Assembly: GCA_947593655.1 (NCBI GenBank)
Contig: CANQDS010000006.1
Span: forward strand, 1 to 52,413
Direction of reading: 5' to 3'
DNA length: 52,413 nt
From: an uncultured Lachnospiraceae bacterium
GTDB taxonomy: Bacteria > Bacillota > Clostridia > Lachnospirales > Lachnospiraceae
The translations under genes were made by a program, and so were the position numbers. Shown here piece by piece: positions 1-52,413 of the stretch (position 1 is the first letter of the stretch; each line of letters opens with the position of its first letter). The notes below the pieces were generated by a model that saw nothing but the letters and a program-made list of their open reading frames with translations, did no database searches and was not told where the DNA came from.

Positions 1-413
1 ATACAGGCGGATATACGATGCCAGAAAATACAATACCATGAACCAGCCCACATAGGTAAACGCATTTGACGCCTTCAAAAACGTCTGAAGTAGAGTCCCC
101 ACTGCGAGGCACAGCGGAACCAGCCTCCGATGTTTCTGCTCATCCATTGCCCTGATTAACAGGTTCAAAAACGGGATAAAAAGATAGAATACCAGATAGG
201 ACGATGTAAATCCCGTTCCGATTCCATAGACCGGAAGTATGGTTTTTATCAGTTCTTTGAAGCTGAATGGCTGATAGCCACTGAGAAAAAAGACCAGCCA
301 GATGCAGATATTATAAAATTCCACTTCAAGTACAAGTTTTAAAAATTTCCTCATGTTGATTTCTGATCTGCACATGAAATATCCAGCATCAGAACATTAG
401 CCGCAACGGCTAC
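1..413 (-). pseudogene. Acyltransferase family 3 remnant, 5'-truncated and frameshifted, cut by window edge
   Basis: Read on the minus strand from about position 375, this encodes a membrane protein with GYFMCRSEIN followed by VEFYNI and several hydrophobic segments. That matches the middle of acyltransferase family 3 proteins, such as the intact one at 13721-14857, which has GYFGINSHMK then VEFYSI. A family member should have about 60-70 residues before this point, including the histidine segment. Here only a short piece (VAVAANVL, positions 413-390) is found. It is one base out of frame with the rest and preceded by a stop. The gene above it ends at 484, so there is no room for the missing N-terminus. 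I read it as a decayed copy; the 3' end lies outside the window. Confidence 0.6.
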
Positions 414-483
414 TTTTTATCCATGCTGTCTCTGGCTCAGTGTTTCCCTTATTGAAAATATACCATAAAGTCCCATTTATATG

Positions 484-918
484 TCACTCAATCCTGCTAT
501 CATCCGCCTTGAATATCCACAGCTTGCTTAAGATATAATTGAGCAGGATGACAACTCCCTGCGCAGCTGCCTTGACCGGAAGATCAGGAAGACCGATCCG
601 CTCTATAAACAGCCAGATCAGGATTTCCTCCACCAGAAGCGTCAGAAGCCTTGCCTCTATAAAATGCAGAAACTGATACGCCGTTTCCTGCTTTATCCCC
701 GTTTTTCCATTAAAAACCCACTTCCGATTAGTAAAATAGGCGAACAGCACCGCAAGCACCCACGAAGCAGCATTCGCGGCTGTCGGTTTCGGAATCACGG
801 TATGAACAAAAAACAAATAAGATGCAGTGCTTATAAGAAAAGTAAGCATTCCAAAAACAAGGTACAGGATTATCTGCATCCGCCCATATCGGGTATTTAT
901 TTCTTTCCCGCTTTTCAT
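484..918 (-). CDS. GtrA-like membrane protein
   Basis: This is a 144-residue protein with four hydrophobic segments and little else, the size and layout of the GtrA family. It includes the family-typical NRKWVF after the second segment and LNYILSKLWIF near the C-terminus. GtrA-type proteins are thought to help move polyprenyl-phosphate-linked sugars across the membrane for glycan decoration. Its ATG overlaps the stop of the acyltransferase gene upstream (ATGA), so the two are probably translationally coupled. Being last in a module with a UbiA-type transferase and a GT-C enzyme suggests a role in flipping the lipid-linked sugar made there. That role is inferred. Confidence 0.85.
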   Translation of the reverse strand: MKSGKEINTRYGRMQIILYLVFGMLTFLISTASYLFFVHTVIPKPTAANAASWVLAVLFAYFTNRKWVFNGKTGIKQETAYQFLHFIEARLLTLLVEEILIWLFIERIGLPDLPVKAAAQGVVILLNYILSKLWIFKADDSRIE

Positions 919-2031
919 CTTTTTCCCATCCTTGCCTGATCATTCCTTTCCTCTGTACTGCCAGAAACGGACACCGGCAGATTTTCTGTCCACCCGAGCA
1001 GCCGTGCCGCCAGTGCGCACGCAGCCACTGCTGCAATGAAATAAAAAACCGCCTTTCCTGTGTCCACAATGATCCCCTGTGCGGGAAGCAGAACATTGCC
1101 CAGCTTGACCAGCAGTAAAAACACAAATGACTGATACAGAAAAATCGTCATGCTCCGTCTGCTGAATAATGCCAATATCTTTCCTGGAAAACTGCCTGCC
1201 GGAATACCGGCAAGAACAGAATCAATTGCCGGAAGGAAACGGAATATCATGCACATTGCTGCACAGGAATAAAAAAAGAACATCATATTCGGCGGAAATT
1301 TATTTTCCTGCATATTCAGCGTTCCTCCAGATAATCCAAGAACAGCCATGCCGATAATACCGACCGCTGTTCCAGTCCAGAAGCCATACCCCCCCCACAG
1401 CAGTTTTTACAGCTTTCCTGATTTCGTTATAAAACAATCCTGCATAAACCCATATCGAATAAAATGCAATTTCCTGAAAAAGGGGGCTTCCGACAAAAAG
1501 TGAAACAAAATATAATATCCACAAAACCGGAAAGCAGAGATATCTTCCCTTAGAATCATGGCATTTCATAAGCAGCGGAAAAAACAGCATGATTCCAAGG
1601 TACACCGGAATAAACCATAAAGCCCATGTTAAATACGGCAGATCCGTAACCTGACTTCCCAGCGGAACCACCCATGTCACAAGCACTTTGACCGCATACG
1701 CCGTGTTAAGTGTCTTTTTATAGAAACTGTACGCCAGTGTAAGCAGAATACAAAAAAATGCATAAATCCAATATGGCGCAAGCACCCGTAAGAATCTCTT
1801 TCGGATAAACTTTATGTACTTTGTCTTTTTCCCCATGCTGTTCCCTGCACCCGCAACAAAGAAAAACAACGGCATCTCTAACAGGAGAAATGATTTCAGC
1901 CCAGAGACAGGGTACATGGAAAACACGCCGCTCCAGTAGAGCACATGCACAAATATGACCCATAGCATTGCAAGTCCGCGCAGCCTGTCGATTGACAAAT
2001 CCCTCAAAGGTTCCGCTTCTAAACGTTCCAT
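915..2031 (-). CDS. Acyltransferase family 3, frameshifted at a G8 run (probably phase-off)
   Basis: An integral membrane acyltransferase that would acylate, often O-acetylate, a surface sugar. The N-terminal part shows the family opening IDRLRGLAMLWVIFVHV with its conserved histidine, then PLFFFVAGAG. Reading stops making sense at a run of eight G (1389-1396), where the frame runs into unrelated residues and stops at 1300. The correct C-terminal part (YGFWTGTAVGIIGMAV onwards, ending at 915) is in another frame. A run of seven G would join the two into about 371 residues, a normal family length. The start at 2031 is chosen because GGAG lies 10 nt upstream; it overlaps the HAD gene. This could be slipped-strand phase variation, a true mutation or an assembly error. 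Confidence 0.8.
1389..1396 (-). repeat. G8 homopolymer run inside acyltransferase gene
   Basis: Eight C on the plus strand, so eight G in the coding strand. The reading frame breaks exactly here; a length of seven restores it through Val-Gly-Gly-Tyr-Gly. Confidence 0.9.
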
Positions 2032-2585
2032 CTTTGAATCACTCCTTTCCGGATCAGCCATGCATGATCTGCAAGTTCTGCGAGCGGTAAATCCGAAACA
2101 GAATCAGAATAAAAACCGTCCACACGGCATACCCCCATTTCTGTCTGCAGCCGAAATGCTTTTTCCCTGCCATAGCAGTTTTTCCCTGTAAACCGCCCAG
2201 TCTGCGGATCCACGCGTGATGCAATCAGATGCCTGATTCCCAGCCGCCGGCAGATTGGAAGCAGCAGAAACTCCGGAGACGCAGATATTACCACATCCTC
2301 CGGTTCCTTCCTATCCAGATACCACTGCTGGATCCCTGCATAGTTTTGCTCCCAAAACTCCTCCGCCAGTCTTTCTGCATCCACTCCTTGCAAAAATGAG
2401 AAAAAACACTCTTTCATTTTCGTCTTTCCAAACTTTTTCCTTAAATAACCACAAATTCCAAAAAGCTGCATTGGGAAGAAGCGAACCAGCGCAGGATGAC
2501 GCCGCAATGCAAACAGATAAAACCTGACGCTGCTGTCCCCGTTGTAAATCGTGCCGTCAAAATCATATACATTCATATATTTCAT
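2019..2585 (-). CDS. HAD-superfamily phosphatase (subclass IB-like)
   Basis: A soluble HAD hydrolase of 188 residues. Motif I is YDFDGTIYNGD near the N-terminus. Motif II appears as VVISASPEF, and the acidic motif III/IV as FYSDSVSDLPL near the end. This pattern is that of phosphoserine-phosphatase-like HAD-IB enzymes. The start used is the ATG at 2585, which overlaps the stop of the upstream gene (ATGA) behind GAAGG. Its place beside a UbiA-type phosphoribosyltransferase-like gene suggests it removes the 5-phosphate from a polyprenyl-phosphate-phosphopentose. In other bacteria HAD domains occur fused to or beside such UbiA proteins. The substrate is inferred, not shown. Confidence 0.8.
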   Translation of the reverse strand: MKYMNVYDFDGTIYNGDSSVRFYLFALRRHPALVRFFPMQLFGICGYLRKKFGKTKMKECFFSFLQGVDAERLAEEFWEQNYAGIQQWYLDRKEPEDVVISASPEFLLLPICRRLGIRHLIASRVDPQTGRFTGKNCYGREKAFRLQTEMGVCRVDGFYSDSVSDLPLAELADHAWLIRKGVIQRWNV

Positions 2586-4327
2586 TTCCCTTCCTTCAAA
2601 CGCCACGCCCATAGGTCGGTATCTGCCGCACGTTCTTCATCCGCCAATATGTAATATTCTGATATAAAACCAGCAATTTCATACTTTGGATTCGTCAAAA
2701 GATCCTCATTCTTCCTGCCCGTTCCTACCAGCACATCCGGAAGTTCCTTATACTGTTTAAAATAGTCCAGCAGGGGATCCGCATCGTAAAACCCCTTAAA
2801 CAGATACTGCGCATCAAATGTCCACGGAGTATACATACTCGCATCCGACATTAAATAAACAGACGGTTCCAGCGTGACTACGCACAGGCGGTCTCCGGAA
2901 TGTATATTTTTATCGGCAAATGTTTCAAGCCCGTCCAGATACTCCTTCTTTTCCGCCGTGGTAAACATCCCCCGAAATGCCCCTGCGCGTACCGGTTCCG
3001 GCGAATATCTGAGGAAATTCGCATCGCCGTATATATAACCATAACTATGCAGAAGTCCGACTGCCGTAAGGATCATGCAGAACACTGCATACCTTCTTCG
3101 GCATTTCCCCTCATCTGCTTCCTCTTCCGTTTCTGCTTTCCCCGCCGCCGATCCGATATGTTCATAAAGAAACATGCATAAAACCATTGCAAGAAACGGC
3201 GCAGATGCAGACACTCCAAGCAAAACATTTTTATTGTCACTGGTAAACGAATAAACCAAGACAAAAAGGAACTCTACCGCATAAAACAGGAAATGCTCCC
3301 TCTGGTATTTCTCCCCCAGCATGGCAAGCATTGCCGCTGCGCCGATTACAAGCCCGAATATGGCAAAACCGTACCCGGTTCTGTTTGGAAGAACCGATGC
3401 CAGAGCAAACAGCGCATATGCAGACAGGGCATATGCTTTTCTATTTTCCGTGCCTGCTTTTTTCCAAATCAAAAAAAGTGCCGTCAGATATATCAGAAAC
3501 ATTAAAATATAAGGGCGACAGAAAAAACGTCCGAAGCCCACGATAAACGTCCGGTAAAAAAAGTTCCAATTAACCGGCCCCCTGAACTTTGTATGCGGCG
3601 CATTCAGCACTGCGCGCATTGCAGCCTGAAATTCTTCCACCGAACCTTCAGCAAAAATCCAGATAAAAAAGATAATGCCAACAACCGCCACACCGGCGGC
3701 AAATGCTGCACTTCTTTTAATCTGGAATCCGTTCCGGTTTTTGAAGAATACATAAAACGCCAGGAAAACCGCTATAACGGCAAATGTCGGATAATTAAGG
3801 CAGACCAGCCCAGACAGGATTCCAGCTGTTAAACAGCGCCCCCACCCACTCTTTTCTGATTCCGACGTATATAATAAAACGCATGCGCAGGACAGCAGCA
3901 ATGCTGAAATACTATTATAATTCAAGCGCAGGACCGGAGCCAGAAACACCATAGGGAGCAGATAGAAAACAATATTCTTATCCTGATACTTTTTATTCAA
4001 CAGATGAATATTTATAACTGCTGCCGCCAATGCAATGGTAAACCCGGTTAATCGAAAATACAGCACCACTCCGTCTAATGACGGCACAAACGCCTGATAA
4101 AGCATCCCCAGGGGTGCCAAAAGAAAATATCCCGTGTGCCCGTCCCAAATGGACATCAAAGGAATCTTCCCCTGCAGCACCTGGTACACCGAAGAAACAT
4201 GGTAGACCTCATCCTCCAAGTCAATTCCCAGAAACTCCCTGAAATATAGCGCCAGTAAGCCGGATGCAAAAAACAGGCACAAAAATATTCCGGCTTTCCA
4301 TTGTTTTTTCCAAAATATGTCCTTCAT
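2582..4327 (-). CDS. Multi-spanning GT-C-type glycosyltransferase
   Basis: A membrane protein of 581 residues with about ten hydrophobic segments in the N-terminal two thirds and a soluble C-terminal domain. The first outside loop has an acidic pair in FLGIDLEDEVYH, the layout of GT-C transferases of the ArnT/PMT type, which use a polyprenyl-phosphate-sugar donor. The C-terminal part (DRLCVVTLEPSVYLM, PEPVRAG) looks like the periplasmic-side domain of such enzymes. The ATG at 4327 is used because GAGGTGG precedes it; the open frame runs further upstream without good coding sequence. It lies directly after the UbiA-type gene and overlaps the HAD gene, so it probably transfers the sugar those two make. 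Acceptor unknown. Confidence 0.75.
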   Translation of the reverse strand: MKDIFWKKQWKAGIFLCLFFASGLLALYFREFLGIDLEDEVYHVSSVYQVLQGKIPLMSIWDGHTGYFLLAPLGMLYQAFVPSLDGVVLYFRLTGFTIALAAAVINIHLLNKKYQDKNIVFYLLPMVFLAPVLRLNYNSISALLLSCACVLLYTSESEKSGWGRCLTAGILSGLVCLNYPTFAVIAVFLAFYVFFKNRNGFQIKRSAAFAAGVAVVGIIFFIWIFAEGSVEEFQAAMRAVLNAPHTKFRGPVNWNFFYRTFIVGFGRFFCRPYILMFLIYLTALFLIWKKAGTENRKAYALSAYALFALASVLPNRTGYGFAIFGLVIGAAAMLAMLGEKYQREHFLFYAVEFLFVLVYSFTSDNKNVLLGVSASAPFLAMVLCMFLYEHIGSAAGKAETEEEADEGKCRRRYAVFCMILTAVGLLHSYGYIYGDANFLRYSPEPVRAGAFRGMFTTAEKKEYLDGLETFADKNIHSGDRLCVVTLEPSVYLMSDASMYTPWTFDAQYLFKGFYDADPLLDYFKQYKELPDVLVGTGRKNEDLLTNPKYEIAGFISEYYILADEERAADTDLWAWRLKEGK

Positions 4328-4337
4328 TTTTCCACCT

Positions 4338-5184
4338 CTAAAAACAATAAAGCAAAACCGTAATCCCGATGGCATATGCTGCGGAAAGCAGCAGCAGGAG
4401 CCTGTCCTGCGCCAGCACTTCCACCGGATCCCCGTCTGAATGTCCTTCAATATCATAACTGTACCTCATCATGATTATGATAAATACGGGAACCGTCCAT
4501 TTCATATATGAATTTGCAATCTCAATGCTCCACAAGGCATAAAAAACATCGACCAGCGCCACGCATACGTACATATTCTTATCCAGAAAGGTTTCGCTAT
4601 AATATTTCAGCACTTCACGGGTATCCGAATCCGACTGCTTCTGCAGCTCATTACGCCTCTTTCCCAGCCCCATGTACAGCGCTCCGGTAATCACGACCAG
4701 ATAAAGCCATCCCGAAATGGCAATTTCCGTCAAAAAGCCCCCATAAAGAATACGGATAACAAATCCTGCGGCCAGAACAATGACATCAACAATCGGCCGG
4801 TTTTTCAATCCGAAGCTGTACGCTATATTCAGGAGAAAATAAGCCGCGACAAAAAATACCCCCCCCGATTTTATTCGTTGCAGCAACAAGCAATACCGAC
4901 AGCATCATGCAGCACCCGATCAAAAAAACAGCGGTTTTCCTGCTGACAGCACCGCTTGCCAGAGGCCTGTTCTTCTTGGCTGGATGATTCCTGTCTTTTT
5001 CAATATCCCGCAGATCATTCAGAATATATACCGCCGATGAAGCCATGCAGAAAGAACATACGCCCAGAATCCCAGCCCCCAGCCTTTCCCTGTCAAGCAG
5101 TTCTTTCCCGAAGAACAACGGAATCAATATTAATAAATTTTTTATGTAATGCTTTATGCGCAGCAATTTAAAATACTTTTTCAT
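4338..5184 (-). CDS. UbiA-family polyprenyl-phosphate phosphoribosyltransferase-like, frameshifted at a G8 run
   Basis: An intramembrane prenyltransferase resembling decaprenyl-phosphate 5-phosphoribose synthases. The N-terminus has RIKHYIKNLLILIPLFF and the first Asp-rich motif NDLRDIEKD. The second half has FGLKNRPIVDVIVLAAGFVIR and, near the end, GDPVEVLAQDRLLLL, also typical of that group. The frame breaks at eight G (4859-4866). The N-terminal part then stops at 4786, while the C-terminal part continues in another frame to 4338. Seven G would give a continuous protein of about 281 residues, the usual length. The start ATG at 5184 overlaps the DegT stop. As sequenced the gene should be inactive. 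Phase variation, decay or assembly error are all possible. Confidence 0.8.
4859..4866 (-). repeat. G8 homopolymer run inside UbiA-type gene
   Basis: Eight C on the plus strand, so eight G in the coding strand, within a predicted membrane segment (Ile-Gly-Gly-Val). The open frame is lost exactly at this run and would be regained with seven G. Confidence 0.9.
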
Positions 5185-6290
5185 TTCCTGCACCCCAGGA
5201 TAATCCCGCAGATCCGGTCCACGTCTTCCAGTGCAAGGTCCGCATACATCGGCAGCGTCAGCACGCGCCGGCTGACATGCAGCGCCACCGGCGTCTCCCT
5301 CACATCATATTTCCTATGGAAGCAGGAAAAAGTATTCGTCAGCGGATAGAAATACTTCCTCGCGCCGATTCCATTTTCCGCCAGCCTCTCAAATACTTCC
5401 TCCCTGCTCGCCCCGAACGCCTTTTCCTCAAATACGACCGGAAAATATGCATAATTCTGCTTCACATCCTTCTGGACAGCATTCAGCTGGAGGCCTTCGA
5501 TTCCTTCCAGATGGCTCCGGTAGCGCTCGGCAGCTTTCTTACGCTTCCCGATTTCCTCCTCCACATGGCGCAGATTGCACAAACCCATGGCTGCGCAGAA
5601 TTCGTTCATCTTGGCATTCGCGCCAACCGCGCTGACTTCCTCCGGACCGTGGATTCCGAAATTCTTAAGCTCATAGATGGCATTGCCAAACCCCTGATCG
5701 CGGTAGCAGACTGCCCCGCCCTCCAGGCTGTTGAATACCTTCGTGGCATGGAAGCTGAAACAGGAAGCATCTCCGAAGCTCCCGATCCCCCTGCCCTTAT
5801 AAGTCTCGCCGAACGTATGCGCAGCGTCATAGATCACCTTCAGCTCATATTTGCGGGCGATCCGCTCAATCTCTTCGATGTTGCAGATATTTCCATATAC
5901 ATGCACGGGCAGGATCGCACAGGTATAATCCGTGATCAGGCTTTCCAGCTTTTCGACATCCATGGTAAAATCATCCGGGTTGATGTCGCAGAATACCGGC
6001 GTGAGCCCATTCCTTACAATGGCATGCGTCGTTGACGCAAACGTAAACGGAGTCGTGATGACCTCTCCCTGCAGGTTCATTGCCTGCAGGGTAAGTTCCA
6101 GCGCCATGTGCCCGTTGGTAAGCAGATCGATGTTCTCCACTCCAAGGTATTCTTTCAGTTTTTCCTGAAACTCCCTATGCTTTGGCCCCATATTCGTCAG
6201 CCAGCGGGAATCCCACATGCTTCTGATTTCCTCTATGTACTCTTCAAATCCCGGCATTGAGGAACGCGTTACTAAAATTTGGTCTTGCAT
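5181..6290 (-). CDS. DegT/DnrJ/EryC1-family PLP-dependent sugar aminotransferase
   Basis: A 369-residue aminotransferase of the DegT family, which normally transfers an amino group to a nucleotide-keto-sugar. Visible features are TNGHMALELTLQA near residue 55, TTPFTFASTTHAIVRNG, IYDAAHTFGETYKG, and the PLP-lysine segment SFHATKVFNSLEGGA. NFGIHG and KMNEFCAAMGLCNL complete the pattern. The ATG at 6290 is preferred because AGGAAAG lies about 10 nt upstream; a TTG at 6320 lacks such a site. It follows the DapB-like reductase and overlaps the UbiA-type gene. Its substrate may be a nucleotide sugar of the capsule, but the unusual neighbours leave other carbonyl substrates possible. Confidence 0.92.
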   Translation of the reverse strand: MQDQILVTRSSMPGFEEYIEEIRSMWDSRWLTNMGPKHREFQEKLKEYLGVENIDLLTNGHMALELTLQAMNLQGEVITTPFTFASTTHAIVRNGLTPVFCDINPDDFTMDVEKLESLITDYTCAILPVHVYGNICNIEEIERIARKYELKVIYDAAHTFGETYKGRGIGSFGDASCFSFHATKVFNSLEGGAVCYRDQGFGNAIYELKNFGIHGPEEVSAVGANAKMNEFCAAMGLCNLRHVEEEIGKRKKAAERYRSHLEGIEGLQLNAVQKDVKQNYAYFPVVFEEKAFGASREEVFERLAENGIGARKYFYPLTNTFSCFHRKYDVRETPVALHVSRRVLTLPMYADLALEDVDRICGIILGCRK

Positions 6291-6344
6291 ACAATCACAC
6301 TTTCCTAAATCTTTATCCAAAACAGACGAAAAGAAATTCTTCTG

Positions 6345-7118
6345 TTATTTATTCCCTTTTGCAGCAGCCCTTTCTTCTAAGTCTGTTATTATATCTCTCA
6401 TCAGATAAAATCCATGCTTTCCTTTCAAAAACTCCGCTGCAAGAATGGCGCCGTTTGCAAATGCCTGTCTCGATAATGATTCATGCGACAAAATAATCCT
6501 TTCAACACCATCTGTAGCTATCGCTTTATGCACTCCCACATAGCCGTCCAGACGAACAGAATGAATTGGCACATTTTCCCGCCCCGCCGCCTGTGATAGC
6601 ATCCGGGCAGTTGCAGTAGGTTTTTTCTTATCACTTGGATGCATTTCAATAATCTCAAAATCAAAATCAGGACACACCTGAGATATTTTTTTGCAAAAAT
6701 CCATCAATAAATTGATGCCAACCGTAAGATTGGGACAATATGCAATCCCAATCCCATAATGCTCTGCCAAATGCTCAAACCGGCTAATTTCTTCTATAGA
6801 ATGGTTTGTCGTACATATTATTAAATTTGCACGAACTGCTCCGCATAACTCAATAAGCGGAAAAGCCATTTCCTGATGAGAAAAATCTACAATCAGATCC
6901 AGTGAAATACCTTCCAGATTCTTTACTGCTTCACTGATAGGTATAATGCTTACTTTTTGACCACTGTCCTTAGCACCCACAATCTCGCCAATATCCTTAT
7001 AAGCATTTTTACTGTTCTCCCTGCAAAGCACCATTACAAGGTTATATCCCTCCATTGCCAGTATTTTTTCACACAAAGCCTTTGCCGCACGTCCAAAGCC
7101 GCATATCGCAATATTCAT
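6345..7118 (-). CDS. DapB-like NAD(P)-dependent reductase
   Basis: A 257-residue protein with an N-terminal Rossmann nucleotide site (ICGFGRAAKAL). Further DapB-like segments are LIVDFSHQEM, ICTTNHSIEEI and a long C-terminal domain with CPNLTVGINLL. In true dihydrodipicolinate reductases the active site is H-H-x-x-K followed by A-P-S-G-T. Here the same place reads EMHPSDKKKPTATA, so the second histidine and the substrate loop differ. That argues for a changed substrate rather than lysine biosynthesis. The start at 7118 has GGAGG eight nt upstream; the ATG at 7124 is too close to it. Its neighbours are a racemase, an ATP-grasp ligase and an aminotransferase, which suggests modification of an amino acid or keto acid. 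Confidence 0.75.
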   Translation of the reverse strand: MNIAICGFGRAAKALCEKILAMEGYNLVMVLCRENSKNAYKDIGEIVGAKDSGQKVSIIPISEAVKNLEGISLDLIVDFSHQEMAFPLIELCGAVRANLIICTTNHSIEEISRFEHLAEHYGIGIAYCPNLTVGINLLMDFCKKISQVCPDFDFEIIEMHPSDKKKPTATARMLSQAAGRENVPIHSVRLDGYVGVHKAIATDGVERIILSHESLSRQAFANGAILAAEFLKGKHGFYLMRDIITDLEERAAAKGNK

Positions 7119-7142
7119 TTTCATAACCTCCAGATTAAGATT

Positions 7143-9257
7143 TTATGCAAAATTATCACGCAGATAGGAATATGTTGTTTCCGGAACTAATTCTTTAATA
7201 TTTTGAAAATCTTTCTGTTCTAAATATTTTCTTACCAGCGAAGCACTAATGGGAATATTCTCTTTTCCATTTATCTGTTTTCTAGAAATTTCGACTAGTT
7301 TTATCTCATAATTGGGCAATATTTCTTTCATCCTTTCATTGTACTGCTTTGTAACCACATCAAATGGTTCCTCTCCGACAAATCTTACTGTAATGCCCAA
7401 TGCCGGTGCTATTATTCTTGCAAAAATTTCCACGTCAAAACTCGGATCCACAGAAACGGCTTCCGGTGTATCTTTGATAAAATATTCCGGAAACGTTGAA
7501 GCTGAAATCATCCATTTCCCGCTGCGATAGACACATACATTTTTAATATGCGACACGCCTTTTTTAACAAGGTCAATCCTATCTTTGAACGGAAAAACAG
7601 ATTTATCTTCTTCCACCACAAAAACAAACAAAAAATCCACCTGTTCAGCAGCTTTTTCTATCAGGTAAAGATGCCCTAATGTAAATGGATTGCAATTCAT
7701 CACAATCGCCCCGTTTAATGCATTTGCAGTAAAATTTTCCTTTGCCGCCTCATATATTTCACTAATATACTGTTTCAGCTCATTTGAGCAGACAGTTATG
7801 GTACTCTTCGGCAAAAAACAAGGCTTTTCTCCCGCTTCATGCCAGCTATTTTTAACCACAAGCTGATCCATATCTTCCAGCAGCTTTTGAGCCATCATAC
7901 GATATCCAACATGATTGCAGTGCACTATCCTGTCCCAGAATTTTACCTTTGGATTTCCATTTTCCTTTAATGCAATGCTAATATCGACATCATTACCCCC
8001 CCTTATCTGCAGGACATTTCCCATCGCATGGCACACAACTACAATATCGCCTTTTCTAAATGGAAGCGTTTCCATCCGAAGATATGATTTATCAAAATTC
8101 CCGCCCCATAATCCTATATTGACAACTCTCCATTTATTTCCATACTTTTTGGATATTGCATATTGTAAATAACTGGCTATTGTTTTGTCGTCCTCTATTG
8201 CGTATCCAAAAATAACACACCCGCCAAACATCCATATCGTATTTTCAAATCTTTCCGGACTGCCTTCCGTCCGTCGAAAACCGCCAATTACATTTAAATA
8301 TTGGCCTGCCGCATCCATATGTCTGCTCAATCCCGGCACAAGTTCCACCGGGAACGGTATTTTAGAAACCTCTTTATAAAGTTCCACTGCCATTTTTTCA
8401 TCACATGCAAACATGTCGCATAAGAAATCCATATACTGTTCAGGATTTTGGGAAACGCTATGTACCGACCATTTCTGCCTATCTTCTATCATTGACGAGG
8501 TAATTTTGCGCGTGCCGCCCAGAAAATGATCAAATCCCCATGCACAGTTAGCCAGCAGCATATGAACTTCTAATAAATCCAATTTTCTCTTATAAGCGTC
8601 CAGTAAAAGTTCATTGATCCATTCCCTTAAAAAATAGATCAGCCAATAGCACTCTATCCGTTCTGTATTTTTATACTTGCTGTAAACAGATTTATAACGC
8701 TCATTATTGTCATCCATAATAACCAAAAAACCGGGCTTTCCGTTTTCAGCACAAACGTTTTCGTTTTCATGTAATATACCCACATTCTCATAAGGCAGCA
8801 GTTCTTCTAACAAACTGTTTCTAATATTTAAGAATATTGACCAGCCTCTTTCTTTAAATCCTTTTATGTAACGAACCAGGGTTTTTACAAAAGATTCCCG
8901 ATTAATACTGCTTAACAAAAAATCAGGTACTTCTGCGACTGTTTCGATATCTATAGCAAACTGTTCCATAGAAAGACAATCCATTCCTCTGCTATCATAA
9001 CCATTATTTGAACCATCCGTTATGAATAAACACTTTTTAGAATAGATTCCGGCATTCTCTTTCTTGAGAAAAATCAGCCATAACTGTTCCGGCAGAATGT
9101 TTGTTATTTCTGCTATCTGCTTAATACATTCTTCTGAAGCAATCACTTTATCATAATTAAAAATACCGCAATACAATTTAAATGTTTCTAATTTTACATT
9201 TCTCAAACGCCATCTTATATCCTTTTTAATATTGAAACCATCATAACCTTCCAGCAT
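7143..9257 (-). CDS. Large fusion: SGNH-like domain plus citrate-lyase-ligase-type adenylyltransferase domain
   Basis: A 704-residue protein with three parts. Residues 1 to about 330 match nothing I recognise. Residues about 345-480 resemble an SGNH/GDSL-hydrolase fold, with FGGCVIFGYAIEDDKTI in place of the usual FGGS block and a late VHCNHVGYRMMAQKL like the SGNH histidine block. The usual catalytic Ser is a Cys. The C-terminal 200 residues resemble citrate lyase ligase (CitC): GAIVMNCNPFTLGHLYLIEK has the nucleotidyltransferase H-box, followed by FVVEEDKSVFPFKDRI. CitC activates acetate with ATP. Here the role is unknown; it may activate or transfer an acyl group onto the polysaccharide or a precursor. 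RBS GGAGG precedes the ATG. Confidence 0.7.
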   Translation of the reverse strand: MLEGYDGFNIKKDIRWRLRNVKLETFKLYCGIFNYDKVIASEECIKQIAEITNILPEQLWLIFLKKENAGIYSKKCLFITDGSNNGYDSRGMDCLSMEQFAIDIETVAEVPDFLLSSINRESFVKTLVRYIKGFKERGWSIFLNIRNSLLEELLPYENVGILHENENVCAENGKPGFLVIMDDNNERYKSVYSKYKNTERIECYWLIYFLREWINELLLDAYKRKLDLLEVHMLLANCAWGFDHFLGGTRKITSSMIEDRQKWSVHSVSQNPEQYMDFLCDMFACDEKMAVELYKEVSKIPFPVELVPGLSRHMDAAGQYLNVIGGFRRTEGSPERFENTIWMFGGCVIFGYAIEDDKTIASYLQYAISKKYGNKWRVVNIGLWGGNFDKSYLRMETLPFRKGDIVVVCHAMGNVLQIRGGNDVDISIALKENGNPKVKFWDRIVHCNHVGYRMMAQKLLEDMDQLVVKNSWHEAGEKPCFLPKSTITVCSNELKQYISEIYEAAKENFTANALNGAIVMNCNPFTLGHLYLIEKAAEQVDFLFVFVVEEDKSVFPFKDRIDLVKKGVSHIKNVCVYRSGKWMISASTFPEYFIKDTPEAVSVDPSFDVEIFARIIAPALGITVRFVGEEPFDVVTKQYNERMKEILPNYEIKLVEISRKQINGKENIPISASLVRKYLEQKDFQNIKELVPETTYSYLRDNFA

Positions 9258-9282
9258 CTATTTTCCTCCCCCATTCAACAAA

Positions 9283-9945
9283 TCATGATACAAAACGGTA
9301 CAACATTTCTACCAAATTTCTTATATCAAATACCGGTAATCCCAACCCCTTTAACTTGTCCGAAAAAGGAGGCATATTTGTACATTCTAAGAGAAAAGAA
9401 CCAATATCCGGATTGCTTTCCATTAATTTTATTGCCTTGGACAATAATTCCTGTTTCATAACGGAAACATCTTTTACCATTTCTCCTTCCACATACATAC
9501 GGTAAAAATCTGTTCCTTCCATACCTTCTACTGCAACCGGTATTTCTTCTGCATTACAGGCTTTAAAATGAGATTTCCCTAAAGAAGTTTTCTTTGCCGT
9601 TAAAATTCCTATTTTCTTTCCACCTGTCATTTTTGATATGGCTGGAAGCATAACCAGACTTGACATGGCTACCGGAATGCGAACGCTCCTTGCGATTACA
9701 TCTTGATATACGGCCAGAAACCCACAACTGGTAGTAATTGCTTTTATGCCCTTTCTTTCCAGTAATTGTGCTGCCCGGATGAAGCTAAAAGCTAGCTTTT
9801 CATCCTGATTTACTACAACATTCATTGAATTCGCTTCCTGCACGGTATAACGATAAATTGGAAAATCAAAAGTTTCCTCATTTCCTATATCTCCTTTAAA
9901 TCTGGGGAAACTAGTATTTAACATCAATATTCCAATTTTTTCCAT
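9283..9945 (-). CDS. Aspartate/glutamate racemase family protein
   Basis: A 220-residue cofactor-independent racemase-like protein. Both family cysteines are visible, the first in ITTSCGFLAVY near residue 93 and the second in LLECTNMPPF near residue 189. These form the two-base pair that racemises amino acids such as aspartate or glutamate; relatives act on hydantoins or maleate. The start ATG at 9945 follows AAGGGC. The gene sits between the ATP-grasp ligase and the CitC-like fusion with gaps of about 25 nt, so all three are surely co-transcribed. A plausible role is to supply a D-amino acid for the ligase; the amino acid is not known. Confidence 0.85.
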   Translation of the reverse strand: MEKIGILMLNTSFPRFKGDIGNEETFDFPIYRYTVQEANSMNVVVNQDEKLAFSFIRAAQLLERKGIKAITTSCGFLAVYQDVIARSVRIPVAMSSLVMLPAISKMTGGKKIGILTAKKTSLGKSHFKACNAEEIPVAVEGMEGTDFYRMYVEGEMVKDVSVMKQELLSKAIKLMESNPDIGSFLLECTNMPPFSDKLKGLGLPVFDIRNLVEMLYRFVS

Positions 9946-9969
9946 CTTTATGCCCTTCCAATCTATAAA

Positions 9970-11205
9970 TTACCAAATGATCCCTTCCTTTCCATCAACT
10001 TCAATATGTAATGTTTCCTTAACTTTTTCCAACACTGCATAGCAATCTTCACGGGATCTCCCGGAAATGATAATTGGGCCATATTTTCCGGAATCATTGG
10101 CCAATTTTCTGGTATATTCGCCTACGGCTACGCCTTCTAAATAAATTCCAAAAACTCCCTCAATATTTTTGCAATCCTCTATGCCGGAAACAGACGTGAT
10201 AATACCGTCATTCAGCGCAAACGCAAACCAGGCTGCTGCGCCTTCATGCATATGGAACCCAAAATCTTTTTCCGAAACCACATTTCCAAGGGCGTATTCC
10301 GAAACAAGTCTGCTGATATTTATTCCTGTAGCCAGCGGAATCAAATCCGCCGACAAATGAAATCCCCCTCCCCTTGCAGCAACTTCTACCAAATATACCC
10401 TGTTGTCTTTCGGACAGAAAATATATTCCCCGTGCGTAGGGCCATACGGCAGTTTTAACGCTTCCACTGTCTTTTTATGGGCATCTAATAACTGCTTTTC
10501 TATGGCAGAATGGCAATGCGCTGCATCTTTTAATACTACCGCTTTCGATACAAAGTTATTGCTTAAATGAAAGTGCTCCTTAAATGCCACATCTGTATTA
10601 AAGCAGACCCCATTGCAGGAAAATCCATCTACGATGTATTCCTTTCCTTCAATAAATCCTTCAATAATTACACCTGAATCATTCAATGCGAACGCTGCTG
10701 AATCTGCGAAATTCTTCTCCAGTTCATCCATATTATCTACCCGTACAACTCCCTTTGAGGAATTTCCATCTACAGGCTTTATGATAAGCGGAAATGAATG
10801 CTTATCAGCAAACGTTACTGCATCATCTAATGTTTTTGCCCATGCAAACGGCGGAACTGCTACCCCGCCACGTTCTGCCTGCTCCCGCATAATCGCCTTA
10901 TTGGTAAAAGCATGGGCTATATCATACCCAATACCCGGAAGCCCTAATTTTTCAGCCAGCCACGCTGTCACTTCCACTGCTATACTTACAACATTCGAAC
11001 TGACTGCCACAATATTTTCTTTTTTTGCTATTTCTAAAAGTTTTTCTTTTTCTCTTATATCAACATCATAATATTTATCTGCGACACGGCTGCATGGATA
11101 ATCCATCCCCGCCCCGACTACAATGACAAAATAACCTTTTTCCTGAAATGCCTCAACCAATGGTATCTCGTCTTCCAAAGCTCCTAGAACCATTACTCTT
11201 TCCAT
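9970..11205 (-). CDS. ATP-grasp ligase
   Basis: A 411-residue ATP-grasp protein with a pre-ATP-grasp N-terminal domain (about 1-105). The ATP-binding segments are FTNKAIMREQAERGGVAVP, FPLIIKPVDGNSSKGV and VIIEGFIEGKEYIVDG. The metal-binding end is VYLVEVAARGGGFHLS. It resembles enzymes that join an amino acid to a carboxylate or amine via an acyl-phosphate, such as L-amino acid ligases and biotin-carboxylase-like members. The ATG at 11205 has GAGAGG upstream. Placed with a racemase and a DapB-like enzyme inside a polysaccharide locus, it may attach an amino acid to a sugar or build a dipeptide-like substituent. Substrates cannot be read from the sequence. Confidence 0.85.
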   Translation of the reverse strand: MERVMVLGALEDEIPLVEAFQEKGYFVIVVGAGMDYPCSRVADKYYDVDIREKEKLLEIAKKENIVAVSSNVVSIAVEVTAWLAEKLGLPGIGYDIAHAFTNKAIMREQAERGGVAVPPFAWAKTLDDAVTFADKHSFPLIIKPVDGNSSKGVVRVDNMDELEKNFADSAAFALNDSGVIIEGFIEGKEYIVDGFSCNGVCFNTDVAFKEHFHLSNNFVSKAVVLKDAAHCHSAIEKQLLDAHKKTVEALKLPYGPTHGEYIFCPKDNRVYLVEVAARGGGFHLSADLIPLATGINISRLVSEYALGNVVSEKDFGFHMHEGAAAWFAFALNDGIITSVSGIEDCKNIEGVFGIYLEGVAVGEYTRKLANDSGKYGPIIISGRSREDCYAVLEKVKETLHIEVDGKEGIIW

Positions 11206-11241
11206 TCTTAATTACCTCTCTTTTCGCTGAAAACTTTACTA

Positions 11242-12729
11242 TTATTTCTTTCTTGCTCTTTTATTGCATATAGGTCTGATGTACATTTCGATCATTCCAT
11301 GCAGATACTGAAAGGCTTCCACATGCATGAGTTTTGAGCCAAGCAAATAAATAGCGGCTCCTAAAATCACCTGTATTCCAAGCGTAACTGCATCCGGAAG
11401 TCCCAAACGGCAGAACGGATATACACATACCCCCATAAACACCGCCAGTGCAATTCCCGGCAGGATATCCTTCAGCTGTTCCAGATATCCATATCCCAGC
11501 AGTTTCCGGTTCGGCCATGAATTAATAATCTGACTACTTACACTTGTAAGCAGCAGGCTGTACGCCATTGCCATAACACCAAACCACATGGAAACCAAAA
11601 GTACCGTCATCCCAACCGCTTTTTTTATAACCTCCAGCCGTAAAAACAAATCACTTCTGCCAAGCGCCTTGATAGCATTCAAGTTTGCCGTATGAATCGG
11701 CCAGAACATATAAGTAATGCAAGAAATCCGCAGAAAAGGTACACAGAAAATCCATTTCTCCGTTAGCACCAGTCGAACAAGCGGTTCTGCAATAAAACAA
11801 AGTCCCATCATTAATGGTGCCATAATATAAATACTAACTTGAATAGAACGCCTTGTCATATTTCTAACTTGTTCTCGTTGCTCCTGTACGCCAGACATTG
11901 CCGGAAGCAGAACACTATCTATAGATGTATTGATATTTGATACAATAAATTTAGGAAATTTTTCCCCCTGATTGTAATAGGCAAGATCCACAGAACTATA
12001 TTTTTTCCCGATGATCAACTGCCTAATATCTCCATAAATTGTATCCAGAAGAGCCGAAAGCAGCAGTTTCCATCCATACGAAAACAGATCTTGCAGTCTT
12101 TCAAAAGAAAATTTTCTTTCCGGACGCCACCGAACAGTAATCCATAAAATCAGAGTATCTATTGCCGTATTAATTACCTGCTGTGCCACCAGTGCCCATA
12201 CACCGCATCCGCTGTATGCCATTGCAATCCCAGCTACTGCAGCCGTTACCGTCCCCCCCAGCGTGGAAAAGAAAAAACGCTTAAAGAGCATGTTCCGCGA
12301 CACATATGCCTGCTGTACATTTTTAACACCAGAAATCAAAACCGTCAGACTAAGTACACGGATTAAAGGTGTCATTTCCGGTTTTCCATAAAATCCAGAA
12401 ATCAACGGTGCCGCCGCACAAATCATCACATACAAAACGAAGCAGACTGCAATATTTGTAAAAAATACTGTGGAAAAATCCAGATTGTCCGCATCTTTTT
12501 TCTGGATCAGCGCCGTTCCCAGTCCACTGTCCACAAATACCTGAAGGATTGCGGTAAATACCGTAATCAGGGCAACCGTTCCATAATCTGCAGGGAAAAG
12601 AATCCTTGCAAGGACAACGGATACGATAAATGCAACAAGCTGAGCGCCGCAGCGCTCAAGAAAACGCCATAAGAGATTATTCAATACTTTTCCGCTGTTT
12701 ATATCTTGAGAAGATACTATTTTTATCAT
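11242..12729 (-). CDS. Wzx-type polysaccharide flippase (MOP superfamily)
   Basis: A 495-residue membrane protein with about 12-14 hydrophobic segments. It has a polysaccharide-transporter N-terminus (LWRFLERCGAQLVAFIVSVV, LARILFPADYGTVALI), typical of PST-type flippases that move undecaprenyl-linked repeat units. Its ATG overlaps the stop of the glycosyltransferase upstream (ATGA). A run of seven G (12253-12259) falls in the coding strand at Leu-Gly-Gly-Thr, and the frame is open there. Together with the EpsG-like polymerase and the initiating transferase it defines a Wzx/Wzy-dependent pathway. Confidence 0.92.
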   Translation of the reverse strand: MIKIVSSQDINSGKVLNNLLWRFLERCGAQLVAFIVSVVLARILFPADYGTVALITVFTAILQVFVDSGLGTALIQKKDADNLDFSTVFFTNIAVCFVLYVMICAAAPLISGFYGKPEMTPLIRVLSLTVLISGVKNVQQAYVSRNMLFKRFFFSTLGGTVTAAVAGIAMAYSGCGVWALVAQQVINTAIDTLILWITVRWRPERKFSFERLQDLFSYGWKLLLSALLDTIYGDIRQLIIGKKYSSVDLAYYNQGEKFPKFIVSNINTSIDSVLLPAMSGVQEQREQVRNMTRRSIQVSIYIMAPLMMGLCFIAEPLVRLVLTEKWIFCVPFLRISCITYMFWPIHTANLNAIKALGRSDLFLRLEVIKKAVGMTVLLVSMWFGVMAMAYSLLLTSVSSQIINSWPNRKLLGYGYLEQLKDILPGIALAVFMGVCVYPFCRLGLPDAVTLGIQVILGAAIYLLGSKLMHVEAFQYLHGMIEMYIRPICNKRARKK

Positions 12730-13703
12730 CTCCTTAGTCTTTGAATTTGATATATCACTTTGGTAGGCAGATACATTTTCAACACAAGCTTAATTTTTTG
12801 CATAAACTGAGCTTCTTTAAAAGCTTTCTTATATTCGCCTTCTCTCACAATTCCAAATTTTGAACAAGAAATGATACTATACAAATGGTATTTTTTTAAC
12901 TGCCACAAACCCTTTTCATATTTGCAATCTGTAAATTGATTAACATCATCAAGCATAGCAATAATCTTTAGTTTTCGTTCCACAATTTTCGTCTTATCAT
13001 CTGATTTCCACCTTGTTGTAGCCGAATTAGGGACATTTGTCCTATAAACGCTCAAAGGTTCATTTATATAGTGTGCATACCCTTGTGATGTACACAACAG
13101 GCGCAGTTGTAAATCTCCGGTAGGACACGGTAAATAATGGTCTCGAAAATCATTACACATTTTTCTTGGAAAAACATAAGATGCAGTCGGTGCAAAGCTT
13201 ATCTCATATGCGTTATCTAAAGTATAGTCTTTATCGCAATACGGGAAATATTTAGCATCTTCTTTGCTGTTCGGAAGAAATAATTTGGTTTTACTTTTGT
13301 CCAACTGATTTTCTTCATATGCATTAGAAAAACATATAGTACACTCTTGGTGGGTTTCCATATAATCAATCTGTTTTTGCAGCTTATATTCATCAAGCCA
13401 ATAGTCATCACCTTCACATAATGCTATATATTTTCCGGAAGCAAATAAATATATCATATCCGCAAAAATTCTTCTTCCTTTTGAATATTGATTTTCTTTT
13501 TGATATATAGGCCGGATGATTTCTGGGTATTTTTGCTCATATTCACGAATGATTTCTGCTGTTCTATCTGTTGAGGCATCATCATGAATTATAATCTCAA
13601 AAGGAAAATCTGTCTTCTGCTTGATAAATCCATCCAATGCATCACGAATATATGCTTCGTGGTTATATGCTGCGCAACATATACTAACCATTACTTCATT
13701 CAT
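12726..13703 (-). CDS. Family 2 glycosyltransferase
   Basis: A cytosolic GT-A transferase of 325 residues. It opens with VSICCAAYNHEAYIRDALDG, has the nucleotide-sugar DxD-like IIIHDDASTDRTAEII, and the acceptor-side YIALCEGDDYWLDEYKLQKQ that is common in this GT2 group. It probably adds one sugar of the repeat unit on the inner membrane face. It sits between an acyltransferase and the flippase in visibly AT-rich DNA. Such AT-rich transferase genes are typically strain-specific and exchanged between strains. Sugar specificity cannot be told. Confidence 0.9.
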   Translation of the reverse strand: MNEVMVSICCAAYNHEAYIRDALDGFIKQKTDFPFEIIIHDDASTDRTAEIIREYEQKYPEIIRPIYQKENQYSKGRRIFADMIYLFASGKYIALCEGDDYWLDEYKLQKQIDYMETHQECTICFSNAYEENQLDKSKTKLFLPNSKEDAKYFPYCDKDYTLDNAYEISFAPTASYVFPRKMCNDFRDHYLPCPTGDLQLRLLCTSQGYAHYINEPLSVYRTNVPNSATTRWKSDDKTKIVERKLKIIAMLDDVNQFTDCKYEKGLWQLKKYHLYSIISCSKFGIVREGEYKKAFKEAQFMQKIKLVLKMYLPTKVIYQIQRLRR

Positions 13704-13720
13704 TATAATCCCCTCTTTCT

Positions 13721-14857
13721 TTATTTACTTGACAAAATTAAACAATTTCTGCATTTCAATAAAAATGAAATCATACAATCAATCATTTTCCCAACTAACT
13801 GCTCAACTTTCAGAATTTTAAACACTTTTACCCTCAACCACTCTATTCCAATTCCTATCAAATAAAAAAGCAATGTAATAATTGCTACTCCAGCCAACGT
13901 AGGCAGTATTCCATAAGGAATCAAGCGTATTAGATGTATATAATTCCACAATGGCATTCTGATATAAGGATTGTCGGTCAGCAAATACACCCCAAATGCC
14001 CCAGATGACAAATACAAAATATATTCCGAAACCTTCCTGCTTTTTATTTCTAATTTACGAAATGCTTTGAACATACAAATTGTTGCCAATACAACCGGAA
14101 TAGAATTGTATCGATAAAATACGCCTACTCCCCTTACTTGTCCCAACACTTCCTTTGTGACCACGCCGATGAATATTCTGCTTACCCCCCCCGCAACAGA
14201 AATGCATAACCAAGTAAGTATGTACTGCTTTACAGAAAGATTATTCTCAAACATTTTGCACATATTTGATGAATGAGTTTCACTAAGTTTAAGATAAGCC
14301 GCTATAACATATAGTGTAATAAACCATACGAAATCATTTCCTCTTGTTAAAACGGAACTGCTCCATGGAAAAAGTGTCGGTATCACAACAAATAATGCCA
14401 GTAATAAAAAAACCGTTCTTTTTAATTGTATATATTTCATAGATTGAATCAAATAATTCAAAATCGGCGATAAAATAATCAATACTACATAAGCACTTGC
14501 AAACCAGTATCTTCCGCTTGTGATTGGAAATATTCCCTTCACAAGATCTGCCAAACCAATAGGACGATGAAAACAAAATCGTGCCAATATCATTCCAAGA
14601 ATAGAATAAAATTCTACCTGCATAACGATATGGATAATACGGTTCCTCTTCATATGAGAATTTATTCCAAAATATCCGCTAATCATTACGAATAAATTAA
14701 CTGCAATATACGCCATAAACTCTATAATAGAAAAGAACCAACTTCCCACACTTCCGATTGCGTAGCCATCTAAAACACCACCATGACCAAGTGCATGAAG
14801 TACAATAACCATAAGCATAGCCATTATCCGCATTAATTCAAAATTTGATTTTCGCAT
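13721..14857 (-). CDS. Acyltransferase family 3, intact, with a G8 run
   Basis: A membrane acyltransferase of 378 residues, likely to acylate a repeat-unit sugar. The opening is NFELMRIMAMLMVIVLHALG with the family histidine, followed by NLFVMISGYFGINSHMKR and about ten hydrophobic segments. The coding strand has eight G at 14185-14192 (Val-Ala-Gly-Gly-Val) in a membrane segment, and the frame is open with eight. Gain or loss of one G would truncate the protein by more than a third, so if the run is unstable this copy is in the on state. RBS GAGAGG precedes the ATG. It follows the polymerase gene after a gap of about 115 nt. Confidence 0.9.
   Translation of the reverse strand: MRKSNFELMRIMAMLMVIVLHALGHGGVLDGYAIGSVGSWFFSIIEFMAYIAVNLFVMISGYFGINSHMKRNRIIHIVMQVEFYSILGMILARFCFHRPIGLADLVKGIFPITSGRYWFASAYVVLIILSPILNYLIQSMKYIQLKRTVFLLLALFVVIPTLFPWSSSVLTRGNDFVWFITLYVIAAYLKLSETHSSNMCKMFENNLSVKQYILTWLCISVAGGVSRIFIGVVTKEVLGQVRGVGVFYRYNSIPVVLATICMFKAFRKLEIKSRKVSEYILYLSSGAFGVYLLTDNPYIRMPLWNYIHLIRLIPYGILPTLAGVAIITLLFYLIGIGIEWLRVKVFKILKVEQLVGKMIDCMISFLLKCRNCLILSSK
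14185..14192 (-). repeat. G8 homopolymer run inside intact acyltransferase gene
   Basis: Eight C on the plus strand, so eight G in the coding strand. The frame is open at this length. Confidence 0.9.
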
Positions 14858-14972
14858 TATCCTATTTATTCCTCTCTAAATACAATACTTTCTTTACCCA
14901 AACATAATGTTAAAAATCCTATCTTACTGCATAAAACAGCTTTTTTTATCCATATATTTTCACTTTTGAAAA

Positions 14973-16133
14973 TCATGTGATAAAATATGCACTATATGCA
15001 GCCAAAAAAGTATAATTAAGATAAATGCACAAACTCATACAAGCCAGCAACACACCTATGCGTATTCCTTTCATTACTTTTATATTTATTTTATTATGCA
15101 CCCACATTTTCTTATCCACAATCCATGATACTAAAATTGGAGAAAGCGGGCCTAAAACATAAGCTGGTCGTAGCACCATATCGTAGTTTCCAAAATTTCC
15201 CAATATATAAATCATATATATTGTTAAAAAATTATATATAGCTTTTTTACCATTATCTTCTATATCCTTTGTTGTTTCATTTTCTAAAAAATGAATCGTC
15301 AAAAAAATAACTATTAATAGAAAAACCACATACAATGGGGCACGAGATGATCGATATTGTTCATCTGATGTATATGACAAGAACCTAGATCCTATCATTT
15401 GAAAAAATATATATTTCGAGTCAAGCATTAATTCGGCAATAGTACTCGATAGAAAACTAATTGCAAATAATATAATATATGCCTGTACTCTCCAATTTCT
15501 TTTTGCAACAAAAACAAATGGAATTACAATTAATCCTACTGGATGAACTGTGATAGCTAAAAATGCAAGAATAAAGAAAACCACAGTACGCTTTTTTTTA
15601 TATAAATAAAGATATACACCCAAAGCCAACAATGACGCACAAAATGCAGTACGAATATTTGATACTGCAAAAACATAAGGCAAAAAAGAAAAACACAAAA
15701 GTAATGAAAGAATATTTATTTTTCTGTTTTCTGTAAGCCAATCTACAAAAATATAACCAACACATACATAGTCAATAAACACGCACAGTGTACTCAACCA
15801 ACGGTTATTTTTTGTAATACTTATAATAACCCATCTTAAAAAATTGAATGTATATAAACCAACATATCCACCTCCGATAGAACTTTTCCCAAAAACAAAT
15901 TTCTGAAAGGAAATTCCTGATGTTCTGACTGACTCTATCCATATTTCATGTCTCACTAAATCCCAGCTGATAGGCGGATTAACATAATAAGCAAGGCACG
16001 AAAGCGATACCGCAAACAAAAAAAAGAGTAATTTCATTTGTTTATCTGATATTTTTATTCTTTTTGATAAGGCTACCAAAAAAATGAAAAGCAAAATAAA
16101 TATTATACTTATCAATCTCAATACATCTGCCAT
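14973..16133 (-). CDS. EpsG-like polysaccharide polymerase (Wzy)
   Basis: A membrane protein of about 386 residues with ten or more hydrophobic segments. The EpsG-like early outside loop reads YYVNPPISWDLVRHEIW, followed by a large loop and the repeated FAVSNIRTAFCASLLALGVY. The position between a Stealth transferase and a flippase fits the repeat-unit polymerase. I choose the ATG at 16133 because GGAG lies six nt before it; the ATG at 16145 lacks a site. The gene is strikingly AT-rich with long A and T runs, unlike the heptose genes upstream, so it was probably acquired as part of a serotype-specific block. Confidence 0.82.
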   Translation of the reverse strand: MADVLRLISIIFILLFIFLVALSKRIKISDKQMKLLFFLFAVSLSCLAYYVNPPISWDLVRHEIWIESVRTSGISFQKFVFGKSSIGGGYVGLYTFNFLRWVIISITKNNRWLSTLCVFIDYVCVGYIFVDWLTENRKINILSLLLCFSFLPYVFAVSNIRTAFCASLLALGVYLYLYKKKRTVVFFILAFLAITVHPVGLIVIPFVFVAKRNWRVQAYIILFAISFLSSTIAELMLDSKYIFFQMIGSRFLSYTSDEQYRSSRAPLYVVFLLIVIFLTIHFLENETTKDIEDNGKKAIYNFLTIYMIYILGNFGNYDMVLRPAYVLGPLSPILVSWIVDKKMWVHNKINIKVMKGIRIGVLLACMSLCIYLNYTFLAAYSAYFIT

Positions 16134-16172
16134 ATTTTTCTCCATTTTTTAATTTTTCTTAAAATTCTTACA

Positions 16173-17183
16173 TTAATCAATTTCAAATGAAGATTTCTCC
16201 GGCAAAATATTATTAAAGGCTCGAATAATCATTCTTTTGTTTTGTTCAAATTCCTGTTCATTCATTTCCCCATCATTAATTGCTATCATTTTACATCTTT
16301 GCCTTCTTATAAATTTGCAAACACTTTCAATAGAATCTTTATCCTTTTCAATAGAAAAACTTTTTCCCAATTTCGACGTACGATTTTCAAAATTTCCACT
16401 TACTAACTGCCAATTGCGAAATATCCACTGTGTATAATCCAATTTATTTCTGAATTTATGGGATGATGTATCATCTAATAATTCATATTCTTTTTCCCAT
16501 AATTCTGTGAAAGTGCTTTTTAAAAAAGAATTTGGCAAATGTGGTTGATAAATTCCAGGGAATCGTGGGCAGGGAAGGAGATAGATTGTTCGTAAAATAT
16601 ATTTTCCATTTAAAGGATGAAACCATTTTTTCCACTCCTTCTTGATTATTTTGTGAAAATCGAAATATTTATTTACGATTCCAATTGCCTGAAAAGCTGC
16701 ATAGTTAAAATCTCGGTTCATATCAAAACAATGAACATTTAAAGCGACAGAATCACACGGTTTTTCATTTTTAAAAAAATCTGTACATTTTGTTTCTGAT
16801 ATCAAAAAGGTATCATCATTAAAATACACAAATCTCTCACTTAATCCATCAATTCGATGCAAATTAATTTCCAACGGATTGCAGCTAAACGTTGGCAAAT
16901 ATTTTTCAGGCATAAAATCAGAATGCTTCACTATATGCAATTTAGGATGATAAATATTCATCCATTTAGGAATATGCCCCCATGTCACAAAATGTATTTT
17001 TCTGACCCACGGAGCAAATTTTTCCACTCCACGAAACCAATATTGAAGATTATCCCAATCTCGATATCTCTGACTTCGTGCATCTTCTTGTAATTGCGGC
17101 CGATATTTTGCTTTTTCTTTTTGCCATTCTGGATCATTTCCATCTACCCACAAAATCACAAAATCAATCCCTTGATTTTCCAT
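16173..17183 (-). CDS. Stealth-family capsule phosphotransferase
   Basis: A 336-residue protein of the Stealth family, which transfers sugar-1-phosphates and so makes phosphodiester-linked capsule. The conserved regions are in order: IDFVILWVDGNDPEW (CR1), RDWDNLQYWFRGVEKFAPWV with IHFVTWGHIPKW (CR2), FVYFNDDTFL, and HLPNSFLKS (CR3). The start at 17183 is used because GGTGGGGAT lies just upstream; the longer open frame has no site. It is the first gene downstream of the IS110 scar and may need its own promoter. It predicts a phosphate bridge in the repeat unit. Confidence 0.9.
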   Translation of the reverse strand: MENQGIDFVILWVDGNDPEWQKEKAKYRPQLQEDARSQRYRDWDNLQYWFRGVEKFAPWVRKIHFVTWGHIPKWMNIYHPKLHIVKHSDFMPEKYLPTFSCNPLEINLHRIDGLSERFVYFNDDTFLISETKCTDFFKNEKPCDSVALNVHCFDMNRDFNYAAFQAIGIVNKYFDFHKIIKKEWKKWFHPLNGKYILRTIYLLPCPRFPGIYQPHLPNSFLKSTFTELWEKEYELLDDTSSHKFRNKLDYTQWIFRNWQLVSGNFENRTSKLGKSFSIEKDKDSIESVCKFIRRQRCKMIAINDGEMNEQEFEQNKRMIIRAFNNILPEKSSFEID

Positions 17184-17280
17184 GTTTATCCCCACCTTTC
17201 TGCAAAGACACCAATGAATCATGAAACTGGTACACTGACCTTTCACTATCTAATTTATTTGCCCCCTGATATTATTTTCT

Positions 17281-17494
17281 TATAAGACTGACACACTACA
17301 GAACGCGTGGATGTGAGTGACGGAGCTGTATAGCGGTGCCCCGTATGTTTATATGTTGCCGATCATCCGTTAAGACGTCAATGAGTGGCGCATAACAGTA
17401 ACCCGTAAACTATCTTTTCCGAAGTCAACTTAATCTCGCCGGATGGATCAGTCACTGTCAGTTTTATAACTATGAAAAGTCAGGAGGCAGTTAC
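17281..17494 (+). other. Possible left-end non-coding region of the IS110 remnant
   Basis: About 210 nt with no gene, upstream of the decayed IS110 transposase. In the IS110 group this stretch encodes the bridge RNA that guides the recombinase. Here it is not AT-rich like the flanking gene and looks structured (for example GGTGCCCCG), but I cannot verify folding or the exact IS end. Confidence 0.3.
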
Positions 17495-18099
17495 TTGTCA
17501 TTTAAAATTTTGGAATTTAACTGCTGTGGACTCGATATCCACACAACCTGAATTTATGCCTGTATCGGTATGACTGATTCCAACAATCGTACTAAGTATA
17601 AGTATAAGTAAGCCTGCTTTTCTTCTTTATATGGAAAGGCTGAATGAGCTATGTAACTGGCTTGCAAAATACAACTATAAGGATGTTTGCATGGAATCTA
17701 CCGATAAGTACTGGATCACTGTTTTCAATATCTTAGGGCAACATGAAATATGGGTTACTCTCTCATCCCAAATACACAAAACCGATGAAAGGAAACAAAA
17801 CCGATCGTAAAGATTCCAAGCGGATCTGCGATCTATATATGTGTAACATGGTCAGTCCCTCTTTTATTCCGTCTGCTGATATCAAAAAACTAAGAGATCT
17901 CGTAAGATACCGATATAAACTCACCTGTATGATTACCGCTGGAAAGAATCGTGGCGCGGTCACAAGAAAGCCATCATACAATTCGTCATATGATCCTGAC
18001 CGCTATCTGGCATATACTTTCAATTCCTCCCTTTGAGCAAAGAAAAACACTTGTCACTTCACAGGCACTTAATCTACTTAGACAACGAAGTTATCATTA
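17495..18099 (+). mobile_element. Decayed IS110-family transposase with internal deletion
   Basis: On the plus strand, opposite to all neighbours. Starting from a TTG at 17495 behind AGGAGG, it reads NCCGLDIHTT, then a stop, then IYACIGMTDSNN. After a shift come LNELCNWLAKYNYKDVCMES and, after another, HPKYTKPMKGNKTDRKDSKR with LRDLVRYRYKLTCMITAGKN. These are the N-terminal DEDD domain of IS110 transposases. The sequence then jumps directly to RHMILTAIWHILSIPP and a C-terminal end at 18099, so the middle, including the serine domain, is deleted. There are several stops and frameshifts. It is a dead copy lying between the heptose genes and the AT-rich block. Confidence 0.85.
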
Positions 18100-18216
18100 A
18101 AGATGATCCTTTGCCTGCTTCTTGATTAGGTATTGCGCGAATATTCAATTTTTGTTCACCACATGATGGCTTATTTGTAATATTCAATTTTATACTCTAT
18201 CCGCTACCTCTTAGTT
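18100..18216. other. Non-coding spacer next to the IS110 scar
   Basis: No gene seen. It contains a 13-bp direct repeat (AATATTCAATTTT at about 18140 and 18178) of unknown meaning. Confidence 0.4.
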
Positions 18217-18804
18217 CTAAACTTCTCGTCCTTCTATCTCCCTTTTTCCCAATTCTTCTTTCAGCACCCGATACATCATGTGGTCAAAACTCATATGGAT
18301 ATCCTCCGCGATCTGCATATCATTGACTCCCGCGTGCATGTGGTAATCCGCAAGTTTCCGCAGTTTTCCTCCATCATATCCTGTAATTCCAAGCACCCTG
18401 CACCCAATTTCTTTTGCATAATTCACTGCCCGGATGACATTTTCTGAATTCCCGCTTCCTGAGATCGCAATCACAAGATCGTCTGCTTTTAATTTTCCTT
18501 TCATCTGATATGAGAATATTTCATCATATGAAATATCATTGGCAACTGCCATCATGGTAGGCACATTGTCATTCAGGCAGACCATACGGAACTTTTTGTC
18601 CAGCTCCCCGCTGATACCCTTATTGAAATCGCAGCAGAAATGGGAGGCTGTAGCCGCGCTTCCGCCATTCCCAAATACATATATCACTGCCTCTCTCTCA
18701 TAGGCATCTTTGATAGCGGATACTGCCCTGCTGATCTCGTCAAAATCCATCCCCCGCACTGCCGAAATCTCCTGCTTGTAATATTCCATTATTTTTTCCT
18801 TCAT
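18217..18804 (-). CDS. gmhA: Sedoheptulose 7-phosphate isomerase (SIS domain)
   Basis: A 195-residue SIS-domain protein that converts sedoheptulose 7-phosphate to D-glycero-D-manno-heptose 7-phosphate. Key segments are IYVFGNGGSAATASHFCCDF near residue 42, LVIAISGSGNSENVIRAVNY, and DIHMSFDHMMYRVLKE near the end with the metal or catalytic histidines. The start at 18804 follows AAAGGAG; the longer frame has no site and overlaps the upstream gene. It is the last gene of a four-step heptose set transcribed from the right, and ends just before the IS110 scar. Confidence 0.9.
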   Translation of the reverse strand: MKEKIMEYYKQEISAVRGMDFDEISRAVSAIKDAYEREAVIYVFGNGGSAATASHFCCDFNKGISGELDKKFRMVCLNDNVPTMMAVANDISYDEIFSYQMKGKLKADDLVIAISGSGNSENVIRAVNYAKEIGCRVLGITGYDGGKLRKLADYHMHAGVNDMQIAEDIHMSFDHMMYRVLKEELGKREIEGREV

Positions 18805-18833
18805 CAATGTATCTCCTTTCCAGATCTTGCTGT

Positions 18834-20138
18834 TCAGGCTTCCCCTTCCCTGCGGAGGATCATCTCCACAGCCTCCAGAAGGTCTGCAGCCGTCACTTCC
18901 GGGCATGCCGCATATTTAGAAAATTTATCTTCCTCCCCGGTCATCACCAGCGCGGTATGGAGCCCGGCATTCAGGCCGGCCTGTATGTCCGTCCCGGTAT
19001 CTCCGATGATCCAGGAATCCTCCAGGCTGATATGGAAGTCCTCCGCCGCCCGCTCGATGAGCCCGGTTCCCGGCTTCCGGCACCTGCAGGGGATCTTCAG
19101 CTCCTCCACTTCTCCTTCAAATCCTTTGTCCGGATGGTGGGGGCAGAAATAAATCCCGTCGACATATCCGCCCTCCTTCCCCAGCAGCGTTTCCATTTTT
19201 TTATGGATATCCTCTAATTCTTCCTCTGTAACCTCGCCCCTGGCTATGACCGGCTGGTTGGTAATGACAACTGCCAGATATCCCGATCCGTTGATCCGTT
19301 TCACGGCTTCCGCCGCATTCTCCTCCAGTTCAAATTCTTCCGGCTTCCGCAGGAAACCGATATAACGGTTGATGGTTCCATCCCTGTCAAGAAAAATAGC
19401 CTTCTGCTTTTCTCTTAGATTTCGCTTTTGAGGAAGATTATTTACCAAATCCTCCCTGACCGACTGAAGTCTTTCCGGCGTCCCGATATCCTTAACATAT
19501 TCCGGACTCTGGTAAGCGAAAACCTGTCCCCCGCCAATTGCCGGCTGGACAAAATCTTTTTCCATATCGGCAGTCTGCAGTCCTTCCAGCCTGTTTAAAG
19601 ATTTCTTTGATAGGATATATAATCCTGCATTTACGAGATTCCGATAGTTTTTCTCCCTTTTGCCGTTTTTGCTGTTCCATCCAATCACGCAGCCGTTAGA
19701 ATTTATTTCAATTAAATCACTATCATACGGATGCGAATTGGGATGCGCGAACAGGGTAATCTCAGCCCCCTTTTCCTTGTGGAAATCCAGAAAACGCTTA
19801 AAATCCACGGAAAAAAACAGGTCCCCGAATACAAGGATGAAATCTTCCTCCAGCCTGTCCGCAAGATGGCGCAGTGCCCCTGCCGTCCCCAGCGGGACTG
19901 CTTCTTCAAAATAGGAAATGCTGACGTTTAGACGCTTTCCATCCTGAAAATAACCCTTAATAACATCTTTCTGATATCCAACCACCATAATGATTTCCGT
20001 AATGCCGTTTTCCTTCAGGTTTTCAACCTGGCATTCCAGTAGCGGTTTCCCGTTAACCGGCATCATCGGCTTTGGTATATTTTCTGCTATCCGGGAAAGC
20101 CTTGTTCCTTTCCCTCCTGCCATGACTACTGCCTGCAA
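18834..20138 (-). CDS. Fusion: heptose-1-phosphate nucleotidyltransferase and heptose bisphosphate phosphatase
   Basis: A two-domain protein of 434 residues. Residues 1-235 are a sugar nucleotidyltransferase (VVMAGGKGTRLSRI, IPKPMMPVNGKPLLE, LVFGDLFFSVDF), like HddC. Residues about 245-430 are a GmhB-type HAD phosphatase: IFLDRDGTINRY, VVITNQPVIARGE, the zinc-binding FCPHHPDKG with CRCRKPGTG, and IIGDTGTDIQAG. It would remove the 1- or 7-phosphate from heptose bisphosphate and then make the nucleotide-heptose. The start is a TTG at 20138 behind GGAGG; this gives the conserved MQAVVMAGGKG and overlaps the epimerase gene by about 13 nt. Confidence 0.9.
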   Translation of the reverse strand: MQAVVMAGGKGTRLSRIAENIPKPMMPVNGKPLLECQVENLKENGITEIIMVVGYQKDVIKGYFQDGKRLNVSISYFEEAVPLGTAGALRHLADRLEEDFILVFGDLFFSVDFKRFLDFHKEKGAEITLFAHPNSHPYDSDLIEINSNGCVIGWNSKNGKREKNYRNLVNAGLYILSKKSLNRLEGLQTADMEKDFVQPAIGGGQVFAYQSPEYVKDIGTPERLQSVREDLVNNLPQKRNLREKQKAIFLDRDGTINRYIGFLRKPEEFELEENAAEAVKRINGSGYLAVVITNQPVIARGEVTEEELEDIHKKMETLLGKEGGYVDGIYFCPHHPDKGFEGEVEELKIPCRCRKPGTGLIERAAEDFHISLEDSWIIGDTGTDIQAGLNAGLHTALVMTGEEDKFSKYAACPEVTAADLLEAVEMILRREGEA

Positions 20139-21106
20139 TCTTCATCCTCCCGCCCATCCGCGATTGATGGTTTTATGCTTTTCAGGGTTGCCTTTACCGC
20201 CTCCCTGGAACTGCGCGGCGGCTCCCAGCCCGCCGCGCGGATCTTGGAAAGATCATACTGGAAGGAAGGCACATCCCCTTTCCAGCCGCTCCTCCCGCCC
20301 GTATAGGCATACCGCACGTCCTTCAGCCCGAGCCTCTCGCAGGTGAGGTCTGCAATTTCCTTCACGGTGGTTGCCGTATCGGTGCCGATATTAAAAATTT
20401 CCATCCCCCTGCGTTCCCGGAAGGAAAAATCCGCGATCGCGTCAACAAGATCCAGCACGTAAAGATACGGCTTGCGCTGCGTCCCGTCGCCGAGGATCTC
20501 CAGTTCCTCCGGATTCTTTTCCAGCTTGCCGATGAAATCATGGACCACCCCGTGCGTCAGCCCCGGCCCGATCACATTGGGGAACCGGAACACGAGCGTC
20601 TCAAAATCATTCATATGCGTATAGGCGGAAAGGAACGCCTCCGACGCAAGCTTCGCGCCTCCGTAATACGACACCGGGGCAAGCCCGCCGGCATCCTCCG
20701 CCAGCTTTTCCCCTTCCTTTTCCCCGTAGACAGCCGAGGTGGACGCAAAGAAGAGCTTTTTCACCCCCGTCCGGCGCATGGCTTCGGCAACCGAATAAGT
20801 CGTCCGGAACGTCTTCTCGTAATCAATTCCGGGGCAGCGCGCGCTCATCCGGATGTCCGAATTGGCCGCCAGATGGTAGATCCGGCTGATTCCATATTTG
20901 TTTATCAGGTTCTCGAGCATGCCGGGATCCCCCGCATCCTGTTCAATCAGCGTAAACCTCCCGCACCCAAGGCAGTCTCTGACATTTTCTTTTGATCCAA
21001 GCGTAAAATCGTCTACCGCAACCACTTTATGCCCGTCTGCCAAAAGCCTGGCTGTTAAATGCGAGCCGATAAACCCGGCTCCCCCCGTAACCAAAATATT
21101 TTCCAT
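20126..21106 (-). CDS. NAD-dependent nucleotide-sugar epimerase/dehydratase
   Basis: An extended short-chain dehydrogenase of about 326 residues. The N-terminal NAD site is ILVTGGAGFIGSHL, followed by VAVDDF, HLAANSDI, FFASTSAVYGE and the catalytic YYGGAK. FRFPNVIGPG and the C-terminal sugar-side segments follow. The ATG at 21106 is preceded by GGAGG; the longer frame is not coding. It lies between the heptose kinase and the heptose nucleotidyltransferase, so it may act on nucleotide-heptose, though it could equally make another capsule sugar. Confidence 0.9.
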   Translation of the reverse strand: MENILVTGGAGFIGSHLTARLLADGHKVVAVDDFTLGSKENVRDCLGCGRFTLIEQDAGDPGMLENLINKYGISRIYHLAANSDIRMSARCPGIDYEKTFRTTYSVAEAMRRTGVKKLFFASTSAVYGEKEGEKLAEDAGGLAPVSYYGGAKLASEAFLSAYTHMNDFETLVFRFPNVIGPGLTHGVVHDFIGKLEKNPEELEILGDGTQRKPYLYVLDLVDAIADFSFRERRGMEIFNIGTDTATTVKEIADLTCERLGLKDVRYAYTGGRSGWKGDVPSFQYDLSKIRAAGWEPPRSSREAVKATLKSIKPSIADGREDEDCRQ

Positions 21107-21149
21107 CCGCCTGTCCTCCGTTCCATATATTCTTTCCGTTCTGGGGCCT

Positions 21150-22142
21150 TTACCAGATGATGTCCGGCTTTTCCCCGACATAAATGACCGTGCTTCCCTG
21201 CCTGTCAAATCTGACAGGCATCTGCGGCAGGCCGACAGCTTCCCTGACCTGCTTCTGTTTTTCCTCCCGGACATAGAACAGCAGAAATCCGCCTCCCCCT
21301 GCCCCGAGAAGCTTTCCTCCAACAGCACCATTTTTTATTGCTGCCTGGTAAGCCGCATCCACTGCAGGGTTTGTTATGCCTGATGCCAGCGTTTTTTTCA
21401 GCATCCAGCCCTGATGCAGGATTTCCCCCATGGCATCTATATTGCCGTCCTGCAGCGCATCCTTCAATCCGCAGGCCAGTCCGCACATCTTAAGCTGGTT
21501 TTTCTCTTTTTCCCCCTCAGCAACATTTTTTACCTGTTCCTTTAATATTTCCGAAGCGGAATGGAGCTTTCCCGTATAAAACATCATCAGCCGGCCTTCC
21601 AGCGTCTTCCGCGCTTCCTCTTCCATAATGACCGGCTCAACCGCAACGCTGCCGTCCTTCCGGAACTCGATAAAATTCAGCCCGCCGTATGCCGCTGCAT
21701 ACTGGTCCTGTTTCCCGATCGGGTTCCCCAGGTCGCGTATCTCTATCTCGCATGCTTCCGAGGCAAGGCGCTCTTTCGATGCGAACTTCCCTTGATACGC
21801 ATAAAGGCTGTGCAGGACGCCGACCGTAAAGGAGGAAGAGCTCCCGAGCCCCGTCCCCGCCGGGACGTCCGCCGTGGACACGATCTCCACGCCCCGCACC
21901 CCCATGCGCGTTAATATTTCCCGGAAATACCTGTGCCCGATGCCGCCGGTATCCTCCACGTCTTCCGTCTTTGAATACTTCAGCACCGTCCGGTCCGAAT
22001 GGAAACCCGGATGCACCGAAATATACATGTATTTATCAATTGCCGTGCTGAGCACGCATCCCCCGTGCTTCCTGTAAAAGGAAGCGATGTCGCTCCCGCC
22101 GCCCGCAAAACTGATCCGGAACGGCGTCCTTGTGATGATCAT
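21150..22142 (-). CDS. hddA: GHMP kinase, D-glycero-D-manno-heptose 7-phosphate kinase-like
   Basis: A 330-residue GHMP-superfamily kinase. It begins ITRTPFRISFAGGGSDIASF, typical of HddA/FKP-like sugar kinases. The ATP loop is VPAGTGLGSSSSFTVGV, followed by GKQDQYAAAYGGLNFIEF and a C-terminal KLLGAGGGGFLLFY. It would phosphorylate heptose 7-phosphate at C1 to give heptose 1,7-bisphosphate. Its ATG overlaps the stop of the upstream glycosyltransferase (ATGA). With GmhA and the HddC-GmhB fusion it gives a complete nucleotide-heptose route. Confidence 0.9.
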   Translation of the reverse strand: MIITRTPFRISFAGGGSDIASFYRKHGGCVLSTAIDKYMYISVHPGFHSDRTVLKYSKTEDVEDTGGIGHRYFREILTRMGVRGVEIVSTADVPAGTGLGSSSSFTVGVLHSLYAYQGKFASKERLASEACEIEIRDLGNPIGKQDQYAAAYGGLNFIEFRKDGSVAVEPVIMEEEARKTLEGRLMMFYTGKLHSASEILKEQVKNVAEGEKEKNQLKMCGLACGLKDALQDGNIDAMGEILHQGWMLKKTLASGITNPAVDAAYQAAIKNGAVGGKLLGAGGGGFLLFYVREEKQKQVREAVGLPQMPVRFDRQGSTVIYVGEKPDIIW

Positions 22143-23035
22143 TCCCCTGCCCCTTTCCTTTTTCCCGTCCTGCCCCGCCCGTTCTCGCGGTCATACATTT
22201 TCCGCACCGCGCCTTTCGGCGCCAGGAAGAACGCTCCCGCCGCGGCCGCTGACAGGCAGGAATGCAGCAGGTGCCTCCGGCTGAAGTTCTTCCACCGGAC
22301 TCCTGCCATATAGGAAGCCTGCTTCTTCCCCGTCCTCTTATCCGCGAAATTCCCGGAAACGCGGTATGCAAGCACTTTGTCCGGCAGATTCGCAATGCGG
22401 TGGGAGTGGTTCATGATCCGCAGCCACAGATCCAGGTCCTCGGACATTTCCAGCGATTCATCGTAGGAAAAGCCTTCCTCCACCAGTTCCCGGCGCATCA
22501 TGACCGCGGGGTGGGCCAGCGGATTCCTGACTGCGGAGAAGAAGAAGAGCTTCCCCCCTCCCAGCGGATATTTCCTTTCGGATACCACCCTCCCAGACTC
22601 ATCGATGATGTCAACCTGCCCGCCCAGCACGTAAACATCCTTATGCCGTTCCAGGTAAGAGGCTTCTTTTTCCAGGCGCTCCGGAAGAGAGATGTCGTCC
22701 CCGTCCATCCGTGCAATATAAGCCCCCCTGGCCTCATGCAGCCCGAGGTTTAAAGCGTGCGCAAACCCCATCCGTTCTTTTTCCCGGATGACCTTTACGC
22801 GGCCGTCGCCCGCAAACAGATCAACCGCTTCCCGGGTTGCCCCATCGGTGCTGTCGTCATAAATAAGCAGTTCGAAATTCTGATAGGTCTGATCCATAAT
22901 GCTCTGTATGGACGTCCGAACCACTGCAGGAGGCTCATTGCATACGGCCATTACGACGGAAACCAGGCTTTCTCCCCCGCAGACAGCTTCATTTTTCTGT
23001 TTATCATGCTCCCGTTTTCCAGCCATTTGCTCCAT
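22139..23035 (-). CDS. Family 2 glycosyltransferase
   Basis: A GT-A transferase of 298 residues: VSVVMAVCNEPPAVVRTSIQ, LLIYDDSTDGAT, YIARMDGDDISLPERLEKE and MSEDLDLWLRIMNHS. The C-terminus is basic, with a short hydrophobic patch (LSAAAAGAFFLAP). It directly follows the initiating transferase and so may add the second sugar, possibly heptose. About 29 residues before VSVVMAV are polar and not family-typical, so the true start could be slightly downstream. Confidence 0.88.
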   Translation of the reverse strand: MEQMAGKREHDKQKNEAVCGGESLVSVVMAVCNEPPAVVRTSIQSIMDQTYQNFELLIYDDSTDGATREAVDLFAGDGRVKVIREKERMGFAHALNLGLHEARGAYIARMDGDDISLPERLEKEASYLERHKDVYVLGGQVDIIDESGRVVSERKYPLGGGKLFFFSAVRNPLAHPAVMMRRELVEEGFSYDESLEMSEDLDLWLRIMNHSHRIANLPDKVLAYRVSGNFADKRTGKKQASYMAGVRWKNFSRRHLLHSCLSAAAAGAFFLAPKGAVRKMYDRENGRGRTGKRKGAGE

Positions 23036-23048
23036 CCTCCTGCAGATG

Positions 23049-24479
23049 TCATGTATTTTCCGCCGTCACATCCCGGACGGCTGTTTCCTTTTCCGCAGTA
23101 TCTTCCATCCCTTTGCACCGGTACGCTTCCATCGCGCTCACCTGCCCCTCCCGGATCCCTTCCGTGCTCTTCTCCGAGGTGAACAGCACCACCCTTACCG
23201 TCTCGAACAGGATCTTGAAATCCTCCGCAAGGCTGGGGTTCGCGATGTACATCAGATCCATCTGCAGCTTGTCATACGGTTCCGTGTTATACTTCCCATA
23301 CACCTGTGCATACCCGGTCAGCCCCGCCTTTGCCTGCAGCCGCAGGGAAAACTCCGGCAGTTCCTTTTCATACTGCGCTGCAATCTCCGGGCGTTCCGGT
23401 CGCGGGCCTACGAGCGACATATCACCTTTTAGAATATTAATAAGTTGTGGCAGTTCATCAATCCGTACTTTACGGATGAATCGTCCTACCGATGTAACTC
23501 GACTATCATTTTCACCGCTGGAAAGGCGGGCAATCCCATCTTTTTCCGCATCTACACGCATACTTCGAAATTTTAGTACTTTAAATTTTTTCCCATCTTT
23601 TGTCAGTCTACATTGGCGGTAGAAAACCGGCCCTTTATCCGTAAGATGAATCGCAGCCGCAGTAACCAGCATAATTGGAGAAAGAAGAAGCAATGCCATC
23701 CCAGACACCAGAATATCAATCATTCGTTTTGCAAACAAATATTCTACGGACGGATGATACCGGCCGGTCTGCAACATCGGCAGATGAAACATATGCAGAT
23801 GCTTTGCGCCGCTCATCAGGACATCTCCGATCCGCGGAATAACAAACACTTCGATCCGGTGTTCCACACAGTATTTCAGGATAATGTTCCGTTCATGGCT
23901 ATGGATTCCGCTTAAGAACACGGCATCATTCTTATCCAGCATCCCGATCTTCTGCAGACATTCTTCCACGCGAGCAGTCTGACGAATACAGAACTTTTTT
24001 TCTAATCCATATTCTTCGACCAATTTTTCCAATCCGGAACGCTGATCATAAATAACGGTTGCAGCCATTGGCGGATGTGTTAAAAAATACCATTTATGCG
24101 CTGATAGCGCCCAGATGCCCGCAAGAACAATCTCCATAGCAAATGCAGCCAACAGCGGTAACGGATTCGGCAGATGCTTCATCAAAAGCCAGATCACAAC
24201 GTACATAACACAGTTGGTCATAAATGCCGCAAGTCCCTGACTGCACACTATATCTGGCACACGATTTAAAGAAATTCGAAATCCATCATACATCCTGCCG
24301 TAAATGATATAAACAAACAAAAACAAGAGTACTACCAGATAATTTCCCTTCCTGAAAAACGGGGAAAAAGTTCTTGTCGCATAATATCCATACCAGCAGA
24401 GAAAAAAAGGAACTGTAAGAAGCAGGGCATCCAGTCCTTTGACAATTCTTACCCTGACATCACGCCCGATATTTTCCAC
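23049..24479 (-). CDS. Initiating polyprenyl-phosphate sugar-1-phosphate transferase (WbaP/WcaJ-like)
   Basis: A 476-residue bacterial sugar transferase that starts repeat-unit assembly on undecaprenyl phosphate. It has four N-terminal hydrophobic segments and a CoA-binding-like middle domain. The C-terminal catalytic domain reads AKRMIDILVSGMALLLLSPI, GPVFYRQCRLTKDGK, FKVLKFRSMRVDAEKDG, VRIDELPQLINILKGDMSLV, GPRPERPE and LTGYAQVYGKYNTEPYDK. The start is a GTG at 24479 behind GGAGG. There is a 60-nt gap to the helicase gene with a stem-loop but no T run, so read-through from upstream is likely. Confidence 0.93.
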   Translation of the reverse strand: MENIGRDVRVRIVKGLDALLLTVPFFLCWYGYYATRTFSPFFRKGNYLVVLLFLFVYIIYGRMYDGFRISLNRVPDIVCSQGLAAFMTNCVMYVVIWLLMKHLPNPLPLLAAFAMEIVLAGIWALSAHKWYFLTHPPMAATVIYDQRSGLEKLVEEYGLEKKFCIRQTARVEECLQKIGMLDKNDAVFLSGIHSHERNIILKYCVEHRIEVFVIPRIGDVLMSGAKHLHMFHLPMLQTGRYHPSVEYLFAKRMIDILVSGMALLLLSPIMLVTAAAIHLTDKGPVFYRQCRLTKDGKKFKVLKFRSMRVDAEKDGIARLSSGENDSRVTSVGRFIRKVRIDELPQLINILKGDMSLVGPRPERPEIAAQYEKELPEFSLRLQAKAGLTGYAQVYGKYNTEPYDKLQMDLMYIANPSLAEDFKILFETVRVVLFTSEKSTEGIREGQVSAMEAYRCKGMEDTAEKETAVRDVTAENT

Positions 24480-24539
24480 GGCGTTTCCTCCTTCCTGTTT
24501 CTCTTAGTAAGCCTCTGCATTTTGTCCAATGCATGATGC

Positions 24540-26444
24540 TTACCCCCACTGCATCCCGATATTCTCCAGCCTCCGGATACACGTCTCGCTCAACGGAGCC
24601 GCGCCCGGTTTTTTCCCGGCGTAGATCCTGCGCTGGTTCGCGATCCAAAGTCCGAGCGTAAGACCGTCCTCGGTCCGGTAATTTCTCGGAACAAGCAGAT
24701 TCCCATAGGTATCAAAATATTTTTCCGCCGCCCGGAAACTGCGCTCCCACTGGCTTTCATGCTTATCCCATACCATGCCGATCGCATCCAGCTGTGCCTT
24801 CTGTTCCTGACTGATATTGCGGTTCTGCCGGAGATTGCTAACCCACTTTCCCAGCGGAAAACCATCCTGCGTAACATACTTTGCCTTCACTTCCGCATCC
24901 CCGTATTGGAGCACGTAATCTTTCAGTTTCTCATAACCGCGCCTGAATTTCCGCTGCGGTCCGCTCTCCCACTCCATGCCGATCGCATCCAAACGCCGGA
25001 TCTGCTCTTCATCCAGCCTGCCCGCCGCCTTTCCCTGACGCACCCGCCGCTGTGTCTGCAGCCAGATTCCAACGGCCAGCCCGTCCCGCGAAGTATAGGA
25101 ATTTGCGATCTGTAAATTTCCATGAGTTTTATAGTAGCTTTCGGCCTCCCGATAATAAACTTCCCAGGCGGCGGAAAGATTGCGGTTCAATTGACCAAAT
25201 AATTCCCGGCAGTTTTTCATTTCATCATAAATATGAAACCGCCCGAAAAAACTTTCTTTCTCTGTCTTTGTGTAATCCAGTGCGGCAAATGCCTCCGCAA
25301 TTTCTTTTTCCAGAGAACAAATGGAGTACAGATTATCAAAATTATTTACAATATCAAAAATAACCGGTGCTCTGTCCCCATCCTTCTTTCCTGCCGTCAG
25401 GCTCCTTCCGATCTGCTGCAGATACAACGCAGGGGATACGGTCGGCCGCAGTAAGATCACGCCGTCCAAACCTTCTACATGAATCCCTTCGTTCAGCATA
25501 TCGATACAGAAAAGAAGTTTTAAATGGCCGCTTTTGTCCTTTTTAAACTGCTCGAACTCACGGCTTGTCTCCGGGCTGTCATATACCGCCTTGTAAACAT
25601 GGGGTGCCTTGTCCACCAGATGAAACCATTCACCGGCTTTCTGCGCCATCTCCTCCATATGCGATTTCCCGGAACAAAAAACAAGGTATCTTCCGCCACG
25701 CCCCGTTTCATCGGAAAAATCAGACGCAGGCATATGTTTTTGAAAAACAACATCCAGCCCGTCCGCCTGTTCCAACGCACGCCGAAGCTCCTCCAAAAGC
25801 CTTTCGTTTTCTTTCTCCAGACCCGCATTCTTTGCATTATGCACACGTTCCGCCAGTTTCTTCCACTCCTCCTGATAAGAATACATGGAAACCACGTACT
25901 CCGGTGCCGGAAGAATCTCCTTTGCAATTGCTTCGCCAAGTTTCATTTCAGAAGCAATGCACCCGTCGAACAGTTCCTGCGCCATATCGCGCTGTCCGTC
26001 CAGATAACGGATGTTTGTTGCGGAAAGTCCCAGCAGTCCGGCTTTTGGGCAGGCGTTGATCAGTTTCCTTACGCTCTTTCCCCATTCTGCCGCCCCGCAG
26101 CGGTGGAATTCATCCAAAACGATGTAATCCGGTTTCATCTCCGCAAACTCGCTTTCATGAAGCATCAGGGCGGAATAGGTGCAGAAACGGATATGGGAAA
26201 GTATCCTGCCGCTCTGCTCCCCGGTAAGCACTTCCCGCAGATTCTCCGTCTGCGTCTGAAAAATGTACGCGCTCGGCGCAAGCCAGAGAATACTGCTCTG
26301 CGGATGTTCCTCCGCCAGCTTAAACGCGATAAAAGACTTTCCCGTCCCCGTCGGATGGATGACAGCCGCCTTTCCTGTTTTTTCCAGCATTTTTCTGACT
26401 GACTCATACGCTTTCTGGTTGTGCTGATAGAGATTAAGACACAT
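24540..26444 (-). CDS. SF2 DEAD/DEAH-like helicase with three helicase-associated (HA) repeats
   Basis: A 634-residue protein. The N-terminal SF2 domains show Walker A HPTGTGKSFIAFKL near residue 35, DEFHRCGAAEWG for motif II, LGLSATNIRY for motif III, LFCIDMLNEGIHVEGLDGVI and LQQIGRSLTAG for motifs V and VI. From about residue 430 there are three repeats of roughly 65 residues, each ending like LDAIGMEW, LDAIGMVW and LENIGMQWG. These are helicase-associated domains of unknown function found in many gut bacterial helicases. The gene is the first one behind the putative invertible promoter and lies 60 nt ahead of the capsule-initiating transferase. Whether it acts on capsule expression, mobile DNA or defence is unknown. 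Confidence 0.88.
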   Translation of the reverse strand: MCLNLYQHNQKAYESVRKMLEKTGKAAVIHPTGTGKSFIAFKLAEEHPQSSILWLAPSAYIFQTQTENLREVLTGEQSGRILSHIRFCTYSALMLHESEFAEMKPDYIVLDEFHRCGAAEWGKSVRKLINACPKAGLLGLSATNIRYLDGQRDMAQELFDGCIASEMKLGEAIAKEILPAPEYVVSMYSYQEEWKKLAERVHNAKNAGLEKENERLLEELRRALEQADGLDVVFQKHMPASDFSDETGRGGRYLVFCSGKSHMEEMAQKAGEWFHLVDKAPHVYKAVYDSPETSREFEQFKKDKSGHLKLLFCIDMLNEGIHVEGLDGVILLRPTVSPALYLQQIGRSLTAGKKDGDRAPVIFDIVNNFDNLYSICSLEKEIAEAFAALDYTKTEKESFFGRFHIYDEMKNCRELFGQLNRNLSAAWEVYYREAESYYKTHGNLQIANSYTSRDGLAVGIWLQTQRRVRQGKAAGRLDEEQIRRLDAIGMEWESGPQRKFRRGYEKLKDYVLQYGDAEVKAKYVTQDGFPLGKWVSNLRQNRNISQEQKAQLDAIGMVWDKHESQWERSFRAAEKYFDTYGNLLVPRNYRTEDGLTLGLWIANQRRIYAGKKPGAAPLSETCIRRLENIGMQWG

Positions 26445-26469
26445 AAAGACTTTACCCGCTCCGCATGAA

Positions 26470-26500
26470 ATTTCGTGAAATTATGGATTTCACGAAATTC
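26470..26500. repeat. 31-bp inverted repeat, left copy
   Basis: An exact reverse complement of 26834-26864. It is internally palindromic, so it would fold as a 12-bp hairpin in the leader of the helicase mRNA. Confidence 0.92.
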
Positions 26501-26537
26501 AATTCATGGTCATAAATGCAATTTTTATTCAAATGTT

Positions 26538-26566
26538 AGTCTAACTGTTTATAAAAACCTTGTCAA
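26538..26566 (-). promoter_or_regulatory. Sigma-A-type promoter inside the invertible segment
   Basis: On the minus strand TTGACA (26566-26561), a 17-nt spacer, then TAGACT (26543-26538). Transcription would start near 26531 and run through the left 31-bp repeat into the helicase gene at 26444. Confidence 0.65.
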
Positions 26567-26698
26567 GACTTTTTCTGAAAAACCACAAAGTGTCAATATT
26601 TCCACCTTTTTCTAATGCCGCTATAGTAAGAATGTACAAAAATGATGTCTGAATCCGCTGAGAGTGGTCAGGAAAAGTGGTCAAACCACGGCAGAGGA

Positions 26699-26727
26699 AT
26701 GGCGCAGATTTTCATAGTCTGCGCCAT
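26699..26727. other. Perfect 10-bp stem-loop in the invertible segment
   Basis: ATGGCGCAGA and TCTGCGCCAT around a 9-nt loop. There is no T run on either side, so it is not a typical terminator. Confidence 0.6.
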
Positions 26728-26761
26728 GTGTTTTCCGATGCCAGACCGTTCTCATGAAATA

Positions 26762-26786
26762 TTTTGACAATTTATTGTGGTCAAAA
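26762..26786. promoter_or_regulatory. Operator-like inverted repeat
   Basis: TTTTGAC and GTCAAAA separated by 11 nt. TGGTCA-like copies also occur near 26665, 26678, 26778 and 26790. A regulator is not identified. Confidence 0.35.
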
Positions 26787-26833
26787 TGTTGGTCAAATCA
26801 TTTGAAAATCCTTATTTTACGTCATTTCCGGCG

Positions 26834-26864
26834 GAATTTCGTGAAATCCATAATTTCACGAAAT
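26834..26864. repeat. 31-bp inverted repeat, right copy
   Basis: An exact reverse complement of 26470-26500, placed just after the terminator of the GH30 gene. Confidence 0.92.
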
Positions 26865-26875
26865 ATTTTTTATAT

Positions 26876-26907
26876 TCAAAAAGGACGTCCGGCACAGGAA
26901 CGCCCTT
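26876..26907 (-). terminator. Intrinsic terminator of the GH30/sugar operon
   Basis: On the minus strand AAGGGCGT pairs with ACGTCCTT (one G-T pair), followed by TTTTT. It lies 12 nt after the GH30 stop and insulates the segment to its left. Confidence 0.75.
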
Positions 26908-26918
26908 CTTTCCCCTGA

Positions 26919-28364
26919 TCATTCATTAACCCCGAAAAGATACGTCACAATCGAAAACGCCGGCATCCGATCCGCAAACCGCCCAGCGCCCGCTTCGCAG
27001 GATACTTCCTCTCGATTCCAGTTCTCCCCATCTTTCGAACCACAGGTTATGATCCTTACCACTTCCTGTTCCAGCGTCCCGAAATCGGAAAGTTCCACAT
27101 CCACTTCCTGCTCTTCCGGCTCGGAATTAACAACCACAAGGCTGATCTGTTTCCTCTCCGGATCCCACGAAGCCAGCGCATGGCTCCCGCAAAAAAGCAG
27201 CCGGCTTCCCGGACGCAGATACCGGGTAAACTGCCCGAAGGCAAAATATTTTTTCGTTCTTATAATAGTGCTTCGATCATGATCCGCCACGGCGGTTCCC
27301 CAGTAGCCGCCCGTCAGCTCCGGCATCCCGCGGTCCTGATTTCCGTTAAATCCGTCTTTGGAAATATGACTGTCGATCAGCTGCCAGAGTACCCAGGCGG
27401 AAGGCCGCAGCTCATTCATATCGTCAATGATCTTCTGCGCCAGTCCCAGCGCCGCGGACATTTCACCCGCTGCATCATCGGTCGTAAAGCTGCCGTCCGC
27501 CTCACTCATCCAGAAATTGATCTGCTTTTCTGCGATATACTCTCCCAGTTCCCTGCGCTGTTCAATTTCATAGGTATGCGTACTGATCCGGTCGATCACA
27601 TCCCACGCCGCGCTGCTGTACATTCTGCATGAGCGCAGCTGGCGGTCGGTTCCGGTTTCATCGCTCGCGGTTATTTCCACATCTTCCATGCCGTACCGCC
27701 GGAACGCGCGCTTGGTTTCCAGAAGGATTTCCGACTGCGCGCTGCCCGGATCGAAATGGCACCCTTCCTGCTTCGGGCTGTAACACGACCAGTAAGCCGT
27801 ATCCGGCTCGTTCATCGCCGCTATGCTGCGGATCCGGATCTGCTCCTTCTCCCGGAGCCACCTGCAAACTCTCGCCAGATAATCCGCAAACGCCGGATAA
27901 CATTCTTCTTTCAGATTATTTTCCTCCGGATCGACGCCGCCGGAAGAGCAGCCGCTTTTCGTCATATAATAAGGCGCCGAATTGGAAAATGCTTCCACGT
28001 AACAGTATTCCCCGGCGTGCTTTTCAGCAGCCGCATAACATTCCCTTAACACATTTAACTGCCGGATATCCTGTTCGGGCGCCCACCGGAACTGTTTCGT
28101 GCCGGGATCCCATTTTGTCCAGCCCGGCATCGCGGAATCCGTCCTTGTGATATGGCAATGTCCGGGATCATCGCCGCCCCCGATGTTATAGCGCATGATA
28201 TTCAGGGCCAGTCCGTCTTCCCCGTAAAAAAGATCCGCCGCCTGCCGGACCAGTTCCTTTGAATATCCGATCCGGTTTGCCCACCAGCAGAGGCTCGAGC
28301 CCCACCCCTGAAAAACACCGCCGTTCGTATTCCATAAGTTCTCTTTTAAAAGCCTGATATGCAT
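26919..28364 (-). CDS. Glycoside hydrolase family 30 (endo-beta-1,6-galactanase-like)
   Basis: A 481-residue retaining glycosidase. Near the N-terminus FQGWGSSLCWWANRIG is typical of the beta-1,6-galactanase-like branch of GH30. The acid/base glutamate is E186 in MNEPD and the nucleophile E288 in WMSEADG. A C-terminal beta domain (from about 395) follows the barrel. There is no signal peptide, so it acts inside the cell on imported oligosaccharides. The start at 28364 has GGAGG eight nt upstream. It is the last gene of the operon with the MalEFG-type transporter and the GH13 enzyme. The exact substrate is uncertain. Confidence 0.85.
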   Translation of the reverse strand: MHIRLLKENLWNTNGGVFQGWGSSLCWWANRIGYSKELVRQAADLFYGEDGLALNIMRYNIGGGDDPGHCHITRTDSAMPGWTKWDPGTKQFRWAPEQDIRQLNVLRECYAAAEKHAGEYCYVEAFSNSAPYYMTKSGCSSGGVDPEENNLKEECYPAFADYLARVCRWLREKEQIRIRSIAAMNEPDTAYWSCYSPKQEGCHFDPGSAQSEILLETKRAFRRYGMEDVEITASDETGTDRQLRSCRMYSSAAWDVIDRISTHTYEIEQRRELGEYIAEKQINFWMSEADGSFTTDDAAGEMSAALGLAQKIIDDMNELRPSAWVLWQLIDSHISKDGFNGNQDRGMPELTGGYWGTAVADHDRSTIIRTKKYFAFGQFTRYLRPGSRLLFCGSHALASWDPERKQISLVVVNSEPEEQEVDVELSDFGTLEQEVVRIITCGSKDGENWNREEVSCEAGAGRFADRMPAFSIVTYLFGVNE

Positions 28365-28426
28365 ATGACTGTCCTCCGGATTTTTTCTGAATGCTATCTT
28401 ACCATAAGAAGCAAACCGTCCATTCT

Positions 28427-28972
28427 TCACGCAAAAGAAACTTCGGAAAAATCAATCGTAAGATCATCATAAATCCCGGCCGCTGCCGCATCGGAGAAAG
28501 TATATTCCTCGGTACTGCTGTTTTCAAAATTCCAGACTGTGATCCTGTTTTTGTCCGGATCCACAAGCCAGTATTCCCGGACTCCCGCCGCCTGATACTT
28601 AAAAAATTTTACAGAATAATCCATGCGGCGGCTGCCCGGCGATACCACTTCAATGATCCAGTCCGGCGCTCCGCAGCACCCCCTGTCGTCCAAACGCTCC
28701 GGATCACAGATGACAGAAATATCCGGTTCCACATAATCAGCATGATTTTCATTCAGAAATACTGCAAACGGAGCCGCATACACTTCGCATACCCCGCCTT
28801 TCTGGCTGATATAATTTGCAATCTTCTGATACAGCCAGCCTGTTATTTTCTGATGCCTGCGGCTCGGCGGCGACATATAATAAATCCGGCCGTCAATCAG
28901 TTCCGCCCTTTCGCCATCCGGCAGACGGTAAATATCTTCAATCGTATAAAGTTTTTCTTCCGGCAGCGCCAT
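28427..28972 (-). CDS. Uma2-family (DUF820) restriction-endonuclease-fold protein
   Basis: A 181-residue protein with the Uma2 pattern: YTIEDIYRLPDGERAELIDG, SRRHQKITGWLYQKIANYI, VEPDISVICDPERL, and PDWIIEVVSPGSRRMDYSVK followed by YQAAGVREYWLVDP. The PD-(D/E)xK core is the Asp of EPDIS, the Glu of IEVVSP and the following Lys. Uma2 proteins are widespread and often multicopy, with no settled function. It lies between two glycosidase genes in the same direction, probably by insertion into the operon. Confidence 0.88.
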   Translation of the reverse strand: MALPEEKLYTIEDIYRLPDGERAELIDGRIYYMSPPSRRHQKITGWLYQKIANYISQKGGVCEVYAAPFAVFLNENHADYVEPDISVICDPERLDDRGCCGAPDWIIEVVSPGSRRMDYSVKFFKYQAAGVREYWLVDPDKNRITVWNFENSSTEEYTFSDAAAAGIYDDLTIDFSEVSFA

Positions 28973-29045
28973 CGCATATTCCTCCCGGTTCCGTTTTATA
29001 TGCTGATATTATAACGCCCCCGCCCTCCTTTGTCACTCCGGAATT

Positions 29046-30779
29046 TTAATAAGAAATAAACACCCTTCCGCTCATCGCTTCCATTTCCAGACTTTCCCCG
29101 ATCTTTTCCCCGGTACACAGATCAGTCAGTCCCTGTTTCCACCCAGACAACAGTTCTTCATCCACCGCCTGTGCCTGATCGCTGTTATTCAGGCACACCA
29201 GAATCCGCTCATCCTGATAACTTCTGCAAAAGAGATAAATCCCTTTCGCATCATCCGTTCCGACGGTCTGATAATCACCATGAGTCAGCGCTTTATGATT
29301 CTTCCGCAGCCGGATCCACACAGATAAATCCACGCTTCTTTTTTCACGAACGCATTCCCAGTCCATTGCGGCACGATACTCCGATTCTTCCCTTCCTGCA
29401 AGACAACACTCATCCCCATAAAACACCGACGGGATCCCAACGCTCATAAACAGATAGAAAAACGCCAGCCGCAACCTCTCCGCAGCTCCTCCGCAGCTAT
29501 CGAAAAAACGGGCGATATCATGCGAATCCAGAAAATTCATCTGCACCCGCGATACCGGTTCGGGATAGCGCAGAAGCATTTTTTGGATCTGCTGGTCAAA
29601 TTCCGACGCTGTGATTTTCCGCTCCGCGAAAAAATCCCTGCACAGATAAGAAAAAACATAATTCATGCTCGAATCGAACTGATCGCCCATCAGCCACACT
29701 TGCGAATCCTCCCAAATCTCCGCGATCAGGAAACAATCCTTTTTTACTGCACGCACGGCCTTCCGGAATTTTCTCCAGAAATCATGATCGATCTCATTTG
29801 CCACATCCAGACGCCAGCCGTCAATATCCGCTTCTTTAATCCAGTAAGTCCCTACCCGGCACAGATAATCCGCCGTCTTCGGATTTCCGGTATTCAGTTT
29901 CGGCATTTCTTTTACATAAGCAAACGCCTCATAATTCGGCGGATCCTGATAACAGACCGGAACCGGCATATAATAAAACCAGGAATAATAATTTGATTTT
30001 TCCCCGTTTTCCATAACATCGCGGAATGCGAAAAAATCCGGCCCGCAATGATTGAACACACCATCCAGCAATACACGGATCCCGTTTTCATGGCAGCATT
30101 TCACCAGCGCCTTTAAATCTTCTTTCGTACCAAAACAGGGATCGACTTCAAAATAATCAATGGTGTCATACTTATGGTAAGAATTTGCCGCAAAAACCGG
30201 ATTCAGATAAATGCAGTTAATTCCCATTTCTTTCAAATAATCCACATTTTCCCGAATCCCGTTTAACGTTCCGCCCAGTTTGCAGACGGAGCGGGCGTCC
30301 CGGCAGAAAACCTGTTTCCCACGACCGTTCAGGCTTCGTTTTCCGGAAGCAAAACTGTCCGGGAAAATATGATACATCACCGCTTCTTTCGCCCATTCCG
30401 GAATATCGCAGATATCTTCCCGGCGGATATACGGGAACTGAAAATATTCCGTCCTGCTGCAGGCCATCCTGCTGCCGAAGCCCCTGCCGTAAAAATACTG
30501 TTTTTCCTGCCCGTCGTCCAGCAGAAAATAATAGCAGACTCTTGTATAACGATCCGAAATCCGCGCTTCAAAATAATCAAAAATGTCGTCGGAAGCGGTC
30601 TTTTTCATGTCCGCTTTTTTCATCCGGACTTCTTTTGCCGGATCAACCCTGTCCCCATAGTACAGGCTGCATTTTTGAATATCGTTTTTTCCTGTCCGGA
30701 TCCGGATAACCAGCGTATGCTCATCTTCTGCATAAGCATACTGGGACAGCGGGATATGTAGTACTGCTTCTTTTTTCAT
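29046..30779 (-). CDS. GH13 alpha-glucosidase/neopullulanase-like enzyme
   Basis: A 577-residue alpha-amylase-family enzyme. An N-terminal beta domain (about 1-120) as in cyclomaltodextrinases and neopullulanases is followed by the barrel with four conserved regions: DGVFNHCG, GWRLDVANE (nucleophile Asp), LIAEIWED (acid Glu) and FLDSHD. There is no signal peptide, so it is cytosolic. The start at 30779 is 11 nt after the permease stop. It would split maltodextrin-like or pullulan-derived oligosaccharides brought in by the adjacent transporter. Confidence 0.92.
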   Translation of the reverse strand: MKKEAVLHIPLSQYAYAEDEHTLVIRIRTGKNDIQKCSLYYGDRVDPAKEVRMKKADMKKTASDDIFDYFEARISDRYTRVCYYFLLDDGQEKQYFYGRGFGSRMACSRTEYFQFPYIRREDICDIPEWAKEAVMYHIFPDSFASGKRSLNGRGKQVFCRDARSVCKLGGTLNGIRENVDYLKEMGINCIYLNPVFAANSYHKYDTIDYFEVDPCFGTKEDLKALVKCCHENGIRVLLDGVFNHCGPDFFAFRDVMENGEKSNYYSWFYYMPVPVCYQDPPNYEAFAYVKEMPKLNTGNPKTADYLCRVGTYWIKEADIDGWRLDVANEIDHDFWRKFRKAVRAVKKDCFLIAEIWEDSQVWLMGDQFDSSMNYVFSYLCRDFFAERKITASEFDQQIQKMLLRYPEPVSRVQMNFLDSHDIARFFDSCGGAAERLRLAFFYLFMSVGIPSVFYGDECCLAGREESEYRAAMDWECVREKRSVDLSVWIRLRKNHKALTHGDYQTVGTDDAKGIYLFCRSYQDERILVCLNNSDQAQAVDEELLSGWKQGLTDLCTGEKIGESLEMEAMSGRVFISY

Positions 30780-30790
30780 AAATAATTCTC

Positions 30791-31636
30791 CTAGCCTTTC
30801 ACCGCACCGCCGGTAATTCCCTCAACATAAAATTTCTGCATCAGGACAAATAAAACCGAGATCGGAATAGCGATCATCACACCACCCGCACAGAATATCG
30901 TAAAATAATTTCCAACCAGCGTTCTCTGCACCAGATTAAACAGCCCCATTGCAACCGTCCAGTCCACCGGATCTTTCGAACGGATCATCAGCTTCGCCAT
31001 AACGAAATCCATCCACGGCGCAAGAAACGAATTGATCACCGTATACACAATGATCGGTCTGGAAAGCGGAATAACGATCCTGGTAAATATGGTAAACTCC
31101 GACGCACCTTCCAGCCTCGCAGATTCCCGCAGGGAAACCGGGATCGTATCAAAAAATCCTTTGCAGATCAAATATCCCAGCCCCGATCCTGCGGAATAAA
31201 TAATGATCAGCCCCGTAATGCTGTTGGAAAGTCCCAGCAGTTTCATAACAAAATAAATGGCGATCATGGAAAGTACACCTGGAAACATGCCCAGAATGAC
31301 CGAAAAACTCATTAACGGTTTCCGTGCTTTAAACCGCATACAGCTCATGGCATACGCCGTCATCAATACGAAAGAAGTAGAAATCAGGCAGCTGAATACG
31401 CCGATCAGCATGGAATTTTTAAACCAGGCTGGAAAATTGGCAACCGTATCCGGCCGGAAAAATAACTGTGCGTAATTATCGAATGACCATTCCTCCGGGA
31501 AAAAACTCATGGTGTTGATTCCCTTGTATTTGCTGAAAGAAGTCACAACAAGCCAGAGAATCGGGATCAGCCAGACTGCTGCAAGGAATGCCAATATGAT
31601 ATGCCGGAAAATCACTTTTATCTGTTTTTTCATCAT
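30791..31636 (-). CDS. Carbohydrate ABC transporter permease, MalG-like
   Basis: A 281-residue permease with six hydrophobic segments. The EAA loop, where the ATPase docks, reads IPVSLRESARLEGASEFTIF, and the end is KFYVEGITGGAVKG as in MalG. Its ATG overlaps the stop of the MalF-like gene. No ATPase gene is nearby, so a shared MsiK-type ATPase is likely encoded elsewhere. Confidence 0.94.
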   Translation of the reverse strand: MMKKQIKVIFRHIILAFLAAVWLIPILWLVVTSFSKYKGINTMSFFPEEWSFDNYAQLFFRPDTVANFPAWFKNSMLIGVFSCLISTSFVLMTAYAMSCMRFKARKPLMSFSVILGMFPGVLSMIAIYFVMKLLGLSNSITGLIIIYSAGSGLGYLICKGFFDTIPVSLRESARLEGASEFTIFTRIVIPLSRPIIVYTVINSFLAPWMDFVMAKLMIRSKDPVDWTVAMGLFNLVQRTLVGNYFTIFCAGGVMIAIPISVLFVLMQKFYVEGITGGAVKG

Positions 31637-33036
31637 TGGAATTCCTCCTCTTTATTGCCCGCCACCATTCTGGAAAAACTAAGCAGGGTAATTGCCGCGC
31701 AGATCACAAAAACGCAGATTCCGATTACCGAAGCCATCTTATAATTAGAATAATCATTTGTCAGCGTAAACAGCCATGTGACCAGCAGATCCACTTCCTT
31801 TGCATTCGAATTGGCAAACTTCATATTTCCGGTTACATAATCACTGGTCAGAAGGTAGATCACATTAAAATTATTGATGTTGCCTATAAATGATGTGATC
31901 AGGCTCGGTCCCGTTACAAACAGCATATACGGCATGGTGATCTTCCAGAAGATCTGAAACTCATTCGCCCCGTCGATCTTTGCGCTTTCCAGCTGATCCT
32001 CCGGAATATTCATTAAAATCCCTGTCGCGATCAGCATCTGATACGGAACTCCCACCCAGATATTGATCAGCACGATCATCACATGCGCCCATCCGGGTTT
32101 TGATAAAAACGGAATATAGGACAACCCTTCCGACACAAGCCCGATATCCTTTAAAAAGCCGGTCAGACCGATCCTGCTGCAGATACTGTTGACAATCCCA
32201 TAGTCGCTGAACATCTTTCCAACCAGCAGCAGCGTAACAAACTGCGGAATCGCGATCGTAACTACAAATAATGTCCGCCAGAGCTTTTTTCCTCTTGTCT
32301 TTTTATGATTGATAAATTTCGCAAGCAGGATCCCGCCAAAATACGTCGTCGCAGTCGCAAGTCCCGCCCAGATCAGCGTCCAGAATAAAATCCGGATAAA
32401 CACATATCCGAATGTCACGGTAGCTGTCGACGTAAACAGTTCTTTGAAATTCCGCAGTTCAACCCAGGTAAACAGAAAACTCGGCGGCTGATGATCCATA
32501 TCATAATTGGTAAACGCGATGCAGACCATAAATATGATCGGGATAATATTTACTAAAAGCACGCCAAGCCCCGGAAGCGTAAGAAGCGTCACATAAAATT
32601 TCCCGTTGACCAGCTGCGTACAGTCCTCCCGGAATGTATTGATATGTTTTCCGCTTTCTTTCATCTGCTGAAGGCGGTAAACCGCCTTCAGATTGCTGAT
32701 ATACAGAAGAACAAACGCCAGAAGAAACAGGATTCCGATAATTCCGCCGAGCAGGATCAAAAGTGAATTATCATAATCGTTTACTGTTTTCTGCAGCGTC
32801 GCCGGATCCAGGATCTCTTCCCTCTGCACCGTTCCCAGCGTGCCGAGTTTTTCCATATACGGAAGCGAAAACAGAACGGTAAACAGCACAGCGCCGATTT
32901 CAATAGCCGTCATCAAAATTCCTTTTACAATCTGTTTTCTGCCAAAATATCCCGCACCCATGACCAGCAGAGATAATCTCGTCCACCAGTCGCCGTTTTT
33001 TACTGCGGTTTTAAAATCAGAAAAATATTTCTTCAT
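31633..33036 (-). CDS. Carbohydrate ABC transporter permease, MalF-like
   Basis: A 467-residue permease with about eight hydrophobic segments, the extra N-terminal ones being typical of MalF. The EAA loop reads IPEDQLESAKIDGANEFQIF. The start at 33036 (MKKYFSDFK) has AGAGG upstream and follows the binding-protein gene by about 20 nt; the longer open frame overlaps that gene and is not coding. Confidence 0.93.
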   Translation of the reverse strand: MKKYFSDFKTAVKNGDWWTRLSLLVMGAGYFGRKQIVKGILMTAIEIGAVLFTVLFSLPYMEKLGTLGTVQREEILDPATLQKTVNDYDNSLLILLGGIIGILFLLAFVLLYISNLKAVYRLQQMKESGKHINTFREDCTQLVNGKFYVTLLTLPGLGVLLVNIIPIIFMVCIAFTNYDMDHQPPSFLFTWVELRNFKELFTSTATVTFGYVFIRILFWTLIWAGLATATTYFGGILLAKFINHKKTRGKKLWRTLFVVTIAIPQFVTLLLVGKMFSDYGIVNSICSRIGLTGFLKDIGLVSEGLSYIPFLSKPGWAHVMIVLINIWVGVPYQMLIATGILMNIPEDQLESAKIDGANEFQIFWKITMPYMLFVTGPSLITSFIGNINNFNVIYLLTSDYVTGNMKFANSNAKEVDLLVTWLFTLTNDYSNYKMASVIGICVFVICAAITLLSFSRMVAGNKEEEFQ

Positions 33037-33055
33037 AAGAAAACCTCTTATCGCA

Positions 33056-34363
33056 CTATTGCGCTGCAACCGGCTGCGTGATTCCTTCCACCGCCTCGTC
33101 CAAAAGCTGCTGCGCATCGGTATAATTTCCTTCTACCAGCGTCTCTCCCAGCGTAGCCGCCGGATCCCAGTAACTGTCGCCGACGCGCTGAAGATCTGCA
33201 AATTCAGACTGTTCCGCCAGTGCTGCCAGCGCCGGAAGGGATGCGATCTCTTCCGAAGCCGCCGCCGCTGTATTGGCAGGGCCTTCTCCTGTCGCTGCAC
33301 CGATTGCTTTCTGGCTGTCCTCATTAGTAAGAAATTCCGCAAGCAGCATCGCCCATCCGGTATTTTGGGAATACGGGTTTACCCCTACAAATTTATATCC
33401 TGCAAAAGAGCCCATCTGCACCTGTTCGCCGTTTACGGTAAATGTCGGTAGTTTCGCAGCGGCGTAGCCGTCCCCGAACGCCTGCTGAAAAGCGCTCGTC
33501 GCCCATGTACCGTTTACATCTGCGATCATTTCACCCTTTAAAGCAAATGCCTGTGCATCTTCATTCACGCAGTTTACCATCGCTTCGCTTTTGCACATTT
33601 CCGTGATCGCGGCCGCCACATCCGCGCCCTTGTATTTGGTATCGGTCGCGTTCCAGTTGCAGGTATTGCTCCCATCTTCGTTCCGGAACATCTCCAGATC
33701 CGCTCCGGCAAAGAAACCGTACAGATACCATGCTCCCGAAACTTCCATCCCGACCGTCTTTCCCTGCTCCTCACAGGCTGCAAGCAGATTATCCCAGGAA
33801 GCAACATCTTCTTCTGACAGATAATTTTTGTTATAAAATAAGAAGTAACCGTTGGATGCCGTCAGCGGATACGCATACAGGCTGCCGTCCACGGAAGCCG
33901 CCATGACCGTCGCCAGCGAATCCGCGCTCTCCGGATCATAAGTATAAACCGTATCGATCTTTTGAAGCGCTCCCGCATTTACCAGATCTAACAGCTGGTC
34001 GTCCGGGAAAACAAATACATCTGCGGCCGCTTCCACATCCGCAAGCACATCGTCCTTGCAGTTTGCTTCGGATTCCGCGCCGATCGTAATATTAAAATCC
34101 ACTTCCGGATAGGTTTCCTTAAAACGATCGACCAGCTCTTTCATCACCGTCTGATACTCCTTTGTCTCCGCGCACCACAGGGTAAGATCAACTGTTCCGT
34201 CTGTCGCCGCGATCAGATTTTCGATCGGATCGTCGGAAGTTCCCGCATTTGCCCCTGCACTGGTATCCTTTTCTCCTCCGTCGCCGCTTTCAGAACCGCA
34301 CCCGGCCGCCAGGCTCATGATCATCGCTGCTGCAAGCAGCACTGAAACTGTTTTTTTCTTCAT
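33056..34363 (-). CDS. Extracellular sugar-binding lipoprotein, MalE-like
   Basis: A 435-residue solute-binding protein. The N-terminus is a lipoprotein signal peptide (MKKKTVSVLLAAAMIMSL, then AAGC with the lipid-bearing Cys). A Ser/Gly/Asp-rich linker follows, and then a type I sugar-binding fold (VDLTLWCAETKEYQ, GAWYLYGFF, MADVNGTWA-like). The RBS AAGGAGG is strong, as usual for the most expressed gene of such operons. A LacI-type operator lies about 20 nt upstream, and the LacI gene is divergent. The likely ligand is a maltodextrin-like glucan, given the GH13 partner. Confidence 0.92.
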   Translation of the reverse strand: MKKKTVSVLLAAAMIMSLAAGCGSESGDGGEKDTSAGANAGTSDDPIENLIAATDGTVDLTLWCAETKEYQTVMKELVDRFKETYPEVDFNITIGAESEANCKDDVLADVEAAADVFVFPDDQLLDLVNAGALQKIDTVYTYDPESADSLATVMAASVDGSLYAYPLTASNGYFLFYNKNYLSEEDVASWDNLLAACEEQGKTVGMEVSGAWYLYGFFAGADLEMFRNEDGSNTCNWNATDTKYKGADVAAAITEMCKSEAMVNCVNEDAQAFALKGEMIADVNGTWATSAFQQAFGDGYAAAKLPTFTVNGEQVQMGSFAGYKFVGVNPYSQNTGWAMLLAEFLTNEDSQKAIGAATGEGPANTAAAASEEIASLPALAALAEQSEFADLQRVGDSYWDPAATLGETLVEGNYTDAQQLLDEAVEGITQPVAAQ

Positions 34364-34381
34364 GTTTTTCCTCCTTTTTCG

Positions 34382-34395
34382 TGAAACCGTTTTCG
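34382..34395. promoter_or_regulatory. LacI/CcpA-type operator upstream of the binding-protein gene
   Basis: TGAAACCGTTTTCG, a near-palindrome around a central CG matching most of the catabolite-responsive/LacI consensus. It lies between the predicted transcription start and the ATG, so binding would block elongation. It fits the divergent LacI regulator or CcpA. Confidence 0.55.
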
Positions 34396-34428
34396 TTATT
34401 TTTGCAGTATTTTTCTCCTGCTAACTTT

Positions 34429-34457
34429 TTTCTATCACCATTTGCCTTTATATTCAA
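34429..34457 (-). promoter_or_regulatory. Predicted promoter of the sugar transport operon
   Basis: On the minus strand TTGAAT (34457-34452), a 17-nt spacer, then TAGAAA (34434-34429). Confidence 0.45.
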
Positions 34458-34477
34458 TATTTTTTCATATTTAGGAA

Positions 34478-34506
34478 TTGACTTTGTAAGGAAACCGCTA
34501 TACTAT
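34478..34506 (+). promoter_or_regulatory. Predicted promoter of the lacI-type gene
   Basis: TTGACT (34478-34483), 17 nt, then TACTAT (34501-34506), about 35 nt ahead of the ATG. A GGAAACCGC half-site resembling the operator lies in the spacer, which suggests autoregulation. Confidence 0.5.
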
Positions 34507-34542
34507 TAAAGTAAATTTGTACATTTTGAGCAGGAGGAAAAA

Positions 34543-35562
34543 ATGCCGGTAACGATCAGTGACGTGGCAAACGAAGCCGGGGTATCCAAGTCCACCGTAT
34601 CCAAAGTTTTAAACCACTGGACTTCCATTTCCCCGGAAACAACCGCCAGAGTGCAGGATGCCATACAAAAGCTCCACTATATTCCAAATTCCAGAGCCGT
34701 AAGTTTTGCCCGGCAGACCACACAGAATATCGTCTATCTGACCAGCCTCGGAAAAGATACCGCCTACCGGAATCCGCATATGTTTGATATTATGTGCGGC
34801 GTCCATCACGAACTGACACGCAGGAACTACACATTGACACTGGTGGATACTTCCGAGGAATCATATCCCGGCGAACGCGCCATGCAGGAGATCAACCGCC
34901 GTTCCGCAGACGGCCTGATCATCCACGGTTCCGCCGTCAGCGAAGAACTTGCCGCAAGGATCCTGGAAGAAAATGTTCCGCATATCCTGATCGGCCATCC
35001 TTCTTTCGAAACACGCCTGTGCTGGATCGATACCGATCATACACTGGGCGGTGAATACGCCGCAGACCATATGCTGGCCTGCGGTTATACCGACGTTCTT
35101 TTCATCTGCGGGAAAAAAAGCGATACGATCTCGAATCAGAGAATGAAAGGATTCCGGAAAAAGATGCTGAACCAGAAGCAGCACGTTCCCCAGCACAGGA
35201 TCGGATATACCGACGCCACCCGGCAGGGAGCATACGAAACAGCGTTCCGCATCTTAAACGACCGCACGCTGCCGCGTCCGCAGGCCATCATATGCGCAAA
35301 CAGTACGCTTGCCGTGGGGACCGCAAAAGCGCTACGCGAATTGTCCCTTTCCATCCCGGACGACATCGCCATGCTGACCTTTGACACGTATCCCTATTCC
35401 GGTATGCTCGATCCGGTTCTTTCCGTAATCGATATTAATGTTTATGATATGGGGGTACAGGCCGGAAATATGATGATCCGCAAATTAGAGAACCCGGATC
35501 TCTTCATTCAGAGTTTTACCACGCTTCCCGTCCTGATCCAGGGAGAAAGCACGGTCTTGTAA
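34543..35562 (+). CDS. LacI-family transcriptional regulator
   Basis: A 339-residue LacI-type repressor. The N-terminal helix-turn-helix and hinge read TISDVANEAGVSKSTVSKVL and then IPNSRAVSFA. The C-terminal periplasmic-binding-like domain has HMLACGYTDVLFICGKKS and DDIAMLTFDTYPYS. It is divergent from the sugar transport operon, the usual arrangement for local control. The effector is probably the imported sugar or a product of it. Confidence 0.93.
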   Translation: MPVTISDVANEAGVSKSTVSKVLNHWTSISPETTARVQDAIQKLHYIPNSRAVSFARQTTQNIVYLTSLGKDTAYRNPHMFDIMCGVHHELTRRNYTLTLVDTSEESYPGERAMQEINRRSADGLIIHGSAVSEELAARILEENVPHILIGHPSFETRLCWIDTDHTLGGEYAADHMLACGYTDVLFICGKKSDTISNQRMKGFRKKMLNQKQHVPQHRIGYTDATRQGAYETAFRILNDRTLPRPQAIICANSTLAVGTAKALRELSLSIPDDIAMLTFDTYPYSGMLDPVLSVIDINVYDMGVQAGNMMIRKLENPDLFIQSFTTLPVLIQGESTVL

Positions 35563-35585
35563 TGCAGATTCCAAAATGATAGAAT
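35557..35585 (+). promoter_or_regulatory. Predicted promoter of the CoA-transferase gene
   Basis: TTGTAA (35557-35562), 17 nt, then TAGAAT (35580-35585), just after the lacI stop and ahead of AAAGGAGG. Confidence 0.5.
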
Positions 35586-35618
35586 AAAAAATAAGTATCT
35601 CAAAGGAGGAAAATAACT

Positions 35619-36959
35619 ATGGATTTTACACAGGAATACAGCCAGAAACTCGTTTCAGCCGACGAAGCGGTCCGGCTCATCCAATCCGGCGACTGGGTTG
35701 ATTACGGCTGGTGTACCGGAACCCCGGATGCGCTCGACCGGGCGCTGGCCAAAAGGACGGACGAACTGACCGATGTCAAGCTGCGCGGCGGCATCCTCTT
35801 GAAACCGCTCGCCGTTTTCGAGCGTGAAGACGCCGGCGAACACTTCACCTGGAACTCCTGGCATATGTCCGGCATCGAACGGAAGCTGATCGCCCGCGGC
35901 TGCTCTTATTACGCGCCGATCCGCTACTCGGAACTGCCGCGCTACTACCGCAACTCCGCCGATCCGCTGGATGTCGCCATGTTCCAGGTCGCACCGATGG
36001 ATGCACACGGATTTTTCAACTTCGGCCCGAACGCCTCCCATCTCGGCGCCGTCTGCGAGAAGGCAAAACACATCATCGTTGAAGTCAACGAAAACATGCC
36101 GCGCTGCCTGGGCGGTACGGAAACGGGCGTACATATTTCCAAAGTAAGCCGTATCGTCGAAGGGGATAACCCGCCGATCGGCGAGCTCGGCGCAGGCGGT
36201 CCTGCTACGGACGTCGATAAAAAAGTCGCACAGCTGATCGTCGACCAGATCCCGAACGGCGCATGTCTGCAGCTTGGGATCGGCGGTATGCCGAACGCGG
36301 TCGGCTCGCTCATCGCGGAATCCGACCTTAAGGATCTCGGCGTCCACACGGAAATGTACGTTGACGCCTTTGTCGACATCGCGAAAGCCGGGAAGATCAC
36401 CGGAGCGCACAAGAACATCGACCGTTACCGCCAGACCTATGGTTTCGGCGCCGGAACGAAGAAAATGTACGACTATCTGGACGAGAATCCGGAGATGATG
36501 AGCGCCCCGGTCAGCTATACGAACGACATCCGCTCCATCTCGGCGCTGGATAACTTTATTTCCATCAACAACTGCGTGGATATCGATCTGTTCGGGCAGA
36601 TCAGCTCCGAATCCTCCGGAACCAAGCAGATCAGCGGAGCCGGCGGACAGCTGGACTTCGTGCTCGGCGCTTATCTGTCGAACGGCGGAAAGAGCTTCAT
36701 CTGCTGCTCCTCGACGTTTACCGACAAACAGGGCGTTATGCACTCCCGCATCCGTCCGACGCTGGCGGAAGGATCCATCGTAACCGATACCCGTGCCAAC
36801 ACCCATTACATCGTTACCGAATTCGGCATGGTCAACCTGAAAGGGCTTTCCGCATGGCAGCGTGCAGAGGCGATCATCAGCATCGCGCATCCTGACTTCC
36901 GTGACGAACTGATCGCAGAAGCGGAGAAAATGCACATCTGGAGAAGATCGAACAAATAA
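35619..36959 (+). CDS. Butyryl-CoA:acetate-type CoA-transferase
   Basis: A 446-residue CoA-transferase of the acetyl-CoA hydrolase/4-hydroxybutyrate CoA-transferase family, the size of the butyryl-CoA:acetate enzymes of gut butyrate producers. Visible segments are [17 protein letters not shown], the probable catalytic glutamate in [32 protein letters not shown] and [11 protein letters not shown]. It would move CoA from butyryl-CoA to acetate, releasing butyrate. Close relatives use 4-hydroxybutyrate or propionate, so the substrate is not certain. A strong RBS (AAAGGAGG) precedes the ATG. It is co-transcribed with a small metal-sensor gene 15 nt downstream. Confidence 0.88.
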
Positions 36960-36974
36960 AAAGGAACGGCGGTT

Positions 36975-37286
36975 ATGAGCGAAGAACATACGCACCATGC
37001 AAAAGAGGACGGAGGCGGCCATCATCATCATGAACACACCAAAGCGGTCCTTAACCGGATGAACCGCGCGATCGGCCATATGGAATCCATCAAAGGCATG
37101 ATCGAATCCGGCAGGGACTGCAGCGAAGTTCTGATCCAGATCGCCGCCGTCCGCTCCGCGATCAACAACATCGGCAAGATCATTCTGGAGGATCATATCA
37201 ACCACTGCATCGTGGACGCGGTGGAAACGGGCGACCGGCAGGCGCTCGACGATCTGAATGAAGCGATCAACAAATTCATAAAATAA
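36975..37286 (+). CDS. CsoR/FrmR-family metal-sensing regulator
   Basis: A 103-residue all-helical regulator of the CsoR/RcnR/FrmR family. The ligand pattern Cys-His-Cys is visible as RDCSEVLIQIAAVRSAI and, 25 residues on, DHINHCI. The first 22 residues are rich in His (HTHH, HHHHEH), which may bind metal. Members sense copper, nickel or formaldehyde and release DNA on binding. Sharing an operon with a CoA-transferase, rather than a metal exporter, is unusual. Confidence 0.88.
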   Translation: MSEEHTHHAKEDGGGHHHHEHTKAVLNRMNRAIGHMESIKGMIESGRDCSEVLIQIAAVRSAINNIGKIILEDHINHCIVDAVETGDRQALDDLNEAINKFIK

Positions 37287-37312
37287 GCGTGCCATCTGTG
37301 CACGCTTTTTTT
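37285..37312 (+). terminator. Intrinsic terminator after the metal-sensor gene
   Basis: AAGCGTG pairs with CACGCTT, followed by a run of T. It starts within the stop codon region. Confidence 0.85.
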
Positions 37313-37441
37313 GTTCATTTCCTTCCTATGATAATCAGAATAGATAAAAAATAAGAAAATCTTAAGAAAAATTTATAAAAGTTTTCTCTTGTTTTTGCCC
37401 GATTTTTTGATAAACTATCGTGTGTAAATAAGGAGGTAACT

Positions 37442-39523
37442 ATGAAAAAGATGTTAAATGTGATCAAAGCAAAACTTTTCACCAAAAACGAAAAACAACA
37501 TTCTCCGGAATATGACCGCATGATTGCATTCCTCAACAGATATTCGCTGGTGTTCCACGCGCTGCTTTCGTGCGGAGTCGTTTTCCTGGTAGAACTGATC
37601 TCCAGAAGAAGTTTCTTCTCGGCGTGCAGCTTTATCGGAACGCACACACTGGCTTTCCTATATAATGCATTTATCGTATTTGCATCGCTGACGCTGGTTT
37701 ACCTGTTCCGCCGCCGGGTGTTCATGCGGGTGATCATCTGCGGGCTGTGGACCTTCCTCGGGATCATCAACGGCTGCATCCTGTCCAACCGCGTGACGCC
37801 GTTTGCCTATACGGACCTGAAATGTATTTCCGACCTGCTTGCCATGAACAACACAAGCTATTTTACCGCAACGCAGGCGACCATCGCAGTGATCGGGATC
37901 GCCGTTTTCCTTCTCTTAATGGGGGGGCTCTTCATCAAAGGACCGAAATACGAAGGGAGAACGCGGAAAATCGTCGCTCCTGTCGCGATCCTCTGCGTCC
38001 TGTTTATCGGCCTTCCGATTACGACGGAGGCCGCGCAGAGCACCAACGTGGTTGCCAGCTATTTTTCCAATATCGCGCAGGGCTATGAGAATTACGGATT
38101 TATCTACGGATTTTCCTCCAGCGTCGTAGACCGCGGCATGAGCAAGCCGGACGATTATTCCGAAGAAACGATTGACGATATCCAGACAGCGGTCAACAGC
38201 GAAAAGGCTGACACAACGGTTTCCCCGGAAAATGCGCCGAACGTCATCTGCGTCCTTCTGGAATCCTTCTGCGATCCGGATGAGATCCGGTTCCTCGATT
38301 ATAATGAAGATCCGATCCCGACCTTCCACAGCCTGGAGCAGAACTTCTCCACCGGCTACCTGACCGTTCCGGTCGTAGGCGCCGGTACGGCAAACACCGA
38401 GTTTGAGATTCTCTCCGGAATGGATATGCAGTTTTTCGGCACCGGAGAATATCCGTATAAAACTATATTAAAGAAAACGGACTGCGAAAGCATCGCTTCC
38501 GCGCTTTCCTCGATCGGCTACGGCACGCACGCGGTACACAATAACGGCGGCAATTTCTACAGCCGTGTCAACGCCTTTTCCGTTATGGGATTTGACACCT
38601 TTACCAGTAAGGAGCTGATGGATATCCAGACTTACACGCCGAACGGAAGCTGGGCGACGGACGATATCCTTGTCGATGAAACGATAAAGACGCTGGATGC
38701 AACGCCGGATCAGCCTGACTTTACTTATACGATCACCGTCGGCACGCATGGCGATTACCCGAAGGAGCCGGTGATCGACAATCCTCCGTTTACCGTCAGC
38801 GGCGTCGAGGACGAGGGCGAAGCGAATGCATGGACTTATTACGTCAACCAGTTAAACGAAGTTGACCGGTTTATGGCTGATCTGATCGAAGCGGTCGATC
38901 AGCGGGACGAAGATACCGTGATCGTATTCTTTGGCGACCATCTGCCGACGATGGGGCTTACAGATGAGGATATGCTCTCCGGAGATATTTACAAAACCAA
39001 TTATGTAACGTGGAACAACATGGGACTTCCGAAAGAAGACTGCGACCTGTATGCATACCAGCTTCTCGCCCATGTCACCGATGGCATCGGGATCCATGAA
39101 GGAACCATTTTCAACTACCATCAGACGCAGGAAAATTCCGCCGTCTATATCGACGGATTAGAGCAGCTGCAGTACGATATCCTCTATGGAAAACGCTATT
39201 GCTACGAGGACGAGAATTACAGCCCTGCAAAAGAGATCGTCATGGGAATCGATGAAGTCGTTCTCTCCGATATCAGCTGTTCGCCGGAAATGACACAGGC
39301 GCTCATCAACGGCGAGAACTTCACAAGATGGAGCCGGGTATATATCAACGGCAAGAAAGTGCCGACCACCTATATCTCCTCCGGTATCCTCGCCATTGAC
39401 GCCGAAGAACTGGCCGACGGCGACAGTGTTGTAGTGAACCAGCTGGGATCCAGCAATACGATATTCCGCAGTTCCAACGAGATGATCTATGACGATCTGA
39501 ATGTTTCCGATACGGAAGACTGA
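37442..39523 (+). CDS. LTA-synthase-like membrane sulfatase-fold enzyme
   Basis: A 693-residue protein with about five N-terminal membrane segments and a large outside sulfatase-fold domain. Active-site signs are ICVLLESFCDP, the nucleophile Thr316 in GAGTANTEFEIL, VGTHGDYP, and VFFGDHLPTMG. Such enzymes transfer glycerol-phosphate from phosphatidylglycerol to make lipoteichoic acid or decorate other glycans. After about residue 600 there is an extra beta-rich domain resembling an IPT/TIG fold (INGENFTRWSRVYINGKKVP), which is not part of classic LtaS. The RBS is AAGGAGG. Seven G occur at 37921-37927 in a membrane segment, with the frame open. Confidence 0.87.
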   Translation: MKKMLNVIKAKLFTKNEKQHSPEYDRMIAFLNRYSLVFHALLSCGVVFLVELISRRSFFSACSFIGTHTLAFLYNAFIVFASLTLVYLFRRRVFMRVIICGLWTFLGIINGCILSNRVTPFAYTDLKCISDLLAMNNTSYFTATQATIAVIGIAVFLLLMGGLFIKGPKYEGRTRKIVAPVAILCVLFIGLPITTEAAQSTNVVASYFSNIAQGYENYGFIYGFSSSVVDRGMSKPDDYSEETIDDIQTAVNSEKADTTVSPENAPNVICVLLESFCDPDEIRFLDYNEDPIPTFHSLEQNFSTGYLTVPVVGAGTANTEFEILSGMDMQFFGTGEYPYKTILKKTDCESIASALSSIGYGTHAVHNNGGNFYSRVNAFSVMGFDTFTSKELMDIQTYTPNGSWATDDILVDETIKTLDATPDQPDFTYTITVGTHGDYPKEPVIDNPPFTVSGVEDEGEANAWTYYVNQLNEVDRFMADLIEAVDQRDEDTVIVFFGDHLPTMGLTDEDMLSGDIYKTNYVTWNNMGLPKEDCDLYAYQLLAHVTDGIGIHEGTIFNYHQTQENSAVYIDGLEQLQYDILYGKRYCYEDENYSPAKEIVMGIDEVVLSDISCSPEMTQALINGENFTRWSRVYINGKKVPTTYISSGILAIDAEELADGDSVVVNQLGSSNTIFRSSNEMIYDDLNVSDTED

Positions 39524-39537
39524 TCGTTGTACATTCC

Positions 39538-39745
39538 CGCACCGGGCGCGGCTGCAAACGCAGCATATTCCCTATATGCGTCCGGCGCAAGCGGCATTTT
39601 TTTCTATGCGCGCCCGGCGCAGGCAGCATATTACCTATGCGCCCGTGCACAGACAGCATATTACCTATGCGCCCGTGCGCAGACAGCATATTTTCCATGC
39701 GCGCCCGGCGCAGGCAATATATTTTCTATGCGCGCCCATGCGCTA
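39538..39745. repeat. Tandem 30/31-bp repeats, about six copies
   Basis: Units begin near 39577, 39607, 39638, 39668, 39698 and 39729 (last partial), with a diverged copy before. A typical unit starts TGCGCCCGTGCGCAGACAGC and ends with an AT-rich CATATT and CTA. The GC-rich half is nearly palindromic (GCGCCCGGCGC). The repeats sit between two convergent genes. Open frames across them are artefacts of the repeat. There is no unique spacer, so it is not a CRISPR array. Confidence 0.85.
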
Positions 39746-39756
39746 AAGCACAAAAT

Positions 39757-39817
39757 AAAAGAGGCCGTCGCAGTAAGGAACAAATACTTGAATCCTTATT
39801 GTGACAGCCTCTTTTTT
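39757..39817. terminator. Bidirectional terminator between convergent genes
   Basis: A long stem (GAGGC...GTC...TAAGGA with TCCTTA...GAC...GCCTC) has an A run on one side and a T run on the other, so it can end transcription from both strands. Confidence 0.85.
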
Positions 39818-39823
39818 ATCTGC

Positions 39824-40669
39824 TTATCCGATCTGTTTTAATACCCCGACCGCCGTTTCCAGATATGGATTTTCCATCTGGTAAAATTCCCCGCGATCCG
39901 CTTTCTGCGCATATTCCGGATCCAGCGGAAGCTTCCCGAGCACTTTTAAGCCCGATTCCGCAGCCGCTTCCTCAACATGGCTCTCCCCGAAGAGTTTGAT
40001 CTCTTTTCCGCAGTCCGGGCATTTCAGATAACTGAAATTCTCTACAACCCCCAGAACCGGAATGTGCATCATCTCCGCCATATGGTAAGCCTTCTTTACG
40101 ATCATCTGCACCAGCTCCTGCGGAGACGTCACGATAATGACGCCGTTGACCGGCAGCGATTGGAACACCGTCAGCGGCACATCGCCGGTTCCCGGCGGCA
40201 TATCCACAAAGAGATAATCCAATTCGCCCCATACGGTTTCATTCCAAAACTGTTTCACCGCGCCCGCGATCACCGGCCCCCGCCAGATCACCGGCTCTTC
40301 TTCATCTTCCATCAGCAGATTGATCGACATGATCTTGATCCCGCCGGCCGCCTCTAACGGCACCATTCCTCTTTCATCTCCAACGACATCTCCGTGAACG
40401 CCGAACATCTTCGGGATCGACGGCCCCGTAATATCCGCATCCAGGATCCCGACACGGTATCCGGCTTTCGCCATAGCCGCGGCAAGCGACGACGTCACAA
40501 AGGACTTTCCGACGCCTCCCTTCCCGCTGACCACTCCGATCACATAGCGGATATTGGAAAAAGCGTTCATCGGCTCCTGCATACTCTGCGCCCCCTGGCT
40601 GCCCGGACATCCCTCGCAGCTGGACTTCGAGCAGCTCGATGCGCTGCTGCAGTTTTTATTTTCCGGCAT
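39824..40669 (-). CDS. mrp: Mrp/NBP35-type iron-sulfur carrier ATPase
   Basis: A 281-residue P-loop ATPase that holds and delivers iron-sulfur clusters. It has the deviant Walker A VVSGKGGVGKSFVTSSL, DADITGPSIPKMFG, DYLFVDMPPGTGD and the C-terminal cluster ligands KCPDCGKE. The first 30 residues are rich in Cys and Ser (CSSASSCSKSSCEGCPG), as in several clostridial Mrp proteins. The ATG at 40669 has GGAGGG upstream and overlaps the transporter gene by about 14 nt. Confidence 0.92.
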   Translation of the reverse strand: MPENKNCSSASSCSKSSCEGCPGSQGAQSMQEPMNAFSNIRYVIGVVSGKGGVGKSFVTSSLAAAMAKAGYRVGILDADITGPSIPKMFGVHGDVVGDERGMVPLEAAGGIKIMSINLLMEDEEEPVIWRGPVIAGAVKQFWNETVWGELDYLFVDMPPGTGDVPLTVFQSLPVNGVIIVTSPQELVQMIVKKAYHMAEMMHIPVLGVVENFSYLKCPDCGKEIKLFGESHVEEAAAESGLKVLGKLPLDPEYAQKADRGEFYQMENPYLETAVGVLKQIG

Positions 40670-41864
40670 GTTTCTTCCCTCCATTTCTCTTTCTATTGGA
40701 AAATGCATCTTTATCAACTTCAATAACGGTACGGTATCCGCTTCCGATCTCCCGGCTCACATCTTCCTGAATACGCGCTCTTAACGCGTCGTCGGAAAGA
40801 TGGAAATGATACGGAACCACAATGTCAAAAACCATATTGGTACGGTTTTCATCCTCTTCCACCCGAAAATCATGCATGGTGATCACCGGATCGAGCGCCT
40901 GGACGATTGCCAGCAGCTTCTGTTCGAGTTCCCGGATCTGCTCGTCCTCCGTCTCCACCGGATCGATATGAATGGTCGCCGCACACCCCATCTCGCCCGA
41001 AATTTTCTTCTCCAGACTGTCAATGATATGATGTAGCCTCCGCAGATCGCCGTCCGCGGGAACCTCCGCATGCAGCGAAACGATCCGCCGCCCCGGACCG
41101 TAATCATGGACGATCAGATCGTGGAATCCCTTTATATTTTCATCAAAATCCATCACAATATTCCCGATCCGGTCCACAAATTCCTTTTCCGGAGGCTGTC
41201 CCAGAAGCGGATTCAACGTATCCCGCGCCGTACAGAAACCGGCGTAAAAAATAAAGCAGCCGACCAGCACTCCGCAGTACCCGTCGATCTGCCAGCCGGT
41301 GCAGACTTCTGTAACCGCAGACACAAGCACCGCAAGCGTAGCCGCCGCATCGCTTAAACTGTCCGTGCAGACCGCCAGAACGGTGGCCGAGCGGATCTTT
41401 GTGCCGACGCGGTAATTATAAAACGCCATATAGCATTTGACCAGAATAGACGCCAGCAGGATCCCGGCGATCAGGGCATTCAGCTGCGTCTCCTTCGGAT
41501 GCAGGATCTTTACGATGGAATCCCGGATCAGCTCCATCGCCATAAATAAAATAACGACGGCTACCACCAGCCCGGAAAGATACTCGATCCGTCCGTGCCC
41601 AAACGGATGGCCGGGATCCGGCTTCTGCCCGGCCAGCTTAAAACCCGCCAGCGTAACGATCGACGAACCGGCGTCCGATAGATTATTAAACGCATCCGCT
41701 GTGATCGCGATCGAACCGCCCATCCATCCCGCGCAGAATTTCCCCGCCGACAGCAGGAGATTGAAGAAAATCCCGACCGCCCCGCAGAGCATCCCGTACG
41801 CCCCTCGTTTCCGGTTCTCCGGCATATCCTCCGGAATAAAAAAACGGGAAAGAATCGTTATCAT
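40656..41864 (-). CDS. Cation diffusion facilitator transporter
   Basis: A 402-residue CDF-type metal/proton antiporter. Membrane metal site residues are seen in ADAFNNLSDAGSS and in HPFGHGRIEYLSG, and there are six hydrophobic segments. The C-terminal region from about 215 is longer than usual: besides the normal cytoplasmic domain (HDYGPGRRIVSLHAEVPADG) there is a second similar stretch (MHDFRVEEDENRTNMVFDIV). It could export zinc, iron or manganese. It is 23 nt downstream of the signal peptidase gene and overlaps mrp, so the three form an operon. Confidence 0.92.
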   Translation of the reverse strand: MITILSRFFIPEDMPENRKRGAYGMLCGAVGIFFNLLLSAGKFCAGWMGGSIAITADAFNNLSDAGSSIVTLAGFKLAGQKPDPGHPFGHGRIEYLSGLVVAVVILFMAMELIRDSIVKILHPKETQLNALIAGILLASILVKCYMAFYNYRVGTKIRSATVLAVCTDSLSDAAATLAVLVSAVTEVCTGWQIDGYCGVLVGCFIFYAGFCTARDTLNPLLGQPPEKEFVDRIGNIVMDFDENIKGFHDLIVHDYGPGRRIVSLHAEVPADGDLRRLHHIIDSLEKKISGEMGCAATIHIDPVETEDEQIRELEQKLLAIVQALDPVITMHDFRVEEDENRTNMVFDIVVPYHFHLSDDALRARIQEDVSREIGSGYRTVIEVDKDAFSNRKRNGGKKHAGK

Positions 41865-41887
41865 GTTCCACTACCCCATCTGACACA

Positions 41888-42679
41888 CTATTCTAATTTT
41901 CCAAAATGACTGAACGGATAATAGATGAACAGCGCTTCCCCTATGATCTCATCTTTCGTTACAAACGTATGCTGCCAATATCTGGAATCATAAGAATTAT
42001 TGCGGTTATCGCCCATCACGAAATAACTTCCTTCCGGAATCTCAAACTCATACGGTCCGGTCGCGCGTATCCACTCTTCTTTCAGGTAATCCTCCTGCAG
42101 CGGCTCCGTGGAGTCGTTGATATAGACTTTCCCGTCCGTAATGCGGATCTTTTCTCCCGGAAGCCCGATTACGCGCTTCACATACTTCTCGCTTTCATCG
42201 TCCGGGAATTTAAAGATAATGATATCCCCGCGTTCCGGCTCGGAATTCAGATACGCCAGACGGAACCCGAACAGATTATCCCCCGGTTCGATTGTATGCT
42301 CCATAGAACCGGTCGGCACGGTAGCGTTAATAATGATAAAATTCTTAAGCAGCAGCGCGGCGCCGATCGCGATCACAAAGGTCATCACCCAGCTTAACAG
42401 TTCCTTCTGCCAATGGCTGCCGCCTTCCTCTTCTTCGCCGGCCTGCCCGCCTTTCTTCCGCTTTCCGCCGGACGCTTTGCCGCCGGATGCTTTCCCGCCG
42501 GATGTTTTCCCGCCAGATGCTTTCCCGCCGGTTCTCTCCGGATCCTGCGCCCCGCCCTCGAAGTCCGCATCCTTGCCGGAAAACGACGTCTCTTCCCTGT
42601 CATCGTCATCGTCTTCGTCTTCATTCAGATCCAGAACTACAAACGGATCCTCTCTGCTGTCTTCCCATTCTTCTTTCAT
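41888..42679 (-). CDS. lepB: Signal peptidase I with a long repetitive N-terminal region
   Basis: A type I signal peptidase of about 263 residues that cleaves signal peptides outside the membrane. Catalytic serine is in VPTGSMEHTI, the lysine in KYVKRVIGLPG, and the last box is MGDNRNNSYDSRYW. One membrane segment lies at about 100-118. The first 95 residues are cytoplasmic and unusual: a very acidic stretch (NEDEDDDDD), then repeats of Ser-Gly-Gly-Lys-Ala/Thr coded by 15-bp tandem units, then a Lys/Glu tail. The ATG at 42679 is used; a TTG at 42700 is possible. Confidence 0.92.
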   Translation of the reverse strand: MKEEWEDSREDPFVVLDLNEDEDDDDDREETSFSGKDADFEGGAQDPERTGGKASGGKTSGGKASGGKASGGKRKKGGQAGEEEEGGSHWQKELLSWVMTFVIAIGAALLLKNFIIINATVPTGSMEHTIEPGDNLFGFRLAYLNSEPERGDIIIFKFPDDESEKYVKRVIGLPGEKIRITDGKVYINDSTEPLQEDYLKEEWIRATGPYEFEIPEGSYFVMGDNRNNSYDSRYWQHTFVTKDEIIGEALFIYYPFSHFGKLE

Positions 42680-42728
42680 AATTGCTTCTTTCCAACCCAA
42701 TATGACTCAAATTTTCGGATACTGATAT

Positions 42729-42757
42729 ATTATAAATCATTTCTCCTCCGGTAACAA
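42729..42757 (-). promoter_or_regulatory. Promoter of the lepB-CDF-mrp operon
   Basis: On the minus strand TTGTTA (42757-42752), 17 nt, TATAAT (42734-42729). Confidence 0.65.
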
Positions 42758-42773
42758 CCAATTACGGAGATAA

Positions 42774-42816
42774 AAAAAGAAAAGTTCCATAAACCCGCGG
42801 TCTATGGAACTTTCCA
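42774..42816 (-). terminator. Intrinsic terminator after gdhA
   Basis: AAAGTTCCATA pairs with TATGGAACTTT around an 11-nt loop. On the minus strand it is followed by TTCTTTTTTT. Confidence 0.88.
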
Positions 42817-42843
42817 CAACTTGCTCTGGTTAGAAAAACGGCA

Positions 42844-44830
<1,987 letters not shown>

Positions 44831-44852
44831 TCTGCATTCCCTCTTATCTGCC

Positions 44853-45812
44853 CTACCATCTCAAAACGCAAGCTCCCCATGTCAATCCTGCACCGAACCC
44901 TGCCAGCACGATCAGATCCCCCTCTTTGATCTTTCCCGCGCGGCAGACCTCATCCAATAAGATCGGGACGCTGGCCGCGGAAATATTCCCGCACCGTTCC
45001 ATGTTGGTCGGAAACTTTTCCATCGGCTGTTTTAAGCGGGCCGCCGCCGCGTCCAGGATCCTTAAGTTTGCCTGATGAAGCAGATAATAATCCACCTGAT
45101 CCGGGGTAAGTCCCGCTTCGTCCAATACCTGCATGATCGCTTTCGGTATGGTGCGGACCGCAAATTTATAGACGGCAGGACCGTCCATATGTACATAGGA
45201 AAACGTATTACTCTCTGCCCTGCAGAACGGATTGTTTGTCGAACGGTTCACGCACTCTAACGCCATGCCGCCCGCGCCGTCCGAACCCTGCACGATGCTT
45301 AACAGATGATCGCCCTCCGCGCTGACCACTGCTGCCCCCGCACCGTCCCCGAACAGTACGCAGGTGCTGCGGTCGGTCCAGTCCATGATCTTAGAAAGCG
45401 TCTCAGCCCCGATGATGAGCGCATTTTTGTACTTTCCGGTACTTAAATAGGCGTTTGCTGTTCCCAGTGCAAACAAAAAACCGGAACAGGCCGCCCCAAT
45501 GTCAAATGCGACTGCGTTTTTTGCCCCGAGTTCCGCCTGAACCTGGCAGGAAAGCATGGGAATGATCCGGTCGGAAGTAACGGTAGCCGCGATGATCAGA
45601 TCCAGCTCCTCCGGCGCCACGCCCGCATCTTCCAATGCATTCCTCGCCGCTTCCACGCCCATAGACGTCGTGGTTTCCTCCACCGCGATATGGCGCTCGC
45701 GAATCCCCGTCCGGGTACGGATCCACTCGTCCGAGGTATCCAGAAACGCGGAAAGATCGTCGTTTGTAACAATTTTTTTCGGAAGCGAACTTCCTGTTCC
45801 AATTATCTTCAT
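44853..45812 (-). CDS. fabH: 3-oxoacyl-ACP synthase III
   Basis: A 319-residue KAS III that starts fatty acid synthesis by condensing acetyl-CoA with malonyl-ACP. The catalytic triad is visible: Cys109 in DIGAACSGFLFAL, His in YLLHQANLRI and Asn in ERCGNISAASVP. The C-terminus FGAGLTWGACVLRW is typical. It lies three nt after the accDA stop. Confidence 0.95.
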   Translation of the reverse strand: MKIIGTGSSLPKKIVTNDDLSAFLDTSDEWIRTRTGIRERHIAVEETTTSMGVEAARNALEDAGVAPEELDLIIAATVTSDRIIPMLSCQVQAELGAKNAVAFDIGAACSGFLFALGTANAYLSTGKYKNALIIGAETLSKIMDWTDRSTCVLFGDGAGAAVVSAEGDHLLSIVQGSDGAGGMALECVNRSTNNPFCRAESNTFSYVHMDGPAVYKFAVRTIPKAIMQVLDEAGLTPDQVDYYLLHQANLRILDAAAARLKQPMEKFPTNMERCGNISAASVPILLDEVCRAGKIKEGDLIVLAGFGAGLTWGACVLRW

Positions 45813-45815
45813 CCC

Positions 45816-47567
45816 TTAGAACGCACGGAAACGCTCGTAACGCTCCTGTGCAAGCTCCTTTCCGGTCTTTTTATCCTGACGCTTCAAAAATTCTTTCATG
45901 TGCCCCTTCATATAATTGGCGATCGAACCAAGCGCGGCTTCATCCGCTTCTCCGTATTCCGGAATGATCTCTTCAATGATATGAAGTTCTTTTAAATCTT
46001 CGGCCGTGATCTTCATGATCCCGGACGCTTCCTTTGCCCGCTTCCCGTCCTTCCAGAGGATCGAAGCAAAGCCCTCCGGCGAAAGAATGGAGTACGTCGC
46101 ATTTTCCATCATCCATACTTCATTTCCGACTGCAAGCGCAAGTGCGCCGCCGCTTCCGCCTTCCCCGATCATCAGCGCCAGGATCGGCACCTCGATTCCG
46201 GACATTTCGTAAAGATTGCGCGCGATCGCCTCGCCCTGCCCGTTCTCTTCCGCTTCCATTCCCGGATATGCTCCGGACGTATTGACAAACGTAATGATCG
46301 GACGGTGGAACTTCTCCGCCTGCTTCATCAGACGCAGCGCTTTCCGGTATCCCTCCGGGGAAGGCATTCCGTAATTATGGTTCATGCAGTCCTTCATATC
46401 CTTCCCTTTGTAGACGCCGATCACCGTCACCGGCTGTCCGTCCAGCGTGGCAAATCCGCCGACGATCGCAGGATCATCGCGGAAATAGCGGTCCCCGTGC
46501 ATCTCCATAAAATCATCAAAGATCGTCTCGATATAATCAAGGGCGGATAAACGTCCGGTCTGCCGTGCGGCCCTTACCTTATCCCATGCTTTCAGTTCGT
46601 GCGATTTCGCCCGGCGTTCCTTCATCAGTTCCGTCGGCTCATAACTGTCATCGGCGCGGAGCGGATCAAAATTCGCATACCCATTGGTTTCGTGATGCAT
46701 CTTTAAGATCCGGTACAGCGTTATCTTCAGATCCTCGCGCCGGACGATCGCATCGACAAATCCGTGCTCTAACTGAAATTCCGCGCGCTGGAAGCCCTCC
46801 GGCAGTTTCTCTCCGATCGTCTGCTCGATCACCCGCGGCCCCGCAAAACCGATCAGCGCTTTCGGCTCCGCTAAGATAATATCTCCGAGCATCGCAAAGC
46901 TTGCCGTTACGCCACCGGTCGTCGGATCGGTGAGCACCGGCACATACAAAAGCCCCGCATCCGAATGCTTCTTTAACGCCGCCGAAGTTTTCGCCATCTG
47001 CATCAGGGAAATGATCCCTTCCTGCATTCTGGCTCCCCCGGAACAGCAAAACAGGATAACCGGAAGCCTGCGTTCCGTCGCCCGTTCCACCGCCAGCGTG
47101 ATCTTTTCGCCGACCACATGCCCCATGCTCCCCATGAGGAACCGGGAATCGATCACGCCGAGCACCGTCTGCTCTCCGTATATCGTGCAAAGACCGACGG
47201 TTACGCCTTCGGTCAGGCCCGTTTTCTCACAGGTTTCCCGGATCTTATCCTCATATTCCGGAAAATCCAGCGGATTTCCGGTCTGGATCTCTTCAAACCA
47301 CGGTTCAAAGCTCTGGGCGTCCGTCACCATGCGGATCCGGTTTTTCGCCCGCACCCTGAAATAATATCCGCACTCATAACAAATATAGCGGTTTTTTACA
47401 ACGATTTTGCGGATCAGCTCCCTGCCGCAGGCCGGACATTTGATCGTCTCCGGCTTCTCCGGTGCCGGCTGGTTTTTCACCGCCGGCGACTCTTCCATCC
47501 TTGCCTCTACCTGCCGGACGAATTCTTCCTGGCTTTTTTCGTTTCGCACTAATTTCATGAACTTCAT
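45816..47567 (-). CDS. Acetyl-CoA carboxylase carboxyltransferase, AccD-AccA fusion
   Basis: A 583-residue fusion of the beta and alpha carboxyltransferase subunits. The beta part (to about 290) has the zinc ribbon Cys44/47/63/66 ([16 protein letters not shown]) and [11 protein letters not shown]. The alpha part begins with [20 protein letters not shown] and shows [20 protein letters not shown] with the oxyanion-hole [11 protein letters not shown]. It makes malonyl-CoA together with biotin carboxylase and biotin carrier protein, which are absent from this operon and must be encoded elsewhere. RBS AGGTG. Both active halves look intact. Confidence 0.93.
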
Positions 47568-47584
47568 ATCACATCACACCTCAA

Positions 47585-48013
47585 CTATCCGATCGCAAAC
47601 GTAAGCTCTGCGGTACAGACGGCCTTGCCGTCCACATACGCCGCCGCCTTGCCGACGCCGATCGGGCCTTTGACCTTCACGATCTCCGTTTCGAGTGTCA
47701 GCGTATCGCCCGGCAGCACTTTCTGTTTGAATTTCGCGTTGCTGATCCCCGCAAAATAAGCCGTTTTCCCTTTCCATTCCGGCTGTGACAGAATCGCCGC
47801 CGCACCAGTCTGGGCCAGCGCTTCAATGATCAGCACGCCCGGCATAACCGGATTTCCCGGAAAATGACCGGCAAAAAACGGCTCGTTAAAGGTTACGTTC
47901 TTCTTCGCAACCGCACGCACGCCGGCTTCCAGTTCTTCAACCGTGTCGATCAGCAGAAACGGCGCACGGTGCGGCAGAATCTCCATAATTTCTTTCGTCG
48001 ATAATACTGGCAT
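47585..48013 (-). CDS. fabZ: 3-hydroxyacyl-ACP dehydratase
   Basis: A 142-residue hot-dog-fold dehydratase. [13 protein letters not shown] and [19 protein letters not shown] hold the catalytic His and Glu. No FabM-like isomerase is next to it, so unsaturated fatty acid formation is not explained by this operon alone. Confidence 0.95.
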
Positions 48014-48028
48014 CTGATCTCTCTCTTT

Positions 48029-49261
48029 CTATCGGTATTCTGCCAGAAGAAGGCTCGCATTATGCCCGCCGAATCCCAGCGAATTGCTCAAAGCATACGG
48101 CACGGCTTCTTCATATGCCTGCCTGCAGTAATTCAGGTCGATCTCCTCATCCATCGTTTCGTAACCGACGGTCCGGTGGATATACCCCTCTTCGATCTCC
48201 TTGACGCAGGTAATGAACTCAACGGCACCGGCCGCTCCCAGCAGATGTCCGATCATGGATTTCGTGGAATTGATCTTTAACTCCTTCGCATGATCCCCGA
48301 ACGCCAGCTTGATCGCTCTTGTTTCAAACAGATCGTTGTGGTGGGTTCCGGTTCCATGTGCATTAATATACGTAACATCTTCCGGTTGTATTCCTGCATC
48401 TTTTATCGCGTTTAGCATCGCCCGTGCTGCTCCCGCACCGCTCTCTTCCGGCGAAGTAATGTGGTAGGCGTCCGAGGAGCATCCGTATCCGGTAACTTCC
48501 GCGTAGATCCTGGCTCCACGCGCCCTGGCATGTTCCAGTTCCTCTAAAACAACGATTCCCGCGCCTTCTCCCATCACAAAACCGCTGCGGTTTTTATCAA
48601 ACGGAAGCGAGCATTTCTCCGGATCGTCTACGGTCGATAAGGCCGTCAGCGCGGTAAATCCCGCGATTCCGGTCGGACAGATGCAGCCTTCCGCACCGCC
48701 CGCGATCATGACGTCGGCCTCGCCATACTGGATGCTGCGGAACGCCTCCCCGATCGTGTTGGTTCCCGTTGCACATGCCGTAACGACATTCAGGGATTTC
48801 CCCTTGAGGCCAAACTGGATCGATACATTCCCTGCCGCCATATTGGATATCATCATCGGCACAAACAGCGGGTTCACGCGCCCCGGTCCCTTGGTTTTTA
48901 ACTTCTCATACTCGCGCTCCATCGCCTGAAGGCTTCCGACGCCGGAACCGATCGCGCATCCCACCATATACGGATCTTCTTTTTCCATATCCAGACCGGC
49001 ATCTTCCACCGCTTCCTTTGCCGCGGCCGCCGCATACTGGGAAAACAGCTCCATGCGCCTTGCCGTCTTTACGTCCATAAAATTCTTTGCATCGAAGCCT
49101 TTGACTTCCGCCGCGATATGGCATTTATATTCACTGGTATCAAACCGGGTGATCCGGTCAAAACCGATCTTTCCCGCCTTAATCCCGCTCCAAAATTCCT
49201 CTACATTCAATCCGATCGGGGTAATTGCCCCCATTCCGGTTACCACTACTCTTCTGCTCAT
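48029..49261 (-). CDS. fabF: 3-oxoacyl-ACP synthase II
   Basis: A 410-residue KAS II elongation enzyme. The Cys-His-His triad is seen in VTACATGTNTIG, INAHGTGTHHNDLFE and TKSMIGHLLGAAGAVE. The ATG at 49261 (MSRRVVVTGMGAITPIG) has AGGAAAC upstream; a few extra residues upstream in frame lack support. Confidence 0.95.
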   Translation of the reverse strand: MSRRVVVTGMGAITPIGLNVEEFWSGIKAGKIGFDRITRFDTSEYKCHIAAEVKGFDAKNFMDVKTARRMELFSQYAAAAAKEAVEDAGLDMEKEDPYMVGCAIGSGVGSLQAMEREYEKLKTKGPGRVNPLFVPMMISNMAAGNVSIQFGLKGKSLNVVTACATGTNTIGEAFRSIQYGEADVMIAGGAEGCICPTGIAGFTALTALSTVDDPEKCSLPFDKNRSGFVMGEGAGIVVLEELEHARARGARIYAEVTGYGCSSDAYHITSPEESGAGAARAMLNAIKDAGIQPEDVTYINAHGTGTHHNDLFETRAIKLAFGDHAKELKINSTKSMIGHLLGAAGAVEFITCVKEIEEGYIHRTVGYETMDEEIDLNYCRQAYEEAVPYALSNSLGFGGHNASLLLAEYR

Positions 49262-49290
49262 CTCTGTTTCCTTCCTGCTTTTCATTGCCT

Positions 49291-50031
49291 CTATATCGCC
49301 ATACCGCCGTCTACGGAAAGAACCTGGCCTGTAATATAGTCGGAATCCGGCGACGCCAGAAACAGAACGGCTTTCGCCACATCCCCGGTTCTCCCCGCGC
49401 GTCCGAGCGGTATCTTAGCCAACAGGCTTTCCCTCGCCGCTTCCGGCATGGCATCGGTCATATCCGTGGTAATATATCCGGGCGCTACCGCATTGACGTT
49501 GATCCCTCTGCCGGCAAGTTCTCTTGCCGCGGATTTGGTAAGCCCGATCACGCCCGCTTTGCTCGCCGAATAATTCGCCTGTCCGGCATTTCCCAGGATC
49601 CCGGATACCGAAGAAATATTAATGATCTTCCCCGCGCGCTGTTTCAGAAAATAGCGGGAAAAATGGCGGAGCGTATGAAACGTCCCCTTTAAATTGGTAT
49701 CCAGAACCGCATCAAAATCTTCTTCGCTCATGCGCATCAGAAGTCCGTCCCGCGTGATCCCCGCGTTATTGACCAGAATATCAATATGCTGATACGCCTT
49801 GATCAGATCCTGCGCCATCTGTCCGCAGGCTTTATCATCCGACACATTGCAGCAATAAGCGACGGCATCTCCCCCCGCCTCTTTAATCTCTGCAACCGTT
49901 TCTTCCGCCGCTTCCTTCGAGCCGTTGTAATTGACGACCACAAATGCTCCGTGAGCCGCCAGCGTCTTTGCGATCTCTTTTCCGATTCCGCGGCTCGCGC
50001 CCGTAACCAGCGCATTCTTACCTGTCAACAT
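49291..50031 (-). CDS. fabG: 3-oxoacyl-ACP reductase
   Basis: A 246-residue short-chain dehydrogenase. It has ALVTGASRGIGKEIAKTL for NADP binding, NNAGITRDGLLMRM, the catalytic Ser of ISSVSG and YSASKAG, and DMTDAMPE before a Rossmann end DYITGQVLSVDGGM. The start at 50031 overlaps the end of fabD by about 14 nt. Confidence 0.95.
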   Translation of the reverse strand: MLTGKNALVTGASRGIGKEIAKTLAAHGAFVVVNYNGSKEAAEETVAEIKEAGGDAVAYCCNVSDDKACGQMAQDLIKAYQHIDILVNNAGITRDGLLMRMSEEDFDAVLDTNLKGTFHTLRHFSRYFLKQRAGKIINISSVSGILGNAGQANYSASKAGVIGLTKSAARELAGRGINVNAVAPGYITTDMTDAMPEAARESLLAKIPLGRAGRTGDVAKAVLFLASPDSDYITGQVLSVDGGMAI

Positions 50032-50968
50032 ATTTTTCGAAATCCTCCAACGTATCAATATGGAAAACGGCCGTCTCCCGGCTGATCTTCCTCATAAACC
50101 CGGACAATGTCTTTCCCGGCCCGATCTCCACAAATTCATCCGCCCCGTCCGCAAGCAGGCGCTCGATCGTCTGCTGCCAGCGCACCGAAGCAGAAACCTG
50201 TTTTGCCAGAAGCGGTTTTACTTCTGCGCTGCTTGTCACATAATCCGCTGTAACATTCGCCAGATACGGAATCTGCGGATCGCAGACAGCAACCTCCTGC
50301 AGGGCCTCTTTCAGTTTATCTCCCGCGCCGGATAACAGAGCGGAATGAAACGGCCCGCTGACATTCAGCGGCACGACGCGCTTTGCCCCGGCTGCTTTGC
50401 AGCGTTCCCCGGCTTCTGCCACTGCCGCGTCTTTTCCGGTGATCACGATCTGCCCCGGACAGTTGTAATTCGCCACAGAAACAACATACGCCAGCCCGTC
50501 AGAGACTTCATTCGCATGTTCCGCCTCCACTTCCTGACAGATTTCCGCGATCTTTTCCGCATCCAGTCCCAGAACCGCGGACATTGCCCCGCCGGTCGGA
50601 ACCGCTTCCTGCATATAAATTCCCCGCTTCCGGATGATCGAAAAAGCATCCTCCATCGCCATCGTCCCGGATGCGATCAGCGCACCGTATTCTCCCAGAC
50701 TCAGCCCTGCCGTAACATCGGCGCGGATGCCTTTCTCCTGTAATGCGGCAAGGATCGCCGCTTCGGTCGTCAGCATACAGATCTGGGTATATTCCGTAAT
50801 ATCCAGCTTCTCATTCTCTTCAAAGCAAAGCGATGCGATATCGAGGCCGGTCACTCTGCCCGCCAGGTCGTAAACCGCTTTTGCCTCCGGCATGGTATCG
50901 TAAAATTCCTTTCCCATGCCGATATACTGGGAACCCTGTCCCGGAAACATAAATACGCGTTTTCCCAT
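50018..50968 (-). CDS. fabD: Malonyl-CoA:ACP transacylase
   Basis: A 316-residue transacylase. FPGQGSQYIGMGKEFYD is at the start, the catalytic serine is in AGLSLGEYGAL, the histidine in VSGPFHSALL, and the end has EIGPGKTLSGFMRKI. It loads malonyl groups on ACP. It follows fabK by five nt. Confidence 0.95.
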   Translation of the reverse strand: MGKRVFMFPGQGSQYIGMGKEFYDTMPEAKAVYDLAGRVTGLDIASLCFEENEKLDITEYTQICMLTTEAAILAALQEKGIRADVTAGLSLGEYGALIASGTMAMEDAFSIIRKRGIYMQEAVPTGGAMSAVLGLDAEKIAEICQEVEAEHANEVSDGLAYVVSVANYNCPGQIVITGKDAAVAEAGERCKAAGAKRVVPLNVSGPFHSALLSGAGDKLKEALQEVAVCDPQIPYLANVTADYVTSSAEVKPLLAKQVSASVRWQQTIERLLADGADEFVEIGPGKTLSGFMRKISRETAVFHIDTLEDFEKYVDR

Positions 50969-50973
50969 CTGTC

Positions 50974-51897
50974 CTATTCTCCCAACAACTGCTTTGCTCC
51001 CTGCATCACATCTTCAATGATCTGCGCACAGGTTTCCTCTTGTTTCACCAGTCCGGCGCACTGTCCCGCCATCACGCTGCCGTATACGACATCGCCGTCC
51101 ACAACCGCCTTGCGGAGCGCTCCCAGCGTAAGCTGTTCCAGCTCTTCAAAAGCCGCTCCTTCTTCTTCTTTCTTCAGGTATTCCCGCGTCATCTTGTTGC
51201 GCAGTACGCGGATCGGATGCCCGGTCGAACGCCCGGTGACTTCGGAATCGATATCCTTCGCCTTAATGATCTTCTCTTTGTAATTGGCATGGACGATCGA
51301 TTCTTTCGCAACGACAAAACGGGTTCCCATCTGTACCGCATCTGCACCCAGCATCATCGCCGCCGCAAAACCTCTTCCATCTGCGATCCCTCCGGCCGCG
51401 ATGACCGGAATGGATACCGCATCCGCCACCTGCGGCACAAGTGTCATGGTCGTCTGCTCGCCGATGTGCCCGCCGGACTCCGTCCCTTCCGCGATCACGG
51501 CATCTGCGCCGCCGCGCTCCATCAGCTTCGCCAGCGCCACGCTTGCCACCACCGGGATCACCTTAACTCCTGCCTCTTTCCACATGGAAATATATTTTGC
51601 CGGATTCCCTGCGCCCGTCGTAACTACTTTGACTTTCTCTTCGGCAATCACCTCCGCGATCGCATCCGCTTCCGGATTCATCAGCATGAGATTAACACCG
51701 AACGGCTGACCGGTTTCCTGCTTTGCCTTCTGAATCTGATCCCTTACCCAGTCTGCAGGCGCACCGCCGGCCCCGATAATGCCGAGCCCTCCGGCATTCG
51801 ATACCGCAGCCGCCAGTTCATGCGTGGCAACCCACGCCATGCCGCCCTGAATGATCGGGTATCGGATCCCCAGAAGCTCCGTGATTCTCGTCTTCAT
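50974..51897 (-). CDS. fabK: FMN-dependent enoyl-ACP reductase II
   Basis: A 307-residue nitronate-monooxygenase-fold enzyme of the FabK type: IRYPIIQGGMAWVATHELAA, AGGLGIIGAG, ESGGHIGEQTTMTLVPQV, IPVIAAGGIADGRGFAAAMM and GADAVQMGTRFV. It reduces the enoyl-ACP in each cycle and takes the place of FabI. The start overlaps the acpP stop by one base (TAATG). Confidence 0.95.
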   Translation of the reverse strand: MKTRITELLGIRYPIIQGGMAWVATHELAAAVSNAGGLGIIGAGGAPADWVRDQIQKAKQETGQPFGVNLMLMNPEADAIAEVIAEEKVKVVTTGAGNPAKYISMWKEAGVKVIPVVASVALAKLMERGGADAVIAEGTESGGHIGEQTTMTLVPQVADAVSIPVIAAGGIADGRGFAAAMMLGADAVQMGTRFVVAKESIVHANYKEKIIKAKDIDSEVTGRSTGHPIRVLRNKMTREYLKKEEEGAAFEELEQLTLGALRKAVVDGDVVYGSVMAGQCAGLVKQEETCAQIIEDVMQGAKQLLGE

Positions 51898-52130
51898 TAT
51901 TCCTCAACACCCTTGCTCTTCAAATACTCGATCACATCGTTTACCGTAACGATATTTTCCAGATCTTCCGACGGAATCTCAACCCCGTACTCTTCTTCCA
52001 GAGCCATAACCAGCTCAAACAGATCCAGCGAATCCGCTCCCAGATCGTCTTTAAACTTTGCATCAGCCGTAATGATCTTCTCATCTACGCTGAGCTGCTC
52101 CGAAATGATCTCTTTCATTTTTTCCAACAT
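51897..52130 (-). CDS. acpP: Acyl carrier protein
   Basis: A 77-residue acidic protein. The serine that takes the phosphopantetheine arm is in [20 protein letters not shown]. The ATG at 52130 has AAGGAG eight nt upstream; codons further upstream cover the operator and are not coding. It is the first gene of the fatty acid operon. Confidence 0.96.
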
Positions 52131-52155
52131 AGTCGTGTTCTCCTTTTGTTTTAAT

Positions 52156-52172
52156 AATTTGACTATCAAACT
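52156..52172. promoter_or_regulatory. FabT-like operator
   Basis: AATTTGACTATCAAACT has half-sites ANTTTGA and TCAAANT with a 3-bp centre, the same form as the FabT box known from streptococci. It lies about 8 nt after the predicted transcription start, so the MarR-type protein encoded at the operon end could repress its own operon. Confidence 0.7.
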
Positions 52173-52186
52173 TTTTCGTCCTTCAA

Positions 52187-52215
52187 AGTATATTTTGATT
52201 GCGTGCGCTTGTCAA
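52187..52215 (-). promoter_or_regulatory. Promoter of the fatty acid operon
   Basis: On the minus strand a consensus TTGACA (52215-52210), 17 nt, then TATACT (52192-52187). Confidence 0.8.
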
Positions 52216-52282
52216 TCCCTTTTTCATAAATTTGTAAGAAACCAGTAACAGTTCAGCCTTCCGGCTTCACAGTTACGGAAAC

Positions 52283-52313
52283 AAAAAAGACCTCCGCCTG
52301 TCACGGAAGTCTT
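52283..52313 (-). terminator. Terminator of the tRNA-Lys gene
   Basis: On the minus strand AAGACTTCCG pairs with CGGAGGTCTT, followed by TTTT. Confidence 0.82.
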
Positions 52314-52327
52314 CTCCATCTGCATAA

Positions 52328-52400
52328 TGAGACATCGGGGATTCGAACCCCGGACAACTTGATTAAAAGTCAAGTGCTCTGCCACCTGAGCTAATGTCCC
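52328..52400 (-). tRNA. trnK: tRNA-Lys, anticodon UUU
   Basis: A 73-nt cloverleaf on the minus strand. The acceptor stem GGGACAT pairs with ATGTCTC, the D-arm has AGCTCAGGTGGCAGAGC, and the anticodon arm CTTGA/TCAAG holds the loop CTTTTAA, giving UUU. The T-arm is CCGGGGTTCGAATCCCCG. CCA is not encoded. Confidence 0.97.
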
Positions 52401-52413
52401 GTATTTATATTGA

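What the first reader, a model, noticed from the sequence alone, without database searches (positions are those of the whole stretch)
26470..26864. Likely invertible promoter in front of the helicase and capsule genes
Two perfect 31-bp repeats, each palindromic with an asymmetric centre, lie in opposite orientation around 333 bp of non-coding DNA that carries TTGACA-17-TAGACT pointing at the locus. This is the layout of phase-variable inverted promoters known for Bacteroides capsules. Here it precedes a helicase gene and, 60 nt after it, the capsule-initiating transferase, with no T-run terminator between. The GH30 terminator at 26876-26907 shields it from upstream transcription. The on/off reading is inference.
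Basis: partly seen in the sequence, partly recalled or inferred. Interest (0 to 1): 0.85.

Follow-up and report, generated by a model that had tools for sequence, protein, structure and literature searches.

The report
Invertible capsule promoter missing its recombinase
A short DNA segment in front of a surface-sugar (capsule-type) gene cluster of a gut-type bacterium is built like a flip switch for that cluster; the closest relative found carries a flipping enzyme inside the same segment, whereas this copy has lost most of that gene and its promoter points at the cluster.

Summary
The reading as an invertible promoter is well supported, with a twist. In the closest relative found, the same place in front of a 75%-identical helicase holds a 31-bp inverted repeat enclosing a tyrosine recombinase gene. 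The window cassette is a cut-down version: it keeps both palindromic sites, an outward promoter and TGGTCA pairs, but only shreds of the recombinase. In this bacterial family 25 of 38 such helicase genes have a perfect repeat of at least 18 bp within 130 nt (0 of 381 control positions), and 21 of 29 cassettes carry an outward promoter at one end (2.1% in controls): 5 point at the helicase, the window included, 16 away. One genome holds two cassettes with the same site in opposite orientations. The layout is that of the Salmonella Hin switch (recalled), with a tyrosine recombinase and a linked helicase. Whether the window copy still flips is unknown: no matching recombinase was found in this 87%-complete genome, and no reads were available.

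The parts
26470..26500 (+). helicase-side recombination site: palindrome ATTTCGTGAAAT-TATGG-ATTTCACGAAAT plus TC
   Evidence: same site class flanks the recombinase gene in L008
26834..26864 (-). far recombination site, perfect reverse complement of the first
26538..26566 (-). outward promoter TTGACA-17-TAGACT pointing at the helicase; its -35 starts 66 bp from the inner end of the helicase-side site
   Evidence: matching position (67 bp) and kind in L072, and similar promoters in other cassettes
26665..26683 (+). direct pair TGGTCA-N7-TGGTCA, likely arm-type recombinase (or regulator) site; same 13-bp spacing as in L072
   Evidence: function inferred
26778..26795 (+). second direct pair TGGTCA-N6-TGGTCA, inside the remnant of the recombinase C-terminus; 12-bp spacing as in L072
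   Evidence: function inferred
26704..26757 (+). recombinase remnant ADFHSLRHVFSDARPFS-stop (box II HxLRHxF)
   Evidence: motif found 6 times in 20,000 Markov shuffles over six frames
26758..26805 (+). recombinase C-terminal remnant NILTIYCGQNVGQII-stop
   Evidence: compare VNYGQTVGQAALITA-stop (L008) and SSIYGQYAGQTVPNDL-stop (L019)
24540..26444 (-). HA-repeat DEAD/DEAH-type helicase, first gene behind the switch; its relatives often stand behind such cassettes
23049..24479 (-). polyprenyl glycosylphosphotransferase (PF02397; TIGR03025 above cut-off), initiating enzyme of the polysaccharide
11242..23035 (-). further surface-polysaccharide genes (glycosyltransferases, GHMP kinase, epimerase, SIS, NTP transferase/HAD, Stealth, EpsG, acyltransferase, flippase)
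26876..26907 (-). hairpin with T-run behind the GH30-like gene, probably insulating the switch from upstream transcription
   Evidence: fold; not listed by the scan

Best explanation
The segment 26470-26864 is a phase-switch cassette: a promoter between two inverted tyrosine-recombinase sites, standing in front of a helicase-headed surface-polysaccharide operon. In the form that I take as ancestral, present in relatives, the recombinase gene lies inside the segment and a promoter next to its start points the other way, out of the cassette. Recombination between the two palindromic sites would turn the segment round: with the recombinase gene facing away from the helicase, the promoter reads into helicase and polysaccharide genes (ON); with it facing the helicase, the promoter reads outward (OFF). 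Shown: layout, homology, both orientations among related loci, remnants of the recombinase. Inferred: that promoters and recombinases are active and that the segment flips. In the window the recombinase gene has been reduced to shreds, so the copy is either locked ON or flipped by a recombinase from elsewhere.
For: Exact, unique repeat. L008/G056: 31-bp perfect repeat enclosing a 377-aa tyrosine recombinase (PF00589) directly upstream of a helicase 75% identical to the window's over the 373 residues on that contig. Window left half matches the region upstream of that recombinase: score 85 against 38.7 +/- 6.0, maximum 57.2 in 300 shuffles, 43.4 against the reverse strand. Recombinase remnants in the right order and strand. 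Three full family members in the same genome each lie between palindromic repeats of their own. 25 of 38 helicase genes have a perfect repeat of 18 bp or more ending within 130 nt (24 of 36, 1 of 2 more); controls 0 of 381. Outward promoter in 21 of 29 cassettes against 2.1% in Markov controls; 5 ON, 16 OFF, 8 uncalled. Recombinase against helicase direction: 11 same, 4 opposite of 15. G427 has two cassettes with the same 21-bp site in opposite orientations.
Against: No read data; inversion within one strain was not observed. The window's own recombinase is dead, and no recombinase tied to a TTTCGTGAAAT site was found in its genome, though the assembly is 87% complete. The right half of the cassette does not align significantly as DNA (56.1 against shuffle maximum 58.6, and 51.0 against the reverse strand). 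13 of 38 helicase genes miss the threshold: two have 16-bp repeats, three a repeat 153-235 nt away, one a repeat 315 nt away, seven none. One of 15 recombinases next to helicases (L127) shows no perfect repeat of 14 bp or more, and in another (L111) the match runs 53 nt past the inner end of the arm. Promoters are consensus matches, the rule was set, and 8 of 29 cassettes give no call, among them the closest relative L072, whose promoter scores 9, one below the threshold. Control anchors are arbitrary positions, not gene starts.
Confidence: 0.87

Rival explanations
1. Frozen relic (a sub-case of the best explanation): the cassette once flipped, but loss of the recombinase has locked it ON; it now works as an ordinary promoter.
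For: Recombinase shreds only; no second TTTCGTGAAAT-class site in the genome; the three full family members found there are tied to CGCAGA-type sites. G055 has what looks like the next stage: a single site between a promoter and the helicase (L091), and no family recombinase at E 1e-25. Two genomes with mini-cassettes, G191 and G313, likewise have no family recombinase at that cut-off.
Against: Both sites are still perfect over 31 bp, and both TGGTCA pairs and the promoter are kept, although a recent deletion would look the same. In other genomes with mini-cassettes (G086, G234, G323, G424) a family recombinase exists that is not enclosed in an exact repeat of 13 bp or more within the 1.5 kb examined on each side.
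Confidence: 0.45
2. Mini-inverton flipped in trans (the other sub-case) by a recombinase encoded elsewhere, like the Bacteroides Mpi set-up.
For: Family mini-cassettes with intact sites, two in G234 and two in G323 (L108, L118; L103, L117); family recombinases outside a cassette in such genomes.
Against: No recombinase with the matching site found in G000, about 13% of which may be missing. G191 and G313 have mini-cassettes but no family recombinase at E 1e-25. In 7 of 7 loci no repeat with the mini-cassette's own site encloses the recombinase, so enzyme-site pairing was not shown.
Confidence: 0.4
3. MITE or other transposable element with terminal inverted repeats.
For: Inverted ends around a short middle without an intact gene.
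Against: One copy in the genome; of 61 congeners one matches, with the site alone; each end is a complete palindromic core site; in relatives a tyrosine recombinase is enclosed and the position is in front of helicase genes.
Confidence: 0.03
4. Regulatory RNA or riboswitch-like leader: the plus strand between the repeats folds well (z -5.3).
For: two terminator-like hairpins on the plus strand.
Against: Rfam gave one hit, a snoRNA at E 0.94 and far below gathering score. The plus strand reads away from the polysaccharide genes.
Confidence: 0.04

Closest known systems
Salmonella Hin flagellar switch (layout recalled; passages of the review PMC11868660 seen name Hin as a serine recombinase at hix sites)
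   Same: Recombinase gene inside the invertible segment, with an outward promoter that drives the neighbouring operon in one orientation only.
   Different: Hin is a serine recombinase with an enhancer; here a tyrosine recombinase, palindromic core sites, polysaccharide targets and a helicase as first gene. The window copy has lost the enzyme.
Bacteroides fragilis capsule promoters inverted by Mpi (recalled; references to it seen)
   Same: Invertible promoters in front of several surface-polysaccharide loci of one genome; locus headed by a non-enzymatic gene; invertible segments without recombinase.
   Different: Mpi is a serine recombinase acting in trans; loci start with UpxY/UpxZ, not with a helicase; other host phylum.
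Inverton group 139 with invertase group 35 in Clostridia (PMC11892184; section 8 read, passages)
   Same: Clostridial invertons statistically tied to tyrosine-type recombinases; flipping followed in reads.
   Different: The paper counts a recombinase as proximal if it intersects or lies within 5 kb of the inverton, so some may be enclosed; the text seen does not say. The two group 139 examples quoted span about 255 bp each. The word helicase does not occur in the main text. Their site motif is in a supplement that could not be opened, so identity of the groups is untested.
fim switch of E. coli (FimB/FimE; layout recalled)
   Same: Tyrosine recombinases inverting a promoter; weak similarity of the L008 recombinase to tyrosine-type DNA invertase models (33 bits, cut-off 221).
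   Different: fim recombinase genes lie outside the invertible element (recalled); different sites.

Membership tests
Invertible promoter (inverton) | promoter between two inverted recombination sites in front of a gene | tested here: met
   promoter by consensus and position only
Invertible promoter (inverton) | both orientations occur | tested here: inconclusive
   both among related cassettes of different loci and genomes; not within one strain, no reads
Self-inverting tyrosine-recombinase cassette (family described here) | tyrosine recombinase gene between the sites | tested here: not met
   the window keeps remnants only. Met in 13 of 15 recombinase genes next to helicases; in L111 the match overruns an arm, in L127 no perfect repeat. 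The window is a derivative, not a full member
Self-inverting tyrosine-recombinase cassette (family described here) | palindromic core sites, outward promoter at 50-120 bp, TGGTCA pairs, helicase gene behind | tested here: met
   TGGTCA pairs were tabulated for 16 genus cassettes only and are not perfect in all
Salmonella Hin type (DNA invertase) | serine recombinase | tested here: not met
   the L008 enzyme is PF00589 tyrosine recombinase
Bacteroides Mpi/Upx capsule switches | UpxY/UpxZ at the head of the locus and serine invertase Mpi | tested here: not met
   helicase heads the locus; enzyme of the related cassette is PF00589
Inverton group 139 / invertase group 35 | IR motif of group 139 | not testable with these tools
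MITE | multiple dispersed copies | tested here: not met

The most novel reading that the evidence does not exclude
A family of Hin-like but tyrosine-recombinase phase switches in Lachnospiraceae-type bacteria works together with a dedicated HA-repeat helicase: each switch turns on its helicase first, and the helicase (HA repeats reading nucleic acid, plus a motor) acts as the locus-specific or cross-locus regulator that lets one polysaccharide locus dominate, as UpxY/UpxZ do in Bacteroides. Recombinase loss turns autonomous cassettes into trans-dependent mini-cassettes such as this one.
Probability: 0.3. Interest if true: 0.85.

Novelty: new variant of a known kind. Interest (0 to 1): 0.7.

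Why it matters
Phase variation of surface sugars is best known in Bacteroides. Here a different enzyme class, layout and first gene appear to do the same job in another bacterial lineage, with several loci in some genomes, visible in assemblies and easy to test with reads. The window shows an intermediate between an autonomous switch and a promoter without its enzyme, which makes the origin of recombinase-less invertons testable. The link to an uncharacterised helicase is a new handle on how such loci are controlled.

Tried and rejected
MITE: rejected on copy number. RNA element: Rfam gave one far-below-threshold hit in 26000-27400; the good fold of the plus strand stays unexplained. Alternative promoter on the plus strand (TTTCCA-17-TATAGT, 9 of 12): weaker, and a promoter in that direction is not called in 10 of 16 genus cassettes. 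DNA alignment of the right half to the recombinase gene was not significant; the claim of remnants rests on the translated motifs and a motif control of 6 hits in 20,000 shuffles. The site pattern with at most 2 mismatches, in 397 genomes of the family, hit only this genome, so the site letters are not shared widely; the family is recognised by layout and proteins. The global alignment was too gappy to use (its score, 216.7, did exceed 200 shuffles, maximum 204). PADLOC and NCBIfam gave no match of the helicase that fits a named system.

Literature: nine searches, of which four returned no paper; judged from titles and abstract openings, none of the listed papers is about recombinase-enclosing invertons with helicases in Lachnospiraceae. 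Only the held open-access library was searched. Two papers were opened in part: PMC11892184 (section 8 and passages) and PMC11868660 (passages).

Rows dropped: helicase hits without an N-terminus (L057, L063, L064, L069, L070, L071, L009; L095 and L097 were not scored); five of 41 loci with under 900 bp upstream (L101, L104, L120, L124, L054); one hit with an N-terminus (G234:C87) got no locus and was not examined. L066 is the same gene as L096 and is counted once. Relatives were sought almost only within the window's own family; the one wider scan works by short peptide patterns and finds close relatives only. L068 and L056 are not among the 29 cassettes.

Full report
Observation. The 31-bp inverted repeat is real and exact: 26470-26500 and 26834-26864, 100% complementary, 333 bp apart, each arm a palindrome with an asymmetric 5-nt centre. 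It is the only perfect inverted repeat of 16 bp or more with arms 60-3000 bp apart in the window, the motif does not arise in 100 shuffles, and the genome assembly holds only these two copies. The minus-strand TTGACA-17-TAGACT is there and points at the helicase. Downstream lie an HA-repeat DEAD/ResIII helicase and the initiating sugar transferase, then glycosyltransferases, a GHMP kinase, an epimerase, an NTP transferase/HAD protein, a SIS protein, a Stealth protein, EpsG, an acyltransferase and a flippase: a surface-polysaccharide locus.

The closest relative gives the key. One pattern-based scan of the genome collection for the helicase found a relative 75% identical over 373 residues in an uncultured Lachnospiraceae bacterium (L008, which is G056:C7 of the genus set); the only other hit was a 22%-identical protein. 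Directly upstream of that helicase lies a 31-bp perfect inverted repeat of the same site class, but around 1330 bp that hold a 377-aa tyrosine recombinase. The left half of the window cassette matches the region upstream of that recombinase (score 85, shuffles 38.7 +/- 6.0, maximum 57.2 of 300). The right half is not significant as DNA (56.1 against a maximum of 58.6), but in one frame it reads ADFHSLRHVFSDARPFS-stop-NILTIYCGQNVGQII-stop, matching box II (NFHVLRHTFATN) and the C-terminal end (VNYGQTVGQAALITA-stop) of the recombinase, in the same order and strand; HxLRHxF turns up 6 times in 20,000 Markov shuffles over all six frames. The rest of the gene, including the parts that should hold the catalytic arginine, lysine and tyrosine (assigned from general knowledge of the family), is gone.

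A family of such cassettes. The window's own genome holds three further full recombinases of the family (43-50% identity to the L008 protein) and one partial one; each full one lies between palindromic repeats of its own, with arms of the type TTTCGCAGA (one site in C135 has one mismatch). In 62 genomes of the genus, 19 have the recombinase (E at most 1e-40) and 10 the helicase (E at most 1e-20); they lie side by side at six loci. In 397 genomes drawn from the family, 18 have the helicase at E at most 1e-60. Of 36 helicase genes (the window's included) with an N-terminus and at least 900 bp upstream, 24 have a perfect inverted repeat of at least 18 bp ending within 130 nt of the gene; none of 381 control anchors does (the anchors are arbitrary positions in 17 of the fetched sequences, away from cassettes). 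Two further genes add one hit and one 16-bp near miss, so 25 of 38. Longer fetches show repeats of 21-22 bp at 153-235 nt for three of the misses and one of 20 bp at 315 nt. Seven have none by these rules: L091 (a single site), L094, L106, L112, L113, L114, L115; L112-L114 are more distant helicases (35-40% identity). Where a recombinase stands next to a helicase, it lies wholly between the repeats in 13 of 15 loci; in L111 the match runs 53 nt past the inner end of the arm, and L127 shows no perfect repeat.

The promoter. By one rule (17-bp spacer, at least 10 of 12 matches, -35 starting 50-120 bp from an end of the cassette), set after seeing, 21 of 29 cassettes carry an outward promoter, at one end only, against 2.1% in Markov controls: 10 of 14 recombinase-bearing and 11 of 15 mini-cassettes. 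In the 10 recombinase-bearing ones it lies at the end where the recombinase starts and points away from it. The window's promoter has its -35 66 bp from the site, L072's 67 bp, the latter one match short of the rule. Promoter towards helicase: window, L074, L081, L121, L128 (5); away: 16; no call: 8. Recombinase and helicase point the same way in 11 and opposite ways in 4 of 15 loci. In G427 two cassettes with the same 21-bp site are in opposite orientations (L126, L128). This is what a two-way switch would leave in assemblies, though it is not an observation of inversion in one strain.

Cis and trans versions. Besides recombinase-enclosing cassettes, 15 of the 29 are mini-cassettes without recombinase, 114-518 bp between the arms with one of 874. 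Of 12 genomes searched for the recombinase, 9 have it at E 1e-25; G055, G191 and G313 do not. Seven of those loci were examined: in G086, G234, G323, G424, G431 (a partial match) and G061 (its second recombinase) no exact repeat of 13 bp or more encloses the gene within the 1.5 kb flanks, in G424 a mini-cassette lies beside it, and in G359 only a 13-bp repeat encloses it. So loss of the enzyme from the cassette need not end switching, but a pairing of stand-alone enzyme and site was not shown. For the window, no recombinase tied to its site class was found in an 87%-complete assembly, and I leave 'locked ON' and 'flipped in trans' about even.

The helicase. It resembles restriction-type and RadD-like helicases only at a distance (NCBIfam matches far below cut-offs, PADLOC matches partial; best solved chain E 4e-15). 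A sugar transferase match begins within 850 bp behind it in 8 of 11 loci with at least 1300 bp downstream; the exceptions are L112, L113 and L124. The link to the switches suggests that it belongs to the control of these loci; what it does is a guess.

Comparison. The layout is that of the Salmonella Hin switch (recalled; review passages) with another enzyme class; the role is that of Bacteroides capsule switches. The nearest printed statement that I found is the clostridial inverton group 139 with invertase group 35 (PMC11892184, section 8 read), where recombinases that intersect or lie within 5 kb of an inverton were counted and flipping was seen in reads; whether these are the same family could not be tested. 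I therefore call it a new variant of a known kind.

On rereading the calls I mended the statements on recombinase enclosure (one search added), on what group 139 counted as proximal, on mini-cassette sizes, and on genomes without a recombinase.

Noticed in passing
L077:5289-6710 (-) and L078:1524-2897 (+): In two congeneric genomes (G051, G052) the gene right beside a recombinase cassette encodes a TnpB/Cas12f-like protein (PF07282 zinc domain; 246 of 473 aligned positions identical). By eye the RuvC acidic residues seem replaced, as in nuclease-dead TnpB-like repressors (recalled), and a similar non-coding stretch follows both genes (no Rfam match). A phase-switched RNA-guided repressor is possible.
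   Followed up: partly
L091:6350-6760 (G055:C3): A single palindromic site of the window's class (TTTCGTGAATTTGCTTATTTCACGAAA) between a TTGACT-17-TATAAT promoter (by eye) and the helicase; no inverted partner of 14 bp or more in 3 kb upstream. It looks like a switch collapsed to a fixed promoter.
   Followed up: partly
L007 / G056:C40:11771-11797: A further site of this class 23 bp from a contig end in G056; contig ends at such sites would fit mixed orientations in the sample.
   Followed up: no
L019:10651-11301 (G000:C5): The second helicase-headed polysaccharide locus of this genome also has a NusG-family gene (PF02357) behind the sugar transferase, possibly a LoaP-type antiterminator (recalled).
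   Followed up: no
window 26630-26833 (+): The plus strand of the cassette folds far better than shuffles (-66.9 against -46.9 +/- 3.8 kcal/mol), partly from a hairpin at 26699-26727 whose right arm is recombinase coding remnant.
   Followed up: partly
L020, L021, L022 (G000 C135, C137, C117): Further cassettes (C117 partial) with no helicase match on these contigs; two (C135, C117) have long extra palindromes, ACATACAGGCATCGTAC, around the outer site. Their target genes were not identified (one search gave nothing for L021:1-552).
   Followed up: no
L080:7413-8285, L086:7293-8600, L089:4655-5677: Recombinase cassettes of the same family also stand beside genes for a sortase, a DUF4910 protein and an FHA protein, so the switch may serve more than polysaccharides.
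   Followed up: no
L081:6386-7558 (G011:C48): The recombinase of an ON-oriented cassette carries one in-frame stop, perhaps another enzyme on its way to loss.
   Followed up: no
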